Shown here: one piece after another, positions 1-64,000 of the stretch
Layout of the letters: each line of letters opens with the position of its first letter
Position numbering within the stretch: the stretch's first letter is position 1
NCBI GenBank assembly: GCA_038049695.1
Contig: CP142461.1
Location: 22,699,001-22,763,000 of the forward strand
Reading direction: 5' to 3'
Source: Cinnamomum chago
Lineage: Eukaryota; Streptophyta; Magnoliopsida; Laurales; Lauraceae
DNA length: 64,000 nt
Translations under genes and position numbers: made by a program
Notes under the pieces: generated by a model
What the model was told of the DNA's origin: nothing
Database searches by the model: none
What the model saw: only the letters and a program-made list of their open reading frames with translations

Positions 1-954
1 TTCTCTTAATCTTTGATCTAATTAAGATTGGATTCTTCACTTTGTTTTCAATCCAAGTTGTTTTTAAATCTTCCTTAATCATGCTTAGCCTAAATCTTTG
101 ATTTCTTTTATATAGCATGATTCATTTTCTTGGTTGAAACATTACTTGTTGTTTTCATTCATTTAAACCTTAGTCAAATTTATTTGTTTTTGAAAACAAC
201 ATTGCACATGCATCACATGTTCTAAGTTAGTCATTTTCATACAACTTGTGAAGCTCTAGATTTTCATGTCATTAACAAGTTGATTTTCATACATGTGATT
301 TGCATTAGATTTCAATCAAATCTTTTATGAGCCTTAAACTTTGAAATGCTTTGAGCATATATTGATTGAGCCTTCTTTTTAAACTTGATTGAAGTTATCA
401 CACACACACATCATGAGCATACACATTTGCATTCATTTAGTGTTTGTGTGAGTTTGTTATTCACTTTCATATCCGCCTATTTTATAGGCAAATACATTGA
501 GCTTTAATTATATCTCTTAGAGTGTTCTTTTGTGAAGACACCTTCTTAGAGAAATTTTCATTTGTAAAGGTTATTGCTTAGCCTAAGAAAAGCATTGTGT
601 AAAGGTTATTGCTTAGCCTAGAAAAGCATCTTGTAAAGGTTGTTGTTAAGCCTAGAAAAACAACATTGTAAGGGTTATTGCTTAGCCTATTGAAAAGCAT
701 AAATAGTGGAAATCCGGTGGGGTGATTGGATCACAAGCCGGTAGTGGATGTAGGCATTGAGGCCGAACCACTATAAATCTTTGTGTAGTGGTGTTTGCTT
801 GTGGTGATTATTTTATTAGCTTCCGCATATTGTTTGTTTATCATCACTTGTGACTAGTTTAGTTTAAGAAGTTAAAATTTGTCTAAATTGGTCACTAATT
901 GTAGCTCACCCTATTCACCCCCCCCCCTCTAGGGTTAGGATCCCAGGACTTTCA
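1..954 (+). mobile_element. SIRE-type Copia LTR, 3' portion, running in from the left
   Basis: The last several hundred bases resemble the end of the 2.2-kb LTRs at 9338-11537 and 14642-16841. They share the run of GCTTAGCCTA repeats, the GTGGAAATCCGGTGGGG block and the closing CACCCTATTCACC / CTCTAGGGTT segment, with clear divergence, so this is another subfamily. From about 955 the sequence is the end part of the Tekay-type LTR (compare 8836 onward). The SIRE LTR therefore sits inside that LTR and its right end is near 954. Whether it is a solo LTR or the edge of a full element cannot be told, because its left end lies outside the window. Confidence 0.75.
563..700 (+). repeat. Four imperfect copies of a ~35-bp repeat inside the SIRE LTR
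   Basis: The unit reads roughly AAAGGTTATTGCTTAGCCTA followed by GAAAAGCAT and a TTGT spacer. Each unit can fold as a small hairpin (GCTT..AAGC). A related set of four occurs in both LTRs of the nested element, near 11150-11285 and 16455-16590, so it is a lineage feature. Confidence 0.75.
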
Positions 955-1545
955 CTATGCATATCTTATAACCATGTTTATCGTTTACTCTCTTTAGTAC
1001 TGCATATCTATGGTGTTTTATATATCTATTGTCTTGCCATCCGTTGTGTTGATGATGTTACTCTTGGTGCATAGGTACTGAACCTTTCTACCCCGAGGAG
1101 GAGGAGGCGACGGAAGAAGTTCAGGCATATCAGCCTGATGACTTCCTAGAGTATAGTACGGACGACATTGTATAGCCGTGACGACTCCGTACATGACAGC
1201 TTCACGATTCATTCTCCTAGCTTCATCTTTTGTTTCCTTATACTTTTGTTTAAGCCTAGTTTTAGTGTGGCATTCTTCCTTGTAATTAATATTTTGTTAA
1301 TAGTCTTAAACTTTAACCCTAATTATGTTATTCAGTATATTGCTCTTAAACTATACATCTTTAAGATACCATTTGTAATTATGAAGCTTCCGCTAATTGT
1401 TTACATATCTTTGAGGAAATGTTTATACCTCACAGCGGTCTTCAATCCAGATGGGACAGGATTAGGGCAAGTGACATATGTTGGAAAAAATTTTAATTGA
1501 CCCTAATCTCACGTATAACCCCGGTTTCACTTTTGGGGCGTGACA
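955..1545 (+). repeat. 5' LTR of the Tekay-type element (3' part only)
   Basis: This stretch matches 8836-9337 joined to 16847-16935, the end of the 3' LTR. Its upstream part is displaced by the SIRE LTR at 1-954. It ends in GGGGCGTGACA directly before the primer binding site. Confidence 0.85.
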
Positions 1546-1547
1546 AG

Positions 1548-1560
1548 TTGGTATCAGAGC
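1548..1560 (+). other. Primer binding site, initiator-Met tRNA type
   Basis: TTGGTATCAGAGC lies two bases after the LTR end. It is the usual complement of the initiator methionine tRNA 3' end used by many plant LTR elements. Confidence 0.9.
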
Positions 1561-1701
1561 ATTATTGGTTTCTAGATTAAAAACACGTAGAAACTCAAGA
1601 TGTGTGAGGATTGGTTTTCTTTAGGTATCTTAACTTATGCAGATTGTATAGTTTGTATGCTAGATTGAGTCCCATAGGACTAACAATTCTTATCTTGCAA
1701 C

Positions 1702-4700
1702 ATGGCTGGGGGACACACTCGCACTACTCAAAACAACAATCATGCCGGTTCCTGTGCAAATGAATCAGCTGAGACTAGATTCAATCAGTTGATGCAAGCC
1801 TTTGTGGATTCTCAAACAGCACAGGCTCAGAATCATACACAACAGAGGAAAGAGCAGCACAAGCAGAGGGAGATTAGGCTACCTTCCAGACTCAGATGTT
1901 GCAATTTTTACAAAGGCCAGCCCCGGTACCTCAAGTCATCATGCCTCCTAGGGTGACAGACTTGAATGATATATATGACAAATTCAAGAAGAGGAACCCA
2001 CCAGCGTACTTTGGGAATGAGGACCCCCTCGATGCTGATGAGTGGGTGGTACAGATGGAGAAGATTTTCAAGGTCTTTCAGTGTTCAGGATGGGAGTGTG
2101 TTCAGTTGGCATCTTACATGTTCCGCAGAGTAGTAGAGTTGTGGTGGAAATCGATCATGATACCTTATGACACGATTGCGGATACTGAAGCTTGGATGTC
2201 ATTTCAGACACTTTTCCGAGCTAAGTATATCCCACCCCACATTCAGGCTCAGAAGCTGATCGAGTTTGAATCCTTGGTCCAGGGAGAGGATCCAGTGCAG
2301 ATCTATGAGCAGAAATTCACCAACCTCTCTAGGTTTACACCGACCTTGGTTCGTCTTGAGGCTGACAAAGTGATGAGATTCATTCGGGGACTGAGGCCCG
2401 ATATTCAAATGGAGGTGACATCTGTTACCTTAGTCACATATGAGGAGAACCTCAAGCGTGCGTATTGTGCCGAAGAGTCCATTCGGAAGAAGACCCTCTA
2501 TGCACAGCAGCTTCAGTCCGTACTTGTACTAGTTAAGAACCCAGGTTTGGGACAATTCCAGCAGCGCCCATAGTACCCATATCAGTACCAGCAGCGTCCA
2601 CAGCAGCAGTATCAGCAACAGCAAGGTAAGAGGCCTAGATTTGATCAGATACGCAGAGCTTACTGCGAGCGTTGTGGCAAGAACTCGCATACTACTGCGA
2701 ACTGTAGATGGAAGACAGGGGCATGCTTCGAGTGTGGCTCGATGGATCACCAGAGACGAGATTGCCCTCAGGCACAAGAGCAGGGTGTGAGGAATGCATC
2801 TCCTCGACAACCATTGGTAGCACAGCCTTTGAGGCAGGCACCTCAGTAGCAACCTAGGGCACCTCAGTAGCCACAGCAGCTTCGATTGCTAGCATCACCA
2901 CAGATTCGAGGACAGTACAGACCCCAGGGACCGCAGAGACCACAAAGTTAGCAGTATGCATAGTTCAGACCTCAAGGGCAACAGCAGCAACAGAGGCCTC
3001 AGATGCATGGGAAGTTTTTCGCCTTAGATCAGCTGGAAGGCGAGGAAACAGGAGGAGCGGTGGAAGGTACACTCTCTATTTCAGATGTACCTACTAGACT
3101 CCTATTTGATTCTAGTTCCACGCATTCTTTCGTATCACCTGTTTTTTTTTTTTTTTTTTTACATGCTTGGTGGGAGATCTAGCCCCATTACATTGTATTT
3201 TGCTTGTTAGCACTCTCTTAGGGAAGACTGTACAGTGTGAATCCTATTATCTAGCTTGCAAAGTGCAGGTGGGGAGTTTTATCCTATCTGCAGATTTGAT
3301 CATCCTAGGGATGAGGACTTTGATGTGATACTAGGTATGGATTGGCTATCCACCTACCAAGCAGTTATGGATTGCTTCAATAAGACAGTCAGATTGCAAG
3401 TTTTGGCAGACAGTGTTGAGATTGTTGGGGATAGGAAACCCATGTCCACTAGAGTCATCTCAGCTTTGAGAGCCGATCGATTGATTCAGAGTGGATGTGA
3501 GGGTTATGTAGCCTTTATTACAGAGGATATAGTGTCCAAAGCGGTGGAGGATATTCCAGTTGTATGTGAATTCCAGGATGTCTTTCAAGAGGAGATACCT
3601 GGATTACCACCAGTCAGAGATATTGATTTCACGATTGAGCTTATGCCAGGGACAACACCTATATCAAAAGCTCCTTATCGCATGGCTCCAACAGAGTTAA
3701 GAGAGTTGAAAGCTCAATTACAGGACCTCTTAGATACAGGATTTTTGAGACCAAGTGTATCACCTTAGGGTGCACCAGTTCTCTTCGTGAAAAAAAAGGA
3801 TGGATCAATGCGTATGTGCATAGACTACAGGCAGCTGAATCAGGTTACGATAAAAAACAAGTATCCATTACCCAGGATAGATGAGTACGACATTTCTCCA
3901 AGATAGATTTGAGATCAGGTTATCACCAGATAAAAGTCAGGGATCAAGACGTGCAGAAAACAGCCTTTAGGACCAGATATGGACATTATGAGTTCTTGGT
4001 TATGCCATTTGGGCTGACCAACGCGCCAGGAGTTTTTATGGCCTTGATTAACAAAATCTTTGCACCATGCTTAGACAAGTTCACAGTCGTATTCATAGAT
4101 GATGTTCTAGTCTATTCGAAGTCCAGAGAGGAACATGCAGAGCATTTGAGGAGTTCATTGCAGATTTTGAGAGAGAATCAGCTCTATGTTAAACTTAATA
4201 AGTGTGAGTTTCGGCTTGAGCAAGTGTCTTTTCTTGGACATATCATCTCTAAGGAAGGTTTATCAGTAGATCCAGCAAAGATTAAAGCCGTAGTCAGTTG
4301 GCAGAGCCCAAAGTCAGTGTCAGAGATTAGGAGTTTTCTCGGTTTGGCAGGTTATTACAGAAGATTTGTGAAGGGATTCTTCAGTATTGCAACTCCATTG
4401 ACCAAATTGACGAGGAAAGATGTTCCTTTTGTATGGACGGAGCAATGTGAAGCGAATTTTCAGGAGTTGAAGACCAGATGGACCACGACACCTATTCTCT
4501 CGTTACCTACGGGAAATGGAGGATTGGTGATTTTTACAGATGCTTCAGGCATTGGATTGGGTTGCGTACTCATGCAGGAAGGAAAAGTAATAGCCTACGG
4601 ATCCAGACAGCTGAAAGAGCATGAGAAGAGGTACGCTACTCATGACTTGGAGCTTGCAGCAGTGGTTATGGCACTGAAGATGTGGAGACATTACTTATAT

Positions 4701-6421
4701 GACGAGAAATTTGAGGTTCACTCGGATCACAGGAGTCTCCAGTATCTGTTTGGACAGAAAGATTTGAATATGAGGTAGACTAGATGGATGGAATACATCA
4801 AGGACTACGATTTTCCGATAAAGTATCATCCCGGAAAAGCGAACGTGGTTGCAGATGCACTGAGCAGGAAGACAGCGAATGCCGGATGTTTACAGACAGA
4901 GTGGTCTTTGATAGAATTATTCAGAGATTTAGCCATAGAGTTCCAGCCTCAGAGTGAAAGAGTCATGGTTGCCAATATGCACACTTGGGAACCAGAGATT
5001 CTTAGCAGAATCAAAAGCAGTCAGTCAGAGGATCCAGAGTTAGTCAGATTGATAGACAGCATAGCCGACAGGCCAGAGTTCATACTTATAGATGGAGTGT
5101 TGTACTGCCAGGACAGGTTATAAGTACCGAGTGTACATGATTTAAGGAACGAGATTATGGTTGAGGCACACCATTCTTGTTATGCCATTCACCCAGGGAG
5201 CACCAAAATGTACCAGAACTTGAGAAGTTTTTACTGGTGGAACAACATGAAGAAAGACATTGCAGGATTTGTCTCGAGATGTCTAGTGTGTCAACAAGTG
5301 AAGATTGAACATCAAAAACCTCCAGGATTACTCCAACCATTGAAAACACCAGAATGGAAGTGGGAGCACATCACCATGGACTTCGTTGCAGGATTGCCAC
5401 CCATGAGGGACAATGACAGCATTTGGGTGATTGTTGACAGACTCACTAAGTCAGCACACTTCATTACGATGAAGATGAGAGGATCCATGGATGTTTTGGC
5501 ACACAAGTACATTGACAATGTAGTCAAATTGCACGGAATTCCAGATTCCATTGTTTCAGACAGAGATATGAGATTTGTGGGCACATTTTGTGTCAGTTTG
5601 CAAGCAGCTTTGGGTACTACATTAAACTTCAGCACAACGTATCACCCTCAGACCGATGGATAGACTGAGAGAACCAATCAGACTATGTAGGATATGTTGC
5701 GGGCATGTGTTCTTGAGTTTGGGAAAGACTGGAAGAAGAGTCTTCCGTTGTGCGAATTTGCCTACAACAACAATTATCACTCCAGTATCGGGATGGCACC
5801 GTTTGAGGCATTGTAAGGACGAAAGTGTAAGACCCCGATTTGTTGGGAAGAGATTGATATTCGGAGTTTTCACAGACCTTCGATCATTAGTGATACCAGC
5901 GAGAAAGTGAAGCAGATCATTGATAGGCTGAAGATTGCAAGAGACCGTCAGAAGAGCTACGCAGACCCGAAGAGGAGAGATTTGGAATTTCAAGTTGGAG
6001 ACAAGGTGTTTCTCAAAGTCTCACCGACTAGGGGAACTATGAGATTCGGTCAGAAAGGAAAACTGGCTCGGAGATACATAGGACCGTTCGAGATCGATAT
6101 GCGCGTCGACGAAGTGGCTTACAGATTGATACTACAAGCAGAGTTAGCAGGAGTTCATAGAGTTTTTCACATTTCTATGTTGAGGAAGTACATTCCAGAC
6201 CCTTCACACGTGCTACATCACGAACCTCTAGATGTTTAGCCAGATGTTACGTTCGTAGAGAGACTGAAGAAGATCATCGACACAAAGGAGCAAGTGTTGA
6301 GGACAAGGACCATTCAATGGGTCAAAGTACAGTGGGAGCATCACAGTCCAAGGGAAGCGACTTGGGAACTCAGACATCAAGTCCATGAGAAGTATCCAGA
6401 GTTATTGCCAGAGGTGTGTTA
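1702..6421 (+). pseudogene. Gag-pol region of the Tekay-type element (fossil)
   Basis: Domains in order: gag from about 1702 with a capsid-like segment at 1960-2500 and two CCHC zinc-knuckle motifs at about 2670-2770. Protease follows at 3080-3400 (DSSSTHS, then ILGMDWL). Reverse transcriptase is at about 3600-4400 with CIDYRQLN and FIDDVLVYS. RNase H is at about 4530-4750 (FTDASG). Integrase runs from 5160 with an HHCC-type start (CLVCQQVK) and core (TMDFVAGLP, IVSDRDMRF). A chromodomain-like tail at about 6310-6420 contains VQWEHHSPREATWE. The reading frames are interrupted repeatedly, so this is not an active gene. Confidence 0.9.
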
Positions 6422-6441
6422 GAGAATTGGAGGACCAAATA

Positions 6442-6458
6442 GCCAAAGCGGGGGAGGA
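6442..6458 (+). other. Polypurine tract of the Tekay-type element
   Basis: The purine-rich stretch CCAAAGCGGGGGAGGA abuts the LTR start TGTAACATCCCG at 6459. This is the expected plus-strand priming site. Confidence 0.8.
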
Positions 6459-7559
6459 TGTAACATCCCGTCCTCTAATTTTCTATTGAGTATAATTAAT
6501 TGCGTGATTAGTTAGTAAGTGTGTTTAGAGTCTAAGCAGTCGGGTTTAACGTAAAATCTCGTGTGCAAAGTCTCGCACGGTTCGGAGTGTGTTTGGGTAG
6601 TATAGAGAGTTGTTTTGCTAATTAGGTAAGTTTTCAGGGAATTTATGAGATTATGAGTTTTGTGAGTTTGGGTGCATCGGGTAGGTTTCGTCATTTCATG
6701 AACTTTAGTCTTCTGTCGCGTTTCGATTCGATGGGTTAAAGAGGCCCGAAAGTCATCAATTGTACACATAGGCTGACCCGAAACTTGATCAAAGCCCAAC
6801 CCAAGCCCAAGGCCCATTTCCTAAGCCAATCCCTTATATATTAGGTCAAAACCCACTTCTCTTTCTCTCTTTCATTTCACTTCCACAACAACAACAGCAG
6901 TAGCAGCCAGCCCCTTATTCCCTTCTCACTTTCTTTCATCTTCTTCTTCACCGTCGACGATCACCGGAACTTCGGCAAAGACATCCAATCCGCTAATCTT
7001 CTTCCTCAAGCCTCCAAGAGCCCAACCATAGACTTTTCTAAGTTTTCACCCACAACCCATTCAAAGGTAAGCTCCTAAAGCTTGTAACCATCTTAACATC
7101 GTCCTTATTGCTTAGAAATGGATTAGGGAGACTCACCTCAAACCTTGGCATGCATTTGTAGGAGTGATTTGGGTTTGGAGAGTGGTTTCATCCCATTGGA
7201 GCTTCTAAGAGTTTGTTTTCTCCAAGTTCTTCTTGATTTTTGATTTAGCACATCACCAAGGCAAGTAAATAGCTATATTCATGCTTGATATGCTTGCTTT
7301 CCTTGATTGGTATGAGAAAATCATGTTTTAGATGTTATTTGCTCCATTGTACCTTAGAGGTTTGAAAACATGATAATATGGCTTATTAGTTGAAGGGAAT
7401 GGGTTGAGAGGTTAATGACCTGATTTAGTTAGTTTTATGTATTGTAGTTAGCTTGCTTTTATCACTACATGAACTATTTATTAGGTTCAAGAGGTTTGGA
7501 AATGGAAAGGCTCCATTTCAGTGTAGAAACAGAACTCAGGCTCTATTTCTGAAGTTCAC

Positions 7560-7757
7560 GCGGTCGACCGGTCAGGGACCTCGGTCGAACGGCCACATAA
7601 GGTCAGGTTCCTTTGAACCTGATCAAAACACTGTTCCTATTTTCTGCTTACAACTGCGGGTCGACCGACCAAGGGCGCGTCGACCGGGCAAACATGAAGA
7701 AGGTCGACCTGGCTTCCTCAGGTCGGCCGGACCCCCTTTGTACGTGGTCGACCGAGC
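7560..7757 (+). repeat. Cluster of GGTCGACC-type palindromes in the Gypsy LTR
   Basis: At least six variants of GGTCGACC lie within 200 bp: CGGTCGACCGG, GGGTCGACCGACC, GCGTCGACCGG, AGGTCGACCT, GGTCGGCCGGACC and TGGTCGACCGAG. The same core is found upstream of the TATA region in the unrelated SIRE-like LTR at 9720-9852. Confidence 0.8.
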
Positions 7758-8464
7758 CAACTGCTGAATTCCTTCTGGGAAGGGATTTTTACCCAATGTT
7801 AGATGGACTTAGATGAGACTTTGATTACCCTTTTGTGGACTCATTTGACTTATAGTAAAGATGTTTGAGCAAACATTCTTTACGGTTGATCCGGTTGTAT
7901 CGGAATCTAACGTAGTTCAATCTTGAATGGTACGGGACAACGGGATACTCTTCTTTAATCTATGCACGAAGATTGTTCGTCTGAGTATCGTGAACCCCAA
8001 CCCCTTCGTTGACTGAATAGGTTATACGATACTTTAGGATGGACATTGTACTTAGGATTGGATTGTTTATTGCCTTCGCTTCTGAATTGTACCGTCTGGT
8101 ACTATCGACATGTGACAAGCATGTTCTTTAGTTCCGTTTGCTTTACTTTATTAGATGATCACTTTGAGAACTTAGATGATGGACTTAGGATCCCCTTTAC
8201 TGTTTCGTTTACTTTGATGTTCGTTTGAAGTGTTGAGGTTAGGGAGCTTTGATTGTCAAGCTGAAAGAGGACTACTATTGATGTTTGTTTGAGGTTTGAT
8301 TTGCTTTGGAATAAAGTAGTTCTCTAACGTTATTGAATCTTGTTCGCGCAAGAAGCCTAGCCCTTCACCGATGTCTTTAGGATTCTTTGTGTCAGGCACC
8401 ACTCAGCTGTTAACGTTCAACACAGTTGGGGCACCATCTGTGAGAGGACTGATACTATCCTCGA

Positions 8465-8730
8465 GTTGTTTGTTCCTCTAAGCGAGACAATGCCAGAGCT
8501 CACGGAGCCTGAGTTACTGGAGCTACGGGTTGTTTGTTCCTTGAAGCGAGATAGTGCCAGAGCTCACGGAGCCTGAGTTACTGGAGCTACGGGTTGTTTG
8601 TTCCTCGAAGCGAGACAGTGCCAGAGCTCACGGAGCCTGAGTTACTGGAGCTACGGGTTGTTTGTTCCTCGAAGCGAGACAGTGCCAGAGCTCACGGAGC
8701 CTGAGTTACTGGAGCTACGGGTTGTTTGTT
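8465..8730 (+). repeat. Tandem array, four 64-bp units plus a partial fifth
   Basis: Units start GTTGTTTGTTCC at 8465, 8529, 8593 and 8657, with a partial copy at 8721. Each contains AGCGAGACAGTGCCAGAGC and ends ACTGGAGCTACGG. Units three and four look identical and the first two differ slightly. It lies within the Gypsy 3' LTR. Confidence 0.95.
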
Positions 8731-9337
8731 ATTGGATACTGAGTTTTATCCCAATTGATGATATATTAGCATATGTGGACCGCCTACTTTGATAGTTTGT
8801 TTATGATTCGAATGCTATGCATCTCTTACGATCAGAGTACTATGCATATCTTATAACCATGTTTATCGTTTACTCTCTTTAGTACTGCATATCTATGGTG
8901 ATTTGTATATCTATTGTCTTGCCATCTGTTGTGTTGATGATGCTACTCTTGGTGTATAGGTACCGAGCCTTTCTACCCCGAGGAGGAGGAGGCGACGGAA
9001 GAAGTTCAGGCATATCAGACTGATGGCTTCCTAGAGTATAGTACGGACGACATTGTATAGTCGTGACGACCCTGTACATAAGAGCTTCACGATTCATTCT
9101 CCTAACTTCATCTTTTGTTTCTTTATACTTTTGTTTAGGTTTTAGTGTGGCATTCTTCCTTGTAATTAATATTTTGTTAACAGTCTTAAATTTTAACCTC
9201 AATTATGTTATTCAGTATATTGCTCTTAAACTATCCATCTTTAAGATACCATTTGTAATTATGAGGCTTCCGCTAATTGTTTACATATCTTTGAGGAAAT
9301 GTTTATACCTCACAGCGGTCTTCGATGTAGATGGAAC

Positions 9338-11537
9338 TGTTAGGAATTTTCTAGATTGCAATTTGATGGATGCATATCATTCTAGCATCATTTGATTTAC
9401 ACACTTGCATTGGTTTTAAAGTAAACTTGAAATCTTGATTTATTCATGCATTGTTTTTAAGATCTTGTTTTATGCATGATTTGTTTTTAAATCTTGGATG
9501 CATTTGATTTAGAAAAGAGTTTTCAAGAAATCAAGCAAGCCTTTGTTTTAAAAGTTTTGAAACTTTTTAGGCTTTTTATGTCATGTTTTAAAAACCTTTA
9601 AAATCTTTAAAACATGTTTTCCAAGCTTGATTTAGTGGCCAAAAGGTCCCCCAAAGAAATAACTTTGAAAAGTGCAAAAGTTGGAAATTTTGCAAAAAGG
9701 GGGTTGTCCCGGCAGTGTCGTCGGTCGACCGAGAGGCAGGTCTCGGTCGACCGAGACAACTGCAGGCAAAAATTGCCTGGGAGCACCAACGGTCAGAAAT
9801 ATGACCGTTGTGTGTTCTCGGTCGACCGAGGCCTGTTTCTCGGTCGACCGAGAACTAGCCGTTGGCCATTTTTCCCTATTAATATGAGTTCTTTCCCTTG
9901 CCAAAAGTTGGGAATTTTTAACCCCTCCTTGAGAGGATTTGAGGCATATCAAAAGGGAAGAGAACCAAGGGATGAAGGGGATGATTAGGAAAGCTAAAGC
10001 TTGGATTAATGAAGTTAAACCACCAAGTAGGCTCTTCCTTCCTTAATCATATGTTTGCATGCTTTTGTTTTATTTTTGGTAAATCATTTCTAGCATGTTA
10101 AACTATGTTTGTGTTGTGTCCTTAACATATTTTATGTTTTGAGTTGATTTATTGTTTTGGATACAACACCATATGATTCAATCCAAGTAGTACTTGAATT
10201 GGTAAATCAAAGTAGATCATGTTAATGAAAGAAACTTGGTAAATCATATGTAACATGATCCATATACTTGGTTGAATCATTGGTTGTTGTTTTCCATCAT
10301 AAGAACATCTCTCTCAAAACTAACTTATGTTTTGGATTCAACTTCTTTACAAATCATATGTTTTCATGTTTTGTTTTATCATTGGTAAATCTTGTAACAT
10401 GTTAACCTATGATGTGTTGTATCCTTAGCATGTGTTATATTTTGAATAGATCTATTGTTTTGGATACATCACCATTGATTCATCAAAGTAGTACTTTATC
10501 TTTGGTAAATCTAAGTAGATCATGTTAATGAAATATGTAACATGATTCATATACTTTGTTGAATCATTGGTTGTTGTTTTTCCATCATAAGAAAATCTCT
10601 CTCAAATGTATCTTATGTTTTGGATCCAACATCATTACAAATCATATGTGTATTATTGTTTTAATGCTTCACAACTTGCCTTACTTTGATTGGTAAATCT
10701 TTTTCAAGTTGTCCTTATAATTACATATGATTTGTCCCCTCTTTTCAATCAAATCTATTTTTATGTTTTGAGCTTCATGTTGATTTGATTGACATCCCTA
10801 TGCATCACATGTTTAGAGCTAATCCATTTCATACAACTTGTGTAACTTTGATATCATTAACAAGTTGTTACTTTTAACATGTGATTGCATTACATCCTCA
10901 ATCATAAATGTTTTATGAGCTAAAACTTTCAAAAGCCTTAGGCATACATTTATGAACTTTCATTTTCAAAATGATTGAGGACCACACACACACACTTCAT
11001 ATGTTTTCAACTTTGCATTCATAGTGTGAGTGTGTATTTGTATTTCACTTCCATATCCGCCTATTTAAGAGGCAATGTAATGAGCTTAAATGAATCTCCA
11101 TCAAGTGTATGAAAGACACTAAATTAGTGAGATAACCAACCTATGGTTGAAGAGGTTATTGCTTAGCCTATAAAAGCATAATGTATAGGTTGATGTTAAG
11201 CCTTGAAAAACATCATTGTAAGGTTATTGCTTAGCCTTGGAAAGCATATTGTAAAGGTTATTGCTTAGCCTATTGAAAAGCATAAATAGTGGAAATCCGG
11301 TGGGGTGTTGGATCACAAGCCGGTAGTGGATGTAGGCATTGAGGCCGAACCACTATAAATCCTTGTGTAATGGTGCTTGCTTTGTGGTGATTGTTTATAT
11401 TAGCTTCCGCATATTGTATGATAAATCATCACATGTGACTAGTTTGTTTTAAAGAAGTTAAATTTGTTAAAATTGGTCATAAAATGAGCTCACCCTATTC
11501 ACCCCCCCTCTAGGGTTCGGATCCAGGTGGAATTACA
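9338..11537 (+). repeat. 5' LTR of the SIRE-like element
   Basis: Begins TGTTAGGAATTTTC and ends GGTGGAATTACA. It contains four TCGGTCGACCGAG palindromes at 9720-9852, nested and serial inverted repeats (for example 10801-10889 and 10895-10981), a CA tract near 10985, and four GCTTAGCCTA repeats near 11150-11285. Confidence 0.95.
9720..9852 (+). promoter_or_regulatory. Four palindromes CTCGGTCGACCGAG upstream of the LTR TATA region
   Basis: Perfect 14-bp palindromes lie at 9742-9755, 9817-9830 and 9839-9852, with a near-perfect one at 9720-9733. A 9-bp inverted repeat, CAACGGTCA..TGACCGTTG, lies at 9787-9810. The AT-rich TATA-like region (CCTATA/TA-AATATG) follows at about 9870. The layout looks like promoter-proximal binding sites. 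The second LTR has the same set at about 15024-15156. A regulatory role is inferred from position only. Confidence 0.55.
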
Positions 11538-11539
11538 AG

Positions 11540-11551
11540 TGGTATCAGAGC
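11540..11551 (+). other. Primer binding site of the SIRE-like element
   Basis: TGGTATCAGAGC begins two bases after the 5' LTR and is complementary to the initiator-Met tRNA end. The following GGGTTACTCCATTTTAGGG resembles the leader of SIRE-type Copia elements. Confidence 0.9.
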
Positions 11552-11553
11552 GG

Positions 11554-14200
11554 GTTACTCCATTTTAGGGCTTAACAACCCGGAGTTGATCCTTGCTAGA
11601 TTTGGACCCTAGTGTTGTGATTTATTGCATATCTTTTTAAAGATTTCCACTATGATTGAAAATGATATTTTCCCTAGCCTCTTTGCACCACTCTAAGACT
11701 TTTACAAGTTATATCTTCTAGAGTTGGTGAGTCCTAAAAGTGATCTCTCAAGGACACCTTTTCAAGACCTTAGGTGTATTTTCAAAGGTAGTCTATTTGA
11801 GTAACCTTAGGCCTTGATACCCCTAGACCAACCTATGCTTTTTAGTTATATCCTTTTGTTGGTCATGTTACATTTGCATTTTGTTTCTTTATAGTCACAT
11901 CTTTTAAAATGCAATGTTTCTTTGTGATCATTTGATTTTGTCTTCATGAACTTTTATAATTATATATCATGGTTTTCAAAATCCTTTGATTGCAACCTTT
12001 TCATGATGGATTTGCATTTTGATCATATAGTTATATTTCTTGTAGTGCATATCTATTCATGATCAATTGATTGTGATTACAAATGCTTTCATAGCTAGTT
12101 TTTCATGATCAATTGATGTTGGAAAATCATTTGATGATTGTCATAGTTATATCCTTTTTGGAAATCAAATGATTTGAAGCAACTTTAGTTTTCCATTGAT
12201 TTACAAGTTATATCTTTTGATATGGAAAATTTGTAAGTGTCTATTGTTTTTACAAATTGAAAACTTTACAATAGTACACTTCTTGTTTTTCAAAATCACT
12301 TGCTCTTAATTCTATAAATGATTATTTGTTGGAATTTCATACATTGAAGTGATTTGAAAAACCTTGGAAAATGTTCTAAGCTTTATTGGTTGCATTTTTA
12401 GAAGCATTTTCCTTGAATTTATTTCCTTGTGCCTAATTATGATTGTATCATTTGAAAGGAAATAATTTTTACAAACAATTTGCATCTTTGCTCATTGAGT
12501 TACATTCTTTATGCAAATTGATTTTGATGTCTTACATTGCATGGTTGGATATAGTTTCATTGATTTGCATGTTTGTGCCTAACTTGGTATATTCTCTTAG
12601 ATGCATTTTGATGATTGTTTATGTGCTTTATAGTAAAATCTTGCATTTGAGCTTTTTATGTACATATGTGATTTTATGTGCTAAGCTCATTTGGTTTAAA
12701 CCACATATCCTTTTCCATTGCATTGTAAGCATAGTACATTTGCTAAGAGTGGAGATGTTACATGATAGCTTAATGGATCATTTTAGATGAATTGGAATTA
12801 AACCATTATTCTTAATAGGTATATCCATTTATGTGGTCCATCTTCATCTTTATGTGATCCATGATGTCTCTCTCACTTCATACCTTCTTGTACTTTCAAA
12901 AGTTATATTCTTTATTGATGATTGGTATGAGTTAGATCTTGAGTGTTGATTAATCCTCTCTATGCAAATGTCAAAGTGTTCTATGTATGGTTGTGATCTT
13001 AGTTCTATTTGTTGAAACCATACTAGAACTCAAATCCATCCTCTATGCTTTATAGTCATTTCTTTTTGGATGGTTATGATGTTGATTCATGTATATGCTA
13101 TAAGTGATATCATCCTAATACATGTTTCAACTTCATAGTAGTGATCTTGATCATATGAAACTCTTTGAAATCCACTCCTCATATTTCTATGTGTTTGATG
13201 GATAACTTAGATGTTGAATTCATATGATTTAGTCACTTTATAAATTGCATGCATTTCAAAGTTATATCCTTGTGCATTGCAATTTATCTTGTTCATCACT
13301 ATACTCAATAGTTATATCTTTATTAGTGATGAATATGCATTTATGATGCTTGATGGATTTTTGTCACATTCTTGCTCTTTATCATGTTATCAAATTCAAT
13401 TAGTTTCAATTGGTATAATGTTTGATTGATTTGATTTCTTGTGAATGTGATAAATCTTGTGTGCATTGGATTGAACTTGATAAGTAATATGGTTGTTCCA
13501 TGTCACACACCATTAGCATCATTATGCTCATGTTGCCACCTCTCTTTGCTCATATAGGTATATCTCATGACCACCATGTTTATGTGTTCATAATATTGGT
13601 TGGTTATTAGTTGAGGTTGGCTTCATGTTTGAATTTCATTTCACTCTTTCATGCACCTTAATAAGTCATATTTATTGATTGAATGAAATGATTTTCAAAA
13701 TCTTACATAGCATATGATTTTCATAAGTAATATTGATTGATGCTATGTTTGAGTAAACCCCATATCATGGATAGCTCTAATTTGGATTTTTCCTAATAGG
13801 TATATTTTTAAATCCATTTTAGAGTGATTGATTTAAATAGTCATATCCTAAATCTCAATTGGTATTCTTTGTCTTTCCAATTGATATCCATGATGGCTTT
13901 TCCCATAGACCTTGCTTTCTTTTGGCAATTTGATCATATGAGCTTGATAGTTAAATGAATCTAATCCTTTCTTTGAAGTTGACCCTCACTTGGTTAAACC
14001 ATCTTCTTCTTGTACCTAATAGTTAAATCTTTGTCAAAAGTTTGACAAAAGAAGAGAATGGATTGAGGGGGAGTGTAAACCTTCATAGGAAGTATTAGTT
14101 GTGATCAAATTGACCCTAGGATTGCCTTTGAACCCTTAGAGACTACTACCTCTCATGATAGCCTGTTATGGATTTCATCTTCGATTTCATTTGTTAACAG
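11554..14200 (+). repeat. Serial hairpin array forming the non-coding interior
   Basis: No domain is readable here. Instead the sequence is a series of short inverted repeats, each about 40-130 bp. Examples of paired arms: 11826-11832/11858-11864 (GACCAAC/GTTGGTC), 12125-12135/12164-12174, 12476-12485/12511-12520, 13081-13094/13118-13131, 13294-13301/13324-13331, 13705-13713/13740-13748 and 13775-13789/13810-13824. The loops often carry AGTTATATC or a close variant (AGTTATATCC, AGTTACATTC, AGGTATATTT). I count about twenty such units by eye. Large-retrotransposon-derivative elements are known to have structured non-coding interiors. This loop-sharing serial form is the unusual part. Confidence 0.8.
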
Positions 14201-14259
14201 GTGCTACTAATGGTATTTTCCTTGTTTCATGTGTGTAGGTACCTTTGCAATTTAATGGC

Positions 14260-14641
14260 AAAGGGGGAGAAATTATGCAAGTTCTCAAAAGGGTGAAGAG
14301 AAAGTCCAAGCTTCCAAAGGGGAGAGTTATGTATGATCTTCTACAAAGGGAGAGAATGCATACCTTGCCAAAGGGAGAAAGAGGCATGGTCAAAGGGGGA
14401 GAGCTAATAGAAGAAAGAAGCTTGGAGCTAAAGAAGATGCTTGGATAAAGAAAGAAAGAAGAAAGAAAGCTTGAAGGTTGATCAAGCTCCAAGCATCATG
14501 AAGATTGAAGTCCAAGAGCCCAAGCTATGAGAAGAAGCATCCAAGAAGATTTCAAGCCTTGTCCAGCTGAGGGGGAGCTGAAGACTAAGTGTGTATTGTC
14601 AGTGGTGAGTGTGTTTGCCATCAAATTGCAAAGGGGGAGAT
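14260..14641 (+). other. Repeated polypurine-tract-like motifs ending in the functional PPT
   Basis: CAAAGGGGGAGA or a close variant recurs near 14263, 14318, 14345, 14369, 14394 and finally 14629-14640, immediately before the 3' LTR. Only the last is in the correct place for plus-strand priming. Multiple purine blocks before the LTR are seen in some SIRE-type elements. The short open frame through 14245-14448 is a by-product of this purine-rich sequence. Confidence 0.7.
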
Positions 14642-14673
14642 TGTTAGGAATTTTCTAGATTGCAATTTGATGG
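14618..14673 (+). repeat. Perfect 14-bp inverted repeat around the PPT/LTR junction
   Basis: CCATCAAATTGCAA at 14618-14631 is the exact complement of TTGCAATTTGATGG at 14660-14673. The 28-base loop holds the purine tract and the first bases of the LTR. The left arm is internal and the right arm lies inside the LTR, so only the 3' junction can form it. Confidence 0.9.
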
Positions 14674-16841
14674 ATGCATATCATTCTAGCATCATTTGAT
14701 TTACACACTTGCATTGGTTTTAAAGTAAACTTGAAATCTTGATTTATTCATGCATTGTTTTTAAGATCTTGTTTTATGCATGATTTGTTTTTAAATCTTG
14801 GATGCATTTGATTTAGAAAAGAGTTTTCAAGAAATCAAGCAAGCCTTTGTTTTAAAAGTTTTGAAACTTTTTAGGCTTTTTATGTCATGTTTTAAAAACC
14901 TTTAAAATCTTTAAAACATGTTTTCCAAGCTTGATTTAGTGGCCAAAAGGTCCCCCAAAGAAATAACTTTGAAAAGTGCAAAAGTTGGAAATTTTGCAAA
15001 AAGGGGGTTGTCCCGGCAGTGTCGTCGGTCGACCGAGAGGCAGGTCTCGGTCGACCGAGACAACTGCAGGCAAAAATTGCCTGGGAGCACCAACGGTCAG
15101 AAATATGACCGTTGTGTGTTCTCGGTCGACCGAGGCCTGTTTCTCGGTCGACCGAGAACTAGCCGTTGGCCACTTTTCCCTATAAATATGAGTTCTTTCC
15201 CTTGCCAAAAGTTGGGAATTTTTAACCCCTCCTTGAGAGGATTTGAGGCATATCAAAAGGGAAGAGAACCAAGGGATGAAGGGGATGATTAGGAAAGCTA
15301 AAGCTTGGATTAATGAAGTTAAACCACCAAGTAGGCTCTTCCTTCCTTAATCATATGTTTGCATGCTTTTGTTTTATTTTTGGTAAATCATTTCTAGCAT
15401 GTTAAACTATGTTTGTGTTGTGTCCTTAACATATTTTATGTTTTGAGTTGATTTATTGTTTTGGATACAACACCATATGATTCAATCCAAGTAGTACTTG
15501 AATTGGTAAATCAAAGTAGATCATGTTAATGAAAGAAACTTGGTAAATCATATGTAACATGATCCATATACTTGGTTGAATCATTGGTTGTTGTTTTCCA
15601 TCATAAGAACATCTCTCTCAAAACTAACTTATGTTTTGGATTCAACTTCTTTACAAATCATATGTTTTCATGTTTTGTTTTATCATTGGTAAATCTTGTA
15701 ACATGTTAACCTATGATGTGTTGTATCCTTAGCATGTGTTATATTTTGAATAGATCTATTGTTTTGGATACATCACCATTGATTCATCAAAGTAGTACTT
15801 TATCTTTGGTAAATCTAAGTAGATCATGTTAATGAAATATGTAACATGATTCATATACTTTGTTGAATCATTGGTTGTTGTTTTTCCATCATAAGAAAAT
15901 CTCTCTCAAATGTATCTTATGTTTTGGATCCAACATCATTACAAATCATATGTGTATTATTGTTTTAATGCTTCACAACTTGCCTTACTTTGATTGGTAA
16001 ATCTTTTTCAAGTTGTCCTTATAATTACATATGATTTGTCCCCTCTTTTCAATCAAATCTATTTTTATGTTTTGAGCTTCATGTTGATTTGATTGACATC
16101 CCTATGCATCACATGTTTAGAGCTAATCCATTTCATACAACTTGTGTAACTTTGATATCATTAACAAGTTGTTACTTTTAACATGTGATTGCATTACATC
16201 CTCAATCATAAATGTTTTATGAGCTAAAACTTTCAAAAGCCTTAGGCATACATTTATGAACTTTCATTTTCAAAATGATTGAGGACCACACACACACACT
16301 TCATATGTTTTCAACTTTGCATTCATAGTGTGAGTGTGTATTTGTATTTCACTTCCATATCCGCCTATTTAAGAGGCAATGTAATGAGCTTAAATGAATC
16401 TCCATCAAGTGTATGAAAGACACTAAATTAGTGAGATAACCAACCTATGGTTGAAGAGGTTATTGCTTAGCCTATAAAAGCATAATGTATAGGTTGATGT
16501 TAAGCCTTGAAAAACATCATTGTAAGGTTATTGCTTAGCCTTGGAAAGCATATTGTAAAGGTTATTGCTTAGCCTATTGAAAAGCATAAATAGTGGAAAT
16601 CCGGTGGGGTGTTGGATCACAAGCCGGTAGTGGATGTAGGCATTGAGGCCGAACCACTATAAATCCTTGTGTAATGGTGCTTGCTTTGTGGTGATTGTTT
16701 ATATTAGCTTCCGCATATTGTATGATAAATCATCACATGTGACTAGTTTGTTTTAAAGAAGTTAAATTTGTTAAAATTGGTCATAAAATGAGCTCACCCT
16801 ATTCACCCCCCCTCTAGGGTTCGGATCCAGGTGGAATTACA
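14642..16841 (+). repeat. 3' LTR of the SIRE-like element
   Basis: Same length and almost the same sequence as the 5' LTR. Begins TGTTAGGAATTTTC after the purine tract and ends GGTGGAATTACA, followed by the duplicated GGAAC. A TATA-like CCCTATAAATATG lies near 15179, shortly after the four TCGACC palindromes. Confidence 0.95.
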
Positions 16842-16935
16842 GGAACATGATTAGGGCAAGTGACAAATGTTGGAAAAAGTTTTAATTGGCCATAATCTCA
16901 CGTATAAACCCGGTTTCACTTTTGGTGGCGTGACA
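16842..16935 (+). repeat. 3' LTR of the Tekay-type element, part after the insertion
   Basis: Begins with GGAAC, the second copy of the 5-bp target duplication of the nested element (first copy 9333-9337). It continues into the same LTR end seen at 1450-1545 and finishes GTGGCGTGACA. Confidence 0.9.
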
Positions 16936-18690
16936 GAAAGAGAGGAAAGAAAACCCTAAAAAGAAAAAGAGATTGACATGTGATAATCTTATGTAAAGGA
17001 AATGAAATTCACTGACTGAGAATTCCTATCTCAACTCCAAGTCTTATGTGGTGTTCTAAAGATAACGGATGGAATTGGATGGACTTGAAAACCAACAATA
17101 CAAGTCATGGTTCCTCTGGGATTATACATATTTCCAACTGATGAATATTGAATGGGTTCAAACCACTTCTAACATTCGCAATCCCTGTATTGGCCCTATC
17201 ATTAGTTGTCTGATGAATATTGAATTGGTCAAAATCAGTTGCAGTATTAGCATTTAGCAACATCAGCCATGGCCCCTTTGGAATTAGAGTAAATCTCACC
17301 TCTCATTAGTGGTGCACCCACATGTATGCAATCCTTCTTTCGTTTTTCCTCTTTCCCGCCACTAGCGATATTCTTGCTATTCATGTCTCACTAAAGAAGA
17401 AAGGAAAATAAGTCTTCTCTTGGGCACCCTTAAATAAGACACTAGCGTTAAGCACGGGCATACTATATCATGATCTTAAATATCTGTTACAAAAAATTAA
17501 TAATAAGAAATAATTAGTAGTATATAATAGACATCAGAAATCCTAATTTTTATAACTGAGCTAGTCAAGCTTCTTTCTTTCTAAATTTCAATGTTAGCTA
17601 GTTACAGTGAAGAAGCAAAATTCAACGTAAAGATTTTAAACTCACAAGAGAAAAAGGGAATTAAATGACCACTAATGAGAGGGAGAGGGAGAGGGTTACA
17701 GTTTAAGTTATAGGTTTTATACTGTAATATATCTTTTTCATCACCTTGAACCCAATAATCTTTAATACAAATCTAAAAAAAAAAAATTAAATAAATTAAA
17801 AGTTAAAAGAAATCCCACCATAAATTATTCCTAGATTACCTTCTTTTAGAGCACATGCACTACTTTCCTCTTAAATGTGCTGCCATTTAAAAGAAAACCT
17901 CAAATATGCAGACAGTAAAACCTCAAATATGCAGACAGTAAAACGTAGTGTCTTGTTGATGTCCATTTCAAATAATATAAGCTGAAGAGGTCTGTAATAC
18001 CGAAAGCGGATGGATGATGTGTTTGGCTGCAATTTAACCTGTAGAAACCAAAAGGAAGAGCAATTAAATGATGAAAAAGTACAATTATACAAAAGAAAAG
18101 GCAAAAGTATTGTTTACTACAAGATGCAAAAGCATACCAAAACTTTTGCACTTTTGAAGTCACAAAATTTTGTCTGATGAGTATGTGGGCTGACGTGGTA
18201 CACAACGATATTGAAATTAAATATCTACTTTGAAAAGGTTGGCAGTCTAGTTTCGAGGGTACACATGACCAGGGATCTCAGATTAAAGTATCAATCATGG
18301 TTAAAAAAAAAAAAGGGATGTCTGATTAAAAATCATATAATATAGAGGCCTTTTGAGGTTTTGTAAAAATATAGGGGTCTTTTGGTAAGAAAAACTCAAA
18401 TATATAAGTGGTAACTTTCAAAATTAGAGCCTCTTCAGTTGATTTGAAAAGGAATGAAAATTATTTAAAATCAATTGTAATTTTTAAAAAATTTAATGTG
18501 AGCCCATCACATTTTCAAATATTTTCGATTGTTTTTTCGTCTATTTGAAGTGGTTCGTAATGTAATGATCCAATGTCAAGCATTATTAAAACCAAAAATA
18601 ATAATTCAAAGAAATACCCAAGTCTTTTTTCAAAATTAATTGTGTGAACCTTATATGTAAATGCAACATAGACATTGATCATATAATTCA
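16936..18690. other. Intergenic stretch, no gene seen
   Basis: AT-rich sequence with short runs of A and no conserved protein or RNA signal. A direct duplication of a 23-bp unit (AAAACCTCAAATATGCAGAC plus AGT) occupies 17894-17939. Short frames here look random. Confidence 0.6.
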
Positions 18691-19695
18691 ACCCGAATTC
18701 TCTTTTAGAAGCTGGCTCCGACCGAGATATTTGGACCCCATATCTCATATGAAATTCGAACCCATATTTAATAGCAAATAACTCCACTATATAAATGCAA
18801 TCGAACTCCAGTCTTAGAATAAATTACAAGAAGACCCTAAACCTCCCAATTACTACAAGTAGACCCCTCTATCAACTATAGCAATTGATCAATTAGATTA
18901 AATCTATCCAACTGAATTAGATCCACATCTTAATATTCTTATGACCCAATTAATCATAGTGATCATCAGTTCCATCCAATTAACTCTTAATTGAGATGGG
19001 TGTGCACTTACCAATGATAAATCCATCAATTGGCACAAGGGGGTATTTTTATTAGATGATAGATTCCATCTTAATAATTATATGTTCCCACAGTCCCACT
19101 ACTATGTACCTAAGACACCGATGTGTTGACCTACAATTGGTCTCACTCATTGGTGACTCAAAGTAAATGTATAACAGAACTTGAGTTCATTAATCTCTCA
19201 AAATCCTATTGCTAGGAAATTATGAGAGCAGTTCTTAAATCAAAGATAGATTTGCATAAGGTACAACTCATGATCCTTCAGTACATCCAATGTACTACCA
19301 CAACGATCCAAAGTTTTTCACTCTAATGATTGAGACAAATCGCACGATCTCATAGTGCTCATAATACTGCAACCTTGTCAACTGAGATGCACAATCTCAT
19401 CACTAGTTGTGAATCAATTCAAGTATAAGATTTGTAATCTATATCTTCTATATGTGGATCTCATCCACGCATATAGATCATATCTAATATACTTGTGGGC
19501 TCCGATTCATCTTATGAACAATCACATCATTTTGTATTGGTCATGTGCAAACAGGGACTAAAATAAAATGTCATTCATCTCATGAAATAAATATTATCCA
19601 TCACATGAATAAAAAGTATGATTATATAAATTATTTAAGGAATAAAACAATTTACTTACATCATCCACTGGATTGAGACCATACAATCTAACAAC
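18690..19695 (-). repeat. LTR-like repeat, inverted copy A
   Basis: Read on the minus strand from about 19695 it starts TGTTAGATTGTATGGTCTCA. It then follows, with many differences, the sequence of 21985-22960 on the plus strand. Shared blocks include GACAAGGTTGCAG, TACATTGGATGTA, CAATGAGTGAG, TAGGTCAACAC and AATTAAGAGTTAATTGGA. The shared part is about 1 kb. The TG start and the promoter-like tail of copy B suggest an LTR. No internal coding region is attached, so the family is unresolved. Confidence 0.7.
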
Positions 19696-20012
19696 TACTT
19701 CACCACAATTTCTTCTTCATTGCTTGTGCTCCATACTCTCATTGCAAGTAAAAAAGCACTACTATGATGTGAGTTTTCTCACTCATTGAACCTTCTTTCT
19801 GTGCAAGGTGGTTGTCTATGGCTCATGGTTTTGTGGGCATTTATTTATTTATTTTGCTCTTTGCCAAATACGTTCTCTTCCCCTCCATTTTTCTTTCTTC
19901 TTCCTTTTTTTTATTCAACCTGAAATTGAACCCAACCAAGGAAAAATGGTTTTAAAATTCAACCAAAACCAAATTGTATGACAAGATACATAAAGGCTTG
20001 TGTCATGGTTGA

Positions 20013-20042
20013 GGTACTTTTTTTTTTTTTTTTTTTTTTTTT
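20013..20042. repeat. Poly-T tract of about 25-30 bp
   Basis: A nearly pure run of T just left of the SINE-like unit. It could be an old poly-A tail of a minus-strand retroposon, but the link to the SINE at 20180-20450 is not proven. Confidence 0.6.
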
Positions 20043-20179
20043 GTAAAATAAGTGCTACATGAGTCAAATTATTAGAAAATTACTTGAAACGCTATTGAAT
20101 TCAAGTGTGATGAGTCAGTGATAGTGCAGAGTTGTGTTTGATTTGGTGGAGTGCAAGTTGGATTATATGAGTTTTTTCT

Positions 20180-20450
20180 GTAGGACCTCATGCATCCACT
20201 GAGCTACAATTCCTTCCAAAATCAATTGGTGATGGAAGAGGCACAACTCAATGTTTTAGATGGCATTCGACATCGTGCCCGTGGGCCTATTTTTAGAGCG
20301 GTAGCATGAAGTGGCATTGTGGCACACCTTTGCCTAACAATCCCCTCCTTCACAATGGCACTCCTGCAACTCGAACCCGTGACCTGGAGCTCCGATACCA
20401 CTTGTATGATCTCATGCACCCGCTGAGCTACCATTCTTTCCAAAACCAAA
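20180..20450 (-). mobile_element. tRNA-derived SINE-like unit with a repeated head
   Basis: On the minus strand it has a box-A-like TGGTAGCTCAGCGGG (about 20425-20440) and, some 55-60 bases later, a box-B-like GGGTTCGAGT (about 20370). This is the internal RNA polymerase III promoter of tRNA-derived SINEs. The head sequence (GGAA-GAAT-GTAGCTCAG-GG-TGCATGAG) recurs at 20180-20224, so the unit looks like one full copy followed by a partial second head. A further stretch toward 20013 ends in poly-A on this strand. It is not a functional tRNA because no acceptor stem is evident. Confidence 0.6.
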
Positions 20451-20499
20451 GGCTTCTTAGATTCATATTTTTTTCAAATTAAAAGCCCTTTTATTTGGT

Positions 20500-21340
20500 T
20501 TCCTATTACCACAATCACTAGCAATGCATCCATATCCTTGACTCTCATAGTACTAAATCCATTTAAAAGATTTCTTCTTCACAACAGATTTAGGGTTTTT
20601 GATCGAAGTGTCTTCGCGGTAGATATCCATTCTAGCAATATTTGGACCAACACAATAAAATAGTGCAACCCGCTCTGATAACAATTAAAAGTTACTAGAA
20701 TGAGATGAGTAAGCTAGTCTAATAACCAATGCACAGCAAATGTAAACAACCAAATAAGATAGGCCTAGCAAATATATCTACCAATCAATCACCACAAGAA
20801 GGCAAACACAAATTTAATATGGACACCCTTTCTGGGAGAAAAATCACGATCAGAAAAACCAATCACTATTGAATGGTTATAAGATATACTCACAACTCTT
20901 TTATCTCAGTAAGTACGTCTACCTAAGGACTGTAGTTATTCTCACACAACTTCTGTTGTCGCCACGACTACCCGCCGTGCACCACTCCCTGTGCTAGATC
21001 CTCTTTCAATCACCTTGAGAACCAAGATGAACAAACCTACTACAAGGAGGTAGAAGCTTTAAACATTCTAGAGCAATCTTTCAAAACAATCTCTCAATGG
21101 CTTTAGAGAATAATTCTTTCTCTAAAATATCTCTTACTCAGAATAATGAAAGAGGTGGTAAGTTCTTTGGCTTATTGAAACACCCAATATATAGCCCAAA
21201 ATCCATGCATAAGACTCCTAGTGATAATACACTATCAGGCATACTCAAACTCTTAATAAGAGTCTAGATCCAACCAGGCTATTTCCTCCTTGCTTGCTAT
21301 AGCGAGCTGAATTCTCGTTCTAGCGAGAGTCCTCTTGGGA
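20500..21340 (-). mobile_element. Copia remnant: 5' LTR, PBS and start of gag (fossil)
   Basis: On the minus strand an LTR-like block (about 21340 to 20690) with a TATA-like TATATATTGG near 21190 is followed by TTATCAGAGCGGGT (about 20665-20685), a decayed initiator-Met PBS. A gag-like start, MDIYREDTSIKNPK, and a zinc-knuckle-like segment near 20500 come next. Nothing recognisable continues left of 20500, so the element is a truncated, broken fragment. U3 carries near-palindromes related to CTCGCTATAGCGAG (21296-21309, 21316-21329). Borders are approximate. Confidence 0.6.
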
Positions 21341-21629
21341 TTTTGGCTTAACATGTTCTCTGTAATGATTGGTATTGCTATTGGTTTCTTTAGCTTTTGA
21401 ACCTTTTATATATCTATTGATATTTTTATATGGGTACTTCTCATGGTTGGTTGATGTGGGTATTGATGCGGGGAAAATATATAGAGAACTTTCAAACTAA
21501 TAAAAGAATTAAAATAAAGAGAATTTTACCTAAAAAAGGCCCCTACATGGCTACTAACCAGAAGGGGTACCAATAGTATATATGGCACGGAAGTGGTCCC
21601 TTCCATTTCTTTTTATTAATGATTGAAAC

Positions 21630-21649
21630 GTGCGACGACGTCGTCGCAC
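21630..21649. repeat. Perfect 20-bp palindrome
   Basis: GTGCGACGACGTCGTCGCAC is a perfect self-complement at the inner edge of the left inverted repeat. Related but imperfect copies (CGACGACGTCG, CGACAACGTCGTC) occur at 24757-24810 and in the array at 24190-24425. Confidence 0.95.
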
Positions 21650-21681
21650 ATTCAACCTATAAAACTTCCCTGAAACCCCAC

Positions 21682-21978
21682 TTCCCCATTTCTCCCATTT
21701 GCCGCAGTCACTTTCTCCTTTTCCTTGGTTGTTTCGTCTCCTCTTTCCTCAAAAGACAGTTAAGGTGGTCCCAAAGGTCTTTTTCCAACCTATTGGATTG
21801 CAGCATCAAGCTTTCCAACGGTTTAAACTTCACTTCCCCATAACCACCTTCTTCCTCCGTCGCTTTCTTCTTTTCCCCTGGCAGAATCGTATCCATTTTC
21901 CTCAAAAGGTAGTCAAGGTGGTCCCAAAGGTCATTTTTCAACCTTTTGGATTGTAGCTTCAAGCTTTCTAGCGGTTTA
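21682..21978 (+). repeat. Direct duplication of a ~148-bp unit
   Basis: Two adjacent copies share CTTTCTTC/CTCC, CCTCAAAAG, AAGGTGGTCCCAAAGGTC, CAACCT.TTGGATTG and CAAGCTTTC..CGGTTTA. The first follows a TATA-like CCTATAAAAC at about 21656. Open frames through it on both strands are artefacts of the duplication. No known protein is recognised. Confidence 0.75.
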
Positions 21979-21984
21979 TTAGGC

Positions 21985-23880
21985 GATTGCAAAGTATATA
22001 TATTTTATGGTCTCAATACAGTATATGATAAATAAATTGATTAATTTATTTATTTATCAATATATATTATTGCTTTCCTTTCATGAGATGAATGGTGATT
22101 TATTACTTAATGCACATGACCAATACATATGACATAATGGTTCATGAGATGAACCGGGTCCCATCAGTATATTAGATGTGATATATGTATATGGATGAGA
22201 TCCACATACGTGAGATATGTGTCACAAATCTTATACTTAAAATATCTTCACCACCAGTGATGAGATTGGACATCTCATCTGACAAGGTTGCAGCACTTTG
22301 ATCACTATGAGATAGTGTGATTTGTCTCGATCATCGGAATGTAAGATTCTGGATCATAGTGTTGGTACATTGGATGTATTGAAGGACCATGAGAAGCACC
22401 TTATGAAATACTGTCTCGATTTAAGGACAGCTCTCATAATTCCCTAGCAATAGGCTCTCAATCCCGAGACATTGATGAACTCATGTTTCTGTCTATTCAT
22501 TTGCTTTGAGTCACCAATGAGTGAGGCCAACTGTAGGTCAACACCTCGGTGTCTTGGGTACGTGGTAGTAGGACTGTGGGAACATTCAATGATCATGATG
22601 GAATCTATCTACATTATCCCTTTGTGCCAATTAATGGATTTATCATTGGTAAGTGCGCACCCATTCCAATTAAGAGTTAATTGGAGTGGTACCAAATGAT
22701 CACTATAATTAATTGGGGCTCAAGGATAATAAGATGTGGATCTAAGATTGGATGGGACGGATTTATTCCAATTGATCCATGGATAAGGATAGAGGGGCCT
22801 ACTTGTGGTAATTGGAAAGTTTATGGTCTTCATTGTAATATATTCCTAAGACTGGAGTGCAATTGCATTTATATAGTGGAGTTATTTGTAATTAACTATG
22901 GGCCCGGATTGCACATGAGATGTGGGGTCGCGTGTCCCAGTTGAAGCCAGCTTCTAAGGAATCCCTAGTGGTCCCCACGCTAGCCCAAATTATTAGAAAG
23001 ATTCTATTTCTACTTGAACTCTAAAAGGAATGTTACTATTTCTATTTGAAGTGAGACTTCTAATAGTGGTGATAGTAAGTTACTAATTATTAATGGAAGT
23101 AAGACTCCTATTTTACTTAGTAAAAGAGGAAGTTACTAATCATATTTGAAGTAAGACTTCTAATTGTGATTTAGTAAATGACTAATGGAAGTAGGACTTC
23201 TATTTTAATTAGAAAGGAGAAAGCTACTAATTGTTGTGGAAGTAAGACTTCTATGGCAACTAGCAAGGGAGAAGTTTACTATTTTGTAATGGGAGTTAAA
23301 CTTTTATTTCAAATAGGTAAAGAGGTGGAATGGAGGACTACAAATAGGGGATTTAATCCCTTTTGGACGTCCATAACAAAAGGAGAGCCGTTCCAGCCCC
23401 TTTGTGCAAGTGTTGCACAAGTTCTCTTCCTCTCTAAGTTCTCTTCTCTTCCTCCTCTAGTTCCTTAGAGTTACTAGTTAGGTTTTCTCTTGGAGATCTC
23501 ACCATCTTCTTGAGAAAAGAGAATCTAATACGGGTCATAGCGTGGAAGATCAAAAGGTGTTGGAGATTTTAATTTGATTAGTGAAGGTGTTCATCATCAA
23601 AGAAAAAGATCAACTTCTCCATTAGAGTACTACAAAGCTCCAAAGGTATAATTTGCATCCTTGTATGTTGTTGATTTCGTGGTTGCATGTTTAAGTGTTG
23701 TTTTATATCTTTTAGATAGTATGTATTGTTGTACATGATTTATGAGTTTGAGGGATTGCATCCTGGATTGGGTTTGTTGCCTTCTAGATAGATGATCCCT
23801 GCATCAAGTGGATCAAAAGTTTTTGAAACATGTCTGAAAGGCCCACCTATTTTCCAACATTTTCTGGATGGCAGGTGTTG
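21985..23880 (+). repeat. LTR-like repeat, copy B, with promoter-like tail
   Basis: The first ~1 kb is the inverted counterpart of 18690-19695. It is followed by a run of ~50-bp repeats (23040-23310), a TATA-like CTACAAATAGGG at about 23339, a CT-rich leader, and sequence ending GATGATCCCTGCATCAAGTGG near 23810. This U3-R-U5-like order suggests a long LTR of an unidentified family. No PBS or coding part follows, so a solo or truncated LTR is likely. Right border uncertain. Confidence 0.6.
23040..23310 (+). repeat. Five to six ~50-bp repeats carrying GAAGTAAGACTTC
   Basis: GAAGT(A/G)AGACTTCTA recurs at about 23048, 23096, 23148, 23187 and 23239, each followed by TTTAGTAA- and TACTAATT-like sequence. 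The motif is itself an inverted repeat (GAAGT..ACTTC). It lies just upstream of a TATA-like box, where LTR enhancer repeats usually sit. Confidence 0.8.
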
Positions 23881-24189
23881 TGGAGTTCTTTCTAAAAAAT
23901 GTCAGTTGGTTGCGTAGCTACTCTCGTTCTCTGTTCCCTTTAGTTTGGGGTGTTTTGTTTTGCAACTCTCTCTTTCTAGTCAAAGTCTTGAGAGCAGTTT
24001 AGCTTTTTTTTTGCCATTGTTGGGCTTGCTTTTTTATATCCAAAGCCGTTGCATTTTTTCTTTCTTTTATCCTATGGCCTTCTTCCCTTCATATGTTATG
24101 GAATTTTATGCAAGATAGAAGCTTGTAATTCCTCTAGATCTTGTACTGCGTTCGCACATCAAAATAATACAAACATCAATTTTTTTTTC

Positions 24190-24425
24190 CGATTGCAATG
24201 ATTAGTGACAACGTCGTTGCTTCATAGAAGCTAATGTAAAAAATTGTGTGTGACTGTACAACGACACCGTTGCTTAACAGAAGCTAGTGGAAGAAAATGT
24301 GTGTAACTATACAACCACGTCGTTGCTTCACAAAACTAGGGCAAAAAAAAATGTTTGTTATTATACGACGACGTCATTGCTTAATAGAAGCTAGTGGAAG
24401 AAAATGTGTCACTATACAACCTTAG
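24190..24425 (+). repeat. Four ~53-bp repeats with ACGTCGTTGC
   Basis: Units contain ACGACGTCGTTGCTT, AGAAGCTAGTGGAAGAAAATG and TGTGTAACTATACAAC, at about 24211, 24263, 24316 and 24368. The core matches the palindrome in the left terminal repeat (21630-21649), so the array is sub-terminal sequence of the same inverted-repeat element. Confidence 0.8.
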
Positions 24426-24980
24426 AAGAACCAAAGTTGTTACCTTGATGATTTAGTCACCCAACAATAATTTTAAAATAAGATAATGTCATGAAAAAAC
24501 TGTATATCAAAAGCTCTAATGAACTTTTCTCAAAAAGGTAAACACGAAACTCAAAATCTATGGTAGCTAATGCATGAAAAAACCTTAAAACTGTGCTATG
24601 CCTACCTCTTAATGGAGACCAACAACCTCCATAAGGAATATACAAGTTGGGGGAGAGTTTTGGTTCATTCAGTATTCAATCGTAAATGAAAAAGGAATGA
24701 GAAAAGGAAGCTGTGACATGGCGCGCGTGCGCACGCACACACACATATATAGAACATTAGCGACGACGTCGATGCTAACTCTTGATATTAAGTGACGACG
24801 TTGTCGCTTGTTGAAAAAAAGGCAAAAAAACTAAAAAAATCTGGCGGGAATACCACTTCCGTGCCATATATACTATTGGTACATCTTTTGGTTAGTGGCC
24901 ATCTAGGGTCCTTTTTTAAGTTAAACTCTCTAAAATAAATAAGGTATTGAAAAGCTAAAATTAGATATATTTTTTTTACC

Positions 24981-26559
24981 AATGAGTTATATAAAAGAAA
25001 TTTGAATTAAAAAAAAACATGAAAAACATAAAATAGTTTGATATTTGATAAAAAAAAAGGAAAAATAAAACTTCTAAAAAACCACCTTAGTAATGGAAAG
25101 CCTATAATTTGGCAAAAAGATAACTACCTAAAAAAAAGAAAAATAAACCTAGATGTACATTACAAATTGAACAAGCTGTCATCGTAGATTGGTCCCATTT
25201 TTTAATATTAGATGACTCCCACTTTAGTAACCACCATTGGATGACTCCGTTGTGGTTACTAATTAAGGGATTAGTGATTCAATCATTCCTACATATCTCT
25301 ACTTTTCTCGCTTTAGAGGGAGAAGAAGAGGGAGAGAGAAGAAGTGGGGTATGTTGGTCTTGTTTGAGAGTGGTCCCATAGATGGATGTGCAACTTCGGA
25401 TGTGCATATAGCTGCTTCCCCTACGATTTCCTCAAATTCCTCAAATTCGTCATATGTTATATTATTCATAATTACTATTTAGCTTTTCCATTTTCTTTGA
25501 CTAGACATTCTTTCAATATCACATATTAGATCACTTCAATTTAAATGTATTTGTATTATAAATTATATATCAGTGTTTTTTTATGATTGAATTAAATATT
25601 TATAAATATTTCTATTTAAAGGCTTAATTATTTTTTATCATGCCTGTTGCACTGGTATCTAATAAGATCTTTATAAATTACCAAAAATGATATTTTATGT
25701 TTATTCAAGTTTGTAAGAAATTCTAAATACCACAACTAGCATAATATCACAATTAGCAATTATACTATATTAAAGTCGTGGGTTCTCAATTTAATTTTGA
25801 TCATAACTTCTAATTTTGATTGTTAGTTATAACTACTCTACAACTTAACCATGTTCTCCTTCCACTTCCAACATGAAAACACTATAAGTCTTCTCTTCTC
25901 AGCAACTTCTTTTCCATCCCCAATCTCTTGTACCCTTTCTATGCATATTCTCATTTCCTTTTCATTTCATCTTACTTCTCTTACTTCATTTTCATTTTAA
26001 ACTCCTGGATTAAGAAAAGAGGTATAGTTATAATCTTGTTTTTCTTTTTTTCTCTATTTAAACTGTTATGCTCTATTTATACTAAATCGTTGTTAGTAAA
26101 TGTTTGAAGATGTTTTATTGATCTAAGTTTCTTTTTAATTGGTCTTTATTTGTGTCACTACAAATTTAATAACAAACTGAGCACGGGTTATTGTGCTCGT
26201 ATTTTATTATGTGAATTGTGAAGATGAAATCTAAGGATATTCAAACATGTTGATATATCTTCTTCATGTATTGAAACACCCCCTAAATAATATTTAGAAT
26301 AGTGTAAAACTTGAAGTCGTGTTAGTTCAAAGGGAACGGGTGTATGTGAAAGGATTGAATTTATTAAGGGTTTGTTTGTTTGGGGTGAAAATGGTATTTA
26401 AATGAGGAGGTGTTTAATGGTTATACATTGATCATGTTTGGTTCCACTTATTTACGCATCATATGTGTGAATCTTGTGTGAACTATGCGAATGATGTAGT
26501 TTTTGAGTCCCAAATCTTCACACCTATATAGATGTGAAAGAGAATCACATGAGATGTGA
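24981..26559. other. Intergenic stretch, no gene seen
   Basis: AT-rich and without recognisable coding or RNA signals. A small perfect stem TAGTAACCAC..GTGGTTACTA lies at about 25234-25271. A TTTGTTTGTTTGGGG block near 26370 resembles MITE termini, but no partner was found. Confidence 0.5.
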
Positions 26560-27610
26560 AGATAGGTAACAAAAAGGCATTATGAACCACTGTCGACAAC
26601 GCTCCAGTCCCTTTTTTCACTTGCATGGCATTATAATTAAGATCTAAACTGTTCAGATTCTTTAAAAACACAAACACGGCTACGGAGTCAAATTGTAATT
26701 ATTGATTCATCACATATCTTGAAATATTTGAAAAAAAAAAAAGCCCAAATAATAAAATATGTTGTTTTGGAGTTTTGTCAACCCCATTTTTACGATCTAA
26801 ACCGTTAATTCTCTTTAGAAGGCAAAAAACGGCTAGGAGTGAAGTTTCATATCTCAACTCCTCATATTCCTAGAAATCCTTAAAAACTTATAACCATTTG
26901 ATGTTCTCATTGTATATGACATGTTAAGGATGCATTTGAATACCAATCCATTTTTTTCAATTTTTAGAATTTTGTGACAGTAAAATGCATATCTAAACCG
27001 TCAATACTCTTTAGAAGATAAAATCTGGACGCGTGGTAAAATCTCATCTATCGATTCATGGCGGATTTTGAGATATTTGCGAATGAGCCAAAACCCTAAA
27101 ATCTGCCATTCTAGACTTTGTGGGGTCCATTTTCACTATCCGAACCATTAATCCTCTTCAAACCATTAATCCTTTTTTAAAATACTAAACAACAGTTAGG
27201 GAACCAAGTTTTAGGTTTTGATTCATCATGGATATTGAGAAACTTGAGAAAAATTGTGAACTGTTGGATGAAAAATAGCCCCTTTTGCATTAGTTATGAG
27301 GCAACCTGCTTTTTATTTTTTGAAAATTCTTATGGGGCCTTATTTCATGATCCAAACCACTCACCTACTTAAAATGGTAAAAACACCTCCGGGATCTAAT
27401 TCTTGCCGTTGATTCATCATATTTTTTGAGAAAATTGCAAGAAGCTCTAGACTGTTAAATTTGGTTTTACGGACTTCCATGGGCCATGAAATCATGACCC
27501 GAACTATTTATCCTCTTTTGAATGCTAAAAATAGCTAGAGGGGCAGCTGTTATGTCCTGATTCATCTTAGATTTTTAGAAACTAGAGACAAGTGGTGAGC
27601 TTTGGATCCA
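26560..27610 (+). repeat. Diverged tandem repeat, about six units of 150-210 bp
   Basis: A block reading ATC(T/C)AAACCGTTAATCCTCTTTAGAA recurs with drift at about 26640, 26795, 26990, 27137, 27350 and 27497. Each time it is followed by a GCTAAAAACGGCTAG-like and then a TTGATTCATCATGGATATTGAGAA-like block. Spacing is irregular because of indels. I do not recognise the family and no protein is encoded. Confidence 0.7.
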
Positions 27611-29299
27611 TTGATATTCAGATGTGAAAACGACAAATGATTAAACGTGTTTCCATGAGACTCAATCAATCGCATACGGAAATGAGTCACGTGTGAATCA
27701 GTTTCCTATTACATGTGATTTTGCCAGACAACCTCTACAGGCAAGCGCCCCCAAAGTATGATGACTCAAAAAAGGTGTGCTGGATTGAATAGATCATATG
27801 CAGAAATCCACACGACTAAAAGTGCGCCGTGGAGTGTCAAAGCGTCATGCTGAAAAATGCTCTATTTTTAAAAAAACCCGTCTAGATGCATGATAATCAA
27901 GCAACACAAGATAGTGATAAGGTGTGGATACAGATGACGAAAATATAAAATTTAGCGATTCCATTTCTCTGAAAATATAGAAAAAGGGAGTTTGTGAATC
28001 GATTTACGCCATAAAAGGCCCAAGCCATAATAAATGAGAAGCTATATGACTCATTGCAGCATAATTACTCTAATATAGAGCTGGCTCTTTAGATACTTGA
28101 ATATTTACTAATTGTTTTGGTGCATTTACCCATTGTTGCCTCTATGAACGTGTTACGGTCAGTTCCTAAGTCAAAGTCTTATGGCTATAGGCGTTCAAAA
28201 TGTAATGATAAAATGCAATGATAAGCAATGTATGGAAGAGTGAAATTTAGATCAGTGTCCAAATAGATGAAGACTGTATAACACTGCGTAATCCTATGCA
28301 TTACTTTTTAAGTCCTGTAAAATTTAATGGCTATTAATCGTGCAAAATGTTGTGATAGAACCCAGTGATTAATAATGTTTGGAATAGTGTGAATTTGGAC
28401 GAGTGAAGATTCTAAGAGGGGCAGTGTGTGCGAATGACTTGAATTGTATAAAGTGGGCCCCAAATTCGAAAACAATGCATGCTAGAGAAGTAGGTTATGT
28501 GGAGAATTCCACTTGGGCCACACCAATCATGGGGAAGAGATGGATGAAAAGATCTCTCGTGATGGATCTTGAAATGACTACTCTGTTAAAGACCAGACTC
28601 TGTTCTTTTGGAATTGAGGGCATCTCACTTGTATTCAAATCATGCTCTAGTTTGTAATTTCAAATTGTGAGCTATGATCATGATTTTGCCAACATTATTT
28701 TGATTGCACGGCAAAGCCTTTTGTAACATAAATCATATATTTATAACAATGCCACCCAAACATGGCCATCTTGTGTCTCTCCAACCGGCCTCTTTCCGTT
28801 GAAAAGGACGGGGTTTGTTTGCAATGGAACTCATGGGAACTGAATTCCTATGTATTATAATGAAATGTTCCAAAAAAAAGCCTTTTTTTTTATTCATTTT
28901 CCAATAAAAAGGTTGATTGTTTTTATTGTCATTTAGGGAACCTCATCTTTAATTCTTAAATTTTAGCAATTTTTTTGGAATATTTAATTATAACACATAC
29001 GAATTCAATTCCTATGATTTCTAATGAAAATAATCAGGCCTTAATCGTGAATAAAATGGAGGTACATAAATTTTTAAACATGCATAAAATAGATTTCCTT
29101 GTTCTTCCCGGTGAAAGTGAAATCGGATCTATGTGTATCTTTAACCTTAACCTTCACCTTCCTTTGTATCGAAGCCTTGATCCCTCCCTCCCCTTAGTAA
29201 GGCATACGCTTTTCCTTTATTAGTGTCTATTGTGCTTCTTTAATATACCATACACCAACTTTCAAATGGAGGGAAATGCCTTCTTCCTTGCCACAGGGG
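27611..29299. other. Intergenic stretch, no gene seen
   Basis: No conserved protein, RNA or mobile-element signature was found. Two weakly similar blocks (about 28190-28260 and 28320-28400, with GTAATGATA/GTTGTGATAGA and AATGTATGGAAGAGTG/AATGTTTGGAATAGTG) suggest an old duplication. Confidence 0.45.
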
Positions 29300-29516
29300 G
29301 TTCATCTTTATATTGGCCAAGGACTCTGCGTCTTAAGAAGCGGAAAGATCTTGTGTTCGAAACCTACCTCCGTTAGCCACCTCCCATAGTTTTACCCGTT
29401 TGCATGTGTCCCTAGGGATTAGTTATTGATCATCCAGAATCAATGATTCATCAGGCTCAGGTCCAAAGGCTCTTAGGTTAGGCTGGCGGGAGATACTCTG
29501 GGTTATAAAAAAAAAA
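29300..29516 (+). mobile_element. tRNA-derived SINE-like element with poly-A tail
   Basis: A box-A-like TTGGCCAAGGAC at about 29313-29324 and a box-B-like TGTGTTCGAAACC at 29352-29364 have the spacing of an internal Pol III promoter. A non-tRNA body of about 140 bp follows, ending GGGTTAT and ten A residues (29507-29516). Total length of about 210 bp suits a plant SINE. No clear target duplication was found, so it may be old. Confidence 0.6.
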
Positions 29517-30275
29517 GGTGTGTGTGGGTGGGTGGTGGTGGTTAATTCATCTTCATACAAATGATTTATTGTTCCGTAATAAATGCCACACAGATGAAAG
29601 TAAATTTTGGAAAAAAAAAAATTTAATCTTGGGTTCCAATCAGGTACATTGCATACAACTACTCATTTTATGCCTACCAAGTACATTTTATTCACACTAC
29701 AACCCAAAAGGAAACAATAAATCAAGTAGAACCAATCACCCCAGAAGAGAAGAAACTGTTAAAAAGTAGGCACACATGGAGGCATCAAGGTTGGCGTGGT
29801 AGCTGTGGCTATGGCAGATGAACACTCTTAAATAATAATTATTTCCTATAGCTTATCTTTAGAGATGGATTTTCCCTCCTCCTTTCCCAAAACTCTAATT
29901 TTTCCTACACCTCCTCAACGCCAAGGGAACTGGCAAAACTATCCAAACCTTTTCTTGAGGCATCCTCATTCCCTCATTCTTTGATTTTTGCCCCCCCCCC
30001 CCTCCTTTGTGTACAATCCACCTTTATCTATTAAAGTGAAATATGACAATGAACATATTTGAAGTGGTTATTCATACGATCAAAACTATAAACAATGAAA
30101 GGTGAGGCTCAAATAAGATAAATTAATTAAATCTCCATTTCTTCTTTTTATACATTGGTCTTTTTTCCATGATCCGTATATTTTCTAGATCCTAACATCA
30201 AAAATCTTATTGATTGTAAAGATGGAAGGCTCATTAAACTTTAGTTGGTTGTCTTTGTCTTGCTTAGGGCCAATT

Positions 30276-30680
30276 TTATTGCATGAAAATAATTCTTAGA
30301 AATTATAAGGAACCACTTTACCACTAATAGCTTAGCCTAAAGATATAACGGGGCTTACTTGTATGTAATCGAACTATCATTGATTCAAATAAATGAATTT
30401 ATTATTTTTAAAATATGATCTATTAGTATGAATCTGAATTTCTTAGAATTCAAAAGAACCGATTATGCCATGAAATGTAGGACCTATTAGAAATTGAATT
30501 CCTACAAATTCAAGGGAACTTGTTTTACCATAAATTCCCTTCTTTTGAGAATTTATAACATGTTTGTTTGCATGAATATAATTTTGAGAAAAATCAAAGA
30601 AACCCATTTTACCATAAATTCTTTATCTTGAAAATATAATTGGAGATTTTTTATTTTCACTGAATCAAATTCCTAGAAAA
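30276..30680. repeat. Diverged short repeats in AT-rich intergenic DNA
   Basis: A block with GCATGAA-ATAAT, an AGAA..TCAA.GGAAC segment and TTTTACCATAAATTC recurs about four times (near 30280, 30445, 30500, 30575). The rest of 29517-31300 shows no gene; it contains a C-run near 29989-30002. Confidence 0.5.
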
Positions 30681-31299
30681 TGATGTCGTCTTCTTGTCAT
30701 TTAAAAAAATATTGTAACAAAATTATAAAGTTATTAACCATTTCTTTCATTTGAAAATTAAAGTCAATCTTGAATTTAACGTATATTATAATATGGGATC
30801 ATTGTCAAAATGCTTAATTCAAAATCTATTTAATGTTTTGGAAATTGCCAAACAACAAAAACATTGAAATATTTTAATATTAGAATACTATATTATGTAA
30901 TATTTTATTTTTCTAGTATGTAAATATAAACATATTTTATTCTCTACATATCCATCCAAACATTCTATAAGATCTAAAAGAATATAAGAAAATGCATATT
31001 AGATCACCACTTTTTAATTATATAATACTATATATTTTCATCCAAACCCATTTACACCATTGCATTTTCAACCCGCGAATGCAATAATACAAGTTTGAGT
31101 GTTTTCATTGACCAAATCTCAACCTATTTACAAGAATTCATTTTTCTTATGTTATAGCCCACACTATGGGTATTTTAGTCCTAAAATGGTGTAATTGTAG
31201 GTAGGGGGAAATATTCAAACTTCAGGAAGGTAGAGGGAAAAATCATCTCTAGAGGTAAGTTATAGGGAAAAACCTATTAAATAAAGTAAAACTAAACTT

Positions 31300-31802
31300 G
31301 GAATGCATTTATGAAGATTACTTGTAACTAGCAACACTAAATGGAGTGAAAACAAAATATCAGCCCTCTAATGCATCAAATGGATATATATACCCAGAAA
31401 TAAATGATGTTGACCATCTTTTTCTAGAATCTCCGGAAAGATCATGTTAATGGATACAGAAGAAAATATGACCCCTTTTGCTGAAAGTAAATTATATGGT
31501 ACAATGGTCCCCGGCTCCGGCTCAGCTGTTTGGAGAAACCAAACATCCCTCCTTGGGAGGGGGGGCAAGAGTGCATGAGTTCCATCCTCCCTGTAGCCGG
31601 TAAAAAAAGAAGGTCAAATGGATGGTATGCTACAGGACTATATTGCACTTTTGAGCTACGGATCCCACCTCAGAATAATTGGGTCATAATTTGTAGAAGA
31701 GCTTGTTAGTTGTCCATCCACCCACCTCTTTGAAATGGAGTTAATGGATGGCAGTTTCTTCTCTCTATAAATCAGTTGTGCTGATTGTCAGCTTACTGTT
31801 CT
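31300..31802 (-). other. BDP1: Probable 3' UTR of BDP1
   Basis: This follows the BDP1 stop codon on the minus strand and has no long frame continuing the protein. The end point is not defined. I did not find a decisive poly-A signal, so the left border is a guess. Confidence 0.35.
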
Positions 31803-32038
31803 CTAGAATGAGACGTATTCAAATTCTTCCATATCTTGGAGGTACGGTTCATCAGCAGTTTCATATTGGCTCCGGTCAAAATAATCTTGGCTTGCATTTG
31901 ACTTCACAGGACTATGAACCTCAAGTTCCTCATTCGCCACTTCTTCCCCCTTTGGCTCAGATTCTGCACCTTGTTCCTGAGCATGAGAAGCAATTATTTC
32001 ATTAGAGAGGAGGCCAAGTTGATAGGGCCAACCTGAAC
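31803..32038 (-). CDS. BDP1: BDP1 terminal exon, acidic C-terminus
   Basis: An open frame runs from the acceptor TTTAG at 32039 to a stop at 31803-31805. It encodes SGWPYQLGLLSNEIIASHAQ, then a glutamate-rich region, DYFDRSQYETADEPYLQD and MEEFEYVSF before the stop. Strand, position and acidic tail fit the end of BDP1, but conservation in this region is low. An alternative acceptor eight bases upstream (TTCAG) would shift the junction phase. Confidence 0.65.
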
Positions 32039-35000
32039 CTAAAGACCTGAAGAATATAGAGTGTTAGACAGTACTGTTTGCTCAGAGCATTAAGAAATGT
32101 ACATATGAAGAACCCATACTTTGCACAATGAAGACATACCTTCCAATATTAGGAGTGAAAGGTGCAAACCCATGACTTGTTTCCCTGACACTAAATTTCC
32201 CCCAACTGGCCACAGCGGCAGCATATTGGAAGGAAGGGGAAGGGAGGGGGTGGTGGTTGTGTGCGCCTGGGTGTATTCTGTGTTGGGGATCTGCACATTT
32301 GAGCTAACCATTTGGTTATCCAAATCAGCGTTTTTGAGGTTCTTGGAGCTGAAACCCAAGGCTTGCCTTGGGGTAACATGTCTAAATGCAGGTGACGCCT
32401 AGGGCATTGCTTGCACTTGAAGCATGCACTTCACATGAGGCAGTCATGATCCATATTGGAAGGTGTATGCCCCATAAACACATCTTTCTTTTAAGAAAAA
32501 TCAATGGCCAGAACCTCCACTAGTTATCTCATCATGATAAACTCTTTCTGAGTTATCATACTAGTATTGACATCATATCACAATAATCAGGTTTTTTTTT
32601 TAGTCTAAAAAAGAATCATACAATCGTAGACACAAAGTATCTAATTTAACTAAATATCATCACTTCCTTTTTCGATATTATCTCTAGTTGTTTACATTTA
32701 AACTAAATTCTATGTTTGATTGATGAAAACAATTGCATTATGCATGTCAACTGAACATTTTTATGCCTTTCCTAACATAAAAAGGGAAAGTATGGAATTT
32801 AATGGAATGTATAATGCAATTTATTATAAAAAAAATCAAATGAAAGGATAAAAAAGAACAGAAGGGTAAAGAAAAAGACTCTCCACTGAAAGGTGCGTAG
32901 GTGATGGGATACATAAAAATCATATTTAAATGCTAGTCTTCTTCCATCTAGATTGTGTGGGGACGTCCCCGAGTAATAAAAAGGTCTAACCTGATCTCGG
33001 CGGGCACATCCCATAGGATCTCGGTCATGGCCGAGGTCCGACCTACTTGCTTGTCCCTGCATCACTTCGGTTTTGGCGCCCCTCTACGCTGGTTTCGGTT
33101 ATTGTCAGTTGATCTCACTTCGGCTATACTATTGCCATGACCACTTCGGTTTCAGTTGCGCACCAATAAGAGCGTCATAAGCCACCCGGCCAAGGCAGAG
33201 CCTGACAACCGCCTCCTGTACAGGACACGTGGCAGGATGCAAGCACGCACTGACAGGACAAATACATCATCCCAGCCGTCCATCCTTACCAAATCCCTGA
33301 CAAGGCCATATCCAAGGGCTGCGGCCATACTGGGGCAAGGCCCGAGACAGGATCCGATGGGATCTCAGCCGCCAACAAGTCAGGGGAAGATCAGGCCCAA
33401 TGTGACTAGCACTTAATGCAGTATGGACTGATCGGACCCTCATTAAATGCATTGTGGGCTATGATGGATCTTCATTAATGACTCTATGGGCTGATAAGAC
33501 CCTAGTAGTCAGATCAATGAGCCCATTGACACAGGATCTAAGGAACTTTCTCATATAAGGCATGAGGCGGACCAAGAGTGAGGTATGCATTCCTCCACAT
33601 GCAAATATACTCATCTCTCTTCTCCGATCAGTTACCTGGACTAACTTTAGCATCGGAGAGTCCTGTGCTGCCCCCAGCCAGGGTCCTTTGACTGTTCTCT
33701 TCTTCCCTTTCAGGTTCACCAGATCGCAACTACTTCTCCGATACTTTGAGTAAGTCCTTAAAGGCATCATAATCTTGTGAGTATATTTTTTGCACTTACA
33801 TAGATGATCCTAAACAAGTTCCCATTGTAGAATGTGAAGCTGCTGTGTACTTGCCCTTTCGCAAGCCATCAATGGAAACGATTCATCCGGATGGACAGAC
33901 ATTATGAAAAGATTCATGCTATGACGAGTCATACAGGATGATTGGTCTACACTACTGAAAGTTGGGCTTAATCAACATTTGCCATCATTACAGACAGCCT
34001 GGACGAAAGACTTTTCCTCCCAAGGCATCATACCCAAAGGCTGCAACAAGGGAACAAGTGAAGCTGATAGTGAGTGCATGTAGAATTGTAGATTGGTTTC
34101 AGGAGTTACCTTATTTTCACTGGGCACATCAGGAAGGTCTGCATCTCTGTTAGCATTTTGCTCTGCCTGGGCTTCTTGCAGCCGTTCAATAACCAGTGCA
34201 AAATGTGAAAGATCTGCGACAGAAAAGTAGAATTACATGATGGTATTCCAACCTAAAAATATCAACAACCTTTGAACTGAGATTAGAATGACTCGAAGGG
34301 CCGCTGGTCTGTTTGCATACAGAACATAGGAATTGACCCAAGGATTAATAAAGAGGTGATGTGCGAAAGATATGAAGGGGTGAATATGGGACATTGACTT
34401 TTCTAGAATTTGAATTACAAGTGTGATGGTTGGGCATTCATTTCCTAATTCCCATGTTCCCTTGGTGCAACTTCCATAAGAGGGGAGGAACTTTGACGGT
34501 CATTTTTGGATATTCACCTTTGATTCTGCATTTTTAACCACTTAAAGAAATACAAAACATTACAATTCATAAGCATTCAATTACATGAAACAAATAGGTC
34601 TTAAGTTGTTTTCTAGAATTGTACAAAAGATTTAGAGAGCCCACATTTCCTATGCATACGAATCAAGAACGAGCATATTTGAAAATAAACAACGCTATGC
34701 CTGAGCAAATAGGAGATCCAGACGATTCACGAGCGTGAACCAGTAAATGACCTCAAATAAATTCATAAACAGATAGATATAAAGAAAGCTGCCACAGGAT
34801 CAACTTGTACCTTTGGAACGATGACTCAAAGCATCATTAACCTGCAAAGGATGTTTGCGTTCTTCTGCCTTAAATTTTAATTTCACTTGATGGCGTGTTC
34901 TTCCAGGGAATAGCTGTTGTATCATAGCAAAATCTGACCCGAATTGTCGGATAGCCTGACCAATCAAGTATTTAGGGAATAATATGATCCTTGCTCCGGT

Positions 35001-38000
35001 CAAAGAATAAGTGGGATTTCCCCCCTTTTCTGATAGAGATTTAAATCGCATAGTATCCACAGGATTGTACACGTAGCCCAATAGCTTGTTAATCGAGAAT
35101 GCTAATTGTGTGGGGTCATTCCGTGATCATGGAATTAAACGGGGCCACCACCCAGTCTCGGTAACCCGTGATCTCGGTGCCGCCAAGTTCGGCTGCATCG
35201 CCGTCTCGGGCAATTATGGAGCGGGCCCCAGTGATTACGTCACGAGTCCCAACTTCGGCCTCAGCCTCGACCGAGCTCGGCCTCCTTTCATTCAATCATA
35301 AATGCCGCCATTAATGCACTGCCAAAACAGGATCGGCGGTCTGACAACAGAATGGGCTCCGGACCTACGCGAGGGGCACGCCATATCTACAGTCATATCC
35401 ATAGGCGAGGAGGGCTGGTCCGATGGGACGTCCCCTTTTTACCTACCCCCACTCAGGAGATGAGAGTACGCTCAGATGGGACTCCCGTCTCCTCAGGAAG
35501 ACAGTCCAATGATGACTTCTCCACCTATATATTGCATGAGAGAATCCATGAAAGGTACGCACACGCATAATCTCTCCCTCCCAGAACTCTTTCTCTCCAT
35601 TCTCTCAGTCCCTGCACTAACTTAACCGTCGGAGGGCCTTCGGCTACCCACAGCCAGGGTCTCTGACCGTTGTTCTTTTCCTTTCAGGTCATTGGAGGCT
35701 CGATCCATTCCTCTTACCTCCCTCAAAACCTTGCATCAGGAGCTTAATCCTCCATTACTTAAGTCCGTAATTTTTAGGCACTTACAGTTGGCGCCGTCTG
35801 TGGGGATAGGATCTGTGCCAAAGCCTCTGCAGAAGCTATGCCTCCAAAAACCAGAAACGGTGGCGGAGGACCGTCGACGTCTAAACAAGCATTGTCCTTC
35901 CCGCTACGGGAGGAACCTGCATTCCCACCATTCTTGCCGTCGCAGCCAGCCCAGTCGGTTGTTCCGGAACCACCCCCTGACCTTCGTGGTGCTCTTCTTC
36001 CCCCTCCGGGACCGCCAGCGGTTCCTCCCATCAGGCAGGAGGAGCCGCAGGACCCTCGCCAGAGGAGGTCAGGGGGAAAGCCGAGTGCCGCATGCGTGGA
36101 GGGCGTCGTCCAATCGGCCTCTTCATCTCAGCCCATAGCCACGCGCCTCCGCCAGGATAGCCGTCGTGATGCCCCTCACCACACTGGCGAGCGGTCGCAC
36201 GGCGGTCCGCAGCAGAACGCCTCCACAGCGGATCTTCGACGGCAGGGCAAGACTCCCGTCAGGACAGGATCCCGTCATTCCCACCAGCACGTCCATGATG
36301 ACGGCCAGTCTTTTCACCAAACCCATGGGGACCGAGATAACAATCCCCTGCTTAAAGAGCTGGATGCCCAGAACCAAGCTCTCCAACACAAAGACGAGGT
36401 GATTCGTCGTCTCGAGGAACGGCTCGAAATGAATGAGAGGAGGTCTCGCGGTCCACCTCCCCGGCGACCGCGGACCCGTCCGGGCCACCAAGACCTGAGG
36501 CGGGCCCTCAACAGCAGAAGGAGATATCACTGCGAAGAGGAGGGCTCGAGTAGCAGCCATCTGCCTGATGGACTCGGGGGATCGCAGCACGAGCCAGAAT
36601 CCCCGAGACTCGGCGACTAGACAGGCCTCAAGGAGTTGCTAGACCACTACGTCAAGCAGGAGGTCCAGGCCCGCTTGGCCGAGATCGGGATCGCCCGAGA
36701 CCAGACTGATGAGCATGAAGAGGACGATCAGGGCATGTCCCCCTTTTCGCAGGAAATTAAAAACTTCTCTCTCCCCGAGAGATTTAACGTCCCAAGGTTC
36801 GTACTTTACGACGGGGCCTCAGACCCAGAGGCGCATCTGCGGCACTTCACTCAGCGAATGTCGGTCTGGGGGGACGTCGGTCTTCTGAACTGCAGGGTTT
36901 TCTCGTCCAGTCTGGGGGACCTCCCTCTCCGTTGGTTCTGCGCGCTCCCTCCCGGGTCGGTCTCAACCTGGCGGCAGCTCCGGAGCTCTTTCCTTGAAAA
37001 GTTTCAAGCGCACCGCGTCATCCCGAAGACGGGTAGCAATCTCATGGCGATCCGGATGAAAGACGGCGAGGGTATCACTGCCTTCGCCAGAAGATTCTGG
37101 ACGATATACAGCCAGATCACCGACGCCAATGATGAAGTCGCCATCATGTGCTTCAGGGAGGGGTTACTCCCAGGAAATGAACTCCGCAGAGATCTAGTCC
37201 GAAACCCCGTGGCCACGATGAAAGCACTGATGGCAAGGGTAAAACAGTACATTGAGCAGGAAGAAGACGAGGCCCATGGCACAGAGCGGTTCGGATTCCC
37301 GAAGAAACACCAGGCCTCCACCAAGGAAGAAACATTCCCCCGACCGAGGTCGGATAAAAGGAAGCCCGCCCGCTCTTTCTCGATCGCCTCGGACAGCAGC
37401 AAGAGGCCGAGGTCACAGTCCGCCAAGCCTGCCAACGATCCTTATAGGGCTATCAGTGTTGTGTTTAAGGAGCCTATTTATAGACTCCTGAACAAAATCA
37501 AGGCAGAGCCATACTTCCAGTGGCCTCGGCCGATGACAGGCGACCCATCCATCCGAGACCAGAACAAGCGCTGCTCCTATCACAAGCAGCACGGGCACAT
37601 GACCGAAGACTGCTTTGCGTTGAAGTCCCATCTCGAAAAGCTCGTCCATGACGGACACCTCCAGGAGTATATCAAACAGGAGGAAAGGGTCCACCGAGCA
37701 CAGCAGCGCACTCGACCCAGTGATGACCATGAGAGCGATGAGCCGGCGGGTACCATCAATGTCATCCACCTAGCACCCGCCCCAGGCAGGGGAAGCGCCC
37801 AGGCTCGGTCAGACGCCAGGAGAGCTGCCCATGGCAAGCAGGTGATGTCGGCAGAGTGGGAAAGCGCCTCGAAGAGGCGTAAGAGAGAAAAGCCCAAGAT
37901 TTGGTTCTCGGATGAGGATCTGAAGGAAGTCGAGCTCCCCCACAATGACGCCCTCATCCTCACCCTGCGGCTGAACAATTACACTACCAAGCGCGTCCTT

Positions 38001-41000
38001 GTGGACCCAGGGAGCTCCACCGAGATTGTATACTATAGCTGTTTCAAACAGCTCGGCCTGCCCGAATCCGCCCTGCGGGAGGCCCACGTCCCCTTGATAG
38101 GGTTTAGTGCCCAGCCAGTATACCCCAAAGGCAGGATCTCACTTGAAGTCCGGATCGGAGGCGCAGCAAAGGTAGCAGACTTTATGGTGATAGATGCGCC
38201 ATCCCCCTACAATGTGATATTGGGACGAAGTTGGCTGCACGCCATGGAGGCAGTGCCATCCACCCTTCATCAAAAACTCAAGTTTCCATTGGAGAAGCCT
38301 GGAGGAACGGTCGAAATAGTGACTGTGTGCGGAAACCAACAGATGGCCCGAGAATGTCTCGTGGTCGTAGCACCTGGAGAAGAGGAACCGAGACGAGTGC
38401 ACATGGCCGAGCTCGAAGCCGAGATCGAGGATGTCGGGCGGACAGCAGGGCAGAAAAGCATAGAAGATCTCACCGAGGTCAGGATCAATCCTGAAGATCC
38501 GGAGCGCTACTTCCTGCTGGGTAGCCAGCTCCCTGACGCTGAAAAGGCCGAATTGCTGGACTTCCTACTCCTGAACAAAGATATCTTCGCGTGGACTCCT
38601 TACGAGATGCCCGGGATTGACCCCGAGGTCATATGTTACAAGCTAAATGTGGACCCCGGACACAAGCCCGTAGTGCAGAAGGCTCACAGAACGGGGATCC
38701 CACAGACAGAGGCGATTATAGAGGAGGTGGAGAAGCTCCTCGAGGCTGGGGCAATCCGCGAGGTGCACTATCCCCAGTGGCTAGCCAACACAGTGGTTGT
38801 AAAGAAGAAGAGCGGCAAGTGGAGGGTCTGTGTAGACTTCACCGACCTTAACAAAGCTTGCCCCAAAGATAGCTTCCCGCTCCCAAAGATCGACCAGATG
38901 ATCGACGCCACCTCGAGGCATGACAGAATGAGCTTCTTGGACGCCTACCGAGGTTACCATCAGATCCCCCTGCACAGATCTGATGAGGAAAAAACTGCGT
39001 TTATCACACCTCGGGGCATCTACTGTTACAAGGTGATGCCCTTCGGGCTGAAGAACGCCGGAGCGACATATCAGAGGCTGGTAACTAGGATGTTCCGAGA
39101 TCAGCTCGGAAAGACGATGGAGGTCTATATTGACGACATGGTAGTCAAATCCAGGGAGTCGCAGAGCCACCTGACAGACCTGTGCCAAACATTTGCCATC
39201 CTCCGAAAGTTCCAGCTCAAACTCAATGCCTCGAAGTGTGCATTTGGCGTCGGCTCCGGCAAATTCCTGGGGAGCCTGGTGACTCGGAGAGGGATTGAGG
39301 CCAATCCGGAGCAAATCGCGGCCATACAGGCTATCCAAAGCCCCACCTCGGCCAAGCAGGTCCAGAGACTGACGGGGATGGCCGCTGCACTCAATCGCTT
39401 CATCAGCCGCGCCTCAGACAAGTGCCGTCCATTCTTTCAGCTACTGAAGAAGAGTTCCAAGTTCCAATGGACTCCAGAATGCGATTCGGCACTAGAGACG
39501 CTCAAAAGGTACCTCTCCTCACCACCTCTACTGTCCACTCCGTCGCAAGACGATTTTCTCTATCTCTATCTTGCAGTCTCGGACCATGCGGTGAGCTCGG
39601 TGCTGGTTCGAGAAAGCGACAAGCAACAGTACCCCATCTATTACACCAGCAAAACCCTGCTCAATGCCGAGACCAGATATCTACCTCTTGAAAAGCTAGC
39701 ACTAGCACTGCTCAGCGCCTCTCGCAAGCTCTCCCATTACTTCCAGACTCACGCGGTGGTAGTCATCACGGAATTCCCGCTCAAGTCCCTCTTCCGCAAA
39801 GCGGACTTTTCTGGCCGAATCTCCAAGTGGGCCGTGGAATTGGGTCAGTTCGACATCCAGTATCAGCCCAGAACGGCAATCAAGGCACAGGTCCTGGCGG
39901 ACTTCGTCGTCGAATTCACCTCTCCTAGTTCGGCACCGACCTCGCTCGATACCGAACTGGGGGACTCCAAGGGCAGCAATGAAGGTAACGCCAAGACTGA
40001 GGAAGACCAATCCTGGGAAAAATTTCTGGAGTCAGCCTGGAAAATCTTCGTTGACGGATCGTCTACATCCAAGAGGGCAGGCGCCGGCGTCGTCCTCCAA
40101 TCCCCAGAAGGGTTAGTCATAGAGCAAGCACTAACCCTCAACTTCAAAGCATCAAACAATGAAGCAGAATATGAAGCACTGATCGCTGGCCTCGGCAGTG
40201 CGAGAATACTGGGGGCACGGAGGGTGGTGGTCTTCAGCGACTCCCAGTTGGTGACGAGCCAGCTGAGCGGGGACTACCAAGCCAGAGACGAAAGAATGGT
40301 GGCCTATCTAGCCCATACCAGGCAGCTCCTCTCCCAGTTTGAAAAAGTTGAAGTCAGGCAAGTTGGTAGGGAGTCCAATCGCCATGCAGACGCCCTGGCA
40401 AGCTTGGCCTCGGCTGTAGAAGCTGGAAAAAGAAGAACAGTCGATGTAGGGACGCTGGAAAAACCGAGCATAGAGCTCCTCCCAGTTCGGCAGGTTCTGT
40501 GCACTGACCTCGGTCCAAGCTGGATGGATCCGATCATGGCGTTCCTGAAGGAGGACAAGCTCCCAGAAGACAAGAGCGAAGCCCACAAGGTCAGAGTAAA
40601 AGCAGCTCACTTCTGGCTATCTCCAGATGAAAAGCTTTACAGGAAATCCTACTCTGGACCATATCTCCAATGCGTCCATCCGAGCAAAGTAGAGGATTTT
40701 CTATTTGAAATTCATGAAGGGATCTGCGGTAGCCACATCGGTGGAAGATCGCTGGCCTACAGAGCTATTAGCCAGGGCTACTGGTGGCCCTACATGCAGA
40801 AGGATGCCCAGATCTACGCCAGAAAATGTGAGAAATGCCAAAAGTTTTCCCATTCCCTCCACCAGCCAGCTCAGGACCTGAGCCCAATCTCCAGTCCATG
40901 GCCCTTTGCTCAATGGGGGCTGGACATCGTCGGACCTCTCCACCGAACCCCGGGAAACAAAAGATGGCTAATGGTGGGCACCGATTACTTCACAAAATGG

Positions 41001-44000
41001 ATTGAGGCAGAGGCCTTATCCTCCATCACCGAGCTTGACACAAAGAATTTTGTATGGAAAAACATCGTCACACGGTTTGGGATCCCCAGAGCTCTGGTCT
41101 CGGACAACGGAACCCAATTCGATTCAAAATTCTTCAAAAGCTTTTGTCAGGAGCTCGGCATCAGAAACCTCTATGCGACTCCGGCCTATCCGCAGAGCAA
41201 TGGGCAAGCAGAGATCTCGAACAAAGTAGTTCTGGAGGGGCTGAAGAAAAGGCTTGATAAAGCTAAAGGCAGATGGACAGAGGAATTGCCAAGTGTCCTC
41301 TGGGCATACAGAACCACGCCGAGACGATCCACTTCGGCCACCCCTTTTTCGTTAGCCTATGGGATGGAAGCAGTCATTCCCCTTGAAGTCGGCCTCCCGA
41401 CCTTAAGAACAAATCTCTTCGATCAAGGGCAGAACGAGATGAACCTCGCCAGAGAACTTGACCTCGCCGAGGAACGAAGGGAAGCAGCATCCGTACGTCT
41501 GGCCGCCTATCAGCAGCAGCTTTCCCGAGGGTATAATCAAAAGGTCAAAGAGAGGAGGTTCTCGGTTGGAGAACTGGTCCTGAAAAAAGCGCTCCCCGCG
41601 GATAGAGATCCCAATGATGGCAAGCTGGCACCAAACTGGCTCGGCCCCTACAAAGTAGTCTCCATCTCGGGCAGGTCGGCATACAGACTTGAAGGGATGG
41701 ACGGCAAGGAATTGCCCCGGCCATGGAACGCTGCCCACTTAAAGAAATATTATTTCTAGCTGTATTCGAGATGTTTGATCAATAAAGAAGAACCTTTTGA
41801 CACAGATTTGCCTTGAATTTCTTCGATCCCCGCAAGGATCCGGCCCTCGCGCCATCCTCTTTGAGTTCGGTCGTAGGACCAACTCCGCAAGGATCCGGCC
41901 CTCGCGCCATCCTCTTTGAGTTCGGTCATAGGACCAACTCCGCAAGGATCCGGCCCTCGCGCCATCCTCTTTGAGTTCGGTCGTAGGACCAACTCCGCAA
42001 GGATCCGGCCCTCGCGCCATCCTCTTTGAGTTCGGTCGTAGGACCAACTCCGCAAGGATCCGGCCCTCGCGCCATCCTCTTTGAGTTCGGTCGTAGGACC
42101 AACTCCGCGAGGATCCGGCCCTCGCGCCATCCTCTTTGAGTTCGGTCTTAGGACCAACTCCGCAAGGCTCCGGCCCTCGCGCCACCCTCCTCGAGTTCGG
42201 TTGCAGGGCCAACTGACCAAGAGGCGTCCTCTGCGGCGTCTGACCGCGGAACTCGGCCTACCCTAGGGTCTCACCTAGACCGTGGGAGCACGGCCTCAGC
42301 TGAACCCCGGCATGTAAGTCGGGGGGCCGCCACCGTTTCACCCTGGGAACCTCCCCCTCAAAGATATGCCATTAAGGCCTAACCCTCGGTCAAACGACAG
42401 CATGACTCGCTTACTCGCTGAAATTCAAAAGTGGGAAAGGGACAACCTAGTCTTCCGAGACTGGAAAAGGTCTGCCCGAGGCAGGCCCCTCCTACCGACC
42501 TCATCCACTTTGGACATCACCTCACATCAGAGCATCCACAGACCGTTGCAAAAGAAGAAGCAAAGAAGAGAAACAGCAAGATTGAAAAAGAACTTCTTTT
42601 CATTAATCAGGAAGTACGATTACATGATCTCTGTGCACTTAAAGAAGAAAAATTACATCGAAGAATAGAGAAAATTCCTAAAGAAAAAGTCTACTCCTTG
42701 GACACCTCCTTATGGGTCTCCGACTCTGGAGGTGCAGAGGAAATAGGGGGATCACAAGCAGATGAAGGAGCAGCAGCAAGAGTCTCGGCCACCGGGACGA
42801 CGGCAGGAGTCGGAGAAAGAAGAAGAGCGCCTTCAGCTTCAGCCGGGGTCAGAGGAGGAAGAGGAGTGCCTTGGACTTCGGCAGAGGTCGGGGGCGGAGG
42901 AGGAGCGATGGGGGCATCGGCCGGAGCCTCGGAAGGGTTGGAGCCTGGCTCTGGCTCTGAACCCACTGCTGCAGGTCGGAACTGAGGAAGATCCGAGAAG
43001 ATGGGATGGTCCTCAGAGACCCCATATTTGAGCAGGGCCGCCTTGCACCCCATCTCGTACAGCACTGAGCTCAGATTTGTGATCTGAGCCGCGTAATCCT
43101 CCGAGGCCCAATCCACCCCGTCCTGGTAAGCCTTTGTAGCCTGATCTCGCAGGATGGATTCGGCCTCGGATCTCTCCTTCTTGGAGGCCTCAAGCTCAGC
43201 CTCTTTCTTGGCCAGCTCGCCTTGCTTCTCGGCAACCTCGGCATCTTTCTTCGCGAGCTCGGCCCCCCTCTCGACGAGCTCAACCTCCAGCCGGGACGCC
43301 CTCCTCGCCTTCTCGTCCGCGGCACTCCTCAGGTTGTTGTTCTCGCCCCGCAACTTAATGATCTCAGCCTTCGCTGCTTGCTGATCCGTTGCGTGTTGGG
43401 CGAATTTCTCCCCCACCTTCTTGAGTTCGGCCGCGCTGGCATCCAGCGCACTCCCCAGCTTCCTCTTCTCCTTCTCTAGCCCATCAATCTGGGCAGCTCT
43501 TTCCGCCTCCCTCTCCATCAGTACTTGGAGCCTCTGCGCGTTCTGTGAAAAGAATAGAAACGGTGAGTAGGTTGGATCGGGTGACTAAGAAGTGAAAATT
43601 TTAGAAATAGGGGAGAAAAGCTACCTCGAGCGACGCCCTCAAGGTATGATGGATTAAGTTCGGAGACCGGATTTTCCTGTGCTTCTCCATATCCTGGGGG
43701 AGGGCGCATCCCCGGGCGAGAGCCATGACCGACTCCCAGCTCGTCCCCAGCTGCACCCCCACCGTCATCGGCTCGTTGGGGTTGAGGTCGAAGTTGGGCC
43801 TCCAAGGAGCTGGCGTGGACTGCTGGGACTGCGGTTCTGCCGACGGATGCCTCCCCTCCGCGCTCGACAGACGGGGCCTCTTCTCGGGAGGGGGCCTCTC
43901 GCCCTCCTTTCCGGCAGCGGCGGACCGAGGCCGGGCTTCCTTCTGCGGCGGAGGAGGTGTAGTCTCCTTCCCGGGGTCCACCACCCGCGGCCTGCTTTCT

Positions 44001-47000
44001 CGGAGCCGACGAGGGTCCGTCGTCTGCCGAGCGGCCACGGAAGACTCCCCCGACTTCCCCTTCGAAGGCTTGGCCGAAGAAGCGCCTGCCGCGCCCAACG
44101 AGCTAGAAAAGGCGGCGGGGGCGGATCCCTGGGCGGCACCTGCACCGCTGGGGACGTTCTTGAGGGCTTCCGGGGCCGTACCTCCAAAAATCAGGGCCCC
44201 CAGGTTCTTCAAGGGTGGGCGCGGCCTCTCCATTTCCTCTTCCTCTGCTTCTCCTCGGTCTCGGGGAGGACTGTCGCCGATGACTATCGGGTCCCGAGGA
44301 TCCGTGGCTTGACCGTCTGTCTCGGCAGGGTCGGGTCCGACTTCCCCCGGTGGAGCAAGAGGAATCTCGGCAGCCTTCCTAGTGTAAGACTGATACCGAG
44401 GTTTGTACCCCAGCAAGGAGAAAGCGGCTCGGTCGTAATGACCGTGGTAGCGCTCAATCCTCTCTAGCCACGCGTCGTTGCGCTTCCACTTGTCGAAACC
44501 GGCCTCTCTCCTCCTCTTCTGAATGCCTACACGGAAAAATGGGCAAGGACATCAGTTCGGCATAATAGCAGGCAAAGGCAAGATAAGCTTAAACCTAGAA
44601 GGGTGGGCATTTACTAGGGGGTGTCCCAGGTTTTCGTGGGACCTGGATCCTCCGGTCCTCCTCGGTCTCGGTCCCCCTGAACTCCCAGTTTCCCGAGATC
44701 AAAAAGCGGTCATCTCCGGCGTATTTGGTAGAGTCCTCCAGGGCATTCACCAAGGGACGGCGCCTGGCCTTGACCCGAAGGTAGTAAGCGTCCTCGACCC
44801 CGCGGCCTTGCAGATATCGTAGACATCTTCTAAATCATGTACGCTGAGACCGATGTCCAAAATCCAGTTCAGCTGGGCCACGCCCATTATTATTTTGAAG
44901 CCGTTCGGCATTAGCTGGAAGGGGCAGAGGTTCCACGCGTGGAGACAGGACCGGAGGAGTGGGTGGATGGGGAATCTTACCCCCCTTTCGCACACAGCCA
45001 GCAAAGGGAAGGGCATCCATTCCTTATAGGTGACGAAACCCTTGACGGAGCCCTGGAAGACAAAGGGTTTCACCAGGACATCCTCTGGGATCCTAAAGTT
45101 CTCCCTAAAAGCCTCTAGGGCTGCAGGGCCCTCTACCCAGTGGCTGTATATTCCCATTTTCTTGAAACAGAAGAGAAGGAAGAAATAGAAGAAAGGGAAC
45201 GAAGGCTGGGAGGGCCTAAGGGATTAGGAATCTCAGAAATCGCAGAAGAAGGAGAAATACAGAGAGGAGATGAAGGCAAGAAGCATAACTCACAGAAAAA
45301 GCAAAGAGGACTGCAGAAGACGGAAGGGCAAGGAACGGGAAGCAGAGGGCGAAGAGTCTCCGAGTTCGGCGGTCTTCTGGGTTGAACAAAGTTGCAGCAG
45401 AGTCTCCTTCAAACTAACAGCTAGGGTAAAAGAGGAAGAAAGAGGAGCGGGCCCCTTTTTATAAAGGAGCGCCCCCTCTTGATTACCGCACGTCGCGTCG
45501 CTTCGACTTCGGTGTCCTACCAGACAGAAGGCTCCACGTGGCAGAGACGATAAGTATTCCGCCATGCCTCTGGTACGACATTAATCGCCTCGGGTATGCG
45601 AAACGGCGCTCTCCGTATCCGCTGTGGCAGGGCAATCATGACGCCCTATTTATTGCCTAGGGCAGGTGAAGAGGCGCCATAATGAGGATATTCCTAAGGC
45701 GGGATACGAAAAGACAGCCCCGTCACATCCAAGTCTTAGCTCCCGACCTCGGAGAAAGCCCGAGGTCAGGGAGCTAGGGGGCAATTGTGTGGGGTCATTC
45801 CGTGATCATGGAATTAAACGGGGCCACCACCCAGTCTCGGTAACCCGTGATCTCGGTGCCGCCAAGTTCGGCTGCATCGCCGTCTCGGGCAATTATGGAG
45901 CGGGCCCCAGTGATTACGTCACGTGTCCCAACTTCGGCCTCAGCCTCGACCGAGCTCGGCCTCCTTTCATTCAATCATAAATGCCGCCATTAATGCACTG
46001 CCAAAACAGGATCGGCGGTCTGACAACAGAATGGGCTCTGGACCTACGCGAGGGGCACGCCATATCTACAGTCATATCCATAGGCGAGGAGGGCTGGTCC
46101 GATGGGACGTCCCCTTTTTACCTACCCCCACTCAGGAGATGAGAGTACGCTCAGATGGGACTCCCGTCTCCTCAGGAAGACAGTCCAATGATGACTTCTC
46201 CACCTATATATTGCATGAGAGAATCCATGAAAGGTACGCACACGCATAATCTCTCCCTCCCAGAACTCTTTCTCTCCATTCTCTCAGTCCCTGCACTAAC
46301 TTAACCGTCGGAGGGCCTTCGGCTACCCACAGCCAGGGTCTCTGACCGTTGTTCTTTTCCTTTCAGGTCATTGGAGGCTCGATCCATTCCTCTTACCTCC
46401 CTCAAAACCTTGCATCAGGAGCTTAATCCTCCATTACTTAAGTCCGTAATTTTTAGGCACTTACACTAATCTTTAGGGATCTACCATGGATATGCCCGTG
46501 CACTAATTGACCAATGAGATTCCCAAAATCTCATTGTGGGAGTGGGTGGGCGGGTGTAGTATGGCATTATTCAACAAACAACCGCATTTAACAACGGAAG
46601 GCCACAAACAGGAAGCCGAATATTTTGAGATCTGAGTTTTGGGAAGTTTATCATGAGTAGTTCACATAAAAAAAGAACCTGAATCCCAAAACACAAGGCA
46701 TCAAGTTTATTGAACCATGGGTAGTGAAGCCTAAGGACACCATGCATCCATGAGCCAAGAGATGCATCATCATCATCACGAGCCATTACATGCATATAAC
46801 ACCATATTTCAGTTTGTTCAGAATAGCTCAACAAGACTGCTTGTCCGGGAAGATCATTATTTTACTACTGTCAAGCAAGCAATAAGGTCAGGTAGAAAAT
46901 ACCTCATAAAACATATCAGTATCAGATTTTGACCATCTCTCTGTAGGTGTCCTATTCATGAAGGAGTGGTAATTCAATTTAGGGCAACTTGGTTCATATT

Positions 47001-47098
47001 TAAGATTTGCTCGATCATCCTCGGGGTTTAGACCCTCTGTTGAAGCTAAGGGATCCTCATCATCATATGGGGCATCGTTGGGAGTGGAATTGTCAGCA
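31803..47098 (-). CDS. BDP1: TFIIIB component B'' (BDP1), 3' portion of the gene
   Basis: BDP1 is a subunit of TFIIIB, which recruits RNA polymerase III to tRNA and 5S genes in the nucleus. The assembled evidence is the conserved extended Myb/SANT segment spread over three exons: RTPTERWSKSDTDMFYE, then IRQFGSDFAMIQQLFPGRTR with HQVKLKFKAEERKHPL, then SHFALVIERLQ. All join in phase with GT..AG borders. An acidic C-terminal exon ends in a stop at 31803. Amino-terminal exons were not found up to 51 kb and may be poorly conserved, or lie beyond the 51-64 kb transposon stack. The intron 34956-46902 holds an 11.36-kb Tat element; without it and its duplicated site the intron would be about 580 bp. 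Another intron holds a solo LTR. Some exons between 32038 and 34110 remain unresolved. Confidence 0.9.
32140..32381 (-). CDS. BDP1: Possible additional BDP1 exon
   Basis: An open stretch on the minus strand ends in a good donor, GAAG|GTATGT. It would join in phase to the terminal exon through the acceptor TCTTTAG. Its upstream junction does not fit the phase of the 34110 exon directly, so either a further exon lies between or this is not coding. The predicted sequence (threonine- and proline-rich middle) is not one I recognise as conserved. Confidence 0.3.
32954..33800 (+). mobile_element. Solo LTR of a Tat-type Gypsy element in a BDP1 intron
   Basis: 847 bp beginning TGTGTGGGG and ending TTTGCACTTACA, flanked by a perfect 5-bp duplication TAGAT (32949-32953 and 33801-33805). 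Both termini match those of the full Tat element at 35107-46465 (TGTGTGGGGT, GGCACTTACA). The bodies share only short blocks such as the CAGCCAGGGTC and TTTCAGGT region, so it is a related but distinct family. A TATA-like CATATAAGG lies near 33553. Solo LTRs form by recombination between the two LTRs of a former full element. Confidence 0.9.
34110..34213 (-). CDS. BDP1: BDP1 exon: end of the SANT domain
   Basis: Acceptor TCTGTCGCAG before 34213 and donor AAG|GTAACT after 34110. The 104 bp complete the split codon of the preceding exon and end in phase 0. Encodes LSHFALVIERLQEAQAEQNA followed by an acidic tail, matching the family pattern after the Myb-like core. Confidence 0.92.
34811..34955 (-). 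CDS. BDP1: BDP1 exon: core of the SANT domain
   Basis: Acceptor TTGGTCAG before 34955 and donor AAAG|GTACAAG after 34811. The 145 bp start in phase 0 and end one base into a codon. Encodes AIRQFGSDFAMIQQLFPGRT, RHQVKLKFKAEERKHPL and NDALSHRSK, the most conserved part of the BDP1 family. Confidence 0.95.
35107..35786 (+). repeat. 5' LTR of the Tat element
   Basis: Starts TGTGTGGGGTCATTCC and ends TTAGGCACTTACA. A TATA-like CTATATATTG lies at 35524-35533, followed by a CT-rich leader region. Confidence 0.95.
35789..35806 (+). other. Primer binding site of the Tat element
   Basis: TGGCGCCGTCTGTGGGGA starts two bases after the LTR. This TGGCGCCGT type is typical of Tat-lineage elements and differs from the initiator-Met site used by the Tekay and SIRE elements in the window. 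Confidence 0.9.
35838..36620 (+). CDS. Leader frame before gag of the Tat element
   Basis: An open frame starting MPPKTRNGGGGPSTSK shortly after the PBS. It is rich in proline, arginine and serine and has a charged coiled-coil-like stretch near its end (KDEVIRRLEERLEMNERR). Its position and basic, disordered composition fit the N-terminal part of Tat gag. No enzymatic domain is present. Confidence 0.6.
   Translation: MPPKTRNGGGGPSTSKQALSFPLREEPAFPPFLPSQPAQSVVPEPPPDLRGALLPPPGPPAVPPIRQEEPQDPRQRRSGGKPSAACVEGVVQSASSSQPIATRLRQDSRRDAPHHTGERSHGGPQQNASTADLRRQGKTPVRTGSRHSHQHVHDDGQSFHQTHGDRDNNPLLKELDAQNQALQHKDEVIRRLEERLEMNERRSRGPPPRRPRTRPGHQDLRRALNSRRRYHCEEEGSSSSHLPDGLGGSQHEPESPRLGD
36636..41759 (+). 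CDS. Gag-pol polyprotein of the Tat element
   Basis: A single open frame of about 1,707 codons. Approximate residues: gag capsid 40-220 (FSLPERFNVPRFVLYDGASD), zinc-finger-like CSYHKQHGHMTEDC at ~312, protease DPGSS at ~456, and reverse transcriptase from ~690 with VDFTDLNKACPKD at ~733 and YIDD at ~830. RNase H is at ~960-1080, and a second archaeal-type RNase H is at ~1135-1270 (FVDGSS, NNEAEYEAL, FSDSQLV). The integrase zinc-binding region is at ~1359 (HEGICGSHIGG, CEKCQKF) and the core follows with VSDNGTQF at ~1487. It ends RPWNAAHLKKYYF. The protein makes virus-like particles, copies the element RNA and inserts the copy. GC content is well above the host flanks. The true start is uncertain; the frame may be used with upstream gag. 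Confidence 0.93.
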   Translation: MLDHYVKQEVQARLAEIGIARDQTDEHEEDDQGMSPFSQEIKNFSLPERFNVPRFVLYDGASDPEAHLRHFTQRMSVWGDVGLLNCRVFSSSLGDLPLRWFCALPPGSVSTWRQLRSSFLEKFQAHRVIPKTGSNLMAIRMKDGEGITAFARRFWTIYSQITDANDEVAIMCFREGLLPGNELRRDLVRNPVATMKALMARVKQYIEQEEDEAHGTERFGFPKKHQASTKEETFPRPRSDKRKPARSFSIASDSSKRPRSQSAKPANDPYRAISVVFKEPIYRLLNKIKAEPYFQWPRPMTGDPSIRDQNKRCSYHKQHGHMTEDCFALKSHLEKLVHDGHLQEYIKQEERVHRAQQRTRPSDDHESDEPAGTINVIHLAPAPGRGSAQARSDARRAAHGKQVMSAEWESASKRRKREKPKIWFSDEDLKEVELPHNDALILTLRLNNYTTKRVLVDPGSSTEIVYYSCFKQLGLPESALREAHVPLIGFSAQPVYPKGRISLEVRIGGAAKVADFMVIDAPSPYNVILGRSWLHAMEAVPSTLHQKLKFPLEKPGGTVEIVTVCGNQQMARECLVVVAPGEEEPRRVHMAELEAEIEDVGRTAGQKSIEDLTEVRINPEDPERYFLLGSQLPDAEKAELLDFLLLNKDIFAWTPYEMPGIDPEVICYKLNVDPGHKPVVQKAHRTGIPQTEAIIEEVEKLLEAGAIREVHYPQWLANTVVVKKKSGKWRVCVDFTDLNKACPKDSFPLPKIDQMIDATSRHDRMSFLDAYRGYHQIPLHRSDEEKTAFITPRGIYCYKVMPFGLKNAGATYQRLVTRMFRDQLGKTMEVYIDDMVVKSRESQSHLTDLCQTFAILRKFQLKLNASKCAFGVGSGKFLGSLVTRRGIEANPEQIAAIQAIQSPTSAKQVQRLTGMAAALNRFISRASDKCRPFFQLLKKSSKFQWTPECDSALETLKRYLSSPPLLSTPSQDDFLYLYLAVSDHAVSSVLVRESDKQQYPIYYTSKTLLNAETRYLPLEKLALALLSASRKLSHYFQTHAVVVITEFPLKSLFRKADFSGRISKWAVELGQFDIQYQPRTAIKAQVLADFVVEFTSPSSAPTSLDTELGDSKGSNEGNAKTEEDQSWEKFLESAWKIFVDGSSTSKRAGAGVVLQSPEGLVIEQALTLNFKASNNEAEYEALIAGLGSARILGARRVVVFSDSQLVTSQLSGDYQARDERMVAYLAHTRQLLSQFEKVEVRQVGRESNRHADALASLASAVEAGKRRTVDVGTLEKPSIELLPVRQVLCTDLGPSWMDPIMAFLKEDKLPEDKSEAHKVRVKAAHFWLSPDEKLYRKSYSGPYLQCVHPSKVEDFLFEIHEGICGSHIGGRSLAYRAISQGYWWPYMQKDAQIYARKCEKCQKFSHSLHQPAQDLSPISSPWPFAQWGLDIVGPLHRTPGNKRWLMVGTDYFTKWIEAEALSSITELDTKNFVWKNIVTRFGIPRALVSDNGTQFDSKFFKSFCQELGIRNLYATPAYPQSNGQAEISNKVVLEGLKKRLDKAKGRWTEELPSVLWAYRTTPRRSTSATPFSLAYGMEAVIPLEVGLPTLRTNLFDQGQNEMNLARELDLAEERREAASVRLAAYQQQLSRGYNQKVKERRFSVGELVLKKALPADRDPNDGKLAPNWLGPYKVVSISGRSAYRLEGMDGKELPRPWNAAHLKKYYF
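41831..42215 (+). repeat. Seven 55-bp tandem repeats in the 3' region of the Tat element
   Basis: Units start CGCAAGGATCCGGCCCTCGC at 41831, 41886, 41941, 41996, 42051, 42106 and 42161. The middle copies are nearly identical and the outer ones have drifted. Because 55 is not a multiple of three, the minus-strand frame through it shows a false 55-residue repeat protein. Tandem repeats after pol are a known feature of Tat-lineage elements. Confidence 0.95.
42691..45157 (-). CDS. Antisense extra ORF of the Tat element, intron-containing
   Basis: Open blocks lie on the minus strand at 45157-44747, 44416-43601 and 43518-42691. The first resembles the plant 'putative gypsy-type transposon' domain (Pfam Transposase_28): RFPIHPLLRSCLHAWNLCPF, then LMPNGFKIIMGVAQL. 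The middle is basic and proline-rich (KRPRLSS). The last is a long coiled coil (alternating K/E/A with ELAKKEAELEASKKERSEAE) and a proline-rich tail. A clean intron lies at 43543-43624 (GAG|GTAGCT..TTTTCACAG|AAC), and a second is likely at about 44522-44598. Antisense extra ORFs are known in Tat elements such as Grande; their function is unknown. It runs in the same direction as BDP1. Possibly with a break in the first block. Confidence 0.75.
45456..45466 (-). promoter_or_regulatory. TATA box for the antisense ORF
   Basis: On the minus strand CTTTATAAAAA lies about 300 bp upstream of the antisense ATG at 45157, in a GC-rich surround (GGCGCTC before, GGGGCCCGC after). This is a textbook TATA context and implies a start site near 45430 with a leader of about 270 bases. 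Activity is inferred. Confidence 0.6.
45766..45783 (+). other. Polypurine tract of the Tat element
   Basis: AGGGAGCTAGGGGGCAA sits directly before the 3' LTR start at 45786. Confidence 0.75.
45786..46465 (+). repeat. 3' LTR of the Tat element
   Basis: 680 bp, nearly identical to the 5' LTR, ending GGCACTTACA and followed by the duplicated CTAAT. Confidence 0.95.
46903..47098 (-). CDS. BDP1: BDP1 exon: N-terminal half of the SANT domain
   Basis: Acceptor GTGCAG at 47099-47104 and donor GAG|GTATTT at 46902. The 196-bp exon starts with one base of a split codon and ends in phase 0. It encodes an acidic stretch (NDAPYDDEDPLASTEG), then YHSFMNRTPTERWSK and SDTDMFYE. That is the conserved run-in to the BDP1 Myb-like domain. 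Confidence 0.9.
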
Positions 47099-48080
47099 CT
47101 GCACAGTAAAAGTTGATTAAAAGATTACTTTTCAAATTTTAGGTATTACAATAGTACTAAAATATATAATTTATGATGTCGACGATGTGGTAACAGATTT
47201 CCCCTTGATGCTGATGTTTCTTTTCCTATACTGGTTGAAAAGAAAACGATGACATATATAGGTCATAGCATCTCTTTACAAAGTGCCATATGAAGAGGCA
47301 GAAAATGAATATTAGCAAGATCTTTAAATTTTCTTTTGACGCTTAAAATCCTTCTCATTCATAATTTCAAACAGTGAAAAAATCTTAAGTACATAAACTA
47401 AGGTCATCAATGGACTTCCAATTACCTGGCCACCCAGAGGACCCAAATCCGAATCCAGATATGAACCCATATATTGGACCCTGATTGATAATCAGCGAGT
47501 CCGAATACACATTTGGGTCCAATAGGGTCTGGACCCGATGCATGAGCATATAACATATCTAAGTGTAATAATACATGATATATGTCATTATATTAAATGC
47601 AATATACATATAAATAATATAATCAACATCATCCCCATTATTAAAAAGCTTTGTCCCAACCATGTTGGGGTCTGCTGCGTGAAATCTATTTCACCATTTC
47701 AGTTTACCCTGGGCTAAATCCTCAAAAAGGCTGCATATGCAATATAAATATGTTTAAGGGGATGGGGTCACACCAGCTTGACAAAGAAACAAATGAAAGG
47801 GACTTCACACGGAACTGAATTTAATCCTTCAATCAACTCAAAATACTGCAATGGTTGAATGGCTACATGGGTTTTTATAATGGTCCTAATGACATAAAGA
47901 TCTAGTTTTAATCCTATCCATCAAAAAAATAAAAGGCTAACCTTAGCCATCCTCTCTCCTAAATGGAAAACAGATATCTTGACAACTAGGACTCAAGTTA
48001 AATTAAATAACTTAACAAACAAGGACTCTTTAAAAAGGAAATTGATAGGTAACTGAAATCCCCACATCTTCTACCTTTTA
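47099..48080. other. Upstream BDP1 intron or intergenic DNA, no exon identified
   Basis: No BDP1 exon could be recognised here. Near 47645-47740 the sequence AAAGCTTTGTCCCAACCATG followed by TTGGGGTC resembles a short interspersed repeat tail common in plant genomes. GGGTCCAGACCC-like blocks at 47430-47540 look repetitive. The last three bases are the TTA duplicated by the MITE. Confidence 0.4.
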
Positions 48081-48389
48081 GGGTCTGTTTGGCACTTTAC
48101 TAGATTAGTAAAAGTCAAGTAAAGCCTCCATTTTTTAGACAAGGAATCACATCAATAGCACTTTAATTCAAAACTCCCTCCATCTTTTAAAATAAAAAAT
48201 AAAAAAAAATCCTTTCTCCACTAAAAGACAAAAAAACTCCATTTTTCTATACAAAAAGTCAAAAAGATTCCATACCAATCATCTAAAAATAAAATATCAT
48301 CATAACCCTATTATATTTTATTCTCTTTTGATTTGATGCTTTACCAGTTACTGCATTTTATTTTACATATAAAATTACCAAACGGACCC
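48081..48389. mobile_element. PIF/Harbinger-like MITE, 309 bp
   Basis: Terminal inverted repeats GGGTCTGTTTGG and CCAAACGGACCC differ at one position. They are flanked by the 3-bp duplication TTA (48078-48080 and 48390-48392), the usual target of PIF/Harbinger (Tourist-like) elements. The interior is AT-rich and non-coding, so transposition would need a transposase from elsewhere. Confidence 0.8.
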
Positions 48390-48429
48390 TTAGGGAACTT
48401 GTATGGGGGAGGAAACTTGCCCGTGTGCA

Positions 48430-49230
48430 AGTCTTCTTTGGGATTTTTTGCATTCTTTGCAGATCCCACACGGGCCCCACCCATGTTATCATCCTTCATC
48501 CTGCATTGGGAAGAAACTCATCCTCAAGTTTGGAGGCTCCTCTTCAATACTGTCATGGAATGGGTCCCAAAAGAACTTTCACGAGGCAATTTCTTCATCA
48601 GGGACAATGCGATCTCTATGCTGCCCTTCTCAAAGGAATACATGTTTGCCTTTCCTCGATAAGCCACATCTTTGTCATAGATCCATGGTCACCTGAAGAG
48701 TATATGGCCAACATTCATAGAAGACACGTCAAAGACTTTTCTATGGCCTATTTGGACAGTCATTAGAGCTACCCAAATTGGTAATGAGGGAGCACAACTT
48801 CCCGTTGATGGTGCATAAAGTTCAAAATACCATGCTTCCTCCATTTGTGGTCATCTGCCTTCGTAGGGGCCAACTATGAGAGTACCCTTAGAGTCAGCAT
48901 GCACCTTAACCTTGTCAACTGGGTTGGTTGATACATGCATGTCTCTTGATGACCATCCAGTTCTTTTTCTTCATGGTTGTCTTCTTCACCAGTCTCAATG
49001 ATACTGTGATCTTGCTCATCAATGACATGAATTGGAGTCGCTTGATTGTTGCAAGGGGCATTCATAAGCCATATGACCGGTGGCAAATTTTATTGTTCTT
49101 TTGCAAATTCCTATCCACAGCCCTGTTCCCCAAGTTAGTAGCCCACTTCTCTGATGACAGTGAAGTTTGGACAAACGAAAGTTACCCAGACAGCTTGGAA
49201 GAACAAGCACACACGTAAACAAACCACACT
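48430..49230 (-). pseudogene. Old Gypsy gag-protease fragment (fossil)
   Basis: On the minus strand a zinc-knuckle-like GHMAYECPL (about 49070) is followed by an acidic linker. Near 48690 comes a protease-end motif, PWIYDKDVAYRGKANMYSFE, similar to the PWLYDRKV..D...NTYTF pattern of plant Gypsy elements. It is much eroded, with many breaks, and no LTRs were found. The family cannot be set beyond Gypsy. Confidence 0.6.
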
Positions 49231-49645
49231 TCATTCCTTATTGATACCTGACAAACTTTTGAAATTCCTTTTAAAACTCGCTAAAATTTCCCATAATAAA
49301 TAAAAAAACCCTTCCAGATTATTGTTTTACAAATAAGTCCTATGCTTAAATCATAACACAAACTGATCCAAACATGGCACATTAGGGCTGCCAACCACAG
49401 AACAACCTTATTAGTTGCACAATTATATTCCTTAAAGAAGTCTTTTCTTTTTTATTTTGATTTCCTTCTGATTTTCATGTGATCTTTCCGTTTTTGCAAT
49501 AATTCAAAATTTATAATTTTTTTAAACATCGAGAAAAATAAGATATTATATGCAAGAGACGTCCTTGTGTATTTCTCAATCTCTTCTTTGAGTCTGCTAT
49601 AGAGGAGAGGGACGAAGGGGACAACTTAATGGAGAAGAGGATTAA

Positions 49646-49648
<3 letters not shown>

Positions 49649-49682
<34 letters not shown>
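49649..49682. repeat. (GA)n microsatellite
   Basis: About 17 uninterrupted AG dinucleotides in a wider purine-rich area (49600-49860). Such tracts are length-variable. Confidence 0.95.
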
Positions 49683-49684
<2 letters not shown>

Positions 49685-50328
49685 TGACTGTGACTACTTA
49701 TCATTGAACGAGAAGGAAAAGAGATTGGAGATGGATTTGGAAAGATGGGTCTGGAGAGATGGATAGAGAGAAGAGAGAGGAAGAGAGACGGTCGAGTGGA
49801 CAAGAGTTAGAGAGGAGAAAGAAAAAGGAGAGGAGAAAGAAAAAGCGTGGGGCATGAGTACCAAAGTAAACACCCACTGTTTTCGAAACATTTGCTAAAT
49901 CTCTTGGAATTTTTGGAGGGTTTTTGGAATCCAAACTGTTTTAACTTTATCGGATGGTCACCATTTATCAATCCATGTAATAGGATTGAACATACAAGCG
50001 TGAGAGAAGACAAATAAATATATATGTGGTAAATAATCAGGTGAGATCTGTGTGGAGCCCACCTATCACCCAATCCAAACCTTGTAATGGACAGGGACCA
50101 TTTTGATAGTCACACGTCCCAGGGTTTGGCACCCATGTGAATGAACCGGACTGCTGGATCAACTATATACCCATACGAATGGACTGGGCTTGTCAGTCAT
50201 GGATGAAGGGGGTTAGGAGCATGGGATTGGGGCCAAACTTGATATTCGGGGTGGTCCCATATAAATTTTTCAATCCCCACCAGTTCCATCCCAAAATGGG
50301 ATTCCCAGTGGGCCCCATAAAAAAGTTT

Positions 50329-50343
50329 TTTATATATATAAAG
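50329..50343 (+). promoter_or_regulatory. Possible host TATA box
   Basis: TTTATATATATAAAGG lies about 50-60 bp before a CT-rich stretch typical of plant 5' leaders. The gene it would drive is not identified. Confidence 0.35.
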
Positions 50344-50389
50344 GGAAATGCTCCTATGAGAGCAACTCTCAAACTATTGTGGTGGTGGG

Positions 50390-51070
50390 GGGGCTCTCTC
50401 TCCCTCTCGCGCGACAGACACAGCCTCTACCTATCTAGACTGCTCCGCCCTGCTGCATCTCCTCTCTCCCTCTTGTGTCTGCACGCATGGAAAAAGGGCG
50501 TCATCTCCTCTCTCCCCATCTCTCCCTAATCGATCGCTACCTGCAGCTCCTTCCAAAAAAAAAAGGGGGGGGTAAGAAAACTCACCTAAGCTGACCTCAT
50601 TCTGCCACTTCTGGTTTGTATGGCTTTTTAAAAAAATTTCAACTGTTTTTAGAGCTGGATTTGTTGAGAGTTTTTCATCTTGTTTGAATTCTGACGCGTT
50701 CCGGTTTGTATGCCAAAAATTTTTCATCTCTCTCCCCTTGACTCTTCTTCTTGTTTGTGGTTTTTTGTTTTCGAAATTGAAAGCGTGATTGCGATGTGAT
50801 CTATTTTGCAATGTACATATAGAGGAAGTGATTTTGATTAGAATGCTATTTTTTTTTTGGCACAAATGGGTTTTTAATGCTAGTTATTATGTTGATTTGT
50901 GGCATTTTTGAGTCGTGCTTGATTTCGGATTTGTTGAAAAATGCTTTTCTAACTGCTGAAGTTAGGCAGTGATGGTTTTGGGTGGATGATTTGAGTGGTG
51001 AGTGTGTTTAGTGATATTGTATGTGTTTGTGGTGAGTTTGTTGAGGAATTGGAGTTTTCTTTGCTCTCTT
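50390..51070 (+). other. Possible 5' leader exon and T-rich first intron of an unidentified host gene
   Basis: 50390-50550 is rich in CTCTCTCC, as plant leaders are. At about 50572 GGGGGTAAGAAAACTC offers a splice donor. The next 500 bp are strongly T/G-rich (GGATTTGTTG, TTGATTTCGGATTTG), like a first intron, until the TRIM at 51071. No acceptor or coding exon is visible before the transposon stack, so this remains a suggestion from composition. Confidence 0.3.
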
Positions 51071-51528
51071 TGTAATGCCCCACCCGATACCAATGCATGA
51101 TATTGTCCGCTTCAGCACATGGGCCTTACGCTTTTGTTTCTAGTGGGCCTCAACCCACCAAAAGGCCTCATGCAAGATAAGGGTGTATGCTATACATATA
51201 ATCACATTCACTTTCCTCTCTATAGTCGATGTGGGACTCCGGGACGTCACATGCCACCCCCCTTAGACTACACATCCCTGTGCAGTAGCCTGCCAACCCT
51301 CTTGGCCCGCCCCCATAGAGACATGCCCACTTACACCAGGCCACGCCAGGGACTCACACTCGAACTAGTCGAGAGTCAGTTCTGATACCATTTGTAATGC
51401 CCCACCCGATACCCATGCATGATATTGTCTGCTTCAACCCACATACCTCACTGTTTTGTTTCTGGTGGGCCTCAACCCACCAAAAGGCCTCATGCAAGGT
51501 AAGGGTGTAGGCTCTACATATAATCCCA
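51071..51528 (-). mobile_element. TRIM (terminal-repeat retrotransposon in miniature), one LTR cut
   Basis: Direct repeats lie at 51071-51251 (181 bp, complete) and 51393-51528 (cut). On the minus strand the LTR starts TGTGACGTCCCGGAGTCCCA and ends GGGGCATTACA. Next to the 5' LTR is a PBS-like TGGTATCAGAAC, and before the 3' LTR a purine tract AAGGGGGGTGG. The interior is only 141 bp and non-coding. The outer part of the 5' LTR is missing where the Ale-type element begins. TRIMs are mobilised by enzymes of other LTR elements. Confidence 0.8.
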
Positions 51529-51839
51529 TGAAATGATATGAAATGAGAGAAGGGAGAAAAAGACGAGTTTGGAGAGAACTTGATACCTTAATGTGAGGTT
51601 CATTTGAATATTTATAATTACATTATCCCCTAATCAAGGGCCCTAAACATCCTAACCAGTACAATCAAAATAATGAATAATCAAGCTCCTAATCTATACA
51701 AGTAAATAAGAGACAAAATAGCAACATATCAAAAGATGATCCGACACGTGGGATTTTATATACAGCTGTGTACAAGCCCTTGATGGGCTGGGCTTAGTGG
51801 GACTGGGCCTAGTGGGCCTAAGCCACATTATCTTCTACA
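51529..51839 (-). repeat. 3' LTR of the Ale-type element
   Basis: 311 bp. On the minus strand it starts TGTAGAAGATAATG, has a TATA-like GTATATAAAAT at about 51755-51765 and ends ATATCATTTCA. It lies inside the cut LTR of the TRIM. Confidence 0.85.
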
Positions 51840-54800
51840 CTCCCCCTCAAATTGATGTGGTAATGTAGAAAACAACAATTTACTAGTGAGATCATGATGG
51901 CGCGGTTTGGGAAGAGCTTTGGTGAAGATATCAGCCAACTGGTCATGAGTAGAGACATGAGGCAAGGTTATCTTCTCAATGACAACATGCTGACGGATAA
52001 AGTGACAATCAATCTCAATGTGCTTTGTCCGTTCATGAAAGACTGGATTATTAGCAATTCTGGTAGCACTGGTATTGTCCCCATGAAGAGGTGTAGAACT
52101 ATAAAAAAGGACACCGAATTCACAGAGAAGACGGCGGAGCCAGATGATTTCAGCACTGCCGGACGACATTCCCCGATATTCGACCTCAGCAGAAGATTTT
52201 GACACGGTGGTTTGCTTCTTGCACTTCCACGAAATCAAATAGCCGCCAAGAAACATACACTAGCCAGTGGTAGAGCGCCGAGAATCAGGGCAACCAGCCC
52301 AGTCGGCATCTGCATACACTGATAATCGCAGAGAAGTATCAGAAGGGTAGAAGAGACCATGAGTAAGAGTGTCATTAACATAGCGGAGTATGAGCAAAGC
52401 AGCAGCAAGATGGGGTTTGTGAGAATTTCTCACAAATTGGCTAATCGTATGAACTGCATGAGAAATATCAGGTTGAGTTATAGTTAAGTAGAGCAAACTA
52501 CCAACTATCCGCCGAAAAATAAAGGGATCATCCAAGGGAGGGCCATCCTCCGTATTGAGTTTGCTGTTTAATTCCATCGGCATATCAAAAGTGTGAACAT
52601 CATCAAGTCTTGGTAAGGTGATCAAATCAGTAGCATATTTACGTTGATGGACTCGAATGCTTGATTTGGTACGCGAAAACTCAAGCCCCAGAAAGTAGGT
52701 GAGAGGACTAAGATCCTTCATTCTGAAGTGGCGAGTGAGATGGTGCTTGAGATCCGTAATGCTTGAAATATCATTGCCACTGATAATCTTATCATCAACG
52801 TAGACTAAAAGGAATGTGTAACCCTTTGGTGTCTATCTAAGAAATAGTGAACTGTCAAAATGACTCTGATGAAACTCAGCTTGAAGAATTGTTGCCCGAA
52901 ATTTATCAAACCAAGCCCTGAGAGCCTGCTTAAGACCATAAAGAGATTTTTGCAACTTGCAAACATGTTGAGGAGGACAAGCATATCCTGGAGGAGGTTT
53001 TAAGTAGACAGTCTCTTTCAAATCGCCATGAATAAAAGGCATTTTTGACATCCATTTGTCATAGAGGCCAGTTGCAGGCTACAGCGACAGAAAGAATCGT
53101 ACGAACGGTGGTCATTTTAGCTACTAGTGCAAATGTCTCCTTATAGTCAATGCCATACTCCTGCGCAACCAGTCTGACTTTGTAGCGATCAAGACTCCCA
53201 TCAGAGTTAACTTTGACAGAGTAGATCCATTTACTGCCAATCACAGAGGCTTGTTCAGGAGTCGGTACCAAGTCCTATGTGTTGTTTGCTTCAAGAGCAA
53301 GCAACTCCTCAGTCATAGCATCTTACCAGTATGGAATTTTCGAAGCCTGTGAATAAGAGGTGGGTATAAGAGCACTATCCAAAGAAGTGAAAAGAGCAGG
53401 AAAACCATATCTGTCAAGAGCAACAGAAGGACGATTAGAGCGTTGCAGGGGTGTGACATTATCAGTAGAGGAAGTATTAATACCTGAGGGTGCAGTAGGC
53501 AGCATTGGGATAGGATTAGGAGGAGGCCCCACAGGAGGAACCGTATTACGCCGGACATAGACATTGGTTATAGGTGGTGGAGAAGTAGTCGCAGGGAATT
53601 GGGGCAGATAAGACACAACCACAGGATGAGTGTCCAAGCGTAAAGAAAAGAAAAGAATGTGTTCAAAGAAGATCACATTACGAGATATGCGCATGCGTTT
53701 CTGGAATTGGTCATAACACAGAAATCCCTTGTGTTCGGCACTGTAACCGAGGAAGATACATTTGGTAGCCTGTGGTGATACCTTAGTGCGCTCTGTAGGT
53801 GGAAGATGGACAAAGCACAAGCAACCAAAAACATGTAAGTGAGAATATGAAGGGGTATGACCAAAGAGAGCTTCATATGGAGTAGTCTTTCCTAGAACGG
53901 AGGTAGGATGACGATTGAGAAGATACACAGCAGTTTGTGCAGCATCACACCAAAAATTTGAAGGAACTAAGGATGCAAGTAGGAGAGTACAAACAGTTTC
54001 AAGAATATGCCTGTTCTTCCTCTCCGCAACACCATTTTGTTGTGGAGTATGTGGGCAGGATTTTTGGTGAAGAATTCCTTTATCAGAAAGGAAGGCAAAA
54101 AAATCATGGGATATGTATTCTCCACCGGAGTCAGACCTAAGAATTTTTATATCTGTCTTAAATTGTGTGTGGACCATATTGTAAAACTTTTGGAAAAGGG
54201 AAAATACTTCAGATTTGAAGCGCATGAAATAAATCCAAGTGAATCGAGAATGATCATCAATAAAGGTCACATAATACTTAAACCCTGTCCTACTTAATGT
54301 GGGTGCAATTCCCCAAACATCAGTGTGAATGATATCAAAAGATGATAATGCACGAGAACGATGAATAGGAAATGACAAAATATGACTCTTACTCAAACAA
54401 CACATTTCACACTTTGAGTTAACTAAAGAGGACATCATTTTATTATCAATATTGGGTTCTAAACAACCAATTTTAAACAAAGAAAGTAAATAAGCATTGT
54501 TCACATGACTAAGACGACTATGCCACATAGTCCACATTTTTATTGAAATTAGGAGAAGAACAAGAAAATAGGGAATGATGTCCAATGTCCAGCAGAAACA
54601 ATTGACCATGTTTACTCCCCATCGCGATCACCTTCCCAGTTTGCCGCCCCTGTATGACACAATCAGTGGAAGAAAAGTTAATATGGTACCCATCATCAAT
54701 AAGTTGCCCGATAGAAAGTAAATTGGTTGATAATTTTGGAACAAAGTAAACATCGGAAAGGTGGAGGGACTGACTAGAGACATCAGATAAAGTAATGGTA

Positions 54801-55165
54801 CCAATTCCAGAAATGATTAATTGGTCTCCATTAGCAGTGGTGATTTTGTCTTTGCCAAGGTAAGGGTGAAAGGTTGTAAAGCTACTTTCCACAGAAGTCA
54901 TGTGGTTTGAAGCTCCTAAATCTAAAAACCAGGTAAATGGGGTGATGGAGGAAGACAAAGAGATTGAAGAATGAAAAGCAGGAAATGCTAGAGGAGAAGG
55001 AGTTTGATACCGATCACCATTAAAACCCATAGATGCATATGTAGAGGTCCCCGTGTTCTGAATCAGTTCTTGAATCTGGGTTGGAGTCATGGATACAGCC
55101 CGGAAGAAGTGCTTTCCACATCAGGAAGAGGTGCTTGAACTTGGAACGCAGCTGGAGCATTTTGT
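51828..55165 (-). pseudogene. Pol region of the Ale-type Copia element (fossil)
   Basis: Protease lies at about 54920 (GASNHMTS), the GAG-pre-integrase zinc region at about 54500 (WHSRLSHVN, CEMCCLSK), and the integrase core at 54350-53900 (HTDVWG, FIDDHSRFTW, SDSGGEY, TPQQNGVAERKNR). Reverse transcriptase is at 53280-52600 (KWIYSVK, LQKSLYGLKQA, YVDD near 52795) and RNase H at 52250-51830 (SSAEVEYR, ADIFTKAL). The domain order is Copia. Frames are interrupted, so it is not an active gene. Confidence 0.9.
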
Positions 55166-55189
55166 CTAGGCATTTTGTTTGGGAGATCG

Positions 55190-58100
55190 TCAAAACAAAG
55201 TCTACCGCTCGACAGCGAAGGCAAGCCAAGAGACAACTCCGCAAACTCAAACAGCAGGAGAAAGCTCAACCAAAGCAAGAAGTCCTGGAAAAGGCAGAGA
55301 CCCCTTCCATTGCTTCGCTGGGGGCAACGGAAGAATCCAAGGCTTCAAAGGCGGAAAGAAAATTCACCCTTGGTGATTTCATGCCACCTTAATTCCGAAA
55401 TGAAACTACGCAGGGGGCATCATACTCTTTCAATTCGGTGATTGAATTCCCCATGGATGGATACGAGTCCAATGACACCGCCAGTGACACCGACGAGTGG
55501 GAGGAATCCCTTGAAACAGGAGAATACCTCTCCGATGAAGAATGGATTCCCAAATCTCACCTTATGCCGGTAATCTGGTATAACCCATATGGGCAATAAG
55601 GATCCTGGTCCAATGATGAAGAAGACCAAGAGCCTGTTCAAGAAAATGTTGTTGACTCAGCACCCTTCAACCCTCTAATAGAACTCACTCATGTTGAGCC
55701 ACAAGGAGCGGACGAAGAAGAAGATTTGGCTCCAATGCCTAATCTTAAAGAGTATGCGCGGATCTTGCAGCGCCTTGTCTTAGAACAAGAGCAAGATCTT
55801 CGCGATTAAAATCCAGAACCAGAAGTCCCTGCAAATCAACAGGTGCCTCCTCCCTCAACTCCTGAAAATGGAGAAAATTGCTGGATAGATGATCCTCTCT
55901 CATCCGATAATGAGTCAAGCTCCCAACAGTCCACTCTGGGGGAATCTCCCGTCAGAGCAACTTGCAATGCGATAGCTCAAGATGATAGTGCCTCTGAAGC
56001 ATCATCTACTGAAGACACGTACTCTCCGGCCACGCCTGATAGTATATCTTCCGGAGCTACGTTTTCTCGGGTGACTTCCACTGAGATAACATATTCTCAG
56101 CCTTCGGCCCCTGAAACTGTGACGTCACAACTCACGGCTCTTCCGACCGATCATCCTTAAGAAACTTCAGCCGGAGAAGACCTGGTCAATTGGTCCCAGA
56201 TACCTAACCTCATAGGAGATATCTGAACCGACAAATTACTCAATGAAGGAGAAAAGTTGCTGGATGTTGTTCAGGACTTGTTCTCGGAAAATGCTCCATG
56301 TAACGTAATCACTGAGGATGGTGACTCTGCTGCAGACACATCTTTAGTAAACGAGAAGGATTGACCCTTGGATCCCAAGGACGATCTTCCAAATGAAGAC
56401 CCTACTCAAGAAGCTCTTGAAGTTAGTTGAGGTACCCGTTCTGGCCGGGATTACCACAAAAACTACAACAAACCTTCTTCTTCTTATGTAAATCCTTCGG
56501 GAATACAAAATGTAAACGCCCCTAGTGACAACAATAATGAACACGCAGGCCCGAAGGAGGCTTTCAAGTACGACTTGATTGAGCACTTAAAACGCATACC
56601 TACACGACTGCACATCCTGGACTTATTACGAATGTCTCCACAAACTCGTGATAATCTCATTTCAGAACTGCAAAGGCTGAATGCGGATGTCGACAAACAT
56701 GCCCCACAAGTCCTACAAATTGAAATGGACTATAGGGTTAAAAAATCAAATCCTCCCTCAAAGGGAGAAAAGAAGAAAACTGAAGGATCAAGCATCGAAT
56801 GCCTCTCAGTCCAAAAAGCAGCAAGTGCAACTATCGCCTTCGTTAAAGATGATCTCCTGTTAGGCGAGACGAAGCACAATGGACCCCTGTACTTCACAAG
56901 GTACATCAAAGAAATACCGATATACAGAGTCCAGATCGACCCAGGTTCTGCACTCAACCTCATCTCTACTTCGACACTGGAAGAGCTGGGCATCCGACCT
57001 AGCAAACTGAGTCACACGTCTATATCCATCTTTGGGTATGATGGGAGCGCTCAAAGGCCTATCGGCAAAATCAGGTTCAAGTTGCAAATCGGTGATCTTA
57101 TCTCTGAAGTCACTGTGTATGCAATAAGAACCCCTTCATGCTACAACATCCTTCTTAGACGTCCCTGGATACACGAGAATGGTGTCGTCTCTTCAACTCT
57201 ACATCAATGCATCAAGTTTGTTGGCAACGACGGCTCGATACATCGAATGTTTGGAGAGAAAAAGCCCTTCAAAGGCAAAGAAGTCCATTTTGCATATGCT
57301 CAGATGTACAAAGATGAAAAAGAAAAGGAGGAAGAAATAACACCCTTTGTCGAAAATCTCCAAAAAGATAAAGGCAAGGCTTCTCAGCGATCATCAGAAG
57401 AAAACAAACCTTCCTGTAGATCTGAAGAGAGAGATCCATCTCCCTTCGTTGTCTCCCTCAAATCTTCAAAGCCTTTGGTCATAACAACTAGAGCAAAGAA
57501 GACAAAATAAAAGTCTGGGGGCATGTTTGTCGTCTCCTTCGTGTCTATCATGCAAGACATGGATTTAGACTCAGAGCCGGAAGACAACACATCGCCAAGC
57601 CAAGCTGACACTCAATAAGTTCAGTCTGCTCTACCTCCAATAGAGACATCTGCTGACATAGAAGATCCTACGTCTACTTCCTTCGTTGTTCTGGCAACCT
57701 CAGCAGAAGAGAAGCCAATCTTCTTTCACAAATCAGAAGCCTCTTCGTCAAACTCCTTGCTTGAACCTTTCCAAAACGAAGGTATGCTTTAACTATTTCT
57801 ATATAGTCCTATGGCACAAGCTATTATGAAGAAAATGGGTTATGACACTCAAAACCCAGTCGGTCTGGGGCAAGGTTTTGGTATTCTCACACCATTGCAG
57901 CCCGCCTTGACCAAAAGTCAACTGGAAGATTGGAGACTCTACGGTCATGTAGAAAGATCTTCACATGGGTTGGGGTATGATCCCGACGCTCCCATGAGAC
58001 AGTTGATACAAATGCTAAGGAGTCGATCTGCCGACCAAGCTTCAACATCTCATGTCCTTGAAGACATCGATCTCCCTGGATATCTCTTTGAAGAATCCCC

Positions 58101-61100
58101 CGTCAAGGATCCAAGAAGCTATACCAATTCGTATGATTTCTTTGATAATGAAGAGGAATTGTCCGGTGATAAAGACATCTGACATTCTGATCCAGAAAAG
58201 CCATTGTCACCGAAAGAAGTGCCCCACTTTGACCCAATTTCAACAGGCGATTGGGACCATCTCATAGCAAGCCTTCCAAACGGGGGATCCTGAAGACCCA
58301 TGGCCAGAAACAAAGCTTTGGCCTGAAAACGCCCTTTAAACTCTAGAAGGTTTCGTTGAGTTGGAAGCCTCCGAAAATATTGTGGAGGAACCACCTTCGA
58401 ACCTTCCAACAGAAGATCTTGTTCAAAAGATAGACTTGGGAACACCAGATAACCCACGTCCTGTATTCATAAGCAGGAATATAAATGATGATGAGTTACC
58501 CGAGTATATCTCTTTTCTTTGTGAGTTCGTTGATTGTTTTGTATGGTCCTATGCTGAAATGCCTGGCTTAGACCCCAAAATAGCAGTCCACAAACTCAAT
58601 CTTAAAAAAGATATCAAGCCTGTTAAACAAGGCCAAAGAAGATTTCGTCCTGATGTGATGGACAAAATTGAACAAGAAGTTCAGAAACTCAAAAGCGTTG
58701 GCTTCATCCGCGAGGAACAACATCCTGAATGGTTGGCCAACATCGTCCCCGTGACAAAGAAAAATGGGCAGATCAAGGTCTGTATTGATTATAGAGACCT
58801 AAATGGCGCTTGCCCCAAAGATGAGTTTTCGCTCCCCATACCGAAGGTGATGATTGACAACACCTGTGGGTTTGAGCGAATGACATTCATGGATTGATTC
58901 TCTGGCTACAATCAGATAAAGATGCATCCTGAAAACGAAAAACACACATCATTTCGGACCCCATTTGGCGTGTATTGCTACACTATCATGCCATTTGGTC
59001 TGAAAAATGCTGGTGCCACATATCAGAGGGCTATGATGAAAATATTCCAAGATATGCAGCACAAGACGGTCGAATGTTATGTTGATGACCTCGCCGTCAA
59101 AAGCAAAAGAAAAGAAGACCATCTCAAAGATCTTCACGAAGTCTTCCTCCGACTTCGCAAACACAAACTGCGGATGAATCCACTAAAATGCTTCTTCGGT
59201 GTCTCATCGGGTAAGTTTCTCGGATTCATAGTTCGGAAAGGCGGGATAGAACTTGACCCCATAAAAGTCAAGGCTATCCTAGAAATGCCATCTCCAAGAA
59301 CCCTGAGACAACTAAAAGGGCTTCAAGGGAGGTTGGCATACATCCGCCGGTTCATCTCCAATCTCTCAGGGAAATGCCGTCCTTTTTCCCGGCTAATGAA
59401 GAAAGGTGTGAACTTTGTTTGGGATGCTGAATGTGAAGCAGCATTTCAAGCTATCAAGTCATACCTAACTAAACCTCCAGTGCTGACTACCCCCACCACT
59501 GGAAAACCAGTCATCTTGTACACAAGGGCTCTCGACCATTCCTTGGGCGCCCTGCTCGCACAAGAGAATGACGAAGGAAAAGAAGTTTCTCTGTACTACC
59601 TCAGTCGTATGCTGGTAGGCGCGGAGCATCACTATTCTCCAGTCGAGAAAGAATGCCTTGCAGTGATGTTTGCCGTACAAAAGCTATGTCACTACCTGAT
59701 TTCAAGGATCAACCTCTTAAAGGTCCTTGTCAAAAAAGCAGGTTCTCTCAATGCCTGACTGGCAAAATGGTCCATCCTCCTATCACAATTTGATATCAGG
59801 TATGTACTACAAAAGGCAATCAAAGGCTAAGCTCTAGCAAACTTCCTCGCAAAGCATCCACTGCCTAAAGATTCCCTGTTCAGAGATGATCTCCCTGACG
59901 AACCTGTCTACAACGTGGAGACTTTCTCACCAAATGCCCCCTGGGACATGTACTTTGATGGTGCAACTAGAACAAATGAAAAAAGAAAGCTGATCTCGGG
60001 AGTTGGCATCCTCTTTGTTAGCCCCGATAAACACATGATTCCACATGCTTTCTCGTTACTGGAACCATGCTCAAACAATGCAGCTGAGTACCAAGCCCTA
60101 ATTGTAGGATTGGAACTAGCCCTCGAATCCGACATCACCATGCTGGAAGTCTTTGGAGACTCTCAACTGATCGTCAACCAAATGAATCAGAAATTTGAAG
60201 TTAGGAAGCCTGATCTGTTGCCTTACTACAACAAGGTGCAAACGCTTCATCAAATGTTTGACATCTGTCATATCACCCACATCCTCAGAGGTGAGAACAT
60301 CCGTGCAAATGCCCTGACCGGACTTGCCGCATCCATGGCGATCCAGGAAGGGGAAAACATGCAAATTACAGTGTGTCAAAGAAGGATTCTCCCTCCTTTT
60401 AACACACACCAAGCAGTTACTGAATGCCACCAATTGGCCGGAAGTCGAATCTCTATCCTCAAACCTCTGATTGGCGACTGAAGAGGTTCGTTCATTGATT
60501 ACACCATGTTCGGAATACTCCCTGAAGATCCAAAAGAACGAGTAAGCGTCCAAAGACGGGCCCCAAACTTTCATTTGGATATACCTTTAAAAATGCTTTA
60601 TAGAAAATCCTTCGACGAAATACTTCTACGCTGCTTGTCATAACAAGAGGCCGAGGAAACACTCAAAGAAGTTCATGCTGGTCTTTGTGGAGCCCATCAG
60701 GCTGGGCCCAAGCTCTACGATCAGATAAAAAGATTGGGATATTATTGGCCTACCATGGTAGCTGACACCATGCAATTTGCTAAACGTTGTCGCCAATGCC
60801 AAGTTCATGGAGACTATGTCCATATGCCTCCAGAATGGCTACATCCTACAGCAATTTCATGGCCTTTCGAAGCTTGGGGTATGGACATCATAGGTCCTAT
60901 CTCTCCCCCGTCAAGCAAAGGCCATCGCTTCATCTTCGCCGCTACAGATTATTTCTCCAAGTGGTCAGAAGCATTTGCGCTCAGCGAAATGAAGACCTCA
61001 TCAGTCCTTCAATTCTTGCGCATCAACATTATTTGTCGCTTCGGCATACCTAAAAGATTCGTTCATGATAACGGACCACAATTCCGGGATCACCGATTCT

Positions 61101-61735
61101 ACAGGTTTTGCGACAAATACAAAATCCAAAGTTGCCCTTCGACTCCGAACAATCCGGCAGCAAACGGACTAACAGAAGCCTTCAACAAGACACTCTGCAA
61201 AATCCTCAAGAAAATGGTCTCTAGTCACAAAAGAGACTGGCGAGACAAACTACCAGAAGCTTTGTGGGCTTATCGAACCACCGTTTGAGGACCAACCCAT
61301 AGCACACCATTCTCTTTGGTCTATGGATGCGAAGTTGTTGTCCCTTTGGAAGTACAAATTCCTTCCTTAAGGGTATCTTTGCACAATGACATGACGCAAG
61401 AAAGCAATGTCAAACTGAGACTCCAAGAACTAGACAATCTTGACGAAAGACAGCTCAAAGCCTTACAAAGCATTGAGCTGTACCAAGCACGCATGGCAGG
61501 ATCTTTCGACAAGAGGGTCCAGCAACGCGCCTATAAAAAGGGCGACTTGGTTCTTGCAGTAAAAAGACAATTGGTTTTCGCCCACAAATCCAAAGGCAAA
61601 CTCGAACCAAAATGGGAGGGGCCCTTTGTCATTGACAAAGTCTTCTCTAACGGCGCATACGCACTTCTAAACATGGAGGCCGACAGATGTATGCTGCCCA
61701 TCAACGGCAAGTTCTTGAAGCGGTACTACCCTTAA
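55190..61735 (+). pseudogene. Gag-pol region of the second Tat element (fossil)
   Basis: In order: a basic/acidic low-complexity stretch (55200-56200; KAERKFTLGDFMPP, serine/threonine-rich), protease near 56930 (IDPGSALNLIS), a G-patch-like motif at 57811-57990, and RT at about 58500-59250 (CIDYRDLNGACPKDEF, YVDDLAVKS). RNase H is at about 59500-59720 and an archaeal-type RNase H at 59945-60340 (MYFDGATR, NNAAEYQAL, FGDSQLIVNQ). Integrase is at 60650-61320 (CRQCQVHGD, DNGPQFRD) with a tail ending NGKFLKRYYP at 61735. The two RNase H domains define Tat. Frames are interrupted. Confidence 0.9.
57811..57990 (+). other. G-patch-like motif between protease and RT
   Basis: The translation has MKKMGYDTQNPVGLGQGFG and, about 25 residues later, SSHGLGYDP. 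This is the glycine pattern of G-patch domains (aromatic-glycine, GLG, then GLGY). G-patch domains bind RNA or helicases. They are known next to the protease of some retroviruses, and I recall similar segments in some plant Gypsy polyproteins. Function here is inferred. Confidence 0.6.
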
Positions 61736-62089
61736 AAACTTCCGTCACTGGGTCAGAGCAGTGCATGCACGCCCAAAGCCTATTCTCAGGTACTCGCTCG
61801 TCAAACCCGTCTCTTTTAGATTTTTCATCCTTATGTTGAGATTTCTAAAAATTCAAAACAATGCTTACTTTCATAGTTTCATTGTTAAAAAAAATCCAAA
61901 AATCCAAGTTTAGGAGACTCTCTCCCAGACTTAACCAAATTTTCAACCCTTGAACCCAAAATTCATGGTTTGAAACAAAATCAGGACTCAGGAATTTCCA
62001 TCCTAGTCCACCCTGACTTTTAGAACCAAAAACAATTTTAAGTCAAAATTTACGACCCTCATGTAATTAAACAAAAAGGGTTTTTTCAA

Positions 62090-62530
62090 AAAAAAAAAAA
62101 ACCGCGGGGAAGCGACGCTTAGTCAATACTCGCAAAACCCAAAATCGGAAGGATGCGAACCCCATTCGATACTTCCAAAATTTCAAAATCGCAGGGAAGC
62201 GACACTGTGTCGATACTTGCAAAACTTCAAAAAAATCATGGAGACGCAACATAACAGTTGATATCCACAAACCCAAAATTCAAGCAAAAACCAAGGTCAA
62301 AAAAAAAAAAGACCTCAAATTTCAAAAATCGTGGGGAAGCGACATTCCATCGATACCCACAAAACCAAAATTTTTGAGAAAAAAAGCAAGGAAGTGACGC
62401 TTAGTCGATACTTGCGCCCAAATTCATGAGGAGGTGACATTCCATTGATACTCGCAACCGAATGAGCAAGGAGGCGACATTCCAACGATACTTGCAAGAG
62501 CATTCAACAGGGAGGCGACTTTTTGTCGGT
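62090..62530 (+). repeat. 3' region array I, GGGGAAGCGACATTCCATCGATACTTGC units
   Basis: About seven diverged units contain GGGAAGCGAC, a T/C-rich spacer and TCGATACTTGCAAA, spaced at 45-95 bp. They follow the pol stop and precede array II. Confidence 0.8.
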
Positions 62531-62559
62531 ACTTGCATTTTTGAAAACCAAAAACCCAT

Positions 62560-63510
62560 CTCTCATGCCAAAAATCGGCTATAAATGCCAAAAACCCGGC
62601 TCTCACGCCAAAAAATCGGCTATCAACGCCACAAAATCGGCTATAAATGCCACAAAACCTGGCTTTCACGCCAACAAAACAAAACTTGGTTTAAAAAAAA
62701 TCGGCTATAAACGGCACAAAAAATCGGCTATCAACACCACAAAATCGACTATAAATGCCACAAAACCTGGCTTTCACGCCAACAAAACAAAACTTGGTTT
62801 TCAAAAAAAAAAAAATTGGTTATAAACGCCACAAAAACTCGGCTATAAATGCCACAAAAATCGGCTAAATGCCACTTCAAAATTCGGCTTCCATGCCAAC
62901 AAAACAAAACTTGGTTTTCAACAAAATCGGCTATAAACGCCAAAAACTCAGCTATAAATGCCACAAAAATCGATTATAAACGTCACAAAAAATCGGCTCT
63001 CATGCCACAAAATCGGCTATAAATGCCACATGCCAAAAAGCAAATCGGCTTCCATGCCAAAAACAAATTTCGGCTTCTATGCCAACAAAAAAACAAATCC
63101 CGGCTATCAATGCCACAAACAAAAATTTTGGCTCCCATGCCACAAACAAAACCGGCTCTCATGCCACTTCAAAAATCGGCTCCCATGCCACAAACAAATT
63201 CCGGCTTCCATGCCATCCCAAACTTCGGCCCTTACACCACAAAATTCGGCTCTCATGCCGTTTCAAAATTGGCTTTCACGTCATCTCAAAATTTTGGCTC
63301 CCATGCCACAAACAAAACCCGACTCTCATGCCTTTTCAAAAATCGGCTTTCATGCCATTTCAAAATTTTGGGTCCCATGCCATAAACAAAAAACCGGCTT
63401 TCATGCCATCCTAAATTTTGGCTTTTACGCCTCAAAATTCTGGTTTCCATGCCATCTCAAAATTCGGCTTTCATGCCATCTCAAAATTTGGCTTTCACGC
63501 CAAAACAACC
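62560..63510 (+). repeat. 3' region array II, AATCGGCTATAAATGCCACA units
   Basis: Roughly 35-40 units of about 17-30 bp, alternating between AAATCGGCTATAAATGCCAC and AATTCGGCTTTCATGCCATC types. Some higher-order copies include CAACAAAACAAAACTTGG. Frames rich in CHK, HAT and MPQ are by-products. Tandem repeats in the 3' region of Tat elements are known and can seed satellite DNA. Confidence 0.9.
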
Positions 63511-63739
63511 GTTTGATAAAAGGTTTTTCACAAAATGACAAACTTTTTGTCAAATTTCCAAACAAACATTCCCATTTAACTATTGCTTGAATTTATCTCA
63601 AAAGAATTTGAGTGAAAGGAGGTAATACAAAAAAAGAGAAGTACTAAAAAAATGTCCACAAGCACTACAAAAGAAAGAGTACCAAAAAAAATATGTGTGT
63701 ATATACGGGTACAAAAAAAGGGTTTGTTACAAGAATCAG

Positions 63740-64000
63740 GAGCTCACATGGTCTTCAACCAAAGGCTCAACTCCTCAAGCAGACTCTTGGCCTTAGCCTC
63801 TAAAGCTTCCGGGCCACGCTTTTTCAAGATCTTCCCGTAGAATGCGGCAAAACGCCGCGATCCGTCTGCAGCACGGGGAAGCTATTCCCAAAGAATCTGT
63901 CATTGCTCGTACTCTTGAGTCTTCCTCCGAAGATTGCTCTCAGTTTCCTCGACTTGGCGAATCAGAGACCCTTCTCTGGCGCGAGCTTTCACAATGGCAT
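63740..64000 (-). pseudogene. C-terminal trace of an antisense ORF in the second Tat element (fossil)
   Basis: On the minus strand it reads AIVKARAREGSLIRQVEETE-like helical sequence at the right edge and FYGKILKKRGPEALEAKAKS, then LLEELSLWLKTM, before the end near 63750. Lysine/glutamate-rich helices after pol, in antisense, match the layout of the antisense ORF at 42691-45157. It is degraded and runs off the window. Confidence 0.5.

What the first reader, a model, noticed from the sequence alone, without database searches (positions are those of the whole stretch)
11538..14641. Retrotransposon interior made of a serial hairpin array with a shared loop motif
The 3.1-kb interior of the SIRE-like element encodes nothing. 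It consists of some twenty consecutive inverted repeats whose loops often carry AGTTATATC or close variants. Seen directly: perfect or near-perfect arms at 11826/11858, 12125/12164, 12476/12511, 13081/13118, 13294/13324, 13705/13740 and 13775/13810. Structured non-coding interiors are known for LARD elements. A repeated stem-with-constant-loop design, with unrelated stem sequences, is not something I know described. It could be a multivalent RNA scaffold for packaging or dimerisation, or a source of hairpin small RNAs.
Basis: partly seen in the sequence, partly recalled or inferred. Interest (0 to 1): 0.82.

Follow-up and report, generated by a model that had tools for sequence, protein, structure and literature searches.

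The report
Retrotransposon built of constant-loop hairpins
A recently inserted retrotransposon, probably of a plant and with no recognisable genes, has an interior made largely of hairpins placed end to end, whose stems differ while many of the loops share one short sequence; this looks like RNA built to be grabbed many times by one partner, perhaps the particle protein of another element.

Summary
The interior of an LTR element (LTRs 9338-11537 and 14642-16841, 2198 of 2200 identical; target-site duplication GGAAC) has no Pfam-recognisable coding. From about 11686 to 14074 it is a chain of hairpins: 38 perfect stems of 7 bp or more against 9.0 in shuffles, and span-limited folding 11 SD below shuffles. 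A motif found without using stems (CTTAATAGTTATATCTTTTT, core AGTTATATC) recurs on the + strand and lies preferentially in loops. The left flank of a motif site pairs with its own right flank better than with those of other sites (0 of 20,000 permutations), clearly so at 14 of 24 sites. Stems are thus unit-specific while the loop is shared.

The LTRs carry hairpins too, with a possibly related loop word (TTGGTAAATC, 6 per LTR). A diverged LTR of the same family at window 1-953 keeps three LTR hairpins with some compensatory changes, though other predicted pairs are lost. The last 570 nt of the interior are not structured.

Best reading: a non-autonomous LARD-type element whose RNA presents many loop ligands, most likely to a helper's Gag (dispersed packaging signals). 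The structure is shown; ligand and function are inferred. No second interior could be obtained.

The parts
9338..11537 (+). 5' LTR, TG...CA, 2200 bp
   Evidence: 2198 of 2200 identical to the 3' LTR
14642..16841 (+). 3' LTR
9333..9337 (+). target-site duplication GGAAC, left
   Evidence: empty site seen in the other LTR of the Ty3/gypsy host element at about 1358-1546
16842..16846 (+). target-site duplication GGAAC, right
11540..11551 (+). primer-binding site TGGTATCAGAGC (initiator-Met tRNA type; assignment recalled)
   Evidence: sequence
11686..14074 (+). hairpin array: 43 consecutive helices in the span-limited MFE fold (median length 52 nt, median gap 3 nt)
11826..11864 (+). hairpin GACCAAC / GTTGGTC, loop with TTTAGTTATATCCTTTT
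11874..11914 (+). hairpin TTGCATTTT / AAAATGCAA, loop with CTTTATAGTCACATC
12124..12175 (+). 12-bp perfect hairpin, loop with CATAGTTATATCCTTTTT
12476..12520 (+). 10-bp hairpin CAATTTGCAT / ATGCAAATTG, loop with GAGTTACATTC
13075..13137 (+). hairpin with 17 WC pairs, loop with GCTATAAGTGATATC
13240..13287 (+). 10-bp hairpin, loop with AAAGTTATATCCTT
13292..13333 (+). 10-bp hairpin, loop with AATAGTTATATCTTT
13628..13699 (+). long hairpin with TT/TT internal mismatches, loop with TTAATAAGTCATATTTAT
13705..13748 (+). 9-bp hairpin ACATAGCAT / ATGCTATGT, loop with ATAAGTAATATTG
13775..13824 (+). 13-pair hairpin, loop with CCTAATAGGTATATTTTT
13994..14066 (+). hairpin with loop CCTAATAGTTAAATCTTTG, last motif of the array
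10042..11035 (+). LTR hairpin region; six TTGGTAAATC motifs at 10076, 10199, 10236, 10382, 10502, 10690 (repeated in the 3' LTR)
14618..14673 (+). 14-bp perfect stem CCATCAAATTGCAA / TTGCAATTTGATGG with most of the polypurine tract and the start of the 3' LTR in its loop
14065..14639 (+). eight polypurine-tract-like runs (AAAGGGGGAG and variants); the last one is the PPT
1..953 (+). diverged LTR of the same family, cut by the window start; matches element 10800-11524 at 79.7% and 10460-10788 at 63.6%
   Evidence: end at about 953 read

Best explanation
The element is a recently inserted, non-autonomous LTR retrotransposon of LARD type. Its transcript is a chain of short hairpins in which the stems are held only to pairing while an asymmetrically placed loop motif is held in sequence: about 10 nt, then the AGTTATATC-type core, then about 5 nt. 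The loops are most likely recognised in trans by one RNA-binding partner, and the multivalent array draws the RNA into the virus-like particles of an autonomous helper through its Gag, in the manner of dispersed packaging signals. Shown: the LTR element, absence of recognisable coding sequence, stem excess, loop motif, motif preferentially in loops, unit-specific pairing at a majority of motif sites, and retention of three LTR hairpins with some compensatory changes in one diverged copy. Inferred: that the RNA sense strand is what is selected, that one protein binds the loops, that this protein is a helper's Gag, and that the result is packaging.
For: Loop motif found de novo without reference to stems: 12.68 bits over 24 sites; with equal numbers of starts, 12.68-12.74 bits in 3 runs against at most 10.23 in 40 shuffles. 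Hits of that profile of 12 bits or more on the window's + strand: 18, all 18 in the interior on which it was trained; minus strand: 5, none in the interior, two of them the same place in the two LTRs. Swap test at the 24 sites: own-flank stem score 8.06 against 5.53 for 552 swapped flank pairs; own score 8 or more in 14 of 24 against 34 of 552; 0 of 20,000 permutations reach it. Motif-independent stems: 18 of 38 loops hold the core at 7 bits or more against 8.8 expected (max 17 in 2000 placements), mean-score test 1 of 2000; the reverse-complement motif is in 0 of 38 (some of the 38 loops overlap). Motif cores unpaired at probability 0.57 against 0.40 +/- 0.046, 1 of 5000. In the LTR, alifold energy of the two copies is -38.0 against -10.6 +/- 3.3 for 200 shuffles of columns; 47 consensus pairs: 39 unchanged, 4 wobble changes kept, 4 double changes kept, against 0 or 1 double changes kept in six slid controls. 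A further stem, 10519-10546, shows T-A to C-G (read by eye). Weak hints for the sense strand: T.T 17 against A.A 2 mismatches (P 0.02 against composition, 0.008 against control stems); 5 G.U against 0 A.C among changed pairs between two LTR repeats. Precedent: Gag-less BARE2 RNA is packaged and is said to keep dimerisation and packaging signals (PMC3735527, passages); multiple dispersed stem-loops with a shared recognition motif drive RNA virus assembly (PMC6281560, passages).
Against: Only one copy of the interior is known here, so compensatory change was shown for LTR hairpins, not for the array itself. Not every motif site has a good stem: 10 of 24 score below 8 in the swap test and 8 of 24 score 6 or less, about the swapped mean; own flank is best of its row in 13 of 24. 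About half of the helices (21 of 43) hold none of the 24 cores. Folding excess is the same on both strands (z -11.1 and -10.0), so energy does not show which strand, or whether RNA or DNA, matters. In ungapped interior stems G.T (5) does not exceed A.C (8); sense-RNA selection would predict an excess. Of 74 ungapped pairs predicted from the LTR alone, 18 are broken in the diverged copy, 9 changed and kept, 47 unchanged; from the diverged copy alone, 17 of 69 broken, 8 changed and kept, 44 unchanged. Between the two repeats inside the LTR, 14 predicted pairs differ: 6 keep pairing (5 wobble, 1 double) and 8 are unpaired in one repeat; paired positions (14 of 113 changed) are not more conserved than unpaired ones (16 of 166). 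The six LTR motif sites do not pass the swap test clearly: own flank best in its row, ties counted, for 3 of 6. No helper element, Gag or expression data were available.
Confidence: 0.42

Rival explanations
1. A constant-loop hairpin array bound in trans by a host RNA-binding protein or ribonucleoprotein (export, stability, localisation or translation avoidance) rather than by Gag.
For: The same structural evidence. A coding-free RNA must reach the cytoplasm and escape decay (inference). The core contains AUAGU, which resembles sites of known RNA-binding proteins (recalled).
Against: No host factor with this binding site was identified. A helper-packaged element needs Gag recognition anyway.
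Confidence: 0.22
2. DNA-level origin: quasi-palindrome formation and correction by template switching during reverse transcription or repair keeps the arms complementary, and the motif is the pause or turn-round point; no RNA function.
For: Most stems are near-perfect Watson-Crick; no G.T excess in ungapped stems; equal folding excess on both strands. Explains unrelated stems in one step.
Against: Does not explain why the motif recurs about every 100 nt or why it is kept in sequence. T.T mismatches exceed A.A. Wobble-type intermediates and double changes occur between LTR copies.
Confidence: 0.18
3. Source or decoy of small RNAs: a chain of miniature hairpins processed by Dicer-like enzymes or shielding the RNA from silencing.
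For: Many hairpins; weak sub-threshold Rfam matches to miRNA precursors such as MIR395 at 12285-12362 (E 0.62, 21.9 bits against a gathering score of 56).
Against: Stems mostly 7-15 bp with 20-40-nt loops, short for plant Dicer-like substrates (recalled). No Rfam family reaches its gathering score. Loop conservation would not be needed.
Confidence: 0.1
4. Structured filler: selection only for a compact, ORF-poor RNA of packageable length; the loop motif is a relic of tandem duplication.
For: No recognisable coding; tandem duplications exist in the LTR; one of 242 interior unit pairs (11887 and 12023) keeps flank similarity above all of 600 shuffles.
Against: Stems are otherwise unrelated between units (mean flank similarity 14.17 against 13.48 shuffled), so the loops outlived the stems, which is not expected of a relic.
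Confidence: 0.08

Closest known systems
LARD elements (large retrotransposon derivatives, such as Sukkula)
   Same: LTR elements with a core domain that encodes no protein; [quoted passage not shown]
   Different: A serial hairpin array with one shared loop and unrelated stems is not mentioned in the passages read; the defining 2004 paper (PMC1470764) was not held
Dispersed packaging signals of single-stranded RNA viruses (such as MS2; review PMC6281560, passages)
   Same: Many stem-loops that share a short recognition motif
   Different: Known in viruses that encode their own coat protein and lie mostly within coding RNA (recalled); here the array fills a coding-free retroelement and no binding is shown
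BARE2, a Gag-less parasite of BARE1 in barley (PMC3735527, passages)
   Same: Copia element that cannot make Gag and whose RNA is packaged all the same
   Different: BARE2 may still translate pol and is said to keep the conserved packaging and dimerisation signals; no constant-loop array is mentioned in the passages read
Cassandra and other TRIMs (PMC7215508, passages)
   Same: Non-coding LTR elements with conserved predicted RNA folds
   Different: Short LTRs and almost no internal domain; the fold is a super-hairpin of the LTRs with 5S sequences, not an array
Retrozymes (PMC4918200, search listing only)
   Same: Non-autonomous plant retrotransposons whose function lies in RNA structure
   Different: Defined by hammerhead ribozymes; no Rfam ribozyme match here

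Membership tests
LARD | two long LTRs, TG...CA, with a target-site duplication | tested here: met
   2198 of 2200 identical, GGAAC duplication, empty site
LARD | PBS and PPT next to the LTRs | tested here: met
   TGGTATCAGAGC at 11540; AAAGGGGGAG at 14630
LARD | interior of several kb without gag or pol | tested here: met
   longest stop-free run 115 codons, reached by 17 of 200 shuffles; 0 Pfam matches up to E 1 for all 4 interior frames of 60 codons or more
LARD | family of structurally uniform copies in the genome | not testable with these tools
   no genome held; only one partial LTR relative seen
SIRE lineage of Ty1/copia | reverse transcriptase/integrase phylogeny | not testable with these tools
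   no coding sequence
dispersed packaging signals | multiple stem-loops sharing a loop motif | tested here: met
dispersed packaging signals | loop motif binds the capsid protein and promotes assembly | not testable with these tools
   needs binding and VLP assays
miRNA precursor cluster | match to a miRNA family at gathering score | tested here: not met
   4 matches up to E 1, 21.3-22.2 bits against gathering scores of 56-90
retrozyme | hammerhead ribozyme in the LTRs | tested here: not met
   no hammerhead among the 4 Rfam matches up to E 1 in 9338-16841

The most novel reading that the evidence does not exclude
A gene-less plant retrotransposon whose whole transcript, LTRs included, is a multivalent RNA ligand: dozens of hairpins with free stems and a fixed asymmetric loop, evolved to capture another element's Gag. 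This would be dispersed packaging signals concentrated into a dedicated non-coding genome.
Probability: 0.38. Interest if true: 0.9.

Novelty: new variant of a known kind. Interest (0 to 1): 0.7.

Why it matters
How non-autonomous plant LTR elements without genes are chosen for packaging is largely open (my judgement; BARE2 is the worked example I saw). A loop motif repeated some two dozen times in one RNA gives a direct, testable candidate signal: bind the loop to candidate Gag proteins, or alter the loops while keeping the stems. If right, it would extend dispersed packaging signals from RNA viruses to retrotransposon parasites and explain what keeps a coding-free LARD interior from decaying.

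Tried and rejected
Tested and dropped. (1) Chance from AT-richness: rejected by dinucleotide shuffles and by other regions of the same window. Two of six control regions also folded clearly below shuffles on at least one strand: 1-1500 (z -3.5/-4.8), of which 1-953 proved to be the related LTR, and 22500-24890 (z -1.9/-3.9); the other four lay between -1.1 and +2.9. (2) Hidden coding: longest stop-free run not unusual, no Pfam match. (3) Known RNA family: none at gathering score. (4) Relatives in public collections: LTR-end, PBS-leader and LTR-palindrome patterns found nothing in viral contigs. The loop pattern gave 38 viral stretches; all 38, as far as held, were scanned and have 1-3 motif sites each, no array, so chance. 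The palindrome pattern gave 2 bacterial contigs, taken as chance from their titles and not studied further. (5) MAFFT alignment of 16 interior units did not keep the arms in register and was not used for pair counts. (6) U12-type 5' splice sites or tRNA anticodon pairing as the loop's meaning: considered from memory, no call; the conserved positions (AG..A.ATC) do not fit. (7) Stem-loop kissing: the core is not self-complementary (direct reading). Literature: nine searches answered; in their listings I saw no paper describing a constant-loop hairpin array in an LTR element. Most subscription papers are not held.

Rows dropped and choices: one search used 24 of the 29 + strand interior matches with up to 2 mismatches (11739, 12417, 12930, 13880 and 14325 left out by eye); its scores are descriptive only. 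The unit-similarity test used 23 sites that I listed by hand. The statistical claims rest, whose site lists were made by rule; the motif width 20 and the number 24 were set by me. One search gave the real sequence 250 starts and its 6 shuffles (9.4-10.0 bits) only 60; one search repeated this with 250 starts for both. The motif profile was trained on the interior, so its hits there are partly by construction. The double-change counts use an alifold consensus, which by its making shows no broken pairs; its energy control shuffles columns without keeping dinucleotides; the one-sequence counts with broken pairs are given under evidence against.
Full report
What is there. The window is repeat-rich DNA, most likely of a plant (inference): no genome is held for it and it contains several Ty3/gypsy and Ty1/copia coding remnants. 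At 9338-16841 lies an LTR element with 2200-bp LTRs (2198 of 2200 identical), flanked by GGAAC duplications and inserted into the 3' LTR of a Ty3/gypsy element; the other LTR of that element shows the empty site. A TGGTATCAGAGC primer-binding site and an AAAGGGGGAG polypurine tract bound the interior. The near-identity of the LTRs means that the element inserted recently, so its sequence is close to that of a transcript that was replicated (inference).

The interior has no sign of coding: the longest stop-free run is 115 codons, reached by 17 of 200 shuffles, and all four interior frames of 60 codons or more match no Pfam family up to E 1. It matches no Rfam family at gathering score.

Hairpins. 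Ungapped stems of score 8 or more: 18 in the interior against 3.82 +/- 1.87 in shuffles; score 10 or more: 8 against 0.36. In 3103-nt windows across the 64 kb, those mostly over the element have 17-22 such stems, those wholly outside at most 10. Perfect stems of 7 bp or more in 11539-14070: 38 against 9.0 +/- 3.2 (max 17 of 200 shuffles). Folding with base-pair span up to 100 gives z = -11.1 for 11680-14070 on the + strand and -10.0 on the - strand. Fixed 120-nt windows show a weaker effect, mean z -1.1 over the array against -0.2 (left flank) and -0.5 (right flank) on average, and the blocks 56843-61843 and 61843-64000 reach -1.0 and -1.6; such windows cut hairpins (inference). The MFE fold has 43 consecutive helices with a median length of 52 nt and a median gap of 3 nt. 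The last 570 nt (14071-14641) are unstructured (z +1.4 and -0.1) and rich in polypurine runs.

Shared loop. AGTTATATC occurs 6 times in the window, all in the interior and all on the + strand; with up to one mismatch 14 times in the interior against 0.7 expected, and never on the interior's minus strand. A de novo search of the interior, blind to stems, gives CTTAATAGTTATATCTTTTT at 12.68 bits over 24 sites; with equal numbers of starts 40 shuffles reach at most 10.23 bits. With that profile the window's + strand has 18 hits of 12 bits or more, all in the interior on which it was trained; the - strand has 5, none in the interior. The motif lies preferentially in loops: 18 of 38 motif-independent loops hold the core at 7 bits or more against 8.8 expected (mean-score test 1 of 2000 placements), the reverse complement in none (some of these loops overlap), and the cores are more often unpaired than random 9-mers (0.57 against 0.40 +/- 0.046; 1 of 5000). 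In the 24 hand-picked hairpins the 5' part of the loop is longer than the 3' part in 21 (medians about 10 and 5 nt).

Unrelated stems. I paired the left flank of each motif site with the right flank of every other site. Own flanks score 8.06 on average against 5.53 for 552 swapped pairs; none of 20,000 permutations reaches the own mean, and own flanks score 8 or more in 14 of 24 sites against 34 of 552 swaps. The stems are therefore unit-specific. Ten sites score below 8, eight of them 6 or less, so perhaps a third of the motif sites have no convincing stem. Flanks of different units are barely more alike than shuffles (14.17 against 13.48); one of 242 unit pairs (11887, 12023) exceeds all 600 shuffles and may be a late duplication.

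The LTRs share the design. LTR parts fold far below shuffles (z -8.9 for 9950-11100, -9.3 for 9338-9949, -2.5 for 11101-11538, + strand), the second owing much to four TCGGTCGACCGAG palindromes. The LTR has its own loop word, TTGGTAAATC, six times per LTR and nowhere else exactly in the window. Intermediates in the interior (TAGGTATATC at 12816 and 13555, TAGGTATATT at 13797, TAGTTAAATC at 14020) suggest that the two words are variants of T[AT]G[GT]TA[AT]ATC; this is my reading, not a test. A second shared loop, TTTTATGTTTTGAG, occurs in the hairpins 10111-10169 and 10745-10792, whose stems differ. The swap test on the six LTR sites is not clear (own flank best in 3 of 6), perhaps because the LTR holds a tandem duplication of about 300 bp. 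Between the two repeats of that duplication 14 predicted pairs differ: 5 keep pairing by a wobble, 1 by a double change, and 8 are unpaired in one repeat; paired positions are not more conserved than unpaired ones (14 of 113 and 16 of 166 changed).

A second family member. Window 1-953 is part of a diverged LTR of the same family: 79.7% identity to 10800-11524 and 63.6% to 10460-10788. Three LTR hairpins between 10790 and 11060 are kept in it. The two-sequence consensus has energy -38.0 against -10.6 +/- 3.3 for shuffled columns. Of its 47 pairs 39 are unchanged, 4 keep pairing through a wobble and 4 through a double change, among them C-G to T-A, T-A to A-T and A-T to T-A; six slid controls give 0 or 1 double changes kept. 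If pairs are taken from the LTR sequence alone, 47 are unchanged, 9 changed and kept and 18 broken of 74 ungapped; from the diverged copy alone 44, 8 and 17 of 69. Part of the fold is thus not conserved. A fourth stem (10519-10546; ATCATGT / ACATGAT) reads ATCATGC / GCATGAT in the other copy (alignment, read by eye), while its innermost pair is lost there. This answers the finder's refutation test in favour of the main hairpins, for the LTR only; no second interior was available.

Which strand, RNA or DNA. The evidence is thin. T.T mismatches exceed A.A in interior stems (17 to 2; P 0.02 against composition, 0.008 against control stems), as expected if U.U is tolerated in the sense RNA. Changed pairs between the two LTR repeats give 5 G.U and 0 A.C. 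Against this, ungapped interior stems have 5 G.T and 8 A.C, while the gapped hand-picked set has 13 and 4, and the folding excess is the same on both strands.

How it may work. Stems held only to pairing and loops held in sequence is the mark of RNA hairpins that present a loop to a ligand (established reasoning, recalled). A coding-free LTR element must have its RNA packaged and reverse-transcribed by proteins of another element; BARE2 in barley, which cannot make Gag, is a worked case (PMC3735527, passages). In RNA viruses, many stem-loops with a shared recognition motif promote capsid assembly, and the review that I read in passages says that similar mechanisms may occur for repurposed Gag-like proteins (PMC6281560). 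I therefore think a multivalent Gag ligand most likely (0.42), a host RNA-binding partner next (0.22), and a purely DNA-level palindrome process third (0.18).

Place among known things. By LTRs, PBS, PPT, duplication and empty interior it meets the structural features of a LARD that could be tested. [quoted passage not shown] the defining paper was not held. In the listings of nine answered literature searches I saw no description of a constant-loop hairpin array in such an element, in a library that lacks most subscription papers. I file it as a new variant of a known kind.

The mended points were: the number of motif sites without a good stem, the unequal starts (repeated), the outside blocks, the LTR-repeat pairs that do not keep pairing, and one mislabelled intermediate word.

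Noticed in passing
window 1-953: Diverged LTR of the same family, cut by the window start and not followed by a PBS, so a 3' or solo LTR; its hairpin 147-201 has TTAGTCAAATTTATTTG in the loop, which resembles the interior motif.
   Followed up: yes
window 14618-14673: 14-bp perfect stem that places most of the polypurine tract and the start of the 3' LTR in a loop, plus seven further polypurine-like runs upstream.
   Followed up: partly
window 954-9337 and 16847 onward: Ty3/gypsy element whose 3' LTR is the insertion site of the hairpin element; its 5' LTR shows the empty site. A 64-bp tandem repeat (4.2 copies) lies at 8465-8730.
   Followed up: partly
window 9721-9856 and 15025-15160: Four copies of the palindrome TCGGTCGACCGAG per LTR, G+C-rich in an A+T-rich LTR, able to form strong alternative hairpins.
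   Followed up: no
window 10111-10169 and 10745-10792: Two LTR hairpins with unrelated stems share another loop word, TTTTATGTTTTGAG: a second instance of same loop, different stem.
   Followed up: no
window 35104-46082: Ty3/gypsy element with matching ends (35104-35403 and 45783-46082, 99%), one long gag-pol frame at 36621-41759, a 55-bp tandem repeat (7 copies) at 41830-42214, and minus-strand open frames of 297 and 316 codons within 42691-44551 without a Pfam match.
   Followed up: partly
window 62548-63502: Long degenerate array of 20-24-bp and higher-order repeats (CGGCT...ATGCCA-like units) overlapping a 210-codon open frame (62958-63590) without a Pfam match.
   Followed up: no
window 56843-64000: Fixed-window folding on the + strand is somewhat below shuffles here too (mean z -1.0 and -1.6 in two blocks); cause not examined.
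   Followed up: no
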